Position numbers and translations under genes: made by a program. A model generated the notes under the pieces. The model did not search any database. It saw nothing but the letters and a program-made list of their open reading frames with translations, and was not told the origin of the DNA. From positions 1-47,625 of IMG/VR virus record IMGVR_UViG_3300017917_001715: a stretch of DNA of 47,625 bases; one strand, 5' to 3'. Below are positions 1 through 47,625 of this stretch, one piece after another. The stretch is from a virus. The number at the start of each line of letters is the position of its first letter. The stretch's first letter is position 1.

Positions 1-1
1 A

Positions 2-157
2 ATTCAGGAAACTATCAAACTAAATAATCTCAAACTACCAAAAGATACAAAGAAGTTTATATCTCAGTTGCCACCCGTCAAAACGGGCACATCAACCAGA
101 TATAAGTGGTCGGAAGACAACACAACAAGAACTCATATCGAACATCCATTTATCTAA
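2..157 (+). CDS. C-terminal end of an unidentified plus-strand protein (partial)
   Basis: An open frame enters from the left edge in frame 2 and encodes 51 residues before a TAA stop; the other two forward frames are closed early. The peptide is hydrophilic with a basic/aromatic stretch (TSTRYKWSEDNT) and ends IEHPFI. A plus-strand terminator hairpin lies about 75 bp downstream, which supports a real plus-strand transcript ending here. I do not recognise the family. It is one of only two plus-strand genes in the window, so the strand switch must lie to the left of the window. Confidence 0.6.
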   Translation: MQETIKLNNLKLPKDTKKFISQLPPVKTGTSTRYKWSEDNTTRTHIEHPFI

Positions 158-230
158 TTAGGCGGGACCGAAAAGAGCTCAATCTCCTAGTATTACTCTT
201 GATCCTATATAGATCATAATAGAACAGATT

Positions 231-267
231 GGACATATTGTACAGATTTGTACAGTATGTCCTTTTT
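231..267 (+). terminator. Rho-independent terminator (plus strand)
   Basis: GGACATATTGTA and TACAGTATGTCC form a 12-bp stem with one wobble or mismatch around an 8-nt loop, followed by CTTTTTGTTT. It sits just after the plus-strand gene that ends at 157. The loop-proximal part contains two TGTACA hexamers, so a protein-binding role is also possible. Confidence 0.65.
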
Positions 268-284
268 GTTTGCATTTTTCCTGA

Positions 285-382
285 GGGCCCTATTTCTGCT
301 TTACGGAGCATATATAAATATCCCTGAAATTGTGGGCCATATTTTTCTATTACGGAGCTATTGAAAAAATCCCTGAAATATG
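285..382. repeat. Two imperfect direct copies of a ~49-bp unit
   Basis: Both copies carry GGGCC(C/A)TATTT, then TTACGGAGC, then TCCCTGAAAT at the same spacing (TTACGGAGC at 301 and 350; TCCCTGAAAT at 321 and 370). The spacer between the conserved words has diverged. The copies are non-coding and could be iterons, protein-binding sites, or a decayed duplication. Confidence 0.6.
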
Positions 383-733
383 CTAGCAAATGTCGACAAA
401 TCTATATAGAATCATATACATATTAGACAAAATAGATCAAAATGTCTACCATTTTAGTCAGAATTTCCTGCAAATTATTCTCATTATATGAGATATTTAT
501 GCAGAAGTATTGACAAAAATAGGTGAATATGCTGGCCATACAACATATTAGACATTATGGCCTTATGTGTCTAGGGTGCTCAATTACTCATATACCTATA
601 AGTCGACAAATAGATAGTTATTACAACCTAATTGATAGTAATTACATTCTATGATTGGATCTAGAATAGCTCTAAAAAGGCTTCTAAGGGGGTTTTAAGA
701 CACTTTAAATGGCGGGTGATAGCAAGATATGGA

Positions 734-991
734 TCATTCTTGATCTAAATTTAGAGAGCCAAAACGATCTGGATCAGATAATATCTCTTGTTCTAGATCA
801 ATTGGGATCTCATGACCTTGTTCTCGATGCAAGGCGATATGATCAATTACTTCTTGGTCTGTATATAGATTAGTTGATTTAAAGAAATAGCCTTGAACTT
901 TATCATCTAGCCAACATGCTGAACATGTAATATATCCTTCTACATGGCTATATATGTATATATCGCTATCTATGAATCTGCTATATGCCAT
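734..991 (-). CDS. Small zinc-finger-like protein (85 aa)
   Basis: Hypothetical protein. It carries a CSAC pair near residues 23-26 and, about 25 residues later, a histidine cluster (DHIALHREQGHEIP), an arrangement compatible with one bound zinc. I recall similar short CSxC...HR.xGH proteins in actinophages, but no function is known to me. The start is preceded by GGCGGGGAA, a good ribosome binding site. It is the last gene of the minus-strand microprotein array and starts 13 bp after its upstream neighbour ends. Confidence 0.75.
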   Translation of the reverse strand: MAYSRFIDSDIYIYSHVEGYITCSACWLDDKVQGYFFKSTNLYTDQEVIDHIALHREQGHEIPIDLEQEILSDPDRFGSLNLDQE

Positions 992-1004
992 TGGTTCCCC
1001 GCCT

Positions 1005-1103
1005 TTATTCTTTATCTAGCTCTTTATCTATATCTTCTGTAAAATCAATATCAGATAGATCCAAATTAAAATAGGCTTCGAAGTTATCTAGTATTCCCAT
1101 CAT
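1005..1103 (-). CDS. Acidic microprotein (32 aa)
   Basis: An ATG ORF of 32 codons rich in Asp and Glu (ending DIDKELDKE). Its start overlaps the stop of the upstream zinc-ribbon locus in an ATGA arrangement, and a purine-rich GTGGGGAA precedes it. Function unknown. The overlap and the location in a row of similarly coupled tiny genes are the main support for expression. Confidence 0.5.
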   Translation of the reverse strand: MMGILDNFEAYFNLDLSDIDFTEDIDKELDKE

Positions 1104-1197
1104 TTCCCCACTTCTGAACATTTTGGACACGTTAGTTGTCCTATTAGGTTCCCACAATCACATTCTAAAATTTGTCTCTACCGCCGAAATTTCGCAC
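1100..1197 (-). pseudogene. Frameshifted zinc-ribbon microprotein gene
   Basis: A GTG at 1197 opens VRNFGGRDKF and then hits TAG. One base out of register, the downstream frame encodes LECDCGNLIGQLTCPKCSE, a C-x-C...C-x2-C zinc ribbon, but has no ATG, GTG or TTG start of its own. Restoring one base in the AAATTTT run (about 1169-1175) would give one continuous 32-residue protein. The total length (98 nt, one short of 33 codons) fits a single-base loss. It could be a true inactivation, a homopolymer sequencing error, or recoding. The heptamer is not a classical -1 slippery site. Confidence 0.5.
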
Positions 1198-1212
1198 TAA
1201 TTGCGACCTATA

Positions 1213-1380
1213 TTAAGATACATAATGATTAGTCATATGTCTTCTACATACGCCAATATACTGGAAGTCTTGTCTTCCAGCTTCCTTAGACTTATCGGCT
1301 ACCTCATCGTACTCTGCCTCATTGGTGCAAAAGTAGCAAAGCTCTTTAAGCTTCTTAGCCCGTTCTCTTCTAAATTTCAT
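1213..1380 (-). CDS. Zinc-finger microprotein (55 aa)
   Basis: A basic N-terminus (MKFRRERAKKLKEL) is followed by CYFC near residues 15-18 and CRRHMTNH near 46-53, a likely CCCH-type zinc site. The start is set by an extended -10 box, TGGTATAAT, placed exactly 6 nt upstream of the ATG, so the mRNA is probably leaderless. Family not recognised; nucleic-acid binding is only a guess. Confidence 0.75.
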   Translation of the reverse strand: MKFRRERAKKLKELCYFCTNEAEYDEVADKSKEAGRQDFQYIGVCRRHMTNHYVS

Positions 1381-1386
1381 ATTATG

Positions 1387-1395
1387 ATTATACCA
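1387..1395 (-). promoter_or_regulatory. Leaderless extended -10 promoter
   Basis: TGGTATAAT on the minus strand, then 6 nt, then ATG at 1380. It lies in the short gap after the 97-aa gene. No convincing -35 box. Confidence 0.65.
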
Positions 1396-1414
1396 TATTC
1401 CTAGTCAACTGGGA

Positions 1415-1708
1415 TTACCATATCTCATCATATTCAAACTCTAATTGCATGGATCTTGTTTCCATTAAGTTTAATTCATTAAATGCATCTATAACGGTAT
1501 CTTCAGGTATATCATTAAAGTAATAGGTATTATTGGTTATACTCCATCCCCGCCAGCCATCGACATCTGGATAGAATGAGGATCCAATCTTCATAGATTC
1601 TGGATCAGACATTATCTGATCTAATTGATCATACATATGCACTTCAGCAAAAATAGCGTTCCTTAGCCTCGTCCACCAGAATAGCTTATTAACTAACCAA
1701 TCAATCAT
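1415..1708 (-). CDS. Hypothetical acidic protein (97 aa)
   Basis: An N-terminal aromatic amphipathic segment (MIDWLVNKLFWWTRLRN) is followed by a soluble, acidic, aromatic-rich body. No catalytic motif seen. The start overlaps the stop of the upstream 34-aa gene by 8 nt, so translation is probably coupled. Family not recognised. Confidence 0.7.
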   Translation of the reverse strand: MIDWLVNKLFWWTRLRNAIFAEVHMYDQLDQIMSDPESMKIGSSFYPDVDGWRGWSITNNTYYFNDIPEDTVIDAFNELNLMETRSMQLEFEYDEIW

Positions 1709-1805
1709 TTTCTTGATCCTTTTCCCATTCTAGTCTGCCGTCCTTATATACAGGCCAATAGCCCAAGGAGCGCCAGTCCATACGCATTATCTTTGGCTCA
1801 CTCAT
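1701..1805 (-). CDS. Microprotein (34 aa), Trp/Tyr-rich
   Basis: MSEPKIMRMDWRSLGYWP begins a short protein with three Trp residues. The ATG overlaps the upstream stop (ATGA) and the stop overlaps the next start. Function unknown; support is the unbroken chain of overlaps. Confidence 0.55.
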   Translation of the reverse strand: MSEPKIMRMDWRSLGYWPVYKDGRLEWEKDQEND

Positions 1806-1870
1806 TTATTATTTTCCATCCAATATATAAATACAATTGCTAGAAATGTAACTAATAGCGCTGCTGTCAT
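1802..1870 (-). CDS. Single-pass membrane microprotein (22 aa)
   Basis: Almost the whole product is one hydrophobic helix (AALLVTFLAIVFIYW) with a short charged tail. ATGA overlaps at both ends. At 22 residues it is at the limit of what can be called; position in the coupled array is the main argument. Confidence 0.45.
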   Translation of the reverse strand: MTAALLVTFLAIVFIYWMENNK

Positions 1871-1968
1871 TGTCTATGCCTCTTCTTATTTCCGTATTTA
1901 ATCTTAACTTCTTCTTTAGCTTTATCTACAATTGATTTAGTTAAAGCTTCTAACTCTTCTTTAGTCAT
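1867..1968 (-). CDS. Charged helical microprotein (33 aa)
   Basis: MTKEELEALTKSIVDKAKEE begins a Lys/Glu-rich, probably fully helical peptide with a basic end (KKRHRQ). The ATG overlaps the GroES stop (TAATG), implying translational coupling to groES. Function unknown. Confidence 0.55.
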   Translation of the reverse strand: MTKEELEALTKSIVDKAKEEVKIKYGNKKRHRQ

Positions 1969-2264
1969 TAATTACTCTTAGCTAAAATGTTCTTATGATT
2001 AACTAAAAGATACTTTTGACCGTCCTCATCTTCAATATCAATTGCTGAATGATCATTATAATAAACTACATCGCCAATTTCAATCTCAACAATTGGCATT
2101 AACTTACCCTCAAAATTATACTCACCCTCACCCATTGCGACAACCTTAGCCTTCTTTGGGCCCTGCTCAACAAATGCTGCTGATAGGACTAGGCCTGATG
2201 CAGTGGTCTTATCTTCTACTACTGGCTTTTCTAGCAATAACATTGCACCAATTGGTTTAATCAT
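1968..2264 (-). CDS. groES: GroES-like co-chaperonin (Cpn10)
   Basis: 98 residues, the usual Cpn10 length. The N-terminal IKPIGAMLLLEKP matches the GroES opening strand, a mobile-loop-like segment (EDKTTASGLVLSAAF) follows at residues 17-31, and then the barrel with GDVVYYNDHSA and a C-terminal YLLVNHKNILA strand. GroES caps GroEL and drives folding of trapped proteins; here the phage version would work with host GroEL, as no GroEL gene is present in the window. A strong GGAGGAAG ribosome binding site precedes the start. Phage GroES analogues usually assist capsid protein folding; that role is inferred. Confidence 0.9.
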   Translation of the reverse strand: MIKPIGAMLLLEKPVVEDKTTASGLVLSAAFVEQGPKKAKVVAMGEGEYNFEGKLMPIVEIEIGDVVYYNDHSAIDIEDEDGQKYLLVNHKNILAKSN

Positions 2265-2403
2265 ATACTTCCTCCATAGGAATCATGTAGCTACATGTTT
2301 CACAATAATTATAAGTTACACCTGTAAATGGGCAACTTCCTGCATAAGCTAGCTTATGTCCAATTACAGAACAAACTAACTTATGCTTTAAAAAATCAAT
2401 CAT
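2257..2403 (-). CDS. Cys/His-rich small protein (48 aa)
   Basis: Contains HKLVC, GHKLAYAGSCPFTG and YCETC, giving three or four Cys and two His in an arrangement consistent with a small zinc fold. It overlaps the upstream gene start to stop and groES by 8 nt. I recall related short proteins in actinophages without known function. Confidence 0.65.
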   Translation of the reverse strand: MIDFLKHKLVCSVIGHKLAYAGSCPFTGVTYNYCETCSYMIPMEEVYD

Positions 2404-2518
2404 CTTCGAAATCTGGTTCAAAATCAAACTCCATGCTATTAGAAATAGAATTAAGAACTGCTGCAGCTGCAGCTAGTAATAAAGCTATTAAAACAAATAT
2501 AGATATGCCCTTTTTCAT
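2396..2518 (-). CDS. Small membrane protein with acidic tail (40 aa)
   Basis: MKKG is followed by one transmembrane helix of about 20 residues (ISIFVLIALLLAAAAAVLN) and an acidic tail FDFEPDFEDD. It could be read as an uncleaved signal anchor. ATGA-coupled to its neighbours. Confidence 0.6.
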   Translation of the reverse strand: MKKGISIFVLIALLLAAAAAVLNSISNSMEFDFEPDFEDD

Positions 2519-2619
2519 TCTTTACTCTCCTCTTCCTTTTTTATTTTATGTGTTCCGTCACAATACGGATAGGAAGCTGATCTTCCGCAAAAGCACTGCT
2601 TTGGTGGCATGTCTGTCAT
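2515..2619 (-). CDS. Minimal CDGSH-type iron-sulfur microprotein (34 aa)
   Basis: Residues 9-25 read CFCGRSASYPYCDGTHK, which fits the CDGSH iron-sulfur motif C-x-C-x2-(S/T)-x3-P-x-C-D-G-(S/T)-H with all three Cys and the His present. In known CDGSH (mitoNEET-type) proteins these residues bind a 2Fe-2S cluster. Usual family members are 60-100 residues, so this is essentially the motif plus a charged helical tail. Its ATG overlaps the thyX stop (TAATG), so it is probably co-translated with thyX. Cluster binding and any redox link to ThyX are inference. Confidence 0.7.
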   Translation of the reverse strand: MTDMPPKQCFCGRSASYPYCDGTHKIKKEEESKE

Positions 2620-3323
2620 TATTCACCAAACACAGTCTGGTATGTGAATGGGAATGATTGCTTAGTTAATTCCTTAATTCCTTCTGCATACTCTCTAATC
2701 TCTGATTGTGCATTGTGCTCAAGTCTTTGCTGCAAGAAATTTATTGTTCCCTGAAGACTTACTGTCCATCTCCATCTAACATACATGCCATATGCTGGAA
2801 GGAATAGTCTGGCCTGCTCTGGTGCTACACCAGCCTCTAAAGCTTCTTTATAAAGCCTATTACCAGCCTCTATAATATCAAATAGTTTATTAGTAAATCT
2901 ACCACCTATATAATCTGGTAAGACTGGTCCAGAGCCCTGTTTGCTATTTTCAGGCTTAGACCTCCATTCAGATCCTTTTGGAATATAGAACTCCTCTGCC
3001 TCTGTTATATAGCGTCTAGAAGACTCATTCCAGCCATTCTGATCGTCAACATGAGTTGATGATACAGCATACTTCCACCATTGTCTAGCAACCATAAGTG
3101 GTGCATATATCTCGAATGTCATGGCTGAATGCCTAAAAGGTGATGTATGATTTTCTTCCCATAAGAACTTGATTAGTCTTTGATCTGCAATAGTTAATGA
3201 ACCATCTTCACGAAGCTTTGATTCTTTATCATATGAAACACGAGCAGCATTTGCAATTGATAAATCGTTACCTAAAGTATCAACTAGCCTTACATAACCT
3301 TTGTCTAAAATATCTATCTTCAT
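2619..3323 (-). CDS. thyX: Flavin-dependent thymidylate synthase ThyX
   Basis: 234 residues, normal ThyX length. It has RHSAMTFEIYAPLMVARQWW followed by NESSRRY, matching the ThyX dUMP/FAD region (RHR-x7-S type motif then NE-S-RY), and C-terminal FLQQRLEHNAQSEIREYA, also typical. ThyX methylates dUMP to dTMP using methylene-tetrahydrofolate and reduced FAD. In a phage it supplies dTMP for replication. The start is set by a promoter: TTGACT-17-TATACT-6-ATG, giving a leaderless message. Confidence 0.95.
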   Translation of the reverse strand: MKIDILDKGYVRLVDTLGNDLSIANAARVSYDKESKLREDGSLTIADQRLIKFLWEENHTSPFRHSAMTFEIYAPLMVARQWWKYAVSSTHVDDQNGWNESSRRYITEAEEFYIPKGSEWRSKPENSKQGSGPVLPDYIGGRFTNKLFDIIEAGNRLYKEALEAGVAPEQARLFLPAYGMYVRWRWTVSLQGTINFLQQRLEHNAQSEIREYAEGIKELTKQSFPFTYQTVFGE

Positions 3324-3329
3324 GTCTTA

Positions 3330-3358
3330 AGTATACAAAATTAAAATAACTTAGTCAA
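3330..3358 (-). promoter_or_regulatory. thyX promoter (leaderless)
   Basis: -35 TTGACT (3353-3358), 17-bp spacer, -10 TATACT (3330-3335), then 6 nt to the ATG. The -35 lies directly behind the preceding terminator hairpin. Confidence 0.75.
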
Positions 3359-3360
3359 TA

Positions 3361-3388
3361 GAAAATGGCCCAGAGTTTTCTGGGCCAT
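3361..3388 (-). terminator. Terminator of the 3.4-4.0 kb operon
   Basis: Perfect 10-bp stem (ATGGCCCAGA / TCTGGGCCAT) with a 4-nt loop followed on the minus strand by TTTTCTATT. It ends the Gly/Ser-rich small-protein operon and abuts the thyX promoter. Confidence 0.8.
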
Positions 3389-3408
3389 CATAACTAATAA
3401 TTGAATAG

Positions 3409-3627
3409 TTATACCTTTTTTCTGCCTGTTTTCTTCGGAGCAGTTAAATTGGTTTCTCTACGGATACCATGCTTATTCGTATCTACTTTAATAGCTGGCT
3501 TTGGTCCTGCAAATCCTGATTTAAACTTACCTTGTGATGGCGACTTTGCTGTTGCTTCTCTTGAAGTTAAAGCACCTGAGGCTTCGTTGTTTCCTGGACT
3601 TGCCATTCCAGTTCCATTCTCTGACAT
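3409..3627 (-). CDS. Basic Gly/Ser/Lys-rich small protein (72 aa)
   Basis: Low-complexity, with a Lys-rich C-terminal half (KPAIKVDTNKHGIRRE... ending KKTGRKKV) and no predicted membrane segment. The composition resembles small nucleic-acid-binding or virion-packaged proteins, but I do not recognise a family. The start overlaps the upstream stop (TAATG). Last gene before a strong terminator. Confidence 0.65.
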   Translation of the reverse strand: MSENGTGMASPGNNEASGALTSREATAKSPSQGKFKSGFAGPKPAIKVDTNKHGIRRETNLTAPKKTGRKKV

Positions 3628-3791
3628 TAATTCATATCCATTTCTGTTCTTGAGACTCCAAGATTATTCATGGAATCTGTCCCGAACATTGATGGTGAAT
3701 CAAGCTGTCCTGGACCTACATCGTATACATTTTGATTAGGCATTTCTGCGCCCATGAATGCTTCTGAATTGCATCCACACATTGCACACAT
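3627..3791 (-). CDS. Met/Asn-rich small protein with N-terminal cysteines (54 aa)
   Basis: Opens MCAMCGCNSEAFMG, three Cys within the first seven residues, then a Met-rich polar body. The start is two bases after the upstream stop. The cysteines could bind a metal; function unknown. Confidence 0.6.
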   Translation of the reverse strand: MCAMCGCNSEAFMGAEMPNQNVYDVGPGQLDSPSMFGTDSMNNLGVSRTEMDMN

Positions 3792-3793
3792 TA

Positions 3794-3988
3794 TTAGTTA
3801 CCTGTACCGAATGCAGATGTCTCAGCTGCAGTGTGAACCATCTTGTTTGTTAGTCCTGCTTCACCTTGTGATGACTTGTCGGTTGCAGGGAATGCTGATC
3901 CTGGGTTTGGTGAATATCCACCGTTGATTGTATTTGATCCTGACTGCTCTCCTGTGTTAGCAAAGCCGTCTGTATTAATTCCTGACAT
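3794..3988 (-). CDS. Gly/Ser/Asn-rich small protein (64 aa)
   Basis: Polar, disordered-looking composition, no Cys and no hydrophobic core. First gene of a three-gene operon, with AGGAG in front and an extended -10 promoter about 55 bp upstream. With its two downstream partners it may encode minor virion or decoration components, but nothing in the sequence proves that. Confidence 0.6.
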   Translation of the reverse strand: MSGINTDGFANTGEQSGSNTINGGYSPNPGSAFPATDKSSQGEAGLTNKMVHTAAETSAFGTGN

Positions 3989-4042
3989 TTTGTTCTCCTA
4001 TAGGTTTAATTTAGATGGGTCTAGATCTCCATCCATCTATAT

Positions 4043-4051
4043 ATTATATCA
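4043..4051 (-). promoter_or_regulatory. Extended -10 promoter of the 3.4-4.0 kb operon
   Basis: TGATATAAT on the minus strand immediately after the 44-aa zinc-finger gene. It would give a ~45-nt leader that contains the AGGAG site. Confidence 0.55.
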
Positions 4052-4060
4052 TTTAGTTGA

Positions 4061-4195
4061 TTAAGACTTATAGATCTTATGATAACAGTCGTCACATATG
4101 ACCATATATCTAGTTTCAGAGGTAGTTATTTTAGTTGCCTTATTCTCACAACCCCTGATCTCACATATTTCTTCTAATGAGGTATCCCTTGCCAC
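4061..4195 (-). CDS. Zinc-finger microprotein, GTG start (44 aa)
   Basis: EICEIRGCENKAT and VICDDCYHK supply C-x4-C and C-x2-C-x-H ligands separated by about 17 residues, a treble-clef-like spacing. The GTG start shares one base with the TAG stop of the upstream gene. Family not recognised. Confidence 0.6.
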   Translation of the reverse strand: MARDTSLEEICEIRGCENKATKITTSETRYMVICDDCYHKIYKS

Positions 4196-4332
4196 TACTG
4201 GCCTCTTTCTATTTTAGATATTATAAATCTAATAGTTTCTTCTGAACTCCACTCATTAGGAATTTCTAGATCTTTTATCTCTTTAATTAAATTTTCTTTG
4301 AATGCTTGCTTATATAGCTCAAACTCATTCAC
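4195..4332 (-). CDS. Helical microprotein, GTG start (45 aa)
   Basis: NEFELYKQAFKENLIKEIKD begins a charged, probably helical peptide. The GTG overlaps the DUF2061 stop in a GTGA arrangement and the stop overlaps the next GTG. Function unknown. Confidence 0.55.
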   Translation of the reverse strand: MNEFELYKQAFKENLIKEIKDLEIPNEWSSEETIRFIISKIERGQ

Positions 4333-4529
4333 TTTACTTTTGTACCAAACCTAGCCCATACTCTTTCATGCAAGAAGTATCCTAGTGCTTCCCACCCAAT
4401 ATATAAAATGGCTCCTAGGCTTGCGTACTCCCATTCACCAGTAAAAATATAAATTACTCCTGCAACTCCTACTAGGTGAAATGTTTCCCAGCTTGCTGTC
4501 TTTAATAGCGTTCTTTTAGTTGATTCCAT
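4329..4529 (-). CDS. DUF2061 small membrane protein (66 aa)
   Basis: The pattern K-T-x-S-W, two transmembrane helices (about residues 17-30 and 35-50) and a C-terminal ALGYFLHERVWARFG match the DUF2061 signature (…E…Y..HER.W). These small integral membrane proteins occur in bacteria and in some aquatic phages; function is unknown. The start is set by an extended -10 box exactly 6 nt upstream (leaderless). Confidence 0.75.
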   Translation of the reverse strand: MESTKRTLLKTASWETFHLVGVAGVIYIFTGEWEYASLGAILYIGWEALGYFLHERVWARFGTKVK

Positions 4530-4535
4530 ATCTCA

Positions 4536-4564
4536 ATTCTAGCATTTAAATGTTAAAGGGGCAA
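4536..4564 (-). promoter_or_regulatory. DUF2061 promoter (leaderless)
   Basis: -35-like TTGCCC (4559-4564) inside the preceding terminator stem, 17-bp spacer, extended -10 TGCTAGAAT (TAGAAT at 4536-4541), then 6 nt to ATG. Confidence 0.65.
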
Positions 4565-4586
4565 GACCCGAAGATCCTGCCCCTTT
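4555..4586 (-). terminator. Terminator after the secreted Ala/Thr-rich protein
   Basis: 9-bp stem AAAGGGGCA / TGCCCCTTT around a 14-nt loop, followed on the minus strand by AACATTT. It overlaps the -35 region of the next promoter. Confidence 0.7.
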
Positions 4587-4598
4587 AATTGAAGTTAT

Positions 4599-5699
4599 TT
4601 ACTTCTTAAGTGCAACCTTAGCCTTTGGATTCTTAGCGTTCCACTTCTTAGCAAGGGCATTATACTCTGCGATATATGTTGCCTTTGCTGCTGCAGCAGC
4701 TAAATCTGCTGCAGCCTTTGCTGTTGCTGCATCTGCTGATGCCTTTGCAATTGCATCTGCAAGTGCCTTGTCTGCTGCAACCTTATCTGCTGCACGTCCA
4801 GCCTTCTCTGCTGCGAGAACATTTGCTGCTGCCTGTGCATCGAGTGCACGTCCAGCCTTCTCTGCTGCGAGCTGTGCAGTAAGTGTTGCAACTGTTCCGT
4901 TAAGATCAGATACTGTAAATGCTGCCTGTGCTGCCTTTGTTGGTGCTGTCAAACCAGCAACTGTTGCTGCTGATGTAGCGCCTGTGACTACAACTGTGAC
5001 TGTTCCAGCAACGCCAACTGCAAGTGATGCAGTCTTTGAGCCAGCAACTAGAGTTGTGTCTGCTGCTGCTTCTGCTGCTGTAGAAGTAACAAGTGTCTTT
5101 GTGATGGTTCCATCTGCAAATGTTGATCCAAGTACTGTTGCAGTAATCGTCTCACCTGTAAGAATTGGATTACCAAATACGTCTGTAGCAGATACAGTTA
5201 CTGTTGGGATAGTTCCAACTGCTGATGCTGCTGGGACTGCAACTGCAACATTTGATGCTGCTCCTGCTGTACCCTTAACATAAACAATAGTTGAATAAGC
5301 ACCATTTGTAATGGTAACTGTTCCGACCTTTACGCTTGTTGTATAAGCATAAACAGTTACTGCTGATCCAGCAGATGTAACTGAAAGTGAAGATACTCCA
5401 GATGCAATTGTCTTAGGTGCATCTGTTGTGTGTAGAGCAGTTACAAGCTTAACTGTATCTGATGCTACGAATGATACTGTAGTACCTGTGTCAGCTGTCG
5501 CTGCAAGTGCTACTGATGTTCCAGATGTAATCTGGTTTGCTGCTGGTACCGCAACTGTTGCGGGTGCTGCAGATGTTGTTGCGTTTGTTACTGTTGCAAC
5601 TGTAACGGCAAGCGGTGCTGCCGAAGAAGGTGCTACAGAAACGCTGATAATTGCTAGAGCTGCAGCAGTAGCAATTGATAGTTTCTTAAATGACTTCAT
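4599..5699 (-). CDS. Secreted Ala/Thr/Val-rich surface-like protein with coiled-coil tail (366 aa)
   Basis: Residues 1-28 form a clear signal peptide (MKSFKKLSIATAAALAIISV, then APSSAA). Residues about 30-260 are Thr/Ala/Val-rich beta segments with an invasin-like Ig piece (VSATDVFGNPILTGE). Residues about 265-345 are Ala/Lys/Asp heptads with two near-identical LAAEKAGRA(L/A)D copies, a coiled coil. The end is basic (KKWNAKNPKAKVALKK). No enzyme motif. It resembles host-type S-layer or adhesin proteins and may be a host-derived gene. AAGGAG precedes the ATG. Export by the infected cell and display on its surface are inferred. Confidence 0.75.
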   Translation of the reverse strand: MKSFKKLSIATAAALAIISVSVAPSSAAPLAVTVATVTNATTSAAPATVAVPAANQITSGTSVALAATADTGTTVSFVASDTVKLVTALHTTDAPKTIASGVSSLSVTSAGSAVTVYAYTTSVKVGTVTITNGAYSTIVYVKGTAGAASNVAVAVPAASAVGTIPTVTVSATDVFGNPILTGETITATVLGSTFADGTITKTLVTSTAAEAAADTTLVAGSKTASLAVGVAGTVTVVVTGATSAATVAGLTAPTKAAQAAFTVSDLNGTVATLTAQLAAEKAGRALDAQAAANVLAAEKAGRAADKVAADKALADAIAKASADAATAKAAADLAAAAAKATYIAEYNALAKKWNAKNPKAKVALKK

Positions 5700-5747
5700 T
5701 TAATTTATTCTCCTTATTTCCTCTGCCTCTTAAATGAGCACAGAATT

Positions 5748-5918
5748 CTAGTTTAGTTCATTGACTCTTACATGGAATGAACACGGATCTCCGCCTTCTT
5801 CCCATTCTTGCATTTCTTCATCTGACATAGGACCACCATCGTGAGTATTACAAAATACATCTGATATCCAGCCCTTATCAAAACCGTACTTCATCCAATC
5901 GTCAAAATTTAGATCCAT
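5748..5918 (-). CDS. Small Cys/His protein of the 'THDG…DPC' type (56 aa)
   Basis: Contains WISDVFCNTHDGGPMSDEE and a later EEGGDPCSFHVRV. I recall a family of short phage proteins with C-x-THDG-x-P...DPC organisation and no known function. Two Cys and two His could bind a metal. The start overlaps the thioredoxin stop by 10 nt. Confidence 0.7.
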   Translation of the reverse strand: MDLNFDDWMKYGFDKGWISDVFCNTHDGGPMSDEEMQEWEEGGDPCSFHVRVNELN

Positions 5919-6211
5919 CCCTCTAACTCCTTAATTAGCTTATGCTTTGGCATTGCGCCAACAATTGTCTTCACAGGGACTTTATCCTCAAATACGATTA
6001 TAGTGGGAATTGAAGATACATTATACTTAGAGGCTATATCAGCAGATTCATCTGCATCTACCTTTCCAATTATAACATTAAACTCTGACTCCAACTCTTC
6101 TAAAATTGGCTTCATCTTTTTGCATGGGCCACACCACTCTGCCCAGAAGTCTATTATAGCAGGACTATTATTACCAAGAAACTCTTCAAAGTTATTACTG
6201 TTGAGTATCAT
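5909..6211 (-). CDS. trxA: Thioredoxin
   Basis: 100 residues with the active site WCGPC at 26-30 in the usual FWAEWCGPCKKMKP setting, the conserved cis-Pro in SSIPTIIVF, and a complete short thioredoxin fold. It reduces protein disulfides. In phages thioredoxin can feed ribonucleotide reductase or act as a polymerase processivity factor; neither partner can be shown here. It follows the 71-residue gene with a 9-bp gap. Confidence 0.95.
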   Translation of the reverse strand: MILNSNNFEEFLGNNSPAIIDFWAEWCGPCKKMKPILEELESEFNVIIGKVDADESADIASKYNVSSIPTIIVFEDKVPVKTIVGAMPKHKLIKELEGWI

Positions 6212-6220
6212 AAGTCTATA

Positions 6221-6427
6221 CTAATCCTTTAACGCTTCTGCTGCTTCATTGAACTTATTCATGAAGTTTTGCACAACAAACAGGGTGGTTTCATGTGCAT
6301 TCTTAGAAAGTGCTTGGAATGCAATCTCATTCCTATCTTCCTCAGGCATTGCAGAGACCCAATTATTGTATAGGCCTGTAGCAACGTCCTCAATGATGCC
6401 TTCAAGTACTGTTTGCTTGCTATCCAT
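6221..6427 (-). CDS. Hypothetical helical protein (68 aa)
   Basis: Soluble, all-helical-looking, acidic. The ATG at 6427 overlaps the subtilase stop by 8 nt and is preferred over an upstream in-frame ATG at 6436 that would extend into the subtilase gene. Family not recognised; located between subtilase and thioredoxin in one operon. Confidence 0.65.
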   Translation of the reverse strand: MDSKQTVLEGIIEDVATGLYNNWVSAMPEEDRNEIAFQALSKNAHETTLFVVQNFMNKFNEAAEALKD

Positions 6428-7352
6428 TAATAGCACCAGCTAAATTAATAAGCTTGCCGAATGGTACCTGAGCACTCTTTGTTGCAATATATGTCTTATC
6501 AAATAGTTGATAAAGCTGATCATAAGAAAGGGTTGGCTTAGCAGTTGATAATGCAATCCACTTTGCTGCTGCGACTTGTGCTGATATAGATGTTCCTGCA
6601 GCATTAATCTCTAGTCCGCCTGGAACTGAAACCTTCATAATACCTAGAGCATAAAAGTCTGTTCTCAAAGCATCTGCATTTGAGTAAGTTGCAATCTCAT
6701 CGTATTGATCTACAGCTCCGATAGCAATAGATTCATTAATGCATGAAGGCCAGTCAATTCTCTTATAGTCTCGGCCATTACCAGTAGGGAAAAATGTTGG
6801 GATACCATTACTCTTTAAAGATATAACTAAATTCTTTGTTGTCGCTGTATTAGGGCAATAATCTACTAAGTTAAGCAAGTTGTGATGTCCCTGAGACATA
6901 GCAACCGCTTTAATGTTAAATCTAGATGCATTAGCAGAAACCCAGGAGAGTGCTTGATGAACTGTTCTTTCATTAGCTATCTGTCGTTCTCCTTTGAGAG
7001 TATTGCCAATAATTCTTACAAACACAATATTCATATTTGGATTTGATCTAATTGCTGCAGAAACCATTTGTGTTCCATGACTAAATGTCTTATTTGATAC
7101 AAAAGCTGCTGGGTAAGTTGTACCTGACCCTGGACCTTCCATAAATGACTTACCATTTGGACAAGTATTCCATTCTAGGATACATACTTCATACGCAATA
7201 CGGCCAGCAAATTCTGGCACAGATGTATCGATTGCTGTATCAAGTACAGCCAGCGTAGGCACAGTTGTTGTCTTTGACTTCAACGCAGCATTTGCAGTGC
7301 CTGGGAGTGTGAGTGTAATGGCTACTAGAGCCGTGATTAGTTTTTTGTTCAT
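6420..7352 (-). CDS. Secreted subtilisin-like serine protease (S8 family)
   Basis: From the ATG at 7352 the protein (310 aa) begins with a signal peptide ending near ANA (residue 22). Catalytic triad candidates are Asp38 in LAVLDTAID, His92 in SHGTQMVSAA and Ser255 in AAGTSISAQVAAA, in the right order and motif context. Oxyanion Asn is likely in FFPTGNG. There is no long pro-domain. S8 proteases cleave peptides; a secreted one could process surface proteins or tail receptors (inference). The start is set by TTGACA-17-TAGAAT placed 7 nt upstream, a leaderless message; the longer ORF start at 7388 would overlap the promoter. Confidence 0.85.
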   Translation of the reverse strand: MNKKLITALVAITLTLPGTANAALKSKTTTVPTLAVLDTAIDTSVPEFAGRIAYEVCILEWNTCPNGKSFMEGPGSGTTYPAAFVSNKTFSHGTQMVSAAIRSNPNMNIVFVRIIGNTLKGERQIANERTVHQALSWVSANASRFNIKAVAMSQGHHNLLNLVDYCPNTATTKNLVISLKSNGIPTFFPTGNGRDYKRIDWPSCINESIAIGAVDQYDEIATYSNADALRTDFYALGIMKVSVPGGLEINAAGTSISAQVAAAKWIALSTAKPTLSYDQLYQLFDKTYIATKSAQVPFGKLINLAGAING

Positions 7353-7359
7353 GTGGTCA

Positions 7360-7388
7360 ATTCTACTAAAATAAACCAGCCATGTCAA
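7360..7388 (-). promoter_or_regulatory. Subtilase operon promoter (near leaderless)
   Basis: Consensus -35 TTGACA (7383-7388), 17-bp spacer, -10 TAGAAT (7360-7365), ATG 7 nt further. The -35 contains the TGA stop of the preceding 54-aa gene. Confidence 0.8.
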
Positions 7389-7549
7389 GGGTTTTTATAC
7401 CACTTACCTGATTCAATATCTTTAAATGCTTGTTCTCTTTCATCTTCTTTTTGCAAAAGCTCTAACAATGCATTAGACATTAGTTCAATATGCTGCGAAA
7501 GATACATTACATGCATCTCTAACTGTTCAATTCTTTTTTTATTTCTCAT
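7385..7549 (-). CDS. Coiled-coil small protein (54 aa)
   Basis: MRNKKRIEQLEMHVMYLSQH opens a heptad-rich helix that ends in the motif SGKWYKNP. I recall similar short coiled-coil proteins ending in (A/S)GKWY in actinophages; function unknown. It overlaps the stop of the upstream gene and its own stop lies inside the next promoter. Confidence 0.7.
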   Translation of the reverse strand: MRNKKRIEQLEMHVMYLSQHIELMSNALLELLQKEDEREQAFKDIESGKWYKNP

Positions 7550-7877
7550 CTGTTCCTGGCATTTGATCTATTGGAGTAGGCGCAGTCGCCAAACTACCGC
7601 AATTTGCACATTGCATATCTAATAAATACTGTGCAATTTCTGAGTCTTTAAAAGTCACCTTTAAGTAAAATACTTCTCCTCCACAGACACATGTATGCGT
7701 AGGCGTTCCTCTTAAATCCATATAAGGCTTATCATACTCTTCTTCAATATCTTTATTTAAATTTAATAAAACTTCTTTGCTAAAAAGTAGTACCTGATAT
7801 CTTTTAAAGAAGGCGCTGATCGATTCAATACTCTTGTAGCTTAGTATTGTGGCTATTAATCCTATAAGCCAGTTCAT
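7539..7877 (-). CDS. Membrane-anchored zinc-ribbon protein (112 aa)
   Basis: An N-terminal hydrophobic helix (NWLIGLIATILSY) is followed by a linker and a C-terminal ribbon with THTCVCGG and MQCANCG, four Cys in two knuckles. No enzymatic motif. Leaderless promoter directly in front. Probably a cytoplasmic domain tethered to the membrane; role unknown. Confidence 0.7.
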   Translation of the reverse strand: MNWLIGLIATILSYKSIESISAFFKRYQVLLFSKEVLLNLNKDIEEEYDKPYMDLRGTPTHTCVCGGEVFYLKVTFKDSEIAQYLLDMQCANCGSLATAPTPIDQMPGTDEK

Positions 7878-7883
7878 AACTCA

Positions 7884-7912
7884 ATTATACTCTAAACTTG
7901 AATATATGTAAA
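7884..7912 (-). promoter_or_regulatory. Leaderless promoter of the 112-aa gene
   Basis: -35 TTTACA (7907-7912), 17-bp spacer, -10 TATAAT (7884-7889), 6 nt to ATG. It lies within the 3' end of the Ntn-hydrolase gene. Confidence 0.75.
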
Positions 7913-8446
7913 GGGTGGTGCTACACTCATAGAAAACTCTGATGCAGCCTCTAATGCTGTTTTAATACGCATCTTAGGATTCTTCTGGTTCTTTGTCGCA
8001 TATAGTGCTCCCATGGCAAAGAAAGCTCCGCTGCCTTCTGCCATATAATTAACTACTGCTTCACCAACATGGAAGTCTTCATCTATAGTAAAGATTCTAC
8101 CTTCTACTCCGATCAAGAAAATTCCGCCTTCGTCTTCCTGTCCAGGAACTATGCTGCCATACCCATGAGCACGAAACGCCTCCTTGACGGAATCAATAAA
8201 CTTTGTTCGCATAAACTTATCTAAACCTGAATTAGTTTTTGTTGGAGTATACTTTGGTGGAGTCCAGTTATACTGAAGAATCTGACCCATTCTGAATGAA
8301 TCAGTAAATGCAACTCCGTATTGTCCAACCTTAAAACACTTTGGTTCTTTTCTTGCTATGATCCATCCACTTTTATCGTCTGAAGCAGCATGATCTGATC
8401 CCATATAAACTGTGCCATTTTGGGCTATGGCTACGATGCAAGTCAT
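7892..8446 (-). CDS. Proteasome/HslV-like Ntn hydrolase (184 aa)
   Basis: The protein begins MTCIVAIAQNGTVYMGSDHA: Thr2 would become the N-terminal nucleophile after Met removal, followed by the proteasome-beta/HslV pattern of two strands, a GSD turn and later GGIFLIGVEGRIFTID and EGSGAFFAMGALYA (compare G-SG-x-A-x-GAL). Length fits HslV (about 175) and short beta subunits. Ntn hydrolases of this class cleave peptide bonds in ring complexes. A phage copy might alter the host proteasome or process virion proteins; that is inference. No ATPase partner is nearby. The start is defined by TATACT 6 nt upstream. Confidence 0.8.
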   Translation of the reverse strand: MTCIVAIAQNGTVYMGSDHAASDDKSGWIIARKEPKCFKVGQYGVAFTDSFRMGQILQYNWTPPKYTPTKTNSGLDKFMRTKFIDSVKEAFRAHGYGSIVPGQEDEGGIFLIGVEGRIFTIDEDFHVGEAVVNYMAEGSGAFFAMGALYATKNQKNPKMRIKTALEAASEFSMSVAPPFTYIQV

Positions 8447-8452
8447 ACTATA

Positions 8453-8458
8453 AGTATA
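8453..8458 (-). promoter_or_regulatory. Leaderless -10 box of the Ntn hydrolase
   Basis: TATACT followed by exactly 6 nt and ATG. No clear -35. Confidence 0.6.
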
Positions 8459-8478
8459 CTAAATAAAAATTCGTAGTG

Positions 8479-8787
8479 CTAGCTCTCTTTTAAATGCATA
8501 TCAACTATAGATAGTTTAATTAATGTCTCTTCAAGCTCAGCTTTTACTGAAATTAGATCCTGTACGGTTGAATAATATTTATCCTTCCATTCTGTTAAAT
8601 CTTTTTCAAGCTGGTAAAGCTGTATTTTTAGATCTTTTAGCTCTAATTTTAGGTGATCTTGATACCTTTCAGCTTCTCTTATTTGCTCTTTTTTACGCTC
8701 TTGGCGAGAGGCATAAATAGCTGTGCCCAGACCAGATGCAATAGATGCAACAATAGCCAGGGCTACGCTATATATGTCAATAGTCAT
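8479..8787 (-). CDS. Membrane-anchored coiled-coil protein (102 aa)
   Basis: One N-terminal transmembrane helix (residues 7-25) is followed by a long charged coiled coil (about 28-100). The topology resembles an inner-membrane spanin or a Rz-like protein, but an actinobacterial host would not need a classical spanin, and the lysis genes lie elsewhere. A TATAAT box lies 9 nt upstream of the start. Function unknown. Confidence 0.65.
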   Translation of the reverse strand: MTIDIYSVALAIVASIASGLGTAIYASRQERKKEQIREAERYQDHLKLELKDLKIQLYQLEKDLTEWKDKYYSTVQDLISVKAELEETLIKLSIVDMHLKES

Positions 8788-8816
8788 TATTAACTAATTA
8801 TATCTTATAATTAGTC

Positions 8817-9053
8817 TTAAATCATTAGTTCTTGTGCTGAAATCTCTTCACCAATATATCGTCTTTTAACTATTACTTCCCTGACAGTATCAATTCCATT
8901 TTGTCTACCGCTTAATATAACAACCCATCTAGGTTCTAGTTTACCAGTAATACATGATTCACATAGGAATAAGTTAATTGGCAGTAATGTAGATTTTTTT
9001 ACATTAAGTTTATTCTTGCTTTTATTGCATGAGTAGCAAAGTATCTTATCCAT
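8817..9053 (-). CDS. Zinc-finger small protein (78 aa)
   Basis: ILCYSCNKSKNKL and LFLCESCI provide two CxxC knuckles about 23 residues apart, then EPRWVVILSGRQNG. I recall a family of actinophage proteins with CxxC...CxxC...PRWxVILxGR. Possibly nucleic-acid binding; function unknown. It belongs to the WhiB operon. Confidence 0.75.
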   Translation of the reverse strand: MDKILCYSCNKSKNKLNVKKSTLLPINLFLCESCITGKLEPRWVVILSGRQNGIDTVREVIVKRRYIGEEISAQELMI

Positions 9054-9249
9054 TGTTCTCTTCCTCTACACGCTTGAAGACGATCTCATCTACAACCGAA
9101 AACTCTTCATTCTCTAAGAGTTCATTATATTCAATTCCATCTTTATTATAAGTAACATTTGAAGCAAAAGCACCAAGCTTTTCAACAGATCCAAACACTC
9201 CTTCAGAATGTATAAACACTATATTGACTACTTCATACCACTCTTTCAC
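9046..9249 (-). CDS. Conserved-looking small beta-rich protein (67 aa)
   Basis: The body reads EVVNIVFIHSEGVFGSVEKL. I prefer the GTG at 9249 because a GAAGGGG ribosome binding site sits a few bases before it; the upstream ATG at 9282 would overlap the previous gene by 50 nt. Fold and function unknown; I recall relatives in actinophage genomes. Confidence 0.65.
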   Translation of the reverse strand: MKEWYEVVNIVFIHSEGVFGSVEKLGAFASNVTYNKDGIEYNELLENEEFSVVDEIVFKRVEEENNG

Positions 9250-9559
9250 TTGGCACCCCTTCCAATTCACATCTAACTCCATAAGATTCGAGTAGACTTT
9301 TTACTTTAGCTACATAATCAATTACTTTTTCTTTTTCAATACCATCAAATTGAACAAAGTTATCTTCATATAATCTTATAGCTAGGAAGTCTGGGTACAT
9401 CACAATGTCCATTAGTAAAAACATTGGCTGCTTTAGCTCTCTAACTTTCTTTTTCATTTCATCCGTATAGAACACTGGTTTATTTGGCTCACCAGTCCAT
9501 TGGTTTATTCCATACTTAAAATGCTCATTTTGCTTATCTATGCTTTTATCAATGAACAT
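9233..9559 (-). CDS. Hypothetical phage protein (108 aa)
   Basis: The C-terminal two thirds (FLLMDIVMYPDFLAIRLYED, then QFDGIEKEKV) look like a compact alpha/beta domain. I recall homologues adjacent to WhiB or small zinc proteins in actinophages, with no assigned function. It overlaps the WhiB stop by 11 nt. Confidence 0.7.
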   Translation of the reverse strand: MFIDKSIDKQNEHFKYGINQWTGEPNKPVFYTDEMKKKVRELKQPMFLLMDIVMYPDFLAIRLYEDNFVQFDGIEKEKVIDYVAKVKSLLESYGVRCELEGVPSERVV

Positions 9560-9860
9560 TTTTCCTCTTCAATCTTTTCCATACTTCTGGAGTCTTATGT
9601 AAGTTTTTATTTTTATCTATTGATCCAGAGTTCAAATATACTCCGCCCCAAACTCCGTATTCATTGTTTTCTACACCAGACTCATAACACATTGAAATGA
9701 TAGGACAGGAAAGACATGCCTCATCAATGTTCTTTGCAATATTTACATCATTTTCATAAACATCAAAGAACAGATCAGTATTCATTCCTTGGCATGCAGC
9801 AAGGTGGAACCACTGTATGCTATCTTCATCTACACCTAAATTATTTAAAATGCTTGACAT
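9549..9860 (-). CDS. whiB: WhiB-family iron-sulfur transcriptional regulator
   Basis: 103 residues. It has the four WhiB cysteines: one in FHLAACQGMN (about residue 23) and three in EACLSCPIISMC, followed by the WhiB signature GVWGGVYLNSG and a basic tail (VWKRLKRKNVH). WhiB proteins bind a 4Fe-4S cluster and contact the primary sigma factor. In mycobacteriophage TM4 a WhiB homologue represses host whiB2 and causes superinfection exclusion. This gene is the best single argument for an actinobacterial host. It is the second gene of an operon behind a strong sigma70-type promoter. Confidence 0.95.
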   Translation of the reverse strand: MSSILNNLGVDEDSIQWFHLAACQGMNTDLFFDVYENDVNIAKNIDEACLSCPIISMCYESGVENNEYGVWGGVYLNSGSIDKNKNLHKTPEVWKRLKRKNVH

Positions 9861-10074
9861 ATTTTACTGGAAGAATCCAGATCCCTTCGTTGTTAACCTG
9901 AAATCTGTTTGAAATTCCCCAGGAATCTTTTCTGAACAACCCCTTGATACTATTAAAGCCATTTGGATTTTTATCCCACAGAACTAATTCATAGTTTTCC
10001 CAATATGAATCTCTATGGTTATTCTTATATCGAGAGATAAAAACTTCAACTCCCTTTGTGTTTAAATGTAGCAT
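9841..10074 (-). CDS. Hypothetical protein preceding WhiB (77 aa)
   Basis: Basic and aromatic-rich (RYKNNHRDSYWENYELVLW), no known motif. Good AGAGGAC ribosome binding site. First gene after the promoter at about 10.1 kb and overlapping the WhiB start by 20 nt, so it may be a co-regulator, but this is only suggested by position. Confidence 0.65.
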   Translation of the reverse strand: MLHLNTKGVEVFISRYKNNHRDSYWENYELVLWDKNPNGFNSIKGLFRKDSWGISNRFQVNNEGIWILPVKYVKHFK

Positions 10075-10103
10075 AGTCCTCTAAACATAAATGCAGCATC
10101 CCA

Positions 10104-10117
10104 TGTATAATTATACA
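10104..10117. promoter_or_regulatory. Perfect 14-bp palindrome over the -10 box
   Basis: TGTATAATTATACA is fully self-complementary and contains the TATAAT of the WhiB operon promoter. It could be an operator or let polymerase start on both strands. Confidence 0.5.
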
Positions 10118-10139
10118 CGAAACACTGCAGTTATGTCAA
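10110..10139 (-). promoter_or_regulatory. WhiB operon promoter
   Basis: Consensus -35 TTGACA (10134-10139), 18-bp spacer, -10 TATAAT (10110-10115), leader of about 30 nt with AGAGGAC before the ATG at 10074. Confidence 0.8.
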
Positions 10140-10143
10140 TATG

Positions 10144-11055
10144 TTATTTAAATATTCCAGACCAAATTGATTTCTTGACTGTTTGAGATTTTTCTACTGG
10201 TACGCAGTTTGGAACCATTCTGCCATTCTTTTCTTTCATTCCACGCTGAGTATAACCAGTCCAGCAAGCCTTTTCCATATTATCCCATTTATCTTCTTCT
10301 TCGTTATCTGAATCATAGGATTTACTCATGCACTCTTCGCATTCATCGCAAGACATACTTTTAGCTTTGCATGTTTCACAGCCACAATCTTCATATGCTT
10401 TTGCTATTGGCCAATTAACTTCATTTTTCTCTGGATCTCCTACTGGAGCTGGTCCTTCTATTTCAATTCCAGCATCCTCTGGGTCTCCTGGCTCTGGCAT
10501 TTCTGCTTCATCTTCCATTTCATCTTCTTCTGGAACCTCTAGCATTGCCTCAATAGCCTCATGTAGGGCCTCTACGACTGCATATAGCTGTTCTCTAGTA
10601 ACTTCTGGTCTAAGAGCCTTAGTAATTTCTTCATCATCTGGTATTTCAATTACCTGATCAATAGGATTTACAACATCATCAAGGATATCTTTGATCTCTT
10701 CTGCTAATTCATTTGCTGTAAGAGACTTCTTCATATTTTTTTCTCTTTCAACAATTTTTCTGGACCAGGAATATCCTGCATCTCCGCCCCAAGCAAGCCA
10801 CATGATCTTGCCATTTGAAGGGTTCTCTGCATTATCCCAGTCTTTACCTTTTTTATCTACTTCGTGTCTGGAGAAAAAGGAATACATTCTCTTAACTGTA
10901 CTTAAGCTAAGAGTTTCTCCTCTGGCAAGCTGGCCTGCTCTGGTCCAACCAACTGCTGTTCCTGCACCGTTTGCCTTTCCCTGCTCTTTTAATTTAATAG
11001 CACGACGTGCTGCAGACTGCATTCCTGCGGTTGGCTTGTAACCCTCTTTTGCCAT
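10144..11055 (-). CDS. Modular phage protein, probably virion- or head-associated (303 aa)
   Basis: Three parts are visible. Residues about 8-105 form a basic domain with VKRMYSFFSRHEVDKKGK and WLAWGGDAGYSW, a module that recurs in phage head-associated proteins as I recall. Residues about 110-220 are acidic, Glu/Pro-rich and probably disordered. Residues about 225-300 include a Cys cluster (CGCETCKAKSMSCDECEEC) and a CWTGYTQRGMKEKNGRMVPNC motif also seen in phage structural proteins. It could be a protein packaged in the capsid or a scaffold-like factor. Function not established. AAGGAG precedes the start. Confidence 0.6.
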   Translation of the reverse strand: MAKEGYKPTAGMQSAARRAIKLKEQGKANGAGTAVGWTRAGQLARGETLSLSTVKRMYSFFSRHEVDKKGKDWDNAENPSNGKIMWLAWGGDAGYSWSRKIVEREKNMKKSLTANELAEEIKDILDDVVNPIDQVIEIPDDEEITKALRPEVTREQLYAVVEALHEAIEAMLEVPEEDEMEDEAEMPEPGDPEDAGIEIEGPAPVGDPEKNEVNWPIAKAYEDCGCETCKAKSMSCDECEECMSKSYDSDNEEEDKWDNMEKACWTGYTQRGMKEKNGRMVPNCVPVEKSQTVKKSIWSGIFK

Positions 11056-11056
11056 A

Positions 11057-11200
11057 TTACTTCTCCTTAAGACTAATCATTTTAACACTTTTAATTTCTT
11101 TATCTACAGATAGAATATCTTTTATATATTCTTCTGCATCATCAGCGGTAAATGCCTGTACTTCAGTATCTATTTCTAGCTTTACCTTATATGTGTTCAT
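11057..11200 (-). CDS. Small acidic alpha/beta protein (47 aa)
   Basis: MNTYKVKLEIDTEVQAFTAD followed by a helix with AEEYIKDIL and a closing strand, a beta-alpha-beta pattern. Leaderless start: TGGTATACT lies exactly 6 nt before the ATG. The stop is immediately followed by the start of the next gene (TAATATG). Function unknown. Confidence 0.65.
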   Translation of the reverse strand: MNTYKVKLEIDTEVQAFTADDAEEYIKDILSVDKEIKSVKMISLKEK

Positions 11201-11206
11201 GATCCT

Positions 11207-11215
11207 AGTATACCA
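11207..11215 (-). promoter_or_regulatory. Leaderless extended -10 promoter
   Basis: TGGTATACT, 6 nt, ATG at 11200. Confidence 0.65.
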
Positions 11216-11216
11216 T

Positions 11217-11534
11217 TTATTCTGCTAATGTGGCAGAGCGCTGCTTTGCTACTTTTTCAGACATTTGACGCTCTTCGACCTGTGTATCAGCTACTGTTTT
11301 TGCGCCTTTATCAACTGTTGAAAAAGCTGCATTTATTTCATCAAGTGTAAGCTTTCCATCGTCCATAAATGCACGAGCTAGCTTTTCTACTACAGCAGCT
11401 ACTGCTGTAAGACCAGCGACTGTTATTGCTGTGATTGTATCAACACCAGCAATTGCACCTGCTCCAATAACACTTAATCCTGATGCTGCAAAAACAGCAA
11501 TAATTCTCATCAAAACATTGTTTAGACTTTTCAT
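11217..11534 (-). CDS. Holin-like membrane protein (105 aa)
   Basis: Two hydrophobic segments (about residues 9-27 and 33-50) joined by a short polar turn, then a cytoplasmic tail with AFMDDGKLTLDEINAAF, which resembles an EF-hand-like loop. Short two-helix proteins with this tail occur beside lysis genes in actinophages as I recall. It follows another small membrane protein by one base, suggesting a holin/antiholin-type pair. GGAGG precedes the start. Lysis function is inferred. Confidence 0.55.
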   Translation of the reverse strand: MKSLNNVLMRIIAVFAASGLSVIGAGAIAGVDTITAITVAGLTAVAAVVEKLARAFMDDGKLTLDEINAAFSTVDKGAKTVADTQVEERQMSEKVAKQRSATLAE

Positions 11535-11535
11535 T

Positions 11536-11715
11536 TTATTCCTCCTTATTTCTTATTGGACTGGTTATAACCCAAATTGCAGTAGTTATCATAATTCCAT
11601 AACCCACTACAGTTTTAGCACTTCCGTCCAAAACTACCCAAGCGATAAACATACCGAGAAGGGTCCATGCTTGGTCAATCATATCTTTAATGATGTTCTT
11701 TATTATTCTTACCAT
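11536..11715 (-). CDS. Small two-helix membrane protein, holin-like (59 aa)
   Basis: Basic N-terminus, then two predicted transmembrane helices (WTLLGMFIAWVVL and GYGIMITTAIWVIT) separated by a short DGSAK turn, then a charged tail. Size and topology fit class II holins. The start overlaps the stop of the large PA14 protein by 7 nt. Confidence 0.6.
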   Translation of the reverse strand: MVRIIKNIIKDMIDQAWTLLGMFIAWVVLDGSAKTVVGYGIMITTAIWVITSPIRNKEE

Positions 11716-14375
11716 CTTCTTCCTCCTCTTGAACCTGGTGAATTGGCTCCTGAGCCTCCACCAGAACTTCCTCCGCCACCTGATCCTCCGCCTGTTGCTC
11801 CACCTGCTGCTGCAACTGCATTAATTGCAGCTCCTGCTGCTACTACTGTTGCTACAACCATATCCGTTGCCTCTTCTCTTTCTGCTTCAGTCATATCTGC
11901 ACCAATGCTTCCAAGCGCTGCTAATGCTGCTCCTGGATCTGTAAGTGCTGCTTGTAATAATGCTCCTGGGTCTTGAACTAACTCAACATTTGCAGCAACT
12001 TCTGCTGTAATAACAAGAGCATTTCCATTCTCGTCTGTTCTTAACTCAATTGGAGTTGAGGGTGGGAGATCAGCATATGAAACTCCTGATGCATGCACTT
12101 GCGCTGCAGATATTGATTCTCCTGGCTTAAGATTTTCAATAAGAGCTTCTACAACTACTGCTTTTTCTTCTTCAGATAGTTCTTTACCAGCTTTAGCTTC
12201 TTCAGCTAATTTATCTAGTCTATCTTGCTCTGCTTTAGCAGCCTCTTCTTCAGCCTTTAATCTATCCGCTTCTTCCTTTGCTTTTGCTTCTTCTTCAGCT
12301 TTCTTTTTTGCCTCAGCTTTTGCCTCTTCCTCTGCCTTTAATTTAGCTTCTGCTTCTGCTTTAGCCTTAGCCTCTGCTTCTTCTGCTGCCTTTAATTCTG
12401 CTGCAAGTCTCTCAGCTTCAGCTTTAGCTTCTGCCTCTGCTTTTGCTTTGGCCTCTTCCTCGGCTTTTTTAGCAGCCTCTTCTGCAGCAATTCTTTCTGC
12501 CTCTAATCTTTTAGCTTCTTCTTCTGCAGCAATTCTTTCTGCCTCTGCTTTTGCTGCAGCCTCTGCTGCTGCTTTGGCTTCTGCTTCTGCCTTAATTCTT
12601 GCTTGCTCTGCTTCATACGCTTGCTGTGCAGCAACTCTTGCAGCCTCTGCTGCTATTGCTGCCTGTCTAGCTATTTCTGCCAATCTTGCTGCTTCAGCAA
12701 CCCTTGCTCTTTCTGCTTCTTCTGCTGCAAGTGTCTGTACGACTAATGTCTGTGCTTGTGATACGGATGTATTCATCTCTGAAACCGCATTATTTACTGC
12801 AACAATTGCTGAATTTAATTCATCTTGTGCATCTACCAAATCTTGCTCTGCCTGAGCTAAATCTTCTTCTGCTACACTAAGATCTTCATCTAGCAAGTTC
12901 AAGGTTGTTTGAGCTACCTGTAGATTTGTTTGAGCTGTTTGTAGAGCTTGAATTTGTTCTGGGCTTGCAGTAGATGTAGAAAATTCAGCTGCAGGAATAA
13001 CTGCCCATCCTAAATTATCACTATATCTTAATAGATGAACCGCTGCCCCTCCACCATTTTCATAGTACCATAAGTCCAAAGCTTTTGCTACTCCAGCGGT
13101 AGTCATAACATCAGCAGTTGATCCACCACCGCCTTTATCAAACCAGTCATTAATAACTAGTTCGCCGTCAAGGTATAACTTAACTCCATCGTCTGCTGAG
13201 ACTGTAATATATTGTGTTCCAGTATATTGTGGTGTCCATAAGCCTTGCCATCTTACCTGGAAATCTTCTGTTACTACTGTTTGTGTAGTAGTTGTTTTTG
13301 TAGCAGAAACATTATCTACTGCATAATAATCCCAATCCTGTGGAATACTTATAGAAACAATTGTTTTACCTGCAGGAGCATTAAATGTTTCTCTATGAAC
13401 ATAATTTTGATATTCAGAACTGACATTGTGTTGAATAACAAATGGCTCTACAGTACCGTCTGAATATGTTACAGCACCACTTGAATTACCATTTTTTGCA
13501 AACACATCAAAGCTTGCTGCTGTTGTATTTGCTGGAAGCGTTATCATTGTTACTGCTGTTGGTGAATATAAGCTTAATGATGGATCTTGTCCTGGGCTAG
13601 GAAACCCAATTGATCCAATATATACCCCGTTATTATTTGTAGTGGAAACTGGTATACCATTAACCGCAATACCTATTTCAGTATTTAATGTATTATTAGC
13701 GAATGTTTCAGTTACTGTTGTAGTAGTTGTTGCACCATTTACAGTTGGTCCTCCGCCTCCCCACTGCTCGCTAATACCATTTGTGTCCGTTCCAGTATAA
13801 ACAAGATTTCCACCAAGAGCTGGGGAAGCATTAGTTCCTGGATTGTGATATACAGTCATTGTAAGTCCAGGTGAAGTGTTTTCATTTACTACTGCAGTTG
13901 CTGATTCAACTAAATCTAATTTAACCTCTACTACTGCAGTTTGAGAATCAACTGCAATCTGTGCCACTTGAACATTTTCTTCTGCTTCTGCTACCAAAAC
14001 AGTGGCTGAATCAACCTGTGTAACAGCAACAGTAGCACTATCTACAGCTGCTTGAGCTTGAATAATTGAATTTTGAGCCTGTGAAATTGTTGCTGTAATT
14101 GTCTCTGTAGGCTGAGTAATTAATTGTGAATTTGATACCACTTGAGCTGTCGTTGACTCAGCTGCAGTAATTGATGATTGAGCCTGTTGCAAAACAACTG
14201 CTGGATCTAATGTTGTTACTGTTGCAGTATCTGTAATTTGAATTTGGCTGGTATTTGTTGACTCTGATGGTGTTACCTGGACTGTAACTTCATCAGCATT
14301 TGCTATTGATGGACCTACAATAAAAAGCCAGCCCATAACAAATAGGCTGGAAATAATAACACGAATTCTGGTCAA
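11709..14375 (-). CDS. Large secreted PA14-domain and coiled-coil protein (888 aa)
   Basis: Signal peptide at residues 1-27 (ends ANADE). Residues about 40-155 are a Thr/Gln/Val helical coil. About 160-350 are beta-rich. About 365-475 match a PA14 carbohydrate-binding domain (VRWQGLWTPQYTG, VSADDGVKLYLDGELVIN). About 480-760 are a very long Ala/Glu/Lys coiled coil, and the C-terminus is Gly/Ser-rich ending RGGRRW. The TTG start at 14375 is chosen because AGGAGGG lies 8 nt before it and no ATG is nearby. Its 5' region has a 14-bp inverted repeat. It could be a cell-surface adhesin made during infection or a virion fibre exported with a signal peptide; the former seems likelier. Confidence 0.75.
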   Translation of the reverse strand: MTRIRVIISSLFVMGWLFIVGPSIANADEVTVQVTPSESTNTSQIQITDTATVTTLDPAVVLQQAQSSITAAESTTAQVVSNSQLITQPTETITATISQAQNSIIQAQAAVDSATVAVTQVDSATVLVAEAEENVQVAQIAVDSQTAVVEVKLDLVESATAVVNENTSPGLTMTVYHNPGTNASPALGGNLVYTGTDTNGISEQWGGGGPTVNGATTTTTVTETFANNTLNTEIGIAVNGIPVSTTNNNGVYIGSIGFPSPGQDPSLSLYSPTAVTMITLPANTTAASFDVFAKNGNSSGAVTYSDGTVEPFVIQHNVSSEYQNYVHRETFNAPAGKTIVSISIPQDWDYYAVDNVSATKTTTTQTVVTEDFQVRWQGLWTPQYTGTQYITVSADDGVKLYLDGELVINDWFDKGGGGSTADVMTTAGVAKALDLWYYENGGGAAVHLLRYSDNLGWAVIPAAEFSTSTASPEQIQALQTAQTNLQVAQTTLNLLDEDLSVAEEDLAQAEQDLVDAQDELNSAIVAVNNAVSEMNTSVSQAQTLVVQTLAAEEAERARVAEAARLAEIARQAAIAAEAARVAAQQAYEAEQARIKAEAEAKAAAEAAAKAEAERIAAEEEAKRLEAERIAAEEAAKKAEEEAKAKAEAEAKAEAERLAAELKAAEEAEAKAKAEAEAKLKAEEEAKAEAKKKAEEEAKAKEEADRLKAEEEAAKAEQDRLDKLAEEAKAGKELSEEEKAVVVEALIENLKPGESISAAQVHASGVSYADLPPSTPIELRTDENGNALVITAEVAANVELVQDPGALLQAALTDPGAALAALGSIGADMTEAEREEATDMVVATVVAAGAAINAVAAAGGATGGGSGGGGSSGGGSGANSPGSRGGRRW

Positions 14376-14387
14376 CTGATGACCCTC

Positions 14388-14419
14388 CTAAGTAATAAGA
14401 ATTGTTTCTTATTACTTAG
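14388..14419 (-). promoter_or_regulatory. 14-bp inverted repeat abutting the Shine-Dalgarno
   Basis: CTAAGTAATAAGAA and its exact complement flank a 4-nt loop. The downstream arm touches the GGAGGG ribosome binding site, and the upstream arm spans the predicted transcription start. It may act as a 5'-terminal mRNA hairpin or as an operator. Confidence 0.7.
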
Positions 14420-14421
14420 TA

Positions 14422-14430
14422 ATTATATCA
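14422..14430 (-). promoter_or_regulatory. Extended -10 promoter of the PA14 protein
   Basis: TGATATAAT just upstream of the inverted repeat, in the gap after the FmdB gene. Confidence 0.6.
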
Positions 14431-14444
14431 GATTTAAGTTAAAA

Positions 14445-14627
14445 CTACCTAGGATTATCTGTCTTGTAAAAGCCATTACCTTTAAACTGAATACCAGCTG
14501 GCGTGTAGTGTCTTTGCATATCTTTACCACAATCAGCACATGTTTGATTAGGCTGATACTCTTTAATTGACATGTTGAATGGAACAACCTTATCATTGCA
14601 TTCACATTTATACTCATAAACTGGCAT
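14445..14627 (-). CDS. FmdB-type zinc-ribbon protein (60 aa)
   Basis: MPVYEYKCEC opens as in the FmdB/CxxC_CxxC_SSSS family, with the second knuckle in CADCGKDM and the family's terminal (I)QFKGNGFYKTD. The first knuckle is C-x-C instead of the usual C-x2-C. FmdB proteins are putative regulators with one zinc. The start overlaps the nuclease stop (TAATG). Confidence 0.85.
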   Translation of the reverse strand: MPVYEYKCECNDKVVPFNMSIKEYQPNQTCADCGKDMQRHYTPAGIQFKGNGFYKTDNPR

Positions 14628-15034
14628 TACTTACCGCTCTTCTTCCTCGCTTTTGCTAAGGCGTCAAAGTCTTTAACCTTAGTATCTCCTAGGTATCCCC
14701 ATGCATGACCATCTGCAATCATCTTTTCATTTAATGACACATCTGATCCATCTAAGAACACCCATCCTAAAATTCTTCCGTACTTCTCAGAGCTATCCAT
14801 CTTCTCTGTTTTGATCACAATAGATTTAGCTGCATCTATTTCATGCTTTAGATAGGCCTTTGCTTCTAGCCCTAATGCCTTCTCCATCTTATCTGTTGTT
14901 CTGCTCTCTGGTGTATCAATACCTGCAAGTCTTACTCTTGAACTAAATGAGATATCAAATCCGAGATCAATGTCTACATCAATTGTATCCCCGTCTACAA
15001 TTTTTGTAACCTTTTTAACATAATACTCGAACAT
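14627..15034 (-). CDS. Thermonuclease (staphylococcal nuclease-like)
   Basis: 135 residues with the SNase OB-fold landmarks: KIVDGDTIDVDIDLG, RVRLAGIDTPES (catalytic Arg and calcium-side Asp), an acidic segment in GLEAKAYL, and YGRILGWVF with the second catalytic Arg. Such nucleases hydrolyse DNA and RNA. No signal peptide, so it acts in the cytoplasm, perhaps degrading host nucleic acid. It is preceded by a ~95-nt structured leader and its own -10 box. Confidence 0.9.
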   Translation of the reverse strand: MFEYYVKKVTKIVDGDTIDVDIDLGFDISFSSRVRLAGIDTPESRTTDKMEKALGLEAKAYLKHEIDAAKSIVIKTEKMDSSEKYGRILGWVFLDGSDVSLNEKMIADGHAWGYLGDTKVKDFDALAKARKKSGK

Positions 15035-15106
15035 AATTCTCCTTAAATTTAAAGAGCAGTTTAAACACTTGCTCAGGTGTATCCTAAGGCGTAACTACTG
15101 GCCCGT

Positions 15107-15124
15107 GTCCCATCCGAATGGGAC
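15107..15124 (-). promoter_or_regulatory. 5'-terminal hairpin of the thermonuclease leader
   Basis: GTCCCAT-TCGG-ATGGGAC, 7-bp stem with a tetraloop, starting at the base expected to be +1 (7 nt after TATAAT). The downstream part of the leader can form a second small stem (GAGCA/TGCTC), and AAGGAG precedes the ATG. No U-tract follows the hairpin, so it is not a normal terminator. Confidence 0.55.
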
Positions 15125-15130
15125 AAACCA

Positions 15131-15136
15131 ATTATA
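15131..15136 (-). promoter_or_regulatory. -10 box of the thermonuclease transcript
   Basis: TATAAT located 3 bp after the Hsp20 stop codon; no good -35. Confidence 0.55.
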
Positions 15137-15138
15137 CC

Positions 15139-15567
15139 TTATTTGATTTTAATGGTCTTTGGCTTTTTATGTTCTGGAACTTCACGCTTTACAATTACAT
15201 AAAGCATTCCATCATTTAGATCTGCTGAGTCTACGTACATATACTCTCCAAGAGCAAATGTTCTTGTAAACTTCCTGCCAGCGATTCCTTTATGCAGATA
15301 TTCTTCTACATCTTCTGGTCGTTCTCCCTTAATTGAAAGAACTCCATCATGCTCTGTAACCTCAATAGAACTCTTGTTATAGCCAGCTACCGCTAGCTCT
15401 ACTACAAAAGTATCATCATCTACTTTGCGAACATTGTAAGGTGGGAATCCAGATTGCTGGTGTGTGGTATTTGTTAATCGGTTAAACATTTTATCAAATC
15501 CAATAAAGAATGGATCATTTAACCATGTTGGCCCTAAGGCATTTTCTGTTGAACTAATGTAACTCAT
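15139..15567 (-). CDS. Hsp20-family small heat-shock protein
   Basis: 142 residues. The alpha-crystallin domain spans about residues 43-135: PPYNVRKVDDDTFVVELAVA, KSSIEVTEHDGVLSIKGERP, and the FTRTFALGEYMYVDSADLND(G)MLYVIVKREVPE block, with a C-terminal IKIK in place of the IxI tail motif. sHsps hold unfolding proteins. Several aquatic phages carry one, sometimes acting in head assembly. Strong AAAGGAG site. Together with GroES it suggests the phage brings its own folding help. Confidence 0.92.
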   Translation of the reverse strand: MSYISSTENALGPTWLNDPFFIGFDKMFNRLTNTTHQQSGFPPYNVRKVDDDTFVVELAVAGYNKSSIEVTEHDGVLSIKGERPEDVEEYLHKGIAGRKFTRTFALGEYMYVDSADLNDGMLYVIVKREVPEHKKPKTIKIK

Positions 15568-15593
15568 TTTATTTCTCCTTTAAGCAAATAAAT

Positions 15594-15628
15594 TAATATA
15601 CGGGCCCCGTTTGGCGACCCGTATATTA
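15594..15628 (-). terminator. Hairpin between endolysin and Hsp20 genes
   Basis: Perfect 11-bp stem TAATATACGGG / CCCGTATATTA with extra GC pairs inside the loop, followed on the minus strand by ATTTATTT. It can terminate the endolysin transcript. Because a TATAAT lies immediately upstream, it could also sit at the 5' end of the Hsp20 message. Confidence 0.65.
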
Positions 15629-15633
15629 TTATA
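15628..15633 (-). promoter_or_regulatory. Probable -10 box of Hsp20
   Basis: TATAAT just upstream of the hairpin; predicted start falls inside its upstream arm. Confidence 0.5.
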
Positions 15634-15656
15634 TAATTTATATTAAGAAATTGCAA

Positions 15657-16367
15657 CTACTTCTTCTTAGAAGCCTTAATGATTCCATCCAATGTAGTTG
15701 TATTTACTGTCTCTGTAGCAGCAGCTTTTGGCTTTGCTGGCTTCTTGGCAGCTGGCTTCTTATTTGTTGTCTTTGAAGCTTCTAGAATACCTGCGAGTGT
15801 GGTTGTATTAACTGTCTTTGCTGGCTCTTCTGCTTTTGTTTTTACAGCCTGACCAAATGCTGGGCGACCAAATCCTACGATGAATACTGGCTGGCTCTTG
15901 CGAAGCTTTGAACCGTTCTTCTTCTTGTAAGCACGATTCTTAAGACATGCTTCTCCGCCGTTTCGCTGATCTCCCTTTTTATCTGGGCTAGTGTTTCCTT
16001 CGACAACATCTACTGTGCCATCATTGTTAACTGCAACAACAATTCCTACGTGAGAAATTCTATCGACGCCATCGTTTGGGAAATCAAAATAAACGATATC
16101 TCCAACTGCAGGGGCTGCTGTTTCTACTGGCTGCCATGTTCCTGCCTTCATAAATGCTTGTGCTCCTGCTGGAGTATAAACTGTGTTAGGAACTTTTACT
16201 CCTGCTTGATTTGCACACCACATAACAAACGAACCGCACCAAGGCTGGAAGTTTGATTTTGTAAATGCGCCATACTTTGTTTCATTATCTTTTGGACCTT
16301 CAATGTATCCAATTTCAGCAAGGGCGACTTCGACTAGTCGTGCTGCTGATCCTTGTACTGCTGTCAT
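15657..16367 (-). CDS. CHAP-domain endolysin (236 aa)
   Basis: Residues about 8-165 form a CHAP amidase/endopeptidase domain with Cys44 in WCGSFVMW, His106 in RISHVGIVV and Glu123 in VVEGNT as the likely catalytic triad. Such enzymes cut peptidoglycan peptides. Residues about 175-236 are Lys/Ala/Pro-rich and carry two copies of a VNTTTL(A/D)GI(L/I)(E/K)ASK motif, probably a wall-binding or oligomerising tail. No signal peptide, so it needs a holin; holin-like genes lie 4 kb downstream on the same strand. The start overlaps the upstream stop (ATGA). Confidence 0.9.
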   Translation of the reverse strand: MTAVQGSAARLVEVALAEIGYIEGPKDNETKYGAFTKSNFQPWCGSFVMWCANQAGVKVPNTVYTPAGAQAFMKAGTWQPVETAAPAVGDIVYFDFPNDGVDRISHVGIVVAVNNDGTVDVVEGNTSPDKKGDQRNGGEACLKNRAYKKKNGSKLRKSQPVFIVGFGRPAFGQAVKTKAEEPAKTVNTTTLAGILEASKTTNKKPAAKKPAKPKAAATETVNTTTLDGIIKASKKK

Positions 16368-16549
16368 TTATTATCTCCTCTTAAGATTGATTTATTTATT
16401 TTTTTATTATCTGCTTCTGATGCATATAATGCTCTCATATGTGCTTTTGCTTTTGACTCAGATACATGGCAACCTACAAGCTCACCACTTTCTTTTACAA
16501 CTGCAAAGCCTTTACATCCTGCTGTATTTCTTTTTATATTCCAAGGCAT
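16364..16549 (-). CDS. Small phage protein with 'GFAVVK…GELVGCH' motif (61 aa)
   Basis: CKGFAVVKESGELVGCHVSE followed by KAKAHMRALYASE matches a short module I recall from phage head/protease-region proteins, where it appears alone or fused. Function unknown. AAAGGGG ribosome binding site; the promoter lies right behind the tRNA-Arg gene. Co-transcribed with the endolysin. Confidence 0.7.
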   Translation of the reverse strand: MPWNIKRNTAGCKGFAVVKESGELVGCHVSESKAKAHMRALYASEADNKKINKSILRGDNK

Positions 16550-16577
16550 CTTAGTACCCCTTTCAATACTTACAACT

Positions 16578-16586
16578 ATTATACCA
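16578..16586 (-). promoter_or_regulatory. Extended -10 promoter of the endolysin operon
   Basis: TGGTATAAT 5 bp after the tRNA-Arg 3' end, with a ~25-nt leader and AAAGGGG before the ATG at 16549. Confidence 0.6.
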
Positions 16587-16591
16587 TTTTG

Positions 16592-16663
16592 TGCCCCCGA
16601 TAGGATTCGAACCTATGGCCTAAACATTAGAAGTGTTCCGCTCTTCCTCTGAGCTACGAAGGC
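16592..16663 (-). tRNA. tRNA-Arg (anticodon TCT)
   Basis: 72 nt that fold into a complete cloverleaf: acceptor GCCTTCG/CGGGGGC, D-arm GCTC-7-GAGC, anticodon stem GAACA/TGTTT with loop CTTCTAA, 5-nt variable loop, T-arm ATAGG-TTCGAAT-CCTAT, discriminator A. CCA is not encoded. It reads AGA (and AGG), codons common in this AT-rich genome. Confidence 0.95.
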
Positions 16664-16669
16664 ATAAGC

Positions 16670-16954
16670 TTAAATATCGTAACCGAACTCTCTTAAAACC
16701 TCTATACCTGCTGGAGATACATTAACCATTGCCTTTAAGTTTTCATCATATTCTATATCTACCAGCTCTTTCTTAAAAAGCTCCATCATGGTTTCTTCTA
16801 CCATCTTCATATGCACTTCCCATAATTCTGGAGCAACCTCTTTTGCTAGATCTGTAATCTTATAAAGGAATTCTCCATCCTCATTTACAGTATCTATTTC
16901 TACGGCACCAATTTCAATATAATGATCAAACATCTTTGACTCGTAGTCTTCCAT
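16670..16954 (-). CDS. Hypothetical acidic protein between two tRNAs (94 aa)
   Basis: Predicted helical, with two Glu-rich helices (LWEVHMKMVEETMMELFKKE) and a small C-terminal piece resembling a winged-helix end (VNVSPAGIEVLREFGY). AAGGAG lies upstream. I recall similar proteins in actinophages; function unknown. Confidence 0.7.
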   Translation of the reverse strand: MEDYESKMFDHYIEIGAVEIDTVNEDGEFLYKITDLAKEVAPELWEVHMKMVEETMMELFKKELVDIEYDENLKAMVNVSPAGIEVLREFGYDI

Positions 16955-16966
16955 TTTTTCTCCTTG

Positions 16967-17040
16967 TACAGTGGGTCGGACTCGAACCGACGATTACCGA
17001 ATTATGAGTTCGGGGCTTTAACCGACTAAGCTACCACTGC
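16967..17040 (-). tRNA. tRNA-Met or lysidine-type tRNA-Ile2 (anticodon CAT)
   Basis: 74 nt: acceptor GCAGTGG/CCACTGT (G-U closing pair), D-arm GCTT-9-AAGC, anticodon stem CCGAA/TTCGG with loop CTCATAA, T-arm GTCGG-TTCGAGT-CCGAC, discriminator A, no CCA. It lacks the three G-C pairs of an initiator stem. A CAT anticodon can be elongator Met or, if C34 becomes lysidine, Ile reading ATA; sequence alone does not decide. Confidence 0.92.
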
Positions 17041-17051
17041 TCATGGTAGAA

Positions 17052-17080
17052 AGTATACTTCTATTCAGAAGTCTTGTCAA
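17052..17080 (-). promoter_or_regulatory. Consensus promoter of the tRNA(CAT) region
   Basis: -35 TTGACA (17075-17080), 17-bp spacer, -10 TATACT (17052-17057); the tRNA 5' end lies 11 bp beyond. The best-matching promoter in the window. Confidence 0.8.
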
Positions 17081-17300
17081 TAGATTGTTCAACTATTTGT
17101 TGAACATATTCAGAAAAATGTTTTCTCGTTCCGCCAGGAGGCCTTGATCCGTATGTATTCCAAATTCTAGTGTATTCCATTATATTGGCAAACGTGGTGG
17201 GGCATACAGTTATGCCATTAAATTCACGCATAACAGTGGGTAGCGGTACATGCTTTCCACAACACTTACATTCTTTAGCTCTATCTTGATATATACTCAT
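17061..17300 (-). CDS. Zinc-knuckle small protein next to terminase (79 aa)
   Basis: ECKCCGKHVPLP with a further Cys in GITVCPTTF, then FANIMEYTRIWNTYGSRPPGG. Looks like a small treble-clef protein; I recall homologues beside actinophage terminase genes. The start overlaps the terminase stop (ATGA). Confidence 0.7.
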   Translation of the reverse strand: MSIYQDRAKECKCCGKHVPLPTVMREFNGITVCPTTFANIMEYTRIWNTYGSRPPGGTRKHFSEYVQQIVEQSIDKTSE

Positions 17301-19102
17301 AGTACCGTCATTCCCTCTATTGCTTCTTTCAAGTCGTTAGGCATTCTTGGTGGCCTAATTAAATTAATTGAATCTTTCTTTAATTCTTCTAATTCTCTCA
17401 TATGGCTATCATATCCATATGTATGTATCTGTACTTCATTATCTCTGGCTGGTCTTGTTCTAGAAATTGAATTATATATTGCGCCACACACAGCATCGGC
17501 AAGGTCTTTAGATCCCTTTCTTGGGTGATCAACCTTATCTCTCATTATCTTTAGCTGAAGCAATTCATCTATTAATAAAGATATGGCTGGACCTTTTAAT
17601 CTTTCTTCCGCCACAACCATAGCCATATCATCGTAATGCTTTTTAGCTACAGATAATGTTTCTGTGTTAATTCCATACTGCTTCAACTGCTGCATCATGT
17701 CATGGGAGTTCCAGCGGTCAAATGTGCATACCCCTATGTTAAATCCTCTGGTCTTTAAAGATAATATATAGTCCTTAACCTCTGTAAAATCTACAGACTT
17801 TTCTGCAGTTGGAGTCCAATATCTTACAGCATCAACCTTAACTATTGGTGCTGGCTGTGAGTATTCATTTGTAACCTTAACATTAACCCACCTATCAACA
17901 TGTGCTAAAGCAACAGCACAATGGTCATGCTTTTGTGCCAAGTCAACATGTATGAAGTATTGCTTGCCTTCTTCTGGAATAAACCACTCTTCAAGTCTTC
18001 CAAACCTATCTACTGCTATAGCCATATCATTAAATGCCAACTCAATTTTCTCTCTTGATTTAAAGAATGCATCTACCATTTCTGGTGGCATACATGCAAA
18101 ACGGCCAAGAGCATCTGGCATATTCTTATAAAAGTCTACCTTAAAATCTTCAATCTTTTTAGTTGGATTTACTTCCCATGTAGGTCGCTTTAGAGCATAT
18201 GTTTTAGGATAAAGATAAGACTTAATGTGATCTTCTTCCCACTCAACGATTATCTCATTGCCCTCAGTTCCGTCTGGCAAATCTTCATCCATCTTCAACT
18301 TTTTACTTCTAATTACCACTTCTTTTTCTGCTATAACGCCCTCATAGAATTTTTGAATAGGATCATTTTTAAATCTTGGGAACGAAAGCAGAATGATCTT
18401 TCCGTAGTCTGGAAAACGTGACATTACTGATGCACGATACATGTCGTAAAGAGCATCAGCTGTCTTTGCTTGGTCATGACCAGTTGTATTCTCAATAGCA
18501 AATCCTGAAATTTCGTCGAGAATAACTGTTATAACGTTATATCCTTCCCAAGCTTCACGCTCAGAGTGTCCAGAATAAACATTTACATTTTTGTCAAACT
18601 TCATCTCAGAAGCTTTTGGATCGTACTTGCCAACAAACCATGGGGAAAGCTCAATGCGTGTCTTAAAACCCTTGAAGAAGACGTTGTTTGCCTGCTGTGC
18701 GTTAACTGCTATGTTAAGAATATCAATTGTATCTCCAGGTGGCTTTCCATAATAAGATGCTGGATCCTTTAAGCATAATAATAAATAAACAATTCTAGCC
18801 ACAGAAATTGTAGATGAATAGTCTTTACCAGATCCTTTACCTAGCTGTGCAATAACTTCGTTGCAGGTTTGCTTAAACTGTCTTTTGCCTTCTTCTTCAC
18901 CAAATAATTTTATTAGAGTAGATTCTTTATAAATGGTCGAGCTTTTTTCAATTAATGTATATTGATATTCAGATAGTGGTGGCAATCCTAGGTAGTCTGG
19001 ATGGGTTACAAAGGTGCGTAAATCAACTGGACGCTCTTCAAACTCTTCTCCGTCAAGTAGGTCGATAAGGTCATCGAAATTAAAGTCCACTGACTTCCTC
19101 AA
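17297..19102 (-). CDS. terL: Terminase large subunit
   Basis: 601 residues. The ATPase part has a Walker A-like GKGSGKDYSS near residues 88-97 and a Walker B VITVILDEISG near 195. The nuclease part starts with YFIHVDLAQKHDHCAVAL, the first acidic residue of the RNase H-like site, and a later KDLADAVCGAIYN motif carries another Asp. It packages DNA into the prohead using ATP. It overlaps the small subunit gene by 23 nt and is followed by a zinc-knuckle protein. Confidence 0.92.
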   Translation of the reverse strand: MRKSVDFNFDDLIDLLDGEEFEERPVDLRTFVTHPDYLGLPPLSEYQYTLIEKSSTIYKESTLIKLFGEEEGKRQFKQTCNEVIAQLGKGSGKDYSSTISVARIVYLLLCLKDPASYYGKPPGDTIDILNIAVNAQQANNVFFKGFKTRIELSPWFVGKYDPKASEMKFDKNVNVYSGHSEREAWEGYNVITVILDEISGFAIENTTGHDQAKTADALYDMYRASVMSRFPDYGKIILLSFPRFKNDPIQKFYEGVIAEKEVVIRSKKLKMDEDLPDGTEGNEIIVEWEEDHIKSYLYPKTYALKRPTWEVNPTKKIEDFKVDFYKNMPDALGRFACMPPEMVDAFFKSREKIELAFNDMAIAVDRFGRLEEWFIPEEGKQYFIHVDLAQKHDHCAVALAHVDRWVNVKVTNEYSQPAPIVKVDAVRYWTPTAEKSVDFTEVKDYILSLKTRGFNIGVCTFDRWNSHDMMQQLKQYGINTETLSVAKKHYDDMAMVVAEERLKGPAISLLIDELLQLKIMRDKVDHPRKGSKDLADAVCGAIYNSISRTRPARDNEVQIHTYGYDSHMRELEELKKDSINLIRPPRMPNDLKEAIEGMTVL

Positions 19103-19619
19103 TTATCTCTATAGGCTCAACGACTCCCGATATCTGAGAAAGCCTCCTGGCAACATCCATTTTACACTTAGGGCATGTAGATGTAACTTCCTTCAGGATC
19201 TTGACTAGGACTTCCTGCTTTCTCTCTGTCTCTGCAATCTGTGTTGCAATCTCGTTATTTTCAAGTACTCCGACAGACTGAAGCATTGCAATTCTTTTTG
19301 TCTCAATATCCGCAATTAGCTTTAACGCACCAGACTTAATACCCAATTGTCCGCTCTGGTCAGCATCTTCTACGGTTTTCCATGCCTCTTTAATTAGCAT
19401 TGCATAATGTTGATCTGCTCCAGAAATAGCTTCTTTTGCTCGATCTCTAATTGCACTATCGTTATGGACCACAGACTTCCAGTCCTCAATGAGTCCTAGA
19501 ACTTCTTTTCTCTGTAGTCCAGTAATTGTTGCAATCTGAGTGGCACTATTGCCTTTTAATAACTCAGAAACAACCATATTCATGCGGTCATAATGCTCCG
19601 CTAATTCTATTTCAGCCAT
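19080..19619 (-). CDS. terS: Probable terminase small subunit (179 aa)
   Basis: Residues about 15-45 form a helix-turn-helix (LLKGNSATQIATITGLQRKE), followed by long helices (about 55-145) and a CPKC zinc knuckle near 155. HTH plus oligomerising helices directly upstream of TerL is the normal TerS arrangement. It would bind the packaging site. Leaderless start: TGGTATAAT lies exactly 6 nt upstream. Confidence 0.8.
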   Translation of the reverse strand: MAEIELAEHYDRMNMVVSELLKGNSATQIATITGLQRKEVLGLIEDWKSVVHNDSAIRDRAKEAISGADQHYAMLIKEAWKTVEDADQSGQLGIKSGALKLIADIETKRIAMLQSVGVLENNEIATQIAETERKQEVLVKILKEVTSTCPKCKMDVARRLSQISGVVEPIEIIEEVSGL

Positions 19620-19625
19620 ATATAA

Positions 19626-19634
19626 ATTATACCA
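19626..19634 (-). promoter_or_regulatory. Terminase promoter (leaderless)
   Basis: TGGTATAAT, 6 nt, ATG at 19619. A hairpin occupies the -35 region. Confidence 0.7.
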
Positions 19635-19635
19635 T

Positions 19636-19653
19636 ATCTTAGTTGACTAAGAT
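19636..19653 (-). terminator. Hairpin at the end of the Nmad1-like gene
   Basis: ATCTTAG-TCAA-CTAAGAT, perfect 7-bp stem overlapping the stop codon and abutting the terminase -10 box. No U-tract, so it may be an operator rather than a terminator. Confidence 0.4.
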
Positions 19654-19973
19654 TGATTAGCAATTTTAAGTAGGATTAAATAACCAATTAAATCATCAAT
19701 GTCATTATCTCCAGCAAACCCTTGGGCATGATTAATTCTATTTAGCTTGTCATCAATACGCACCTTCAATTGCTCTACTGAATCAGACGAAGCAAACAGC
19801 CTCATTGGATTTAATGCTGAATCTCCATATGAAATATTCTTTTTAATTAGCATTTCTGCTATTTCAAGGCATTGACCTAGTATCTTATTACCTGATGGTG
19901 CATCTGTGGCTACTAATTGTAGATCTGTAATCCATTGCTGATATCCTTTATTTTTTTCTGGGAACCCCGCCAT
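19647..19973 (-). CDS. Nmad1/DUF1599-like nucleotide-modification-associated protein (108 aa)
   Basis: Contains AEMLIKKNISYGDSALNPMR, KVRIDDKLNRI and DDLIGYLILLKIA, matching the pattern of the DUF1599/Nmad1 group (YG...R..DKL.R...DL.GYl). That group is linked to modified-nucleotide metabolism in phages, but the exact reaction is not known. The start at 19973 overlaps the epimerase stop (TAATG) and is preferred over the upstream ATG at 19994. Confidence 0.65.
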   Translation of the reverse strand: MAGFPEKNKGYQQWITDLQLVATDAPSGNKILGQCLEIAEMLIKKNISYGDSALNPMRLFASSDSVEQLKVRIDDKLNRINHAQGFAGDNDIDDLIGYLILLKIANQS

Positions 19974-20977
19974 TATATTAATTTCTCCGTCCATGTTTTA
20001 GGTGTAGCATTTGTAATAAATTCTATAGGAAGATGATAATTAAAATCTCTCACTCCCTTAATTTTAATATATTCTATAAGTTCTGACAAGCCCTCTTCTA
20101 AAGAAACTTTTGTTTTATAATTTAAAATCTCTCTTGCTTTATTTGCAGAACAGTTAGCATGGAATACCTCTTGTGGTCTTCCAGGCATATATATCGGATC
20201 TAACTTAAAGTCTAAAAGCTTTGCAATTGTTTTTGCCAGCTCATTAATTGTAATAAACTCTTCATCTGGACCAATATTAATTATCATGCCATTTGCAACA
20301 TCTGTTTCGCATGCAACCATAAGCGGATCGATGACGTCTTGCATGAAAGAAAAACATCGCTTTTGCTCGCCATTACCATAGATAATAGGTTGCTGGCCCT
20401 TTAGCATTCTATTAATCATAATTGATGCTACATTTCTAAAAGGATCATCATATTTTTGTCTTGGGCCAATGATATTGTGTGGAACCAAAATCACGTAATC
20501 CATCCCATGAGTCTCGCATAAATTTTTAATAAGCATTTCTGCAGCATATTTAGCAATTCCATAAGGATCTTGAGGCCTAGGAATCATAGACTCTACAAAT
20601 GGGGTTATATCTTGAGATCCGTATCTTGCCATAGAAGACATATGAACAAATTTTTTAACACCATGCTTAATTGATGCACTAACTGCAACTGTAGTTATAT
20701 GAGATGTATTTTTTGTAACAAGTGCTGGGCTAAATACTGAGAGGCCTTCATAGGCTGTGCATGCTGTATGTACAACAAGATCGACCTCAGAAAAGTGCTG
20801 CTCTACATCATCAAAGTTAGAAAGATCCTTTTGGTAGAATTCAACACCAGAAGGTACATTTTCTACATAGCCACCTATAAGATTATCAATGCCTAATACA
20901 TGATGACCCCTTTTTAAAAATTCATCTGCTAAATGACTTCCCATAAATCCAGCAACGCCTGTTACTAATACTTTCAT
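19973..20977 (-). CDS. NAD-dependent sugar epimerase/dehydratase (extended SDR)
   Basis: 334 residues. The Rossmann motif VTGVAGFMGSHLADEF (GxxGxxG) is at residues 5-20, MSSMARYG supplies the catalytic Ser, and YGIAKYAAEM the Tyr-x3-Lys pair. The closest classes are UDP-glucose 4-epimerase and dTDP-glucose 4,6-dehydratase types acting on nucleotide sugars; the substrate cannot be read from sequence. It sits with two glycosyltransferases and a methyltransferase and likely supplies their donor sugar. Confidence 0.88.
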   Translation of the reverse strand: MKVLVTGVAGFMGSHLADEFLKRGHHVLGIDNLIGGYVENVPSGVEFYQKDLSNFDDVEQHFSEVDLVVHTACTAYEGLSVFSPALVTKNTSHITTVAVSASIKHGVKKFVHMSSMARYGSQDITPFVESMIPRPQDPYGIAKYAAEMLIKNLCETHGMDYVILVPHNIIGPRQKYDDPFRNVASIMINRMLKGQQPIIYGNGEQKRCFSFMQDVIDPLMVACETDVANGMIINIGPDEEFITINELAKTIAKLLDFKLDPIYMPGRPQEVFHANCSANKAREILNYKTKVSLEEGLSELIEYIKIKGVRDFNYHLPIEFITNATPKTWTEKLI

Positions 20978-21537
20978 GCCACTCTCCTTATAGACAGAGT
21001 TATATTATCTCTGCCGTTTGTTTCTACAAAATTATTCATATTGTCTAGCTTATAGGTGTAACTATCTGATAGACTGTTAGCTATCTGAAGCCATTCTTCT
21101 TCAAACTCTTCTCTAATATCTTCAATGACATACCAACCATTTAATTCCAGCATAGGAAGGAGTTCATAAAATGTGTTCTTAGTTTCTTGTAAATAATGAG
21201 AACCATCATCAACAATAAAATCAAACTTTGTTCCACGCATCACAGACTTAAAATCTGTAAATGTCTGTATGATAGACTGATCTACATACATAGAGTGTAT
21301 TCTATTTTCTGTAAAAAATCTCTCTATATTATTTTCTAACCCTATAATATTAGCATTTGGGAATAGCTCTTTCCATGCTCTTAGCGATGCTCCAAAATGT
21401 ATTCCTATTTCAAGTACATTTTTTACTAAGCTTCTATCGTCAAATAAGGTCCCGTAAATATTTTCATATGTATGATATCCAGTCTTATCAGAATTATACT
21501 TTTCAAATATTTTTTTAAATAGTTCTACTTCAGCCAT
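20974..21537 (-). CDS. Class I SAM-dependent methyltransferase (187 aa)
   Basis: KNVLEIGIHFGASLRAW is motif I, ANIIGLENN the post-II acidic position, and FDFIVDDGSHYLQET motif IV, the arrangement of Methyltransf_24-type sugar or small-molecule methyltransferases (compare the DDGSH motif of macrocin or cephalosporin-hydroxylase relatives). Likely methylates a sugar made by its operon neighbours. ATGA overlap with the epimerase gene. Confidence 0.8.
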   Translation of the reverse strand: MAEVELFKKIFEKYNSDKTGYHTYENIYGTLFDDRSLVKNVLEIGIHFGASLRAWKELFPNANIIGLENNIERFFTENRIHSMYVDQSIIQTFTDFKSVMRGTKFDFIVDDGSHYLQETKNTFYELLPMLELNGWYVIEDIREEFEEEWLQIANSLSDSYTYKLDNMNNFVETNGRDNITLSIRRVA

Positions 21538-22178
21538 TCATTTTCCCTTCTTCTTTCAAGATTCCATCCAAGTACAGTATAATCTCCAGTAGACTTTTTA
21601 TTCCTGTAATAGTCACCGTTTCTTTGTGAAGTACTCATATTTCTTATTGCAAAATTATTATCGCTTTTAATTGTTTGTGAAGCCCCATTATCATCTACCT
21701 GTATTCCTGGACATAATATTTTTTCGCTAAAGCCAGCTAAAACCATTCTATCATCAAAATCGTTATCTTCATAGTATGATGGATAAATATATTCATCAAA
21801 CAGACCTATCTTTTTAACAATATTTTCTCCTAATGAAAAGCAACTGTAGTGTGCATTACTTTTAATGAAGTAATCTGGTCCGCTAAATTCCTCAAACTTA
21901 TGAAGTTCGTTAGGTCTAAAAGATGTATCTGCAGATCCAAATAGCCAATATGGTGAATGCGGGTAACATTTAATTCCTAAATTCCATGATCCAGCTATGC
22001 CTTGATTTGACGGCATGCTTAATATATGAATGTTAAGTCTATTATCTTTAGCCTTCCATCCAGAATTAGCATTATCTATAATCAAAATATTATCTATAGG
22101 ATGATCTATAGAGTCTAAAGTCTGTTCTAATAGATCAAATCTATTAAGAACTGGTATTATCATTACTGGAATACTCAT
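21525..22178 (-). CDS. GT2-family glycosyltransferase (217 aa)
   Basis: PVLNRFDLLEQTLDSID opens a GT-A fold, with DNILIIDNAN, MPSNQGIAGSWNLGI and a DTSFRPNE site at the usual DxD position, and a YYEDNDFDDRM element as the catalytic-acid region. Transfers a sugar from a nucleotide donor; the acceptor is unknown. Overlaps its neighbours at both ends. Confidence 0.85.
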   Translation of the reverse strand: MSIPVMIIPVLNRFDLLEQTLDSIDHPIDNILIIDNANSGWKAKDNRLNIHILSMPSNQGIAGSWNLGIKCYPHSPYWLFGSADTSFRPNELHKFEEFSGPDYFIKSNAHYSCFSLGENIVKKIGLFDEYIYPSYYEDNDFDDRMVLAGFSEKILCPGIQVDDNGASQTIKSDNNFAIRNMSTSQRNGDYYRNKKSTGDYTVLGWNLERRRENEWLK

Positions 22179-22321
22179 CTTTTTTTAATTAATCCAAACT
22201 GCTCTAAGTATCTCTGTATAGTCATAGCAGACACTCCACACTCTTTACCGATCTCTGTAACTGTCTTTCTTTGAACCACATATCTTCTATGTAGCCACTC
22301 CTTGCTTTGATATAATTTCAC
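22175..22321 (-). CDS. Orphan helix-turn-helix protein, GTG start (48 aa)
   Basis: EWLHRRYVVQRKTVTEIGKE followed by CGVSAMTIQRYLEQFGL is a clear HTH. The same domain is often found fused to HNH homing endonucleases in phages; here it stands alone. GTG overlaps the upstream stop (GTGA), and ATGA couples it to the GT2 gene. It may be a remnant of a homing endonuclease or a small regulator. Confidence 0.7.
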   Translation of the reverse strand: MKLYQSKEWLHRRYVVQRKTVTEIGKECGVSAMTIQRYLEQFGLIKKR

Positions 22322-23013
22322 TGTTGTTCCTTTGGAGATATAGTTCTATCTTCAGCTTGAATTGTTGAATATAATGCATTTAAAGCGCATCCTTTTCTAG
22401 CTGTTGGTGATATTGTGTATGAATTAAATTTTTCTTTATTATGAAAGATATACCAGTCTATTGGCCCTATGATTCCATTATTTTTTATATCTTTAATCAT
22501 TTTTTTAGCTCCAGATTTTGTTAATAACCAACATAAGGTTGACCAGTTCTGATAAGTTGGTACAACTTCTTGATCACCATAGGTTTTGTCAAAATTAAAA
22601 TACTGGTTTTCATGAACATAATAGCTAAATATATCCCAATCTTCTGGAAGTAAATTAATATATTCATATAGTAATAGATCAAAGTTGTTAAATATTTCAA
22701 TGTCATCTTCCATCAAAACTAATACTTCATAATCTGATTCTAAAAAATTGTTTATTGCAACCAAGCTGCTAGCCCAAAGACCTATCTCTCCAGGCTTATA
22801 TAGATATTTTACCCTTGATTTTAAATCTAAAACATTTTCACAAAAATTTTGATAATCTTCTTGATTTTTAATATGAATAGATTCTGTATAAAGCCTATCA
22901 ATTTTACCATCTAGAAAAGAAATTACCTTATTATAAATTTCTTTTCTTTCAGTACTGGATTCACCTAATCCATCAATATGGAAAATGTTATAACACACTT
23001 TATGCTTATTCAT
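22318..23013 (-). CDS. GT25-type glycosyltransferase (231 aa)
   Basis: YKPGEIGLWASSLVAINNFL followed by EVLVLMEDDIEIFNNF matches the GT25 core (GE.G...S......LvlEDD), with WSTLCWLLTKSGAKKM later as the family's C-terminal strand-helix. GT25 includes LPS galactosyltransferases and the collagen hydroxylysine galactosyltransferases. Acceptor unknown. It lies in a cassette with GT2, methyltransferase and epimerase genes. Confidence 0.75.
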   Translation of the reverse strand: MNKHKVCYNIFHIDGLGESSTERKEIYNKVISFLDGKIDRLYTESIHIKNQEDYQNFCENVLDLKSRVKYLYKPGEIGLWASSLVAINNFLESDYEVLVLMEDDIEIFNNFDLLLYEYINLLPEDWDIFSYYVHENQYFNFDKTYGDQEVVPTYQNWSTLCWLLTKSGAKKMIKDIKNNGIIGPIDWYIFHNKEKFNSYTISPTARKGCALNALYSTIQAEDRTISPKEQQ

Positions 23014-23576
23014 CGTTCTGTAAGCACCTTATTTGCATAATGAGCAATTCCAAATGAGTCTGCTACATCAAAATCTTCAATTGATAGGCCGTATTTATTA
23101 TTAAAATAATCTACAGTTCTTTGCTTTCTCATGTTTCTTAATTGATTTTTATACCATGAATCTGCATAGCCTGGAGATTTAATTCTTATAGCTTCCTTTT
23201 CTGCCTTAGTTGGATTCTTATTTCCAATATACGCCTGCCAAGCGGTAGGGCTAATAGTAATAACCTTAGCTCCAGTTGACATAAGCTCAGCAATAACAAC
23301 TCCGTATACATACGATAGTTTAATTACAGCATCTGGAGATCTTACTAGGACAGCACCTTCCACAACAATATAGTCAGCCTTGAGCTCATCTAGCATCATG
23401 TTCATCTTTCTTTTGGCATCATATGTTTTTTCATATATGTCAGATCCAGCAAGATCTATTTTGCCCCACTTAATTGGAATATCATTTTCCATTAGGCAAA
23501 AGGCTACAGAATTTGTAGATGCATCTATACCTAATACACGATGAGCTTTTGTCTTAACTAGTTCAGCTAATTTCAT
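23010..23576 (-). CDS. RuvC-like Holliday junction resolvase (188 aa)
   Basis: RVLGIDASTNSVAFCLME gives the first catalytic Asp, ADYIVVEGAV the Glu, and FDVADSFGIAHYAN the last acidic pair, in the RNase H-like order of RuvC. It would resolve branched DNA before packaging. Operon partner of the Cas4-like nuclease, RecA and replication genes. Confidence 0.85.
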   Translation of the reverse strand: MKLAELVKTKAHRVLGIDASTNSVAFCLMENDIPIKWGKIDLAGSDIYEKTYDAKRKMNMMLDELKADYIVVEGAVLVRSPDAVIKLSYVYGVVIAELMSTGAKVITISPTAWQAYIGNKNPTKAEKEAIRIKSPGYADSWYKNQLRNMRKQRTVDYFNNKYGLSIEDFDVADSFGIAHYANKVLTER

Positions 23577-23841
23577 TAATCATACCTAATATCTTTGTTT
23601 TTTTAGATGATCCGTTTTTCTTTTCACATATCACACATAAGCTTGACTGGTTATACCTACTCAACTGAGTTTTACAAACAGCACACTCACGATAAGCACC
23701 GTTGCGAATTGCTTTCTTTTCGTAATACTTTTCCATAATACGCTTATTTGTTGCAACTCTGCAGCATTCATCAGAACAGTATTTTTGATTGTGTGTCTTA
23801 GCCTCAAACTCTTTAGCACATTCTTTATTACTACATATCAT
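23563..23841 (-). CDS. Double zinc-finger protein (92 aa)
   Basis: N-terminal CSNKECAKEF...QKYCSDECC and a second unit CAVCKTQL...LCVICEK, eight Cys forming two treble-clef-like sites, separated by a basic helix (NKRIMEKYYEKKA). It probably binds nucleic acid; I recall similar proteins in actinophages beside replication genes. Confidence 0.75.
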   Translation of the reverse strand: MICSNKECAKEFEAKTHNQKYCSDECCRVATNKRIMEKYYEKKAIRNGAYRECAVCKTQLSRYNQSSLCVICEKKNGSSKKTKILGMINEIS

Positions 23842-24629
23842 AGTGTCGGCACCTTATACTTTTCTATTTGAACAGTGCCTACTGGAGTGTCTTTTGAATA
23901 GCACTCCTTTTTTATTGGACAATAAGTGCATGGCATCTTTGATTTAGTTGCACCTTCTGGTCTCATAGGAAGATCGCCATTATTAAAATTATCCCATACT
24001 TCCTGCATCCAAAGGAATGCCTCTTCAATTATCTGCTTATTCTTTTCATTCATTGAAACTGGAATAACTAAAAGCTCTTGAGTATTTTTATTCTCATAAA
24101 GAAAGAATCCCTCTTTAGCATTCTTTAACTTCATATATGTAAGAAGTTGAAGCATATGATTAGCAGAAGACTTCATCTCTGCCTGTCTTGTATCCCAAAC
24201 CTCCTGCTTAGCAGTCTTGATTTCACCAATAACAAGCTCTCCGTCATACTCCATGATCAAGTCTATAAAGCCACGGATTGGAGGGTATTCATTAATAATC
24301 TCTTGTTCTTCTGCCACAAATTGTGGCATGGTAGAGATTAGCTTTTGAAGTCTTTCATGAGCCTGCGTACCCTGTGCCATATTAGCAACGGCAACAGCAT
24401 CGTTATCATCAATAAACATTGCACCACTAAATGCCATATACCAATATCTTGGGCAGGTTCCATGACCATATCCTAGAGAGCTTGGGCTAAATGATTTCTT
24501 TGTCATTTCACCATCTGCCCGCTTAGTGTTTTTATATGATTCATCTAATAGTTGTGCAAAAAGTTCTGGGTCAAAGTGCTTACCTGTATGCTTTTTAAAC
24601 TTAAGATTCTTTACAATATCCCTAGCCAT
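23838..24629 (-). CDS. Cas4/RecB-like PD-(D/E)XK exonuclease (263 aa)
   Basis: An early cysteine in GTCPRYWYM, the nuclease core RGFIDLIMEYDGELVIGEIKTAK (Asp, then ExK) near residues 122-144, and a C-terminal CTYCPIKKECY trio give the four-Cys iron-sulfur cluster layout of Cas4/AddB-type nucleases. It would process DNA ends for recombination with the adjacent RecA. No Cas1 or Cas2 and no repeat array are near, so a CRISPR role is not indicated. Confidence 0.88.
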   Translation of the reverse strand: MARDIVKNLKFKKHTGKHFDPELFAQLLDESYKNTKRADGEMTKKSFSPSSLGYGHGTCPRYWYMAFSGAMFIDDNDAVAVANMAQGTQAHERLQKLISTMPQFVAEEQEIINEYPPIRGFIDLIMEYDGELVIGEIKTAKQEVWDTRQAEMKSSANHMLQLLTYMKLKNAKEGFFLYENKNTQELLVIPVSMNEKNKQIIEEAFLWMQEVWDNFNNGDLPMRPEGATKSKMPCTYCPIKKECYSKDTPVGTVQIEKYKVPTL

Positions 24630-24632
24630 TTA

Positions 24633-24968
24633 TTAATTGTACCTAACGACATACTTAAGTGCATCTACAAGTTTGTCTATAGACTCCTTTACTGAATAAT
24701 AAATATTCTTTTTATTATTATTTACTGATCCAGCCTTATCCTTTGCAATAGTAGAATATACAGATGCAAGTATAGCAAACTTAGTCGACATTGCTTGTAG
24801 TTCTATAATAAGTTGTGGAGCCTTTGCAGCTGGAACATCTGGCTTCATCAGTAGCTTAACAACTATTTCCAATGCCTTATCTAGCTGCTCGTCCTTCATA
24901 AATTCATGAAGATCGTTAAACTCTGTTATTGTGCTAATTGTTTCTAAAGTATTATTATCTGTCGCCAT
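24633..24968 (-). CDS. Hypothetical helical protein in the recombination operon (111 aa)
   Basis: All-helical, acidic N-terminus, no Cys. Its own extended -10 box lies about 20 nt upstream and an AAGG/AGGG site precedes the ATG. I recall proteins of this size next to Cas4-like genes in actinophages; function unknown. Confidence 0.7.
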   Translation of the reverse strand: MATDNNTLETISTITEFNDLHEFMKDEQLDKALEIVVKLLMKPDVPAAKAPQLIIELQAMSTKFAILASVYSTIAKDKAGSVNNNKKNIYYSVKESIDKLVDALKYVVRYN

Positions 24969-25065
24969 TTTCCCTTACCTTCTTATTATTATACCATGTA
25001 GCCCAAAGACCAAACGGATATCCTGTAACAAAACCAATGAGGACTCCGAACATAAATTCAATCAT
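24955..25065 (-). CDS. Small membrane protein (36 aa)
   Basis: One transmembrane helix (FMFGVLIGFVTGYPFGLWATW) followed by a basic tail (NNKKVREN). It overlaps the neighbours on both sides. Role unknown; an internal promoter for the next gene is embedded in it. Confidence 0.6.
   Translation of the reverse strand: MIEFMFGVLIGFVTGYPFGLWATWYNNKKVRENGDR
24988..24996 (-). promoter_or_regulatory. Internal extended -10 promoter
   Basis: TGGTATAAT inside the 36-aa gene, placed to drive the 111-aa gene and the Cas4-like nuclease with a short leader. Confidence 0.5.
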
Positions 25066-25363
25066 CTTCTTCCCACTTTTCTACCATTTGCTCAAAAAGG
25101 CTCCACTCAATTACTGCCAGCCTTGTCTTGCTGTTATCCTTGCCCAATATTATTTTCAGCACTGGATATTTATCTCTGCTAACCTTAAAGGTGTCTGTAC
25201 ATATCTTAGACCAAATAGACTGTGATATAGATATACTCTTTTCATACTCTTTATAGTCTACAACAAAATCGTGCCACTGAGCATCGCCTTTTTGATAATT
25301 ACCACGCCCGCTATTTTTTTGAGCTTTGGCCCTATCACGCTTTACTTCTGATCTTTCTGACAT
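25058..25363 (-). CDS. Possible PD-(D/E)XK-like nuclease or recombination accessory protein (101 aa)
   Basis: A basic N-terminus (SERSEVKRDRAKAQKNSGRG) is followed by WHDFVVDYKEYEKSISIS, a D-x-K pair in a strand, then KTRLAVIEWSLFEQM. This resembles short phage resolvase-like proteins with a degenerate PD-(D/E)XK core. The call is tentative; position between RecA and the Cas4-like nuclease fits a DNA-repair role. Confidence 0.5.
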   Translation of the reverse strand: MSERSEVKRDRAKAQKNSGRGNYQKGDAQWHDFVVDYKEYEKSISISQSIWSKICTDTFKVSRDKYPVLKIILGKDNSKTRLAVIEWSLFEQMVEKWEEDD

Positions 25364-25554
25364 TAGTTAATCACATATGTATTTGAATGACCATCTGGGC
25401 ATGTCCAGGACATGGTAAATGTTGCTGGATCAAAATATGCTTCCCCAGCATCCTTATCACACTTTGAGCATGGCTTGTCTCCAGTTATTTTTTCCAGATT
25501 CGAAACCTGCTCAATGGTTGGCTTTGGACCAAAAAATTCATTAAGATTTGGCAT
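25363..25554 (-). CDS. Zinc-binding small protein (63 aa)
   Basis: DKPCSKCDKDAGE and WTCPDGHSNTY give C-x2-C and C-x3-H ligands around a beta hairpin. Small phage proteins of this layout are familiar to me but uncharacterised. It overlaps the recA stop by 14 nt. Confidence 0.7.
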   Translation of the reverse strand: MPNLNEFFGPKPTIEQVSNLEKITGDKPCSKCDKDAGEAYFDPATFTMSWTCPDGHSNTYVIN

Positions 25555-26545
25555 TTATCTCTCCAATCAAGTTGTCTACAACATCTGGATTTTCTCTTAA
25601 ATATGCGACAGCCTTTGCACGTCCTTGAAAACGTTCTCCATTTACTGTATACCATGCCCCACCCTTTTCTATAATGCCACACATTTCTGCAACGTCTAGG
25701 GTTTCTCCAACTCTATCTACTCCAAGAGTCTCTCCTTGATAATAAAAGTCATACTGTCCAGACAGATTTGGTGGTCCCAGCTTATTATAATCAATGATCC
25801 AATTTACTGGTCTGCCGACTCTTTGTTCAATGATTTTATCTCCCACCTTAATGCCAGCCTTAATAGCATTAGCCTCAGCCTCGCTAGACCAAAGTTTAAT
25901 GACAGTAGAGGAGAAAAACTTAACCGCCATGCCACCCGTAGGGATATGACTTGCATGCATGCTACCAAATTGATTGCGTTGCTGAGAAATGAGAACAAGA
26001 AGCGTTTTCTTGTTTGCGTAATTGAGCATCTTAACTGCATGTGTCATGTCCTTTGCTTCTGCACCGATTTGCTTTGTGTCCTGCAAATCTTTTAATTCAT
26101 TACCATCTTTTTCAAAGTAGATAGCTGGAAGCAATGCTGAGATAGAATCTACTACAATCATATCTACATCTGCTTCCATAAGTTTTGTAGCAACATCAAC
26201 CATATCATTGACTGTTTTTGCTGGTGAGTAAATTAGCTTAGATGAATCTACGCCAAGAGCCTCTGCCCACGACTGATCATACGATGCCTCAGCATCAATC
26301 CAAGCACATGTCTTGCCTTCTTTTTGTGCCATAGCAATCATTTGCAGACAGAAGGAAGATTTTCCAGCAGACTTATTGCCCCACACTAAGACCTGTCTGC
26401 CATAACCTAGACCGCCTTTCAAGGACATATTGAGTCCGATACTTGGTGTCAGTTGTTTTTCTACTTTAACATCTTGAGCTGCTGTAACCCTAGCTCTAGT
26501 TTTTGGATCTAATTTTGATAATATACTATCGATATCTATTGTCAT
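25541..26545 (-). CDS. recA: RecA/UvsX-type recombinase (334 aa)
   Basis: Walker A GNKSAGKSS at residues 56-64, Walker B VDMIVVDSISALLP, and a RecA-type L1-L2 region with ISQQRNQFGSMHASHIPTGG. It forms filaments on ssDNA and drives strand exchange. It is shorter than bacterial RecA and closer in layout to phage recombinases. Its promoter lies behind the MazG gene, and neighbours are MazG, SSB, polymerase, Cas4-like nuclease and resolvase. Confidence 0.92.
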   Translation of the reverse strand: MTIDIDSILSKLDPKTRARVTAAQDVKVEKQLTPSIGLNMSLKGGLGYGRQVLVWGNKSAGKSSFCLQMIAMAQKEGKTCAWIDAEASYDQSWAEALGVDSSKLIYSPAKTVNDMVDVATKLMEADVDMIVVDSISALLPAIYFEKDGNELKDLQDTKQIGAEAKDMTHAVKMLNYANKKTLLVLISQQRNQFGSMHASHIPTGGMAVKFFSSTVIKLWSSEAEANAIKAGIKVGDKIIEQRVGRPVNWIIDYNKLGPPNLSGQYDFYYQGETLGVDRVGETLDVAEMCGIIEKGGAWYTVNGERFQGRAKAVAYLRENPDVVDNLIGEINAKS

Positions 26546-26566
26546 TGATTCTCTTTCTTTTGTATA

Positions 26567-26575
26567 AGTATAGCA
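26567..26575 (-). promoter_or_regulatory. recA extended -10 promoter
   Basis: TGCTATACT directly after the MazG stop; ~20-nt leader with an AAGAAAGAG purine tract before the ATG. Confidence 0.5.
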
Positions 26576-26923
26576 TTAAAACAAATTGCCGTGAAGCTTT
26601 GGGCGCTCTTTATTTTTATTAAGTTTATTTTCTAGCACTTCATCCAAGCTATGAATGATTTCTTCTTCATTTCTCATTGCTGCATAGATATCTAGCAAGC
26701 GGATAATTACATCCGCCATTTCTTCTACAACTTTTTCAGACCCTTGATTTTTGCGGATAGCTTCCAAAACCTCAGTAACTTCAGAGTGTACGAGAGCAAG
26801 TTTATTACCGACCTTATCATATGAATATTCACCCTCCCAAAACCCTTTATCTTTTGCTGTTTCATGAAGTACAGCAGATAGCGCATCTAGGCCATACTCC
26901 GTTACTATATTATTGCTGTTCAT
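26576..26923 (-). CDS. mazG: MazG-like nucleotide pyrophosphohydrolase (115 aa)
   Basis: KLALVHSEVTEVLEAIRKN supplies the ExxE helix and EKVVEEMADVIIRLLDIY the ExxD helix, the four metal ligands of the all-alpha NTP-PPase fold, with a terminal RPKLHGNLF typical of short phage MazG. It hydrolyses NTPs or dNTPs to monophosphates, possibly also altering ppGpp pools. Confidence 0.9.
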   Translation of the reverse strand: MNSNNIVTEYGLDALSAVLHETAKDKGFWEGEYSYDKVGNKLALVHSEVTEVLEAIRKNQGSEKVVEEMADVIIRLLDIYAAMRNEEEIIHSLDEVLENKLNKNKERPKLHGNLF

Positions 26924-27113
26924 TTGTGCTCCTTAAGCTAAATGTAAATGATAATGATTCTGAATCATAATCGATAACTAATTCTTTGTCTTCTTTTTTT
27001 GCATCTAAAAATTTAAGTGTTGGTACTGTAATCTTTCCCTGCTCTTCCAAAATTGCAACAAGGATCTGATTAAGGCTAACTGATTTTACTAAATCCTCAA
27101 TGTTTTCTGTCAT
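26910..27113 (-). CDS. Hypothetical small protein (67 aa)
   Basis: N-terminal helix (ENIEDLVKSVSLNQILVAIL) then beta strands. No motif. ATGA overlap with the polymerase stop and 14-nt overlap with mazG, so it is translated with both. Confidence 0.65.
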   Translation of the reverse strand: MTENIEDLVKSVSLNQILVAILEEQGKITVPTLKFLDAKKEDKELVIDYDSESLSFTFSLRSTNEQQ

Positions 27114-30100
27114 TTAATTTCCTTTATACTTAAAGTTCCATCGTCTAATTTAGATAGAACAACCTTACACTTCATTCCTTCTCTCATTTTACCCAGAGCC
27201 ATCTTATATAATGTAGGGAATGCAATTGCTCTGGTAAGCTCTTTATTCTTGTTTGTCATAACAATGTGAGCCATCATCTTGCCAGCCTTTGTTTTATATG
27301 GAGTAAAATTTACTACCATATATTCATCGTCGGCCATGTCATATTCTTTTGCATATAGATAATCAACGAATAGGTCAGATGACTCTGGCTTAATATCTTT
27401 AACATTAATATATCTTGCAATTCTATTATCTCCAACTAGAATAAAATACATTTGATTTGTTTCAATTTGTGTCTGCTCATGGTGAAATAGACCAATCGAT
27501 CCAGTCTCATCAACAAGCTCTACTCTAGCCCAACCGTTTCCTCTTTTAATTGCCTTTACCATTCCAAACATAACGAATGATCCTAGGTCATCAAACTCTT
27601 CAATTGGACGAGCTTGAGATTTAATTCTGGGTGGGATTGATTCTAGATTAAATGTTGGTATGCCAAGGTACTCGTAGTAGTTCTCTTGCTCTGTACCAGA
27701 TCTTGGATTATCCTCAAATGCTGCTCCACCAATCATGTTTAATGCAGTTACAGCACGACTATTAATACCGCTTCCCTTTTTAGAAGCCTTATCTACAAAA
27801 TCCTTATAGTCTTTGAATGGTCTTAATGCCATAATTTTGTTAGCAATATTATCAGAGATAAACTTAATCTCTGCCAATCCAAAACGAATTGCGTCCTTTT
27901 GCAATGAGAAATAAATATCTGACTCATTGATATGAGGAAGCAATACTCTAAGTCCAAGTCTCTTAGCTTCAATTAAATATTCTGTTCTTGCATCCTTATC
28001 ATTTTCATTTTTAAGGATTGAAAACATAAATTCAAGTGGGTAGTAATGCTTAAGCCAAGCCGTATAATAAGAAAGCATAGAGTAAGCAACAGCATGAGAA
28101 CGATTGAAAGAGTAACCAGCGTGAGCCTCAAAGTCATGCCAAAGCTTTTCTGCATCTTCTTGACTAATGTGCTTTGTTGCACCTTCAATAAACTTGTCTT
28201 TAAATACATCAAACTCTTTTGCATCCTTCTTCTTACCAATAATCTTACGGACCTTATCAGCCTCAGACCATGACATTCCACCTAAGTGTACGCATGCCTG
28301 CATAACCTGCTCCTGATAAATAATAACACCATATGTATTCTCGGTAAAAGGCTTCATGATTGTATGCGTATATTCTACGGCTTCACGACCATGCTTTCTA
28401 TTAATATAGGCAGCTCCTACAGTATTCATTGCTCCTGGACGAACCAAGGCGTTGGATGCAGCAAGATCTTCAAACTTGTCCACACCCATTTTAATTAGAA
28501 GATTTGTGTATGGCGTTGCTTCTGCCTGGAATACTCCCTTAGTATAGCCATCGCTTAATGTCTTATAAACATTTTTATCGTCTAAAGGTATTTGAGATAG
28601 AATGATATTCTTGCCAGTACGCTTTCTAATAGAAGAAATTGTATCTGAAATAACTGACAGAGTTTTAAGTCCTAGAGCATCAAGCTTGATCAATCCAATG
28701 TCTGCGACAGTATCCATATCATATGCAACAACTGGAATTCTACCTGATACCTTGTCCTGTGCATCTTCTCTAGACTCAATTGGGGCATACTTTCTAATAT
28801 CATCTTTTGCTACAACAACACCAGCAGCATGTACTCCTACGCTTCTAATTTTTCCACGAAGTCTTTCTGCAAGCCATGTTACTTCTGGATATTTATCTCT
28901 AAATTCTTTGGTATTAGGAGAATCAAGGTAGTCTTCAAATGTGTCTATTTGTTTTGTTGCACGATTAACTTCTTGAAGTGGCACCATGAATACACGAGCA
29001 GCATCACGGATAACACCCTTATCTTTAAAATAAGTATATGTTGAAATAGAAGCAACATGCTTAAACTTTTTCTTTAAATATTCTTTTACTTCTTTACGAC
29101 GACGGTCTTCAAAGTCTGTATCGATATCTGGAAAGTCATTACGCTCTGGGTTAATAAATCGGAAAAACAGTAGGTCATATTTAATTGGATCTACATCTGT
29201 AATGCCAAGGGCGTAGCAGACCAATGATCCAGCTGCGGATCCACGACCTGGACCAACCATGATATCGTTAGTCTTTGCCCAATTAATCATATCTCCAACC
29301 ACTAGGAAGTAGGAGGCAAAATTCTTATCCTTAATAACTGCCAGCTCTTCTTCTAGGCGGGCCTTATAGACCTCATCAGAAGCCTTCCCAAGCCTCTCTA
29401 AGCCACTTTCAGCCAGTTCCATTAGCTTCTTGTCGGCGTTGGTCTTTGGGACTGGCAGAAGGTCAAGTCCACGATTAAACTCATACTCTCCCACCTTGGC
29501 TGCTATCTCCATGGTATTTTCATAAATATCAGTACGTGAGATTCCAGACTTATTAAAGTCAGCCTCAATTTCTGAGCGTGACTGAATAAATAAATTATAA
29601 TCCTGAAAAGAAATACGACGATCAGGATATAAGTAATTAAATCTATCCATCATGTCCTTCATGTTTCTAGACATATCGAAGTCGGCATCTTTATCAGCCT
29701 TTGGAGATGTTGATAGAATAAGCATAGCCTCTTCTAATATCTTATCTTCACCTTTAGCAAAGTGTGCATCTCCTGTTGCTACCGCCTTGATTTTGAGTTC
29801 ATCTGCAAATTCAAGGAGCTTTTCATTGATTTCTTTGGGGTTGTGAGATTGAACCTCAATATAAAAATCTTCACCGAAATTTTTTTTAAAATCTTTGAGA
29901 ACGAGTATAGCCTCAGAAAACTCATTCCTTTCGATAGCCTTAGAAATAAGGCCGTTGAGACATCCAGAAAGAACAATAATGCCTTCTTTATATTCATTTA
30001 GCACCTCTCTGTCAATTCTTGGCTTATGATAAAAGCCTTCATTCCATGCTAGCTCTTGCAAAGCGTGAATATTGTTTAACCCTGTTTGATTTTTTGCAAG

Positions 30101-30379
30101 CAAGATAATGTGGTTGTAAGCCTGAATAGACTTATCTGTTTTAGATGATCTATCGAATCTATCTGTTGGCGAAATATAAGCCTCAACACCAAGTATGGGC
30201 TTAATTCCTAATTCTTTTGCAGCAATCTGCATATCACGATGAGAAGCTAGTGTTCCATGATCAGTAATTGCAATAGCTGTCTGTCCAGCATCCAGTGCTG
30301 CTTGACATAATTCTTTTGGAGAATTAAGTCCATCCATTAAGCTATAGTAGCTGTGAACGTGTAAATGTGTAAAACTCAT
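27110..30379 (-). CDS. dnaE: DNA polymerase III alpha subunit (DnaE type)
   Basis: 1089 residues from the ATG at 30379, which overlaps the upstream stop (TAATG). PHP domain begins THLHVHSYYSLMDG; the palm carries VGPGRGSAAGSLVCY and DFPDIDTDFEDRRR with the catalytic aspartates; then VHAAGVVVA, helix-hairpin-helix region (INSRAVTALNMIGG), and a C-terminal OB-like part (GMVKAIKRGNGWARVEL). It replaces the host replicative polymerase for phage DNA synthesis. The protein is somewhat shorter than host DnaE (about 1150-1180), with the C-terminal tau-binding end trimmed. Confidence 0.95.
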   Translation of the reverse strand: MSFTHLHVHSYYSLMDGLNSPKELCQAALDAGQTAIAITDHGTLASHRDMQIAAKELGIKPILGVEAYISPTDRFDRSSKTDKSIQAYNHIILLAKNQTGLNNIHALQELAWNEGFYHKPRIDREVLNEYKEGIIVLSGCLNGLISKAIERNEFSEAILVLKDFKKNFGEDFYIEVQSHNPKEINEKLLEFADELKIKAVATGDAHFAKGEDKILEEAMLILSTSPKADKDADFDMSRNMKDMMDRFNYLYPDRRISFQDYNLFIQSRSEIEADFNKSGISRTDIYENTMEIAAKVGEYEFNRGLDLLPVPKTNADKKLMELAESGLERLGKASDEVYKARLEEELAVIKDKNFASYFLVVGDMINWAKTNDIMVGPGRGSAAGSLVCYALGITDVDPIKYDLLFFRFINPERNDFPDIDTDFEDRRRKEVKEYLKKKFKHVASISTYTYFKDKGVIRDAARVFMVPLQEVNRATKQIDTFEDYLDSPNTKEFRDKYPEVTWLAERLRGKIRSVGVHAAGVVVAKDDIRKYAPIESREDAQDKVSGRIPVVAYDMDTVADIGLIKLDALGLKTLSVISDTISSIRKRTGKNIILSQIPLDDKNVYKTLSDGYTKGVFQAEATPYTNLLIKMGVDKFEDLAASNALVRPGAMNTVGAAYINRKHGREAVEYTHTIMKPFTENTYGVIIYQEQVMQACVHLGGMSWSEADKVRKIIGKKKDAKEFDVFKDKFIEGATKHISQEDAEKLWHDFEAHAGYSFNRSHAVAYSMLSYYTAWLKHYYPLEFMFSILKNENDKDARTEYLIEAKRLGLRVLLPHINESDIYFSLQKDAIRFGLAEIKFISDNIANKIMALRPFKDYKDFVDKASKKGSGINSRAVTALNMIGGAAFEDNPRSGTEQENYYEYLGIPTFNLESIPPRIKSQARPIEEFDDLGSFVMFGMVKAIKRGNGWARVELVDETGSIGLFHHEQTQIETNQMYFILVGDNRIARYINVKDIKPESSDLFVDYLYAKEYDMADDEYMVVNFTPYKTKAGKMMAHIVMTNKNKELTRAIAFPTLYKMALGKMREGMKCKVVLSKLDDGTLSIKEIK

Positions 30380-30591
30380 TAGTATCCGCCTAAACATTCA
30401 TTTCTTGTATGATAAAGTCTTATCTTGGTCATTGTTTTTTTATTTGGTGCATACAGCTCTTCACCGCAACAAGCTGTTTTTAAATACCATTCTTTGCCGA
30501 AGAAGTCATACTTTAATCCTGAGGAATTCTTATACTTATTAGCAACAAAGGTGTCAAATGGGTCTGGTATCTCGTATGAAATCATTGGCAT
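30379..30591 (-). CDS. Hypothetical small protein (70 aa)
   Basis: Contains LKTACCGEELYAPNKKTMT, two adjacent Cys with a later Cys (RNECLGGY) that could form a zinc site. Ribosome binding site GATAGGAT. First gene after a strong terminator and co-translated with the polymerase. Confidence 0.65.
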   Translation of the reverse strand: MPMISYEIPDPFDTFVANKYKNSSGLKYDFFGKEWYLKTACCGEELYAPNKKTMTKIRLYHTRNECLGGY

Positions 30592-30599
30592 ATCCTATC

Positions 30600-30633
30600 A
30601 AATAAAAGGAGGGATGGCAAGAGCCACCCCTCC
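30600..30633 (-). terminator. Strong terminator after SSB
   Basis: 11-bp GC-rich stem (GGAGGGGTGGC / GCCATCCCTCC, one G-U) with a TCTT loop and TTTTATTT tail on the minus strand. It separates the SSB transcript from the polymerase operon. Confidence 0.9.
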
Positions 30634-30643
30634 AAATTATTGA

Positions 30644-31318
30644 TTACCAGTCTACGCTGCTTGAGGTAGAATCTGTTGAAGAGTCTTCTTCTTGGCTATC
30701 GCCATTAAAGAAGCCTTCTTGTTCTGAATAAGGCATATCACGAACAGCAATATCTTCTAGCTTATAAAGCTCAAGATCAGAACTGTCGAAAGGTGTCTCA
30801 TCCTTTCCAAGTGGGATAGCTGTGTAGCTTGTGTCTGTCTTTAGACCTGTACGCTTAATGCGCCATACCAAATTGCTAATGCTTCCCATTTCACCAGCAT
30901 ACTCAATAAGAGTTGGTGTAATTGCCTTAGTGCTTGAACCCTGTGACAGGATTGCTACATAAGGATCTTCCTTACCGTCATCTACTAGAACATTGATGTA
31001 AAGGCGGGACTTGCCCTTCCATCCCTTCTTGTAATCTTTACGGTGTTCTTCACAACCATAACACTTGCCCTGATCATCCATTGAGCATAGGGCTTTACGA
31101 CGGTAATCTGCAGGATTTGTATGCTCTACAGCAATAAATCCGAGTCCGTTCTTTTCATTATAGTTAGGTGAGTCTGGATCTAGCTCTTGAAGAAATCTAA
31201 TCTTAACGCTTTCGCCATCTTCAAGCTTAACCCAACGTGCTTTTGAACCTTCGCCTTCTGTGTAAGTAGGCTTATCCATTACTTTATTTAGTCCTTGCAG
31301 ACCTTTTACAATACCCAT
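30644..31318 (-). CDS. Single-stranded DNA-binding protein, gp32-like (224 aa)
   Basis: Residues about 25-110 show a WVKLEDGESVKIRFLQEL entry, then CSMDDQGKCYGCEEHRKDYK, a zinc-ribbon insertion as in T4 gp32-type SSBs, then KGKSRLYINVLVDDG strands. The C-terminus is acidic and Ser-rich (DSQEEDSSTDSTSSSVDW), the usual SSB protein-interaction tail. It coats ssDNA at the fork. Own promoter and a short hairpin leader suggest high expression. Confidence 0.82.
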   Translation of the reverse strand: MGIVKGLQGLNKVMDKPTYTEGEGSKARWVKLEDGESVKIRFLQELDPDSPNYNEKNGLGFIAVEHTNPADYRRKALCSMDDQGKCYGCEEHRKDYKKGWKGKSRLYINVLVDDGKEDPYVAILSQGSSTKAITPTLIEYAGEMGSISNLVWRIKRTGLKTDTSYTAIPLGKDETPFDSSDLELYKLEDIAVRDMPYSEQEGFFNGDSQEEDSSTDSTSSSVDW

Positions 31319-31365
31319 TTTTATCTCCTTAGTATATTTGATGGTGTAAATCCATCTGTGTTTAT

Positions 31366-31374
31366 ATTATATCA
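31366..31374 (-). promoter_or_regulatory. SSB extended -10 promoter
   Basis: TGATATAAT at the very end of the primase gene. The ~40-nt leader can form GATGG/CCATC near its 5' end and carries AAGGAG. Confidence 0.6.
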
Positions 31375-32370
31375 TGGGTTCCAAGATCGATATTCGATAT
31401 CGGAAACTGCATTTTTAATACAGGCTTTAATTTCTTCATCAGTCATATCGCCTGCATCCTTTGCATCGTGTGGATATATCTTACCATATTCATAAGATGA
31501 CCACAAGATATCTTTATTGCGTAGTTTATTAGCAATAGAGAATCCTAATTGTCTTCCAGCCTCATCAGCATCTGTCATTATAGTTATTCTATTAAAATAT
31601 CTGTTTAGCAGGCTTTGCTGCTCAGTAGATAAAAATCCGCCTAATGTTGCAACTACATTTGGAAACCCAGCTTGATGTATTCTAATTGCATCAAAGTTTG
31701 ATTCGACAACAATGACATGGCTTCCTATTCTTTTTGCTCTGTGAACATTAAATAGAGTTTTACTCTTTGGTAGATTTGTGCTGTTTTTGAAAGACTTACC
31801 CTCAATTGATCTGCCAACAATTCCAATTGGCTTTCCGTCTGGACTGTGAACTGGAGTAACAACCATATTCATTGGGCTTGAATATCCTAGCCAAAAGTGC
31901 TTCATTGATTCGGTATTGATTCCTCTAGACTCAAGGTACTCTCTGGCATTTTTATTACCAGCTAAATCAGCATGAAGTCTATCTATCGTTTCTTGTGGAA
32001 ACTCTTCAAAGTCTGGCTTATCCTCCATAGCTTCTGACAAAAGCTCATCAAAATTATTTAGAGCCTCTGTTTCTTTTGCGGATATAAATCTCATAGCCTC
32101 GTAGTCATTTTTATGCATAACCCTACGAACTAACTCTACCAATGTTCCTGCTTCTCCGCATGCTGGATTAAAACAAATAAATGCGCCCTTTTCACGACTA
32201 ACGCTAAAGCTTGATGTATGACGATTAGAGTGGAATGGACAATAGCAAAGGAAATCGTTGTTTGTTTCACCAACGACATCTAAACCTAGCTCTTTTAGGA
32301 TTGACTTGATGTGTCCTGGCGTGTAGTGCGTGGTATCAACTTGCTTTGTGTTATACCCTCGTATTGCCAT
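31372..32370 (-). CDS. dnaG: DnaG-type primase (332 aa)
   Basis: N-terminal CHC2 zinc finger: CYCPFHSNRHTSSFSV and FICFNPACGEAGTLVELV (residues about 42-80). The TOPRIM core is VIVVESNFDAIRIHQAG (Glu) and ITIMTDADEAGRQLG (DxD) near 215-275. It lacks the long C-terminal helicase-binding domain of bacterial DnaG. It makes RNA primers with the DnaB-type helicase encoded upstream. The start overlaps the preceding small gene by 76 nt. Confidence 0.92.
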   Translation of the reverse strand: MAIRGYNTKQVDTTHYTPGHIKSILKELGLDVVGETNNDFLCYCPFHSNRHTSSFSVSREKGAFICFNPACGEAGTLVELVRRVMHKNDYEAMRFISAKETEALNNFDELLSEAMEDKPDFEEFPQETIDRLHADLAGNKNAREYLESRGINTESMKHFWLGYSSPMNMVVTPVHSPDGKPIGIVGRSIEGKSFKNSTNLPKSKTLFNVHRAKRIGSHVIVVESNFDAIRIHQAGFPNVVATLGGFLSTEQQSLLNRYFNRITIMTDADEAGRQLGFSIANKLRNKDILWSSYEYGKIYPHDAKDAGDMTDEEIKACIKNAVSDIEYRSWNP

Positions 32371-32606
32371 GTGTCACCTCCTATATATACTCCATGAATA
32401 ACCATTGTAAATATCCATTTGTCTGCGAAAGAATTATACTCTACTATCCAGGTTGGATCAAGATCTAGTATTCTTACATAACCGCTATCCTTCATTGAAG
32501 TCAATAATGTTCTGTAAACACTATCCTTTGTAGACTCTAAAGTTTTGTCTGTTAAAACTCCAGTAAGAGTAAAGTCTTTAATTTTGCGGATTGGGATTGT
32601 AATCAT
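32295..32606 (-). CDS. Hypothetical protein between helicase and primase (103 aa)
   Basis: From the ATG at 32606 (MITIPIRKIKDFTLTGVLTD) it has a helical body with TLLTSMKDSGYVRILDLDPT, compatible with a winged-helix fold, then an aromatic beta part. It overlaps helicase (29 nt) and primase (76 nt), unusually long overlaps. It might regulate or bridge the two enzymes; function unknown. Confidence 0.6.
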   Translation of the reverse strand: MITIPIRKIKDFTLTGVLTDKTLESTKDSVYRTLLTSMKDSGYVRILDLDPTWIVEYNSFADKWIFTMVIHGVYIGGDTWQYEGITQSKLIPRTTRQDTSSQS

Positions 32607-33813
32607 ACAGTTCCTTGATAATACCTCTATTAATATCCCAGTCAAGGTAGAATGCAAAGTTGCTACCATGACGGTTCTTTCTTGATACTACCTCAATAAG
32701 ATTTGTGTCTGGATATCTATGGATAGCCATAGCCATATCAGCATCGTATTCAATAGCCTTTGACCAAGCTACTTGGCTCATCATAGGAGGATTATCCTGA
32801 TCTGATACATCGTCTGCGGTAGCTGCAGTAATATCAATAATAGGAATATTGTTTGCTACTGCTAATAGCTTAAACTCACGAGAAATATTTCTATTTCTTT
32901 CAACTTCAGAATGACTACGCTTATTATCATTAAACAACTGGTGATAGTCAAGGATAACCAAGTCTGGTTTATGCTGGTCAATCTTTCCCTGTACAGTTGC
33001 TGGAGTTACTTCTGCTGTCCCCTCATTTGAAATAAGTACAAAGCTATTTTTGCCTTCAAACTTTTTTGTAGACCATGAACGGAAATCATCAATATTAACA
33101 TCACCCTTAGAGAAATCTGATGCTTTAAACAGACCAGAACCAAGCATTGTATAAATACGATCACGCATATTCTCTGGAGACATTTCCAGCGAGATAATCA
33201 TGGGCTTAAACCCTTGCTCCCATGCCTTACATGCTAGGTATGAAGTAAACCAAGTCTTACCTCGACCAGGCCAACCAATTGCAACAATAAGGTGTCCTGG
33301 AGCCATTCCAGTAGGGTATGCTTTATCAATTGCTTCAAATCCAGTAAGAATACCTGGAGCTCCACCCATTACAGCTGAGCGCTCCTTAACAGACATAAAG
33401 TGTCTTTCAGCTGCTTCAATATCTGTAACATCTAGATCTCTAACATTATTAGTAAACTTACTAAGAGAAGCAAGCTTACTCTGCATGTCAGCAAGCACTC
33501 TTCCAGCTGCATCTTCTTTTAGAGCAGAACCGCTCTGAAGCAGAATTGTCTTTAGTCTATTAGATAGAAATTCATTCTTAAGTTTGTCCAAGTAGTATCC
33601 AGTTGCTGCATCTGTAGGCACAACCTCAAAGTCTTTGAACTTCTCTATAAGAATTCCAGGTTCTGGAACAGCCTTAAACTTATAGTAATAAGACTTTAGT
33701 CCATCCCAAATATCTTTGTGTGATGTAAATAATTCATCAACATTGTCAGCAAGAAGTGTACTTATATCTTTATTCTTACATACCGCCGAGATTACTTCTG
33801 CTTCCGTATTCAT
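32578..33813 (-). CDS. dnaB: DnaB-like replicative helicase (411 aa)
   Basis: Small N-terminal helical domain (1-110), then the RecA-like core: Walker A GWPGRGKTWF near 180, FKPMIISLEMSPENMRDR (motif H1a/2 region), Walker B KPDLVILDYHQLF, and a C-terminal RNRHGS arginine-finger region. It unwinds the fork 5' to 3' and partners with the adjacent primase. ATGA overlap with the upstream gene. Confidence 0.93.
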   Translation of the reverse strand: MNTEAEVISAVCKNKDISTLLADNVDELFTSHKDIWDGLKSYYYKFKAVPEPGILIEKFKDFEVVPTDAATGYYLDKLKNEFLSNRLKTILLQSGSALKEDAAGRVLADMQSKLASLSKFTNNVRDLDVTDIEAAERHFMSVKERSAVMGGAPGILTGFEAIDKAYPTGMAPGHLIVAIGWPGRGKTWFTSYLACKAWEQGFKPMIISLEMSPENMRDRIYTMLGSGLFKASDFSKGDVNIDDFRSWSTKKFEGKNSFVLISNEGTAEVTPATVQGKIDQHKPDLVILDYHQLFNDNKRSHSEVERNRNISREFKLLAVANNIPIIDITAATADDVSDQDNPPMMSQVAWSKAIEYDADMAMAIHRYPDTNLIEVVSRKNRHGSNFAFYLDWDINRGIIKELYDYNPNPQN

Positions 33814-34127
33814 TCCTCTTCTACCATTCTCTTAGTCTCTTGCATTAAACGCTTAATGTTCTGTCTATCTTTTGCATGCTCTTTTTCTGCAACATTCATC
33901 TTATCAAAGTTAAATAAAAAAAATGACAGCTTGTGGCTATCTCTATTTAAGCTAAAGTAATAGTTAATCAATGCCTGAGCACGATCAAACCCTACAGTAT
34001 CTATAACATCTTGCATAGCCATCTTGTCTCTAAATTTATTTAGAGTAGGCTTCTTGCCATATCTTTCCTCATAGCACTTTTCAAATTGCCAGAGCAGAAC
34101 GTAGGGCTCTTGATTTTTACTTGCCAC
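33810..34127 (-). CDS. Possible helicase loader (105 aa)
   Basis: Helical, basic protein (PTLNKFRDKMAMQDVIDTVG, later KDRQNIKRLMQETKRM) placed directly upstream of the helicase with a 4-nt overlap. Small helical proteins in this slot often load DnaB-type helicases in phages. This is positional inference; no ATPase motif is present. Confidence 0.55.
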   Translation of the reverse strand: MASKNQEPYVLLWQFEKCYEERYGKKPTLNKFRDKMAMQDVIDTVGFDRAQALINYYFSLNRDSHKLSFFLFNFDKMNVAEKEHAKDRQNIKRLMQETKRMVEEE

Positions 34128-34320
34128 GCTTTAGCTCTTCTTCTACTTCACGTGTCTTCTCGATTAGCTTATTTTCTACAAAGGTATAGACTCTCTCTGT
34201 CGCTGCATCAACGGTCTCGCCTTGCCGAACATCATCTTCAATACCTACACCTATCTTAATACTTTCGTAGTTACCTAGGTTTCGTGTAAAGGATAGATCT
34301 ACCTTGACTCTTGTTGTCAT
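34117..34320 (-). CDS. Conserved-looking small phage protein (67 aa)
   Basis: LSFTRNLGNYESIKIGVGIEDDVR and then a helix with VENKLIEKTREVEEEL. I recall many actinophage proteins with the SFTRNLGN(Y/F)ES motif near replication genes. Start at 34320 chosen because it overlaps the preceding stop (TAATG). Function unknown. Confidence 0.75.
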   Translation of the reverse strand: MTTRVKVDLSFTRNLGNYESIKIGVGIEDDVRQGETVDAATERVYTFVENKLIEKTREVEEELKRGK

Positions 34321-34802
34321 TATTCCGCCTTCCATACTGGTACAAAGTTTCCTTCTTCTGTCTTAGTATACAATATTAAATTATGTTTGAGAATAGCCTG
34401 AAGCTCAGCTTTTGATGGAAGGGTATTTGTATAACCAGCATCTAATATAAATTGATGCACATCCATTACATCGCTTTCGCTAAACATAAACTTATACCAG
34501 GTGCTTTCTGGATTTCCTATTGGATATACAATCTGTGGAGTTTTTATTTTTCCATCAATAATATAATCTTCAATAGTGATCTTATGCCTATTTAGTATTT
34601 GTGCTACTTCTGCTGTTGAGTATGCATTTTTCATAGTCTTTTCAACTAATGCTAATGAATATAGGACTCTTTTGCCATCTGGATAGCACCATGCCACAAG
34701 TTCATCTTTTGCTCTTGAACGTGTAAGAACTTTATGTATCTTATCGTTTAAAAAGAAATAGACAAATTTTTTGCGTACTCGTTGTCTCTTCGATCTAGCC
34801 AT
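34320..34802 (-). CDS. HTH protein with excisionase/MerR-like helix-turn-helix (160 aa)
   Basis: A basic N-terminus (RSKRQRVRKKF) followed by YSTAEVAQILNRHKITIEDY, a winged HTH of the MerR/excisionase type at about residues 60-85. Likely DNA binding; it could control the replication operon or recognise an origin. No sensor domain apparent. Confidence 0.7.
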   Translation of the reverse strand: MARSKRQRVRKKFVYFFLNDKIHKVLTRSRAKDELVAWCYPDGKRVLYSLALVEKTMKNAYSTAEVAQILNRHKITIEDYIIDGKIKTPQIVYPIGNPESTWYKFMFSESDVMDVHQFILDAGYTNTLPSKAELQAILKHNLILYTKTEEGNFVPVWKAE

Positions 34803-34936
34803 TTTGCAAACCTATTAGTCTCTCTATTTAGCATCCATCTCTTGCCACACATAATACAGAATAGTTCTATATGAAGCTTTTGAGAAAAAACTCTATCCAC
34901 AAATACTCTACCTGAGCATTTACCACATGTCATCAT
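34748..34936 (-). CDS. Zinc-ribbon small protein (62 aa)
   Basis: MTCGKCSGRVFVDRVF and ELFCIMCGKRWML form a two-knuckle zinc ribbon, then a basic helix. The start overlaps the phosphoesterase stop (ATGA), and the end overlaps the HTH gene by 55 nt. Confidence 0.7.
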   Translation of the reverse strand: MMTCGKCSGRVFVDRVFSQKLHIELFCIMCGKRWMLNRETNRFAKWLDRRDNEYAKNLSISF

Positions 34937-35736
34937 AAACTAAACAACTTTCCGTCCACCACACATGTATAGTTTGGAGAAATATGAATCATCTGTACGT
35001 GTGGATATTCTCCATTTTCAATGTGTGCAATAGCAAAACCCTTTTGCCAATCGTGATGCTGAGTATACTTCATTCCTGGACCCTTTTCGTCACACATATG
35101 ACCAATTTCATATCCACGAATTGTTTCACCCTGACCGTTATTTCTAAGCTCATATGTCTGAAGATGGGATGCAATTCTATGCGAATGCCCACGAATAAGA
35201 GAGACTTGAAGATCATTCATATCTGCTCTCACTGCTCCAGTTGCTGCAACTGAAAGGCCATGATGAACATGGATATCTCCAAACCTACGCTTTGGAAGGC
35301 TGTCATAATAAATATATTCATATCCCAATGAGTCCAATGACCACAATGCTTCTGGAGTTACTTCCTTTGCGTAATCTGGAAGCTTCTTATCTATGTAATC
35401 AAAGATACGGATATCATGATTTCCTAAAGCTGAAAATAGCTGAGCGTCTGGAAGCATCTCTCGTGTCTTAGCATAAAAATCTCTTGCGCCCTTAGCTTCA
35501 TGTCTCATCATTGGAACAATGAGATCACGACTATCATCTTTGTGTAACTGCAAAAACTCTGCAGACCTGCCTTCGGTATATTTACTATAACATGCTTGAT
35601 CATCTGTGTCTCCAAGATAATCTACTACGTCTGGTTTAAACCATTTCATTACCTTAAACCACAAAGCGATTGCCTTATCATCTTGATATGGGAATTGCTG
35701 ATCAGATGATAACATCCACTTTAAATCGTTGCTCAT
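34933..35736 (-). CDS. Calcineurin-like metallophosphoesterase (267 aa)
   Basis: Metal-site motifs in order: SSDQQFPYQDD (D-x-Q in place of DxH), DYLGDTDD (GDxxD), ALGNHD (GNHD/E), HHGLS and RGHSH. The start at 35736 is chosen for its AGGTGG site. Members hydrolyse phosphodiesters or phosphomonoesters; in phages a role in RNA or DNA end processing is possible. It opens the replication module after a terminator. Confidence 0.85.
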   Translation of the reverse strand: MSNDLKWMLSSDQQFPYQDDKAIALWFKVMKWFKPDVVDYLGDTDDQACYSKYTEGRSAEFLQLHKDDSRDLIVPMMRHEAKGARDFYAKTREMLPDAQLFSALGNHDIRIFDYIDKKLPDYAKEVTPEALWSLDSLGYEYIYYDSLPKRRFGDIHVHHGLSVAATGAVRADMNDLQVSLIRGHSHRIASHLQTYELRNNGQGETIRGYEIGHMCDEKGPGMKYTQHHDWQKGFAIAHIENGEYPHVQMIHISPNYTCVVDGKLFSL

Positions 35737-35752
35737 TTTCCACCTTAATGTT

Positions 35753-35777
35753 AAAAAAGTCACGGGAACGTGACTTT
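35753..35777 (-). terminator. Strong terminator between tail and replication modules
   Basis: AAAGTCACG-TTCC-CGTGACTTT, perfect 9-bp stem with a 4-nt loop and a TTTTTT run on the minus strand. It lies downstream of a predicted promoter, so it could attenuate the replication operon. Confidence 0.9.
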
Positions 35778-35791
35778 GAGGTTACAGGCTA

Positions 35792-35819
35792 AGTGTAACA
35801 TATTACTACAGATTGTCAA
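35792..35819 (-). promoter_or_regulatory. Promoter ahead of the terminator
   Basis: -35 TTGACA (35814-35819), 16-bp spacer, -10 TACACT (35792-35797). Transcription would meet the terminator hairpin within about 10 nt. Confidence 0.5.
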
Positions 35820-35821
35820 TA

Positions 35822-36220
35822 CTATGTGTTAGGCTCCATGTAAACTGCAACCCAATCAATATAAAAATCACCCTTTAGGTTTGCATTTCTTTTTACATAG
35901 TTAATCTTTGATGTAGAAGTATTTGTTTCTGATACAAAAACTTCTACTCCTCCGCCAGATGCCAGATTTGAATATCTTGGAGTTGCTACTATACGTGGCT
36001 TTCCTTTAAAGTTAGCATTAGTGTAATCAACTGTAGTTGATCCAACTGCATCTAATTTCTGATGAGTAACCTTAATTGTGTCAGCCCAAAGTCTTGGTAT
36101 ATAATTTATTGTTGAGCTGTCTAAGCTGGTCTGCTTTGTCTCTAATGCATTAACGGCTTCGACTAGCTTATTAAGCTTTTCGATATCTAAAGGCTCACCT
36201 GCAACAAAATTTTGTGCCAT
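35822..36220 (-). CDS. Putative tail fibre or receptor-binding minor protein (132 aa)
   Basis: N-terminal helical segment (AGEPLDIEKLNKLVEAVNAL) with coiled-coil heptads, then a beta-rich C-terminal domain ending GDFYIDWVAVYME. This short-stalk-plus-beta-domain pattern, and the FYIDWVAV ending resembling H-type lectin or fibre tip domains, suggest a trimeric tail attachment. Last gene before the terminator. Confidence 0.55.
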   Translation of the reverse strand: MAQNFVAGEPLDIEKLNKLVEAVNALETKQTSLDSSTINYIPRLWADTIKVTHQKLDAVGSTTVDYTNANFKGKPRIVATPRYSNLASGGGVEVFVSETNTSTSKINYVKRNANLKGDFYIDWVAVYMEPNT

Positions 36221-36636
36221 TATAGACTTTCTCCTTCTTCATGCATGTTGACTTCTTCTTGTCCTACCTCTAATACCAAAGATCTATTCAATCCGTATTT
36301 TTCAAATACATCTGGACTGGTAATATGTCTTTTTTTATTTTGAGATACTAGATATATTTTACCATCTGAAATGTTTTTAATCAAGGTTCCATCTCTAAAT
36401 CCAAGCTTTCCGACCACCTTGAATCCAACAACAGCACTCTCTGTAGCAAGCACTGTTGGGAAGTTCCAGCTTTCTGCTGCTCTATCAGAGATAAGCCTAT
36501 ATCTTTTACCATCTTTAATCCAATACGTGGACTTCTCTGTTTTAACAGCTAGCCCTGATGGGAAATTAGTTGGCTGAGAGATTATCGAGACTTCTGGAGT
36601 ACTCTTGAATATCTTTTTCACGCTGGCTCTTTTCAT
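36220..36636 (-). CDS. Small tail-associated protein with paired beta motifs (138 aa)
   Basis: Two related blocks: STYWIKDGKRYRLISDRAAESW and GKIYLVSQNKKRHITSPDVFEK, each a 'Y.I/V..gKR..I....' beta hairpin plus helix, a repeat I recall from phage tail or surface proteins. It overlaps the upstream coiled-coil gene by 71 nt from the first ATG; a later GTG at 36621 is possible. Confidence 0.5.
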   Translation of the reverse strand: MKRASVKKIFKSTPEVSIISQPTNFPSGLAVKTEKSTYWIKDGKRYRLISDRAAESWNFPTVLATESAVVGFKVVGKLGFRDGTLIKNISDGKIYLVSQNKKRHITSPDVFEKYGLNRSLVLEVGQEEVNMHEEGESL

Positions 36637-36748
36637 TAATTAATTCTGTAATTTCTGCTCTTAGTATGGCAATTTTTGTTTCATAGTCGGACGCTAACTC
36701 TCCGATTCTTTCCTGTAATGCGGCAATTATTAACTGATTCTTATCCAA
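36566..36748 (-). CDS. Coiled-coil small protein (60 aa)
   Basis: Heptad pattern through almost the whole length (ELASDYETKIAILRAEITEL). Probably oligomeric. Follows a similar 70-aa coiled-coil gene by 2 bp; perhaps a chaperone or spacer for the tail. Function unknown. Confidence 0.65.
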   Translation of the reverse strand: MDKNQLIIAALQERIGELASDYETKIAILRAEITELINEKSQREKDIQEYSRSLDNLSAN

Positions 36749-36750
36749 AA

Positions 36751-36963
36751 CTACTCTCCCTGAAGACTGGATAGCTCTGCTTCAAGAAGTGTTTTTTGTG
36801 CAGCAAAGTCGGTGAGCTGTGACTGTAAGGAGTTTAGCAGCGACTGGCTTGGAGAAGCCTTTGCATTTTCCTCAATAACTGTAAGCTCTAAGTTATATGT
36901 ATTTAGATCAACATTATGAATGTGTTGATTTACTATGTTAATCTTGTCATCGTTTGTTATCAT
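36751..36963 (-). CDS. Coiled-coil small protein (70 aa)
   Basis: Amphipathic helices ending LEAELSSLQGE; no Cys, no catalytic motif. AGGAGG precedes the ATG, and an extended -10 lies just upstream, making it the first gene of a four-gene tail operon. Confidence 0.65.
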   Translation of the reverse strand: MITNDDKINIVNQHIHNVDLNTYNLELTVIEENAKASPSQSLLNSLQSQLTDFAAQKTLLEAELSSLQGE

Positions 36964-36978
36964 TATTCCTCCTAATGT

Positions 36979-36987
36979 ATTATATCA
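36979..36987 (-). promoter_or_regulatory. Extended -10 promoter of the 36-kb tail operon
   Basis: TGATATAAT, ~15-nt leader with AGGAGG, ATG at 36963. Confidence 0.6.
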
Positions 36988-36991
36988 AAGA

Positions 36992-38002
36992 CTAGTCCAA
37001 AAGTACAGGGGGTACATTTTTTAAGGCCACGCCAGCTTGGTATATATCTAGCTTGTCGTAATCTGGATTAATAACAGTCCATTTTTTATTTAAACCGCTA
37101 ACTTCACAAAACCTCAGAACCTGGTCTTTTGAGATATTTCCGTATATCCCATCAAGCTCTCCAGACAATAGTCTATTTAATCTTATCATAGATCGAGAAG
37201 ACTGTTTCCAAAACTCATCTTTATTCTTGTCTGCCCAGGGTCTATGTGTTACATGTCTTGGTTCGTCTTCTCCTGGATACTTCTTTACTGTAAGATGATA
37301 ATAAATTATCTTTGGAGTTGCCCAAAATCTCCATCCTCTGCACCATGATTGTACAGTAAGATAAATCTCTTCTCCGTGATAGCTCATATCTGGATCGAAA
37401 GGAACTTCATGCAGGTAAGACTTATGTGTAAATATATAACTGCCTTGCCAATATACTGCAGGCTCTAGTAAATTATCATGAAACCAATCTATATTAGGGA
37501 AGCCGTATCCAGGAGTATAATCATCGTTAATATGTCTGTGATAAGAGTTAATTGTTCTACCACTTGGAACATCATCAATCATTATTCGACCATCATCAGC
37601 AATGGCATACTCTGGACCAGAAACGGTTAATATCACTTTACTGTGTCCAGCCATCTCTTCTGCTTTCTGAAATTCTGATATTGATATTTCATCCCAGTCC
37701 TTTACAAATATATTGTGTCCGCAGGTTTGAAAAAAGTAATCATAATCAACATCTACGCTAGCAGTTTTCCACCTAGACCACATGACTCCACGATATTCGC
37801 TTAAATCTAATTTAAAATAAAACAACTGATTATCTGGAATAAAGCTAAGGTCTGGATGCAGATCGTCTCTTGATTGTTCTGAAACTATTGAGAATATAAT
37901 GTTCTCTTTATGCTTTGCATTATCCCATAGACTTTTAACTGCACCAAGAAGATCCTTCTCACGGTATGCTAGCATAGAAACCAATATCTTTTTATCACTC
38001 AT
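36992..38002 (-). CDS. GT60-family polypeptide N-acetylglucosaminyltransferase-like enzyme (336 aa)
   Basis: The start at 38002 overlaps the methyltransferase stop. The sequence follows the GlcNAc (GT60) family plan: KKILVSMLAYREKDLLGAV with AKHKENI (opening fold), EYRGVMWSRWKTA, YDYFFQTCGHNIFVKDWDE at the metal/donor site, VYWQGSYIFTHKSY, VPFDPDMSYHGEEIYLTVQS and YYHLTVKK. GT60 includes Dictyostelium Gnt1, which adds GlcNAc to a hydroxyproline of Skp1 made by a prolyl 4-hydroxylase. Here it shares an operon with three 2OG-Fe(II) oxygenases, two of them P4H-like, a few kb from a PPV-repeat tail protein. Target protein modification is inferred. Confidence 0.78.
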   Translation of the reverse strand: MSDKKILVSMLAYREKDLLGAVKSLWDNAKHKENIIFSIVSEQSRDDLHPDLSFIPDNQLFYFKLDLSEYRGVMWSRWKTASVDVDYDYFFQTCGHNIFVKDWDEISISEFQKAEEMAGHSKVILTVSGPEYAIADDGRIMIDDVPSGRTINSYHRHINDDYTPGYGFPNIDWFHDNLLEPAVYWQGSYIFTHKSYLHEVPFDPDMSYHGEEIYLTVQSWCRGWRFWATPKIIYYHLTVKKYPGEDEPRHVTHRPWADKNKDEFWKQSSRSMIRLNRLLSGELDGIYGNISKDQVLRFCEVSGLNKKWTVINPDYDKLDIYQAGVALKNVPPVLLD

Positions 38003-38606
38003 TATTTGTCCTCCATAGGCATAAAACCTTATCTGAATACTCTGGATAAATGCCCTCAAACTCATTGAATGACTCTATTGGGCTATTTAAATTATATGGG
38101 TCACACATCAAATTAATTAGATGAGCCTCACCTATATTTATATCTGTATTGACTTGTTCCCTTGTAAAAAAGTTTATTGCAAAAAACTTAGATCCAGAAT
38201 TAACTATGTTTTTTATTATTTTTTTATTCTCTTCTATTGAATAATGCAAAAGTACATCTCTGCACAAAATTAGATCGGCAGCTGGCAATTGATCAATAGT
38301 TATATCGGACACCATAAAATTAATGCTATCTGAAGAATACTTTTGTATATTGCTATCTATTAGATCATCAACTATGTCTAATCCAAGATATGAGACTCCA
38401 GATAGATTGACTTCCTTCATCCAGTTAAAGTCTCCGCATCCGATATCGATAATGCTAGATATGCTGTATTTATCAATTATTAAATTTAATGCATCTATAA
38501 CATTTGCAGACGAATATATGCTTGATCCCATACCAGATACAGATTCATCGTTTCCCCATAGATTGTTAGCGTATATTCCTGTAAATACTTCTTTATGTGT
38601 CTGCAT
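37995..38606 (-). CDS. SAM-dependent methyltransferase (203 aa)
   Basis: Motif I SSIIDIGCGDFNWMKEV, motif II acid in YLGLDIVDD, INFMVSDITID (motif III) and ADLILCRDVLLHYS (motif IV), a class I fold. The CxDVLxH pattern resembles small-molecule or sugar methyltransferases. In this operon it may methylate the glycan added by GT60. Confidence 0.82.
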   Translation of the reverse strand: MQTHKEVFTGIYANNLWGNDESVSGMGSSIYSSANVIDALNLIIDKYSISSIIDIGCGDFNWMKEVNLSGVSYLGLDIVDDLIDSNIQKYSSDSINFMVSDITIDQLPAADLILCRDVLLHYSIEENKKIIKNIVNSGSKFFAINFFTREQVNTDINIGEAHLINLMCDPYNLNSPIESFNEFEGIYPEYSDKVLCLWRTNNE

Positions 38607-39384
38607 CTAGCGAGCCCGCCCTAACTTTCTTTTGATGATCTGGATACTTAGAAGAGTCAGCATGAAGTCCGTGATAATATTTTCTACCAGATTCATGGGG
38701 CTTCTTCATGTCTTCACCAAGCCTTTGCTGGTTAAATAAATGAATCTCGTTTCTTTCTTTTTCTAAAGTATCATTACTAAAAACATCTGAAGCATTAACT
38801 AAATCAAACTTATCTATATAATATCTTTGAATTGGCATAAAAGCAGATATAATGTCTCCTTTTTTAATAAACACCTCTCTATTAGGCTCAGTAATCTTTA
38901 GGTTAAATGTAAAATCTCTTCTAAGGTTATCAGTTTCAATAACTCCAGTCATTGAAGATATTCCAGGAATAAAATGATTTGGTGGAGGAAAAACCATTAT
39001 GTTAACACCTGGCTCTGTTCTAAACATAAAGTTATTTTGAAATGTTAATATTCCAGATCCAAATTGAGAAGCTATTAGCTGCTGCTCTGTACCATTATCT
39101 TCTACTTCAAATATTGTGTCATCTGCATTTTGTCCGCCATTCCATATGGCCCTGATGTTATACATAGACTTTATTCCAAAGCCATATTGGTTCCCTATGC
39201 CTATTGGAAGACAGTAGTAAAAGTGTGATGTAAACCAATCTCTTTTTGGGTTTGATCTAAAATCAACAATAATGTTTTCATAGTCGCCATTCTTTGGATA
39301 AGACCAATGGTGTGGCATTATGACTATTTTATTTTCAGGAACATAATTGCCTTCTGAGTTTATAAAATTAGTACTCGTTATCAT
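38593..39384 (-). CDS. DUF6065 protein (263 aa)
   Basis: Matches the DUF6065 layout as I recall it: SHFYYCLPIGIGNQYGFGI, then AIWNGGQ, ASQFGSGILTFQ, MFRTEPGVNIMVFPPPNHFIPG, GVIETDNLRRDFTFNLKIT, FIKKGDIISAFMPIQR. The double-stranded-helix look suggests a cupin-like fold. Found in aquatic phages and bacteria near 2OG oxygenases; function unknown. Start at 39384 preferred over the ORF's first codon at 39414. Confidence 0.7.
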   Translation of the reverse strand: MITSTNFINSEGNYVPENKIVIMPHHWSYPKNGDYENIIVDFRSNPKRDWFTSHFYYCLPIGIGNQYGFGIKSMYNIRAIWNGGQNADDTIFEVEDNGTEQQLIASQFGSGILTFQNNFMFRTEPGVNIMVFPPPNHFIPGISSMTGVIETDNLRRDFTFNLKITEPNREVFIKKGDIISAFMPIQRYYIDKFDLVNASDVFSNDTLEKERNEIHLFNQQRLGEDMKKPHESGRKYYHGLHADSSKYPDHQKKVRAGSLDADT

Positions 39385-39934
39385 AAGCCTTATCAGTTCC
39401 CCAAAATCCAGCAATAGTATATCTAGTTCCGCCAGATACTTTATTTACAGAATGAAGATGATTGGCATCTCCTAGATGAACTGCAAGCTTACCAGCTTTT
39501 GGAGATACAGATATGTTGTGATTTGGATAGCATGTCTCTCCACCTTCAAAATTGTCATTTAAATAAATAATAGATGCATGAGATCTGTGAGTAAAGAAAT
39601 TATGTCCGTACATTACATTTTCCATATCGTCTTGGTGAGCTGGCTGGAATTGCCCATCAAACCATCTGACAACATGAAATGTGTCTGCGTAGATATTTTC
39701 TAGACTATATTCTTTCATAAAGAACGATTTTGTGCGCTTTAGTATATCTGACATAACAATTTTAAATTGATTATCGCTAGGCAAAAATTCTGGGTAGAAT
39801 ACTCTTCCATCCCAAAATTCATCGTCTGACTGACTCCATGCATTTGAATCAATTGCATAATTAATGATGTAGTCACACTCTTCTTGTGTTAAAAAGTTTT
39901 CTAGTTCTCTACCGTTAAATGTATTAGCTGACAT
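39368..39934 (-). CDS. 2OG-Fe(II) dioxygenase, prolyl-4-hydroxylase-like (188 aa)
   Basis: Iron site PAHQDD (H-x-D), distal His in ANHLHSV, and 2-oxoglutarate Arg in GGTRYTIAGFW, with the P4H-typical IIYLNDNFEGGET between them. Such enzymes hydroxylate proline or similar residues using O2 and 2-oxoglutarate. Start at 39934 (MSANTFNG) chosen since the upstream ATG would overlap the previous gene by 32 nt. Confidence 0.85.
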   Translation of the reverse strand: MSANTFNGRELENFLTQEECDYIINYAIDSNAWSQSDDEFWDGRVFYPEFLPSDNQFKIVMSDILKRTKSFFMKEYSLENIYADTFHVVRWFDGQFQPAHQDDMENVMYGHNFFTHRSHASIIYLNDNFEGGETCYPNHNISVSPKAGKLAVHLGDANHLHSVNKVSGGTRYTIAGFWGTDKAYDNEY

Positions 39935-40532
39935 ATTCCAATGGCCTCGTTTCATATCTAAACCAATTTACAGCAGCATATCTTAAACCGCTTTTAACTG
40001 GAACAACTCTATGCATATATGTAAAGTCAGATCCAAATAATATTAGATCTCCCTTTTTTGGCTTATATGATATTTCAAAATGTTTATACTCTATCTCTCC
40101 GCCTTCATAGTCTTCATTAAAATAAATTGTTGCGGAAACATTTCTTGGATATCTTCTACCAGCATCAATATGCCAATCAAATTTATCACTTTCACCATAC
40201 TTCAATATAATCCACCCTTCGTTTATGAGTGGTTCTACAGAATAAGTTGATATAAAATCTTGAATACACTTATCTGATGCGTTTCGGATTTTTACTAATA
40301 GCTCTTTTTGTGGAGTATCTTTATCATTTAAAATATAATTATGTAGCATATATTCGCTACATCTTCTAGCCTCATTAACTGATTCTAAATCATTATTTGC
40401 AACATCAACAATCTTAGATGTATAAAATAAATCACCTATAGATTCTTCAATAAGGTCTACAAAAGATTCTCCTAGTTCTTCTGTAATATTATAAACAACA
40501 ATACCTGGAGCAATTATATTTTTATTAAGCAT
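39924..40532 (-). CDS. 2OG-Fe(II) dioxygenase, prolyl-4-hydroxylase-like (202 aa)
   Basis: FDWHIDAGRRYPRNVSATIY (H-x-D), YFNEDYEGGEIEY, TYMHRVVPV (distal His) and SGLRYAAVNWF (Arg), a complete P4Hc core at residues about 115-195. N-terminal 100 residues are helical. Second of three oxygenases in one operon; the two P4H-like copies differ enough to have different targets. Confidence 0.88.
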   Translation of the reverse strand: MLNKNIIAPGIVVYNITEELGESFVDLIEESIGDLFYTSKIVDVANNDLESVNEARRCSEYMLHNYILNDKDTPQKELLVKIRNASDKCIQDFISTYSVEPLINEGWIILKYGESDKFDWHIDAGRRYPRNVSATIYFNEDYEGGEIEYKHFEISYKPKKGDLILFGSDFTYMHRVVPVKSGLRYAAVNWFRYETRPLEYVS

Positions 40533-41085
40533 TTAATCCCATAGCTTTCTCTCTAGCTTTTTGTCTAACAACTTCTACATACTCTGGACCTTCTGTAAAA
40601 AACCAATGATCTGGATCTGCGTAATGAAAAAATATTACTCCGATTACATCAGAATTAAATTCTTTTGTTTCTCTCCAATGCTCTTGTTCTTCTCCACAAA
40701 ACAGTACGGCTTCATTTTCATCTAAAGAGTACTCAGTTCCTTCTACCCAAATAGACCATGGCTCTGTTTGATGCACAACAATATCTACAGTGTATTGACA
40801 GGCATTTAAATCTTTATGTTTATGCAGATCTATAGTCTGATGAGAATATTCAGCATACATAGAATAAGTATGAAGGATGCTATCATTTTCAAAATATGCT
40901 CTAACTAACGGCAATAATTTTTCACTATACTTAATTAAAACATTATCTTGCCCACTATGAATAAGCTTTCGCCCGTGGTCGTCATACCCAAGACTCTTAA
41001 CAACTTCATTGTTTAAAAAATATTCTTTTAGAAATCTAAAGTCTTCTTCGGTAAATACGTTTTTAACTACGCCTGATTTAATCAT
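40525..41085 (-). CDS. Putative 2OG-Fe(II)/cupin-type oxygenase (186 aa)
   Basis: IDLHKHKDLNACQYTVDIVV contains H-x-H-x-D, EEQEHWRETKEF supplies a distal His and an Arg, and YSLDENEAVLFCG is a cupin-like turn. This fits a 2OG oxygenase or cupin, but the pattern is less complete than in its two neighbours. First gene of the modification operon, with AAAGGAG and a divergent promoter. Confidence 0.65.
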   Translation of the reverse strand: MIKSGVVKNVFTEEDFRFLKEYFLNNEVVKSLGYDDHGRKLIHSGQDNVLIKYSEKLLPLVRAYFENDSILHTYSMYAEYSHQTIDLHKHKDLNACQYTVDIVVHQTEPWSIWVEGTEYSLDENEAVLFCGEEQEHWRETKEFNSDVIGVIFFHYADPDHWFFTEGPEYVEVVRQKAREKAMGLNA

Positions 41086-41111
41086 GCCTGCTCCTTTAAG
41101 CTAATATGTCA

Positions 41112-41140
41112 ATTATATCATAACGGACACATACATACAA
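41112..41140 (-). promoter_or_regulatory. Promoter of the modification operon
   Basis: -35-like TTGTAT (41135-41140), 17-bp spacer, extended -10 TGATATAAT (TATAAT at 41112-41117), leader of ~25 nt with AAAGGAG. It is divergent from, and intertwined with, the plus-strand promoter. Confidence 0.6.
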
Positions 41141-41149
41141 TGGTATAAT
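41141..41149 (+). promoter_or_regulatory. Leaderless plus-strand promoter of the sulfotransferase
   Basis: TGGTATAAT, 6 nt, GTG at 41156. Same geometry as the minus-strand leaderless promoters. Confidence 0.65.
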
Positions 41150-41155
41150 TTGATT

Positions 41156-41830
41156 GTGACTAAATTTAAAAAATTTTATTTTTTTCATATTGACAAAACT
41201 TTAGGCTCTATGGTTGCCCCTCATCTTCTAGATCCATTATATAATATAATGGAGGAAAATGGAATATCTGCTATAGAAAATAATGCCAGCCATGAGCTAC
41301 ATAACTTTTGGCAGGACTTCGACGAAGATACATACATATACTCATGCTTTAGAGACCCCTACTCAAGAATTATTTCGGAATATACATATAGCTCTAATTA
41401 CGATATAAATGGTTTTAGGAAAGATATAGGAAACTTAAGGGAGTGGCAATCTCCACATGTAAGCCTAGATGGATTTATATCATGGTACAAAGAATATGAT
41501 AACAATAACTATCAGGCCAAGGTACTGTCTGGTGGTGATCTTTCATCCGATGCTATGCGTAAAAATTTTAATAGAATAAACTTTAAGACCACCACAGATT
41601 TTATTAAAGGAAATGCAGAATATGTTAGGAGCAAAATACTTTCTGACCTTGGAATTACTCATAAATTTAACAGGTATAACCCAGATCATGAAATAAACTT
41701 TTATTCTGAGTTCAATGGGCCACTAATTGACTCTTTGAACAATAGGCAAGACATACAGAAAATGATTATAGAAAATAATTATTTAGATAAGACTCTATAC
41801 GATTCATGTGCTTTTAATAAAGAGTTATAA
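41156..41830 (+). CDS. Sulfotransferase-like protein (224 aa), the only complete plus-strand gene
   Basis: FYFFHIDKTLGSM is the 5'-phosphosulfate-binding loop type motif (HIxKTxGS), and CFRDPYSRIISEY is the 3'-phosphate-binding motif (RDPxxRxxSxY) of carbohydrate sulfotransferases, spaced about 65 residues apart. Such enzymes move sulfate from PAPS to sugars. The GTG start is set by an extended -10 box 6 nt upstream; a TTG at 41150 is less likely. Its 3' end overlaps the opposing GT61 gene by 52 bp. Possibly an independently acquired unit. Confidence 0.75.
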   Translation: MTKFKKFYFFHIDKTLGSMVAPHLLDPLYNIMEENGISAIENNASHELHNFWQDFDEDTYIYSCFRDPYSRIISEYTYSSNYDINGFRKDIGNLREWQSPHVSLDGFISWYKEYDNNNYQAKVLSGGDLSSDAMRKNFNRINFKTTTDFIKGNAEYVRSKILSDLGITHKFNRYNPDHEINFYSEFNGPLIDSLNNRQDIQKMIIENNYLDKTLYDSCAFNKEL

Positions 41831-42756
41831 ACGTCCTGATAATCTACTTTATCATACAACTCAATTATATTATATTTACAGTCAATAACCCTAGAGATAT
41901 CCTGATCGTAATCATGATGAAACCATTTATGAGTTTTTAATACATAAAACTCAGTACCATTATCTGAAAATATTCCATTCCATATACCCGCCCCAAGAAG
42001 CCCAGCTACAGATTTAGCATTATAAAAATATTTTATTTGGTCGCCTATAGACATTCCAGATAGATTAATAGAGGTATACCCTAGGCTATTATAAAAGTCT
42101 TCTATTGCGTCCTCTATATACTTTTCATTATATCTAGATATGTTGCCTTTATCATTACTTTTTTCTAATATCTCGCTTACTTCTCTTCTAGATATATATA
42201 TCTTTTCTGGCATTGATTCATCTTTGATTAAAAAACTAGAAAAAAAATCTCTAATCAAATCATTATTGTGATGTTTAAATTGATCAAATCTTGGGAACAA
42301 TGATGTTACCATTATAGTTGGATCATATCCAATAACAATTTCTTCAAACAGCATTGGAGAAAAAGTATTACCACTGTTTTCTAAAACTAATGCTGGAACA
42401 AACATTATATTATGTTCTTTTTGTGTTAGCATTTCTAGCGTTTGTTGTATTGGAAACTGTGCATTATGATATTCTGTCGGGTCCCATTTTAAATCAACCC
42501 ACAATGCTTTTACATTACTATCTATATATTTTTTATAATGTAAATAGGTTCCTAGGCCCTCTTTAATAAAATGAAAATAGTGTGGTCCTGGAACTATTGG
42601 CACATAAGATCCCTTTAGTATTCTTACACGCTCTATCTTATCTACTTTGCCATATAAAACATTTTTGAATTTATAAAATGTTATATCTCCGTCATCAAAT
42701 ACTTCCATGCTTTCAAATCTTGCCCCAAGATTTAATGGTTTTACTTCAATGTCCAT
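41779..42756 (-). CDS. GT61 (DUF563)-family glycosyltransferase (325 aa)
   Basis: GPHYFHFIKEGLGTYLHYKK (entry of the GT61 fold), EKIYISRREVSEIL (R-x3 motif), RYNEKYIEDAIEDFY, MSIGDQIKYFYNAKSVAGLLGAGIWNGIF and the C-terminal GTEFYVLK follow the DUF563 order, with G-A-G-x-x-N in place of HGAGLTN. GT61 includes plant xylosyl- and animal EOGT O-GlcNAc transferases. It begins 4 bp after the PPV-repeat tail protein stop, so the two are co-translated and the tail protein is a reasonable acceptor (inference). Confidence 0.8.
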   Translation of the reverse strand: MDIEVKPLNLGARFESMEVFDDGDITFYKFKNVLYGKVDKIERVRILKGSYVPIVPGPHYFHFIKEGLGTYLHYKKYIDSNVKALWVDLKWDPTEYHNAQFPIQQTLEMLTQKEHNIMFVPALVLENSGNTFSPMLFEEIVIGYDPTIMVTSLFPRFDQFKHHNNDLIRDFFSSFLIKDESMPEKIYISRREVSEILEKSNDKGNISRYNEKYIEDAIEDFYNSLGYTSINLSGMSIGDQIKYFYNAKSVAGLLGAGIWNGIFSDNGTEFYVLKTHKWFHHDYDQDISRVIDCKYNIIELYDKVDYQDVYNSLLKAHESYRVLSK

Positions 42757-42760
42757 AAAT

Positions 42761-44446
42761 TTACCTTACTGGTTTAGCTGGACCTGATGGGAAGACTGGT
42801 GGTGTAACAGGTGGGTTAACTGGCGGTACAACTGGAGGAGATACTGGTGTAGCAGGACCACCTGAAGGGAAGATTGGTGGAGTAACAGGAGGGCTAACAG
42901 GTGGTACAACTGGTGGTACAACTGGTGGTACAACTGGTGGTACAACTGGTGGTACAACTGGAGGTACAACTGGAGGAGATACTGGTGTAGCAGGACCACC
43001 TGAAGGGAAGATTGGTGGTGTAACAGGAGGGCTAACAGGTGGGCTAACTGGAGAAGGAAGATTAAGTGAAACCTGATTAGAGGTTGCATTAGCAAAATCA
43101 ATTGAGTTAGTTGCGGTTACACGACATCTTATATTATATAGCCAGTTTTCTGTTATAAATGGATATGGTGGCTGCCATGAGCTATTTATTGCTCCAGGAT
43201 AAGCAGTCCATCCAAAGGTATTTAAAAGATACTGCCACTGATAAGAGTATGTTACTGGAGCTTTAACATTTGCAGCCATTGTACCATTTGTTGTAGAAAA
43301 GGTAGTAGAGCCAAGTGTTCCTGAGGATGGGGTAACAACTGGATCTGTAGCAAATACTGGTCCAGTCTCCAATGCTGGGGTTTGAATTGTTCCAGTAACT
43401 GCATCACCATATCCATAAGAACTATTATATCCCCTAACTTGCCAAAAATAAGTTGTGTTAGAAGAAACTGCTCCTGCAGAAGATGTAAAAGATCCTCCGT
43501 TTGTAGTTATTGCTCCAGTTCCAATAACACCAAAATAACTATACGGAGACCAATCTACTCCAACTGAATCTGTATTTGCTCCAAATGTTACGTTATTGAA
43601 TGATATAGTATTGTATGTTGCTGTTACTGAACCTACTGATGGGAGTCCTGGTTTTAAAACCGCATTAGTTCTAACTTTATCTGAAGTAGTAGCATTACCA
43701 ATATATCCAGGATTTGCGTTTGTTCCAGTAATTGGAATTACCTTAAAGTAATAGTCAGTATCTGGATTTAAACCAGTCATCGTTGTTGATGTTTGAGAAA
43801 TTGTTTTAATTAGAGACCAGTCTGCCGATCCAGCTTTTTGATATACTCTATAGTTATTAGCATATAAAGAGCTATCCCAAGATAGGTCAACTGCTGATGT
43901 TGGAGAAGATGAATTTACAGAACCAGAAAGGGTAGATATATTTCTTGGTGTTTGAATTGAAGTTGTAGATGAAGTTGATGAATTTGATGCTAAATTATAT
44001 GTAGAAGTTACAATAAATCTATATAGGTTTTCTGCATTAGGTTTAATTTCGCTTCCAGTAACATATGTATCGCCATCTTGCTGAGCATCAATTAAAATTG
44101 TTTTTGTATTTGTTGCTCCTGATGCTGGATTTGTGATAGAAGTATCTACTAATGGTCTCCAAACAGAACCGTCATACCATTCAAAACGATAGGTTAAAGT
44201 ATCTGGTTCTGGCACCCAATGTTTATTTGTTCCAGTTAATGTTACAAGGTTAGTTGTGATGTTGGTCGATTGAGATATGGTAACTACACTTTCTGGCTCT
44301 GATACTACTCCAGATGAAAATATTGTTTTCCATGCCCCAGATACTTTTAGCTTAGCCTGACTTACTGTTTTCCATGCTCCATTAACCTTTAACTTAATAG
44401 ATGATACAGTTTTCCAAGAGTTTCCTGATTTTAATTTTATTGGCAT
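42761..44446 (-). CDS. Tail protein with FN3 domains and Pro-Pro-Val C-terminal repeats (561 aa)
   Basis: Residues 1-45 are three tandem copies of a KLK(S/V)xxxWKTV unit. About 50-150 form an Ig-like strand set, about 165-260 an FN3 domain (VDLSWDSSLYANNYRVYQKA, LNPDTDYYFKVIPI), about 265-355 another FN3-like domain, and about 360-465 a further beta domain. About 468-561 is Pro-rich: PPV/VVPP tandem units and two copies of PPIFPSGGPATPVSPPV. Such layout fits a tail tip or fibre adhesin. The Pro tail is a candidate substrate for the nearby P4H and GT60/GT61 enzymes. Confidence 0.8.
   Translation of the reverse strand: MPIKLKSGNSWKTVSSIKLKVNGAWKTVSQAKLKVSGAWKTIFSSGVVSEPESVVTISQSTNITTNLVTLTGTNKHWVPEPDTLTYRFEWYDGSVWRPLVDTSITNPASGATNTKTILIDAQQDGDTYVTGSEIKPNAENLYRFIVTSTYNLASNSSTSSTTSIQTPRNISTLSGSVNSSSPTSAVDLSWDSSLYANNYRVYQKAGSADWSLIKTISQTSTTMTGLNPDTDYYFKVIPITGTNANPGYIGNATTSDKVRTNAVLKPGLPSVGSVTATYNTISFNNVTFGANTDSVGVDWSPYSYFGVIGTGAITTNGGSFTSSAGAVSSNTTYFWQVRGYNSSYGYGDAVTGTIQTPALETGPVFATDPVVTPSSGTLGSTTFSTTNGTMAANVKAPVTYSYQWQYLLNTFGWTAYPGAINSSWQPPYPFITENWLYNIRCRVTATNSIDFANATSNQVSLNLPSPVSPPVSPPVTPPIFPSGGPATPVSPPVVPPVVPPVVPPVVPPVVPPVVPPVSPPVTPPIFPSGGPATPVSPPVVPPVNPPVTPPVFPSGPAKPVR
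42811..43050. repeat. Nested tandem repeat encoding the PPV/VVPP tail
   Basis: A 12-bp unit (GGTGGTACAACT on the plus strand) is repeated about six times near 42901-42970, flanked by two ~75-bp near-identical copies around 42840-42915 and 42975-43045 that both contain GCAGGACCACCTGAAGGGAA. Such arrays can change copy number by slippage or recombination. Confidence 0.85.
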
Positions 44447-44454
44447 ACAGAATC

Positions 44455-46155
44455 CTAAGAACTTGGATCATATATTAATAAGACATCACCATTTGTTGTC
44501 TTATCGGATAAATATATAGTGCTAGTATAATTTGCTTGAGCAATTGTATACATATTTCTTAATCCACCAGATGCTGTACTATAAGATCCAGCAACTTGTG
44601 CAGATCTTCCCACCTCAACCTGCCTTCCGCTAGAAGACTCTGAGCCCAAAATAAGTCTTCCATTAAACTCTGTATTAAATATATCTATAGAGTTTCCATT
44701 TATTGTTTCATAAAGCCAAAAGGATCCAGCCAAACCAGTCATTGTATAATTACCAAAATCAATAAAGCCAGAACCAACATCAAGTATTCCAAGATCACCT
44801 AGGTCTATTATGGAAGAGCTGCTAGTTGCAAATAATCCAAATTCTGAAATAAGCCAACCATCGGTAGAAGAGCCTATATATCCACCAGTTGCATTTATAT
44901 CGCCAGTAATTGTGAGGCCACCAGTTAATGGGGCTTCTAGAACTGGATTGCCATCTGATCCATAAATATGTAGTCCTGCTAAAACTAAGCCAACCTGTGA
45001 TGAAGATATCTCAACTCTTGCAGATCCAGCACTACCAGCTCTAATATACGAAGTAGAGCTAATATTTCCAGCTTCTAAATTATTAACCGATAATGTTCCT
45101 GCAGCTAACTTTGAAACATCAATTGATAGCGCTTGAATTTTTCCAGCAGTAATAGCATTAGTTGCAACTTTATCTGCAGTAATTGCATTTGCTGCAAGTT
45201 TTGCAGTTTCAATTGCACCGTCTGAAATCTTTGTAGCAGTAATAGCACCATTAATTAACTTTAACTCAGAAATTATATTATCTTCTAAATCATCTGCAAT
45301 AGCCGATCTTGCGCCAAGTAAATCACTTGCAACATTTTGCTGTAGCGTTCCAAATTCATTTAATTTATTAACGGCTCTGGCATGTATATATACTGGCTGA
45401 TTATATCTACAATAAGTTCCATCTACTGGTATTATTATTTTATTTACAACTTTATCTCCCGTTAAAACTCCAGCAGCTATATATGTTCCTTGCGTTGCAG
45501 TTGAAGAGTTTCCAACAAAAACTTCTATCGCACTAAAACCTTTAAAGGTTCCATTTGCATATGTTCCAGCCCACGCTAACTCTAATCCTCCAAGAACTCT
45601 TGTAACTGTAAATCCATTTGGATTCGTTGGGGCTTCAATGACTTCACCAGCCTGAGGATCGACGGTAATAGTTCTTTCGTCGGAAGGATCTGAATACGTT
45701 CCTAATACTGTTACAGCTTTTAATGTTACAGTATATTCTCCAGCTGGAGCTGTTATAGATTTTTTACCAGCAACTTTAAATGATGTTACTGGCTTTGTTC
45801 CATCGCCAAACGTATTATTCTCATCAGATATAAATACCTCTACTCTATCTATACCCTTATATGTTCCGCCATCTTTATCTAAGCCAGTCCATTGAACAAA
45901 TATTTTTTCTAAGTCTGAACTTAAATCAGTTTGAAGAAATCTTGGCGCTTTTGGCTGTGCTTCAGTAGAAGCAGTAACGACCTTTGTAATAGACCACTTA
46001 TCATCTGCAATAGATGCTCTATCTGTGTAAATCCATGCAAATTGAAATTTATACTCATCTCCTGGATTTAAATCAGTTACAGTTACAAGGAAGTAGTCGC
46101 TGTCTTTTGGATCTACTTCAGATGTATCTTTAAGGTCGTCTGGTTTATATACCAT
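44455..46155 (-). CDS. Tail fibre / host-specificity protein with FN3 and fibre repeats (566 aa)
   Basis: Residues about 1-90 end an FN3 unit, 92-170 a second FN3 (VQWTGLDKDGG, AGEYTVTLKAVTVLG), 175-275 a third (LAWAGTYANGTFKG). About 285-345 is the fibre-stalk repeat (ITATKISDGAIETAKLA, NAITADKVATNAITAGKI). About 350-566 is a beta-rich distal part with GGLTITGDINATGGYIG, as in gpJ/fibre tips. It likely contacts the host. 8 bp from the next gene. Confidence 0.82.
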   Translation of the reverse strand: MVYKPDDLKDTSEVDPKDSDYFLVTVTDLNPGDEYKFQFAWIYTDRASIADDKWSITKVVTASTEAQPKAPRFLQTDLSSDLEKIFVQWTGLDKDGGTYKGIDRVEVFISDENNTFGDGTKPVTSFKVAGKKSITAPAGEYTVTLKAVTVLGTYSDPSDERTITVDPQAGEVIEAPTNPNGFTVTRVLGGLELAWAGTYANGTFKGFSAIEVFVGNSSTATQGTYIAAGVLTGDKVVNKIIIPVDGTYCRYNQPVYIHARAVNKLNEFGTLQQNVASDLLGARSAIADDLEDNIISELKLINGAITATKISDGAIETAKLAANAITADKVATNAITAGKIQALSIDVSKLAAGTLSVNNLEAGNISSTSYIRAGSAGSARVEISSSQVGLVLAGLHIYGSDGNPVLEAPLTGGLTITGDINATGGYIGSSTDGWLISEFGLFATSSSSIIDLGDLGILDVGSGFIDFGNYTMTGLAGSFWLYETINGNSIDIFNTEFNGRLILGSESSSGRQVEVGRSAQVAGSYSTASGGLRNMYTIAQANYTSTIYLSDKTTNGDVLLIYDPSS

Positions 46156-47124
46156 TTAGAACCCCAGCGTTAACTTATATTCTATATCTATAGGTCTTCC
46201 AGCAATCTTATCTATTGCTGTTGATAAAATTGACCTGCTTATTAATCCAAATGTTGGATCAAATGTATCTTGATCATTTACTCTTAACCCGTCTAAATAA
46301 ATTCTTGATCCGCTAGATGCGCTTGTTCTTACAAGCTCTACACCAATATGGGATATATTATATGGATCTGGTGTGCCCGTCATATTTTCAAAAACATCTG
46401 CCATTGAAACATCTTTAATATAGTTTCCAGTAGATAGTGATGAAAGGCTAATTGAAGCAGTAAAATAATCTACAGCTGAACTATAAAAATTAATATTGAT
46501 TTCAGATGAGTTTGTGTCTGGTCTATTAAAAGCTAAGCTAATTGAGTCATTGGTACTGTATCCAGAGATGTCTAAGATTCCGACAGCGTTCTTATACTCT
46601 TTTGATGTAGAAGATGTATCTGCTGTGTCAAACTTTACATCCATCATAAAATCACCTATTCTTGGAGTAACATCTGGCAAGGATCTTAAAGGTGGATTTG
46701 CGCTATCTGAATCAACCCAATCTATAACATTTTCAAATGTGGACAAGAATCTGCTGTCGTATGAGTTTAAAGAAGTTCTAGTTCCAGGGTATAGGCCAAC
46801 CTCTTTTATAATTCCAGATATATCTTGTGGAATTGTGGTTTTATATATAACAGAATATGTATATTCACCGTTGCCATCTGGCTGAACATCAATGCTGCCA
46901 AGATTTACTGGTGCTCTGTAAAACTCAAAACCTAGTCTGCTATTGGTATCTGATGAAGCATAGTCTGTTCCATTTGCTATTCCGACTGCAATATCTTTAG
47001 CATTAAATTGAGCCATGCCAGCTATGTAAGATGTGATAAATCTTTTGCCAAACTTTGTAATCAAATTGCTTGACCTAGCAACTTCTTTTCCATCTACATA
47101 AAATATATATTCACCTTTTAGCAT
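46156..47124 (-). CDS. Baseplate or tail-tip protein (322 aa)
   Basis: The N-terminal part, GKRFITSYIAGMAQFNAKDIAVGIAN followed by E-F-Y-R, resembles the conserved head of phage tail-collar-like proteins (IAG...IAVG.G...L..E..R). A central jelly-roll-like segment (about 150-270) suggests carbohydrate binding. Stop abuts the next start. Confidence 0.7.
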   Translation of the reverse strand: MLKGEYIFYVDGKEVARSSNLITKFGKRFITSYIAGMAQFNAKDIAVGIANGTDYASSDTNSRLGFEFYRAPVNLGSIDVQPDGNGEYTYSVIYKTTIPQDISGIIKEVGLYPGTRTSLNSYDSRFLSTFENVIDWVDSDSANPPLRSLPDVTPRIGDFMMDVKFDTADTSSTSKEYKNAVGILDISGYSTNDSISLAFNRPDTNSSEININFYSSAVDYFTASISLSSLSTGNYIKDVSMADVFENMTGTPDPYNISHIGVELVRTSASSGSRIYLDGLRVNDQDTFDPTFGLISRSILSTAIDKIAGRPIDIEYKLTLGF

Positions 47125-47498
47125 TATTGATCATCTCCAGTAATTACACTAATTCTAGCATCTACGCCTTTTATTTTTTCTCCACTTGAATTTCTTACTC
47201 TAAAAACAATTTGCGTTCTAACATTATTCTTTTTATCTACATATGTAGAATTCTTTATTATTTTTATGTCCTCCATATGTGGAGTTCCAGGAGACTCATA
47301 TTCTTCATCTGTAACAACATATTCAAATCCAGATGAATCTCCCGTAAGATTTGCGCTAGATATATAGCTTGGGGCGGTTTTAGTTGTGATATATTTTACA
47401 TATCTAGGATCTATTGTAAGAGCATCACGGGAACCCTCATAAACAGTTATTGGGCTTACTGTTGTTAATTCTGTTTCTGATATACGGTTCTTTGCCAT
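47124..47498 (-). CDS. Small tail structural protein (124 aa)
   Basis: Beta-rich with SPITVYEGSRDALTIDPRY and a C-terminal TQIVFRVRNSSGEKIKGVDARIS strand pair, compatible with an Ig-like fold. No family recognised; position between the tail hub piece and a baseplate protein supports a virion role. Leaderless start 6 nt after TGGTATAAT. Confidence 0.65.
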   Translation of the reverse strand: MAKNRISETELTTVSPITVYEGSRDALTIDPRYVKYITTKTAPSYISSANLTGDSSGFEYVVTDEEYESPGTPHMEDIKIIKNSTYVDKKNNVRTQIVFRVRNSSGEKIKGVDARISVITGDDQ

Positions 47499-47504
47499 TT
47501 ATTT

Positions 47505-47513
47505 ATTATACCA
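47505..47513 (-). promoter_or_regulatory. Leaderless promoter of the tail-tip operon
   Basis: TGGTATAAT, 6 nt, ATG at 47498, just after the stop of the gene entering from the right. Confidence 0.65.
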
Positions 47514-47520
47514 TTATTCC

Positions 47521-47625
47521 CTACAATGTTCTACACGTAATTTGTGTAGATAACCCTTGTTCCGCAGAATGTCTAACTTGAGTAACCAAATACTTGCTAG
47601 ATGACTGTAGATTTAAATAAGGATA
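47521..47625 (-). CDS. C-terminal end of a probable tail hub/baseplate protein (partial)
   Basis: The minus-strand frame is open from the right edge for 34 residues, ending SKYLVTQVRHSAEQGLSTQITCRTL then TAG. The pattern (Y.V..V.HS...G..T.ITC) resembles the closing strands of gp27/gpD-like tail hub proteins, in line with the tail genes that follow. Only the tail end is visible, so the family call is tentative. Confidence 0.55.
   Translation of the reverse strand, partial: YPYLNLQSSSKYLVTQVRHSAEQGLSTQITCRTL

Follow-up and report, generated by a model that had tools for sequence, protein, structure and literature searches.

Many uncultured aquatic phages, including the one analysed here, carry a tail-tip protein with a long Pro-rich C-terminal rod beside a swappable set of genes for prolyl-4-hydroxylase-like (P4H-like) oxygenases and sugar transferases, which suggests that bacterial viruses have a way of their own to make hydroxyproline glycoproteins like those of plants. 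The window, i.e. the whole stretch of DNA analysed, comprises 47,625 nucleotides of an IMG/VR virus record (IMGVR_UViG_3300017917_001715), and one of its segments probably encodes a tail-tip protein together with a dedicated cassette, in which oxygenases form hydroxyproline on the rod and glycosyltransferases add sugars. We infer the hydroxylation, the attachment of glycans, the order of these steps and their benefit from the genes, the folds and the association of rods and enzymes across phages.

A search of open-licence papers brought up no phage system based on hydroxyproline or on a Pro-rich tail. If true, this would be, as far as that search shows, the first hydroxyproline-linked glycosylation found in a bacterial virus, and it would assign a definite role to the abundant 2OG oxygenases of aquatic phages. 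Further, this reading predicts surface structures of a new class in phages, with a possible part in controlling adsorption or shielding, and would offer natural substrate-enzyme pairs for producing hydroxyproline glycoproteins in bacteria.

The tail protein and its gene cassette

The proposed substrate is a tail protein of 561 residues (42761..44446, minus strand) with a fibronectin-III-like domain (fn3 match just under the cut-off, E=7e-5), whose gene is preceded by two tail-fibre genes at 44455-46155 (tail-fibre PHROGs) and 46156-47124 (Phage_tail_fib match). Its last 97 residues (465-561; 42764..43054, minus strand), estimated at ~95 in the original prediction, form a rod of PPV, VVPP, PPVS and PPVT repeats. 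By composition count the rod holds 42 Pro, 25 Val, 9 Ser and 5 Thr (43% Pro, 26% Val and 14% Ser+Thr), and 17 PP pairs as compared with at most six in every other ORF of the window. The protein has the repetitive Pro-rich rod typical of a hydroxyproline-rich glycoprotein, and a Cys-rich knob is absent from it.

As predicted, a gene for a GT61-type glycosyltransferase (41779..42756, minus strand; Glyco_transf_61, PF04577, 49.9 bits, cut-off 27, E=5e-13) follows 4 bp downstream of the tail gene. Such linkage of a virion-protein gene to a glycosyltransferase gene is repeated in other phages, and kin of this enzyme occur in other rod cassettes; a single-sequence scan for GT61 relatives returned none. 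Convergent with the GT61 gene and overlapping it lies a putative sulfotransferase gene (41150..41830, plus strand; PF03567 20.3 bits, cut-off 22; PHROG 3347, E=1e-7), and the same pair recurs in loci L078, L089, L110, L223, L263 and L277. This conserved gene order lends some support to the suggestion that the sulfotransferase finishes the glycan.

The remaining cassette genes all lie on the minus strand and encode a third oxygenase outside the Pfam families (OXY3, 40525..41085), two P4H-like oxygenases matching PF13640 (2OG-FeII_Oxy_3), namely 2OG-A (39924..40532, E=1.3e-15) and 2OG-B (39368..39955, E=2.6e-9), a DUF6065 protein (38593..39414; PF19541, E=6e-41), a SAM methyltransferase (37995..38606; Methyltransf_11 above the cut-off, PHROG 3382 E=1e-43) and a PF11397/GT60-type glycosyltransferase (36992..38002). 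Pfam matches and composition thus agree with the predicted content of a GT60-type enzyme, two P4H-like oxygenases, a GT61 enzyme and a tail protein ending in PPV repeats. The window also holds another sugar cluster, away from the cassette. Estimates of dN/dS of 0.03-0.07 for the GT60, methyltransferase, DUF6065 and 2OG-B genes (for 2OG-B, 0.06 on 138 codons against the sibling L001) indicate purifying selection.

Both 2OG-A and 2OG-B carry the complete H-x-D...H...R site expected of them, and in the 2OG-A family H120, D122, H173 and R183, comprising the iron site and the 2OG-binding Arg, are invariant in 13 sequences. The 2OG-A model (pLDDT 88.9) is a double-stranded beta-helix closest to P4H/PHD structures: it aligns over 178 residues with the algal P4H 3gze bound to (Ser-Pro)5 (Z 19.8, rmsd 2.6), PHD2 structures are tied with this match within 1 Z, and vCPH of PBCV-1 takes rank 1 in Foldseek. 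The PF13640 matches of both genes lie above the cut-off. The PF13640 fold serves non-prolyl substrates too, and the association with Pro-rich rods points indirectly to a prolyl activity of 2OG-A. Among ~85,000 bacterial and archaeal genomes, 2OG-A had five weak matches and nothing more, so that neither a prophage nor a host system emerged from this search.

The third gene, which had been read as oxygenase-like, had no Pfam match, and its AlphaFold model (pLDDT 94) has a 2OG-oxygenase fold with H89-x-D91...H135 invariant in the family; in several loci, among them L078 and L121, its type forms a fusion with the 2OG-A type. DUF6065 is a recurrent partner of oxygenase arrays and was seen in many cassettes. 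It had no match among isolate phages, no relation to OXY3 in a profile comparison, and a single weak match in a PDB search (Wsv112, E=0.0085).

Association of rods and enzymes across phages

In a reverse scan of IMG/VR for DNA with a PPVV-coding pattern, for which the same pattern not read as PPVV served as the control, oxygenases were found near 22 of the 71 loci read as PPVV and near 0/49 of the others, or, counted as clusters, in 10/38 against 0/35 (p=8e-4). A forward scan with the 2OG-A profile, restricted to loci that extend 3 kb or more upstream, gave P-rich rods in 29/44 loci against 4/55 control loci, these being loci that were not dereplicated and a control that was picked by a different criterion; a low-complexity rod was absent from 12 of the 44. 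Additionally, the N-terminus of one tail-tip family was held fixed in a scan that yielded a full listing of 98 stretches. On this fixed backbone, oxygenases accompanied 51/53 rods of the PPVV, PPVT, PPPVA, PPPIIAT, AP, VP or TP types and 0/3 Thr-rich rods, corresponding to 24/25 Pro-rich against 0/2 Thr-rich clusters (p=0.009), a contrast that rests on two Thr clusters. Clustering was based on the first 2.2 kb, an earlier choice of 6 kb downstream having merged nearly all loci, probably via shared post-cassette genes.

Pro is the residue common to the oxygenase-associated rods of the fixed-backbone scan, in which one TP-rod cluster (L280, L307) has GT60 and no oxygenase. In a close relative with the same phage backbone (L013; DnaB 79%, phosphoesterase 86%) rod and cassette are both missing. 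Around the fused 2OG matches of the cyanophages S-T4, S-SCSM2R, S-H9-1 and ACG-2014f no rod was found within 9 kb. GT60 is present in relatives that have no Pro-rich tail, an outcome that the original prediction had named as counting against it, but the hydroxylases are largely found with such tails. The association, the co-swapping, the joint absence in L013 and the P4H-like fold of the model support the view that Pro-rich rod and enzymes form one unit. Rod and cassette could move together through neighbourhood alone, and neither the fusions nor the order of the genes establishes the rod as the substrate over a Cys-rich knob or some other protein.

Acceptors and alternative readings

The type of glycosyltransferase varies with the rod, GT60 occurring with Thr, and GT61 and O-FucT-like enzymes with low-Thr rods. 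Rods nearly without Ser and Thr (L004, L003, L352, L339) retain genes for GT61, O-FucT-like enzymes, UDP-sugar dehydrogenase or carbamoyltransferase, and for glycosyltransferases that accompany such rods no plausible acceptor on the rod other than hydroxyproline is left. GT61, or elsewhere an O-FucT-like enzyme, is a better candidate for hydroxyproline glycosylation than GT60. The same tracking of rod composition, and a window protein with a rod but without a Cys-rich knob, make it unlikely that hydroxylation alone counts, e.g. for rod stiffness or assembly, with the glycosyltransferases targeting the knob or another tail protein, a possibility favoured by cassettes in which oxygenases are numerous but recognised glycosyltransferases scarce (L155, L158, L170) and by collagen-like Gly-X-Y repeats that also adjoin oxygenases (L169, L193).

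It is also quite improbable that the enzymes modify the surface polysaccharide, the serotype or the metabolism of the host, the rod gene being a mere neighbour. Host LPS or DNA is a frequent target of phage glycosyltransferases, host metabolism is the usual assignment of cyanophage 2OG oxygenases (PMC9602691), and the additional sugar cluster of the window would fit such a role; however, on a constant backbone the enzyme content shifts with rod composition, and in many loci the cassette lies straight after the rod gene.

The window GT60 gene was confirmed as a PF11397 ('GlcNAc') match at 72.1 bits (cut-off 21, E=7.7e-20). Its metal motif is CGH, as in L001 and L008, in place of the DSH or DAH of the other aligned phage GT60 sequences, and because this replaces the DxH (DxD-type) motif we regard the enzyme as a PF11397 relative rather than a working GT60; a dN/dS of 0.033 against L001 indicates purifying selection. 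GT60 is present in 6/6 clusters in which Thr makes up at least 30% of the rod and in 2/21 below; Thr rods without any oxygenase still have it and most Pro/Val rods do not, a composition pattern that suggests a preference of the phage enzyme for Thr. In annotated phage genomes GT60 gave three distant matches (Xanthomonas XacN1, Stenotrophomonas CM1 and RAS14), of which the XacN1 region has neither rod nor oxygenase array, and a sequence comparison of the GT60 profile with solved structures gave no match. The original prediction of a Skp1-like order, in which P4H forms hydroxyproline and the GT60 enzyme adds alpha-GlcNAc onto it, draws on the presence of both genes in one operon and on the GT60-kind pp-alpha-GlcNAcT acting on hydroxyproline in Dictyostelium Skp1 (PMC8724618), but is quite unlikely given that GT60 follows Thr, occurs beside Thr rods without oxygenases and lacks DxH in the window, and that the mucin alpha-GlcNAc-transferase of T. 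cruzi uses Thr (PMC3769586).

In the preferred reading of a dedicated rod-modifying cassette, 2OG-A and 2OG-B, probably aided by OXY3, would act in the cytoplasm of the host and turn prolines of the PPV rod into hydroxyproline. Glycosyltransferases would then attach sugars, with GT61 as the likeliest to use the hydroxyproline; should the GT60-type enzyme be active, Thr/Ser residues in the rod are its more likely target. Completion of the glycan would fall to the sulfotransferase and, perhaps, to the methyltransferase. The product would be a polyproline rod, stiff and glycosylated, at the surface of the virion, a phage counterpart of mucins or of the extensins of plants, and it would probably tune receptor contact, solubility or shielding. 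On a broader view, to which we give even chances, exchangeable tail-tip rods of aquatic phages (PPVV, PPVT, PPPVA, PIIAT, AP, VP, TP, TTTTAAP and perhaps Gly-X-Y) are matched to co-inherited enzymes, i.e. oxygenases for Pro, GT60 for Thr and GT61 or O-FucT-like enzymes for hydroxyproline. Such a modular, virus-borne hydroxyproline glycosylation code may explain why some phages have up to 24 2OG oxygenases and, if true, would have no known parallel in bacteria or in the viruses that infect them.

Comparison with known systems

The vCPH of PBCV-1 is likewise a P4H fold encoded by a virus, but one that infects a eukaryotic alga, as opposed to a tailed phage whose cassette is linked to a rod. In mycobacteriophages, too, phage glycosyltransferases act on virion proteins (Freeman et al. 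2023, as cited by PMC12619734); there, in the account of PMC12619734, the glycans sit at the C-termini of capsid and tail-tube subunits and acceptor-making oxygenases are not mentioned. The T4-like cyanophages have distant kin of 2OG-A and of its O-FucT-like and carbamoyltransferase partners, and the isolate S-SCSM1, with 24 2OG oxygenases, also has an (xP)55 stretch in SSCSM1_19, an annotated virion protein (residues 1667-1776 of 2603), but its enzymes lie away from the rod gene. These cyanophage oxygenases were published as host-metabolism genes, their role not being specifically investigated, and mass spectrometry of the S-SCSM1 virion is published as well (PMC9602691).

The Skp1 pathway of Dictyostelium and Toxoplasma shares with the phage cassette a cytoplasmic P4H and a GT60-type glycosyltransferase, but modifies a single Pro of a regulatory protein, whereas the phages have long rods, GT60 tracks Thr and, in the phage analysed here, DxH is absent. 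Closer to the Thr-rich, mucin-like rods with GT60 in L237, L254 and L274 is the mucin-type GT60 O-glycosylation of T. cruzi and Dictyostelium, from which the present system differs in being phage-encoded and, in the window, in combining GT60 with P4H-like oxygenases. The hydroxyproline-rich glycoproteins of plants and algae, such as extensins and Chlamydomonas wall proteins, likewise feature repetitive Pro-rich rods, a P4H-type enzyme and glycosyltransferases, and the solved structure nearest to 2OG-A is the Chlamydomonas P4H with (Ser-Pro)5. On the phage side, in contrast, the rod belongs to a tail protein, the host is a bacterium, no secretory pathway is involved, the glycosyltransferases come from other families, and the enzymes are encoded beside their proposed substrate.

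The enzyme cassette beside a proline-rich tail rod

In the window, a linear 47.6 kb IMG/VR record, a cassette of enzyme genes lies between the tail-fibre genes (44455-47124) and the replication genes. It adjoins a tail protein (42761-44446) whose last 97 residues form a low-complexity rod of PPV repeats (43% Pro, 26% Val), and includes a GT61 gene (41779-42756), a putative sulfotransferase convergent with it (41150-41830), three genes with a 2OG-oxygenase fold or profile (OXY3, 2OG-A and 2OG-B, starting at 40525, 39924 and 39368, respectively), DUF6065 (38593), a methyltransferase (37995) and a PF11397/GT60 glycosyltransferase (36992). Both the gene content and the proline-rich rod described in the original prediction are thus present. 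The convergent GT61-sulfotransferase layout is seen again in at least six loci. Just past the cassette (36566-36963) are two small coiled-coil-like genes, one of which (36751-36963) has relatives near the tail-tip gene position in loci L005 and L013 as well. Elsewhere, the window carries a second sugar-related cluster near the terminase (19973-23013; NAD epimerase, methyltransferase, GT2-type and GT25-type glycosyltransferases) and encodes an 888-aa protein (11709-14375) in which a PA14 domain is accompanied by a long stretch rich in Ala, Glu and Lys.

Judging from sequence and predicted structure, the enzymes of the cassette appear functional. All 13 aligned 2OG-A sequences share the iron triad and the Arg that binds 2OG. 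The sequence profile of 2OG-A matches PDB entries for prolyl 4-hydroxylases (P4H) and PKHD hydroxylases, and its AlphaFold model comes closest to Chlamydomonas P4H with (Ser-Pro)5 (Z 19.8) in a tie with PHD2; the prolyl hydroxylase of PBCV-1 and a P4H from bacteria are further neighbours. OXY3 matches no Pfam family, has the predicted fold of a 2OG oxygenase and is joined to 2OG-A-type domains as fusion proteins in other phages. Between the window and its sibling L001, dN/dS is 0.03-0.07 for GT60, the methyltransferase, DUF6065 and 2OG-B. The GT60 metal motif DxH is CGH both in the window and in a 50% identical protein of locus L008, and so does not reflect simple decay; DSH or DAH is retained in the remaining phage GT60 sequences aligned, and canonical catalysis by the window enzyme cannot be assumed.

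Association of rods and enzymes across phages

The cassette and the proline-rich rod belong together. Four loci picked solely through 2OG-A similarity (L003, L004, L005 and L008) have, close to 2OG-A, genes for (VVPP)n, (PPPVA)n, (PPPVT)n or (PPVT)n proteins, accompanied by varying sets of 2OG-B, OXY3, DUF6065 and GT60 or GT61. Scanning forward with the 2OG-A profile, proline-rich rods were found at 29 of the 44 loci with enough upstream sequence vs 4 of 55 controls (loci not dereplicated). In the reverse scan, based on DNA able to encode PPVVPPVV and chosen independently of the enzymes, oxygenases were present in 22 of the 71 loci read as PPVV and in none of the 49 others (per cluster 10/38 vs 0/35, p=8e-4). 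In L013, where two genes of replication and metabolism share 79-86% identity with those of the window, another tail protein (4% Pro) occupies the same position and all cassette enzymes are missing.

In many phages, one tail-fibre-like gene is followed by a tail-tip protein starting with (V/M)SPLxRxPSGIG and continuing into a low-complexity rod, usually with a Cys-rich end. A complete IMG/VR listing by this N-terminus included 81 distinct proteins, 56 of them with enough downstream sequence. Oxygenases accompany 51 of 53 Pro-rich rods (PPVV, PPVT, PPPVA, PPPIIAT, AP, VP, TP) and none of three Thr-rich rods (TTTTAAP, TTTTTTPAP), all three of which have GT60. Per cassette cluster, oxygenases occur with 24/25 Pro-rich vs 0/2 Thr-rich rods (p=0.009), and GT60 in 6/6 clusters with rods of at least 30% Thr vs 2/21 others (p=9.5e-5). 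The main rival explanation, that the enzymes act on host material and the rod is a bystander, runs contrary to this match between enzyme type and rod composition. Rod and enzymes may be co-inherited through neighbourhood alone, given how few Thr-rich rods there are and the lack of an oxygenase beside the TP rods of L280 and L307.

Other features were observed around these genes. In each of L155:3945-13420, L158, L170 and L160, some six to nine 2OG-oxygenase genes and DUF6065 are arrayed near a Pro-rich rod gene, and the separate oxygenases may read separate repeat positions. Radical SAM/SPASM (L003:2091-2945) and JmjC/cupin (L004:9453-10004) proteins in rod cassettes suggest additional rod modifications. 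Collagen-like Gly-X-Y repeats occur in phage proteins near the same oxygenase family (L144, L169, L193, L195, L214). Two tail-tip proteins (L283:681-2582, L291:666-1931) have C-termini resembling, by eye, a Hint/intein-type domain, a possible means of cleaving or cross-linking the tip.

Candidate modification pathway

Several rods almost without Ser/Thr have GT61 or O-FucT-like genes, and some also have a UDP-sugar dehydrogenase, carbamoyltransferase or sulfotransferase beside them; if sugars are attached there, hydroxyproline would be the only plausible oxygen acceptor. The genetic parts alone of a hydroxylation-glycosylation scheme are observed, and we infer its steps. The tail protein would be synthesised in the cytoplasm, its rod prolines hydroxylated by the oxygenases and the first sugar placed on hydroxyproline by GT61, while GT60, if active, would add HexNAc to rod Thr/Ser. 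Completion of the glycan would fall to the sulfotransferase, and possibly also to the methyltransferase, and the rod would be displayed on the tail.

The isolate cyanophage S-SCSM1 encodes 24 2OG oxygenases (PMC9602691), as well as an O-FucT-like enzyme and a carbamoyltransferase, and its annotated virion protein SSCSM1_19 (MK867354.2 23462-31273, L388) has a 110-residue (xP)55 stretch rich in RP/QP/NP. As mass spectrometry of its virions is already published (PMC9602691), hydroxyproline could be searched for without new phage.

Relation to known systems

According to PMC9602691, the functions of viral 2OG oxygenase genes have not been specifically investigated. The open-licence papers searched gave no description of phage hydroxyproline or of a matched rod-enzyme cassette. 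Virion glycosylation has a phage precedent in mycobacteriophages (cited in PMC12619734), for which the text consulted mentions no oxygenases. Skp1 glycosylation (PMC8724618) has P4H and GT60 in common with the window; the Skp1-like order originally predicted, P4H followed by GT60 on hydroxyproline, is probably not shared by the phage, GT60 tracking Thr across the cassette clusters. By analogy, the system would rather work like the synthesis of plant and algal hydroxyproline-rich glycoproteins, with mucin-type features in addition.
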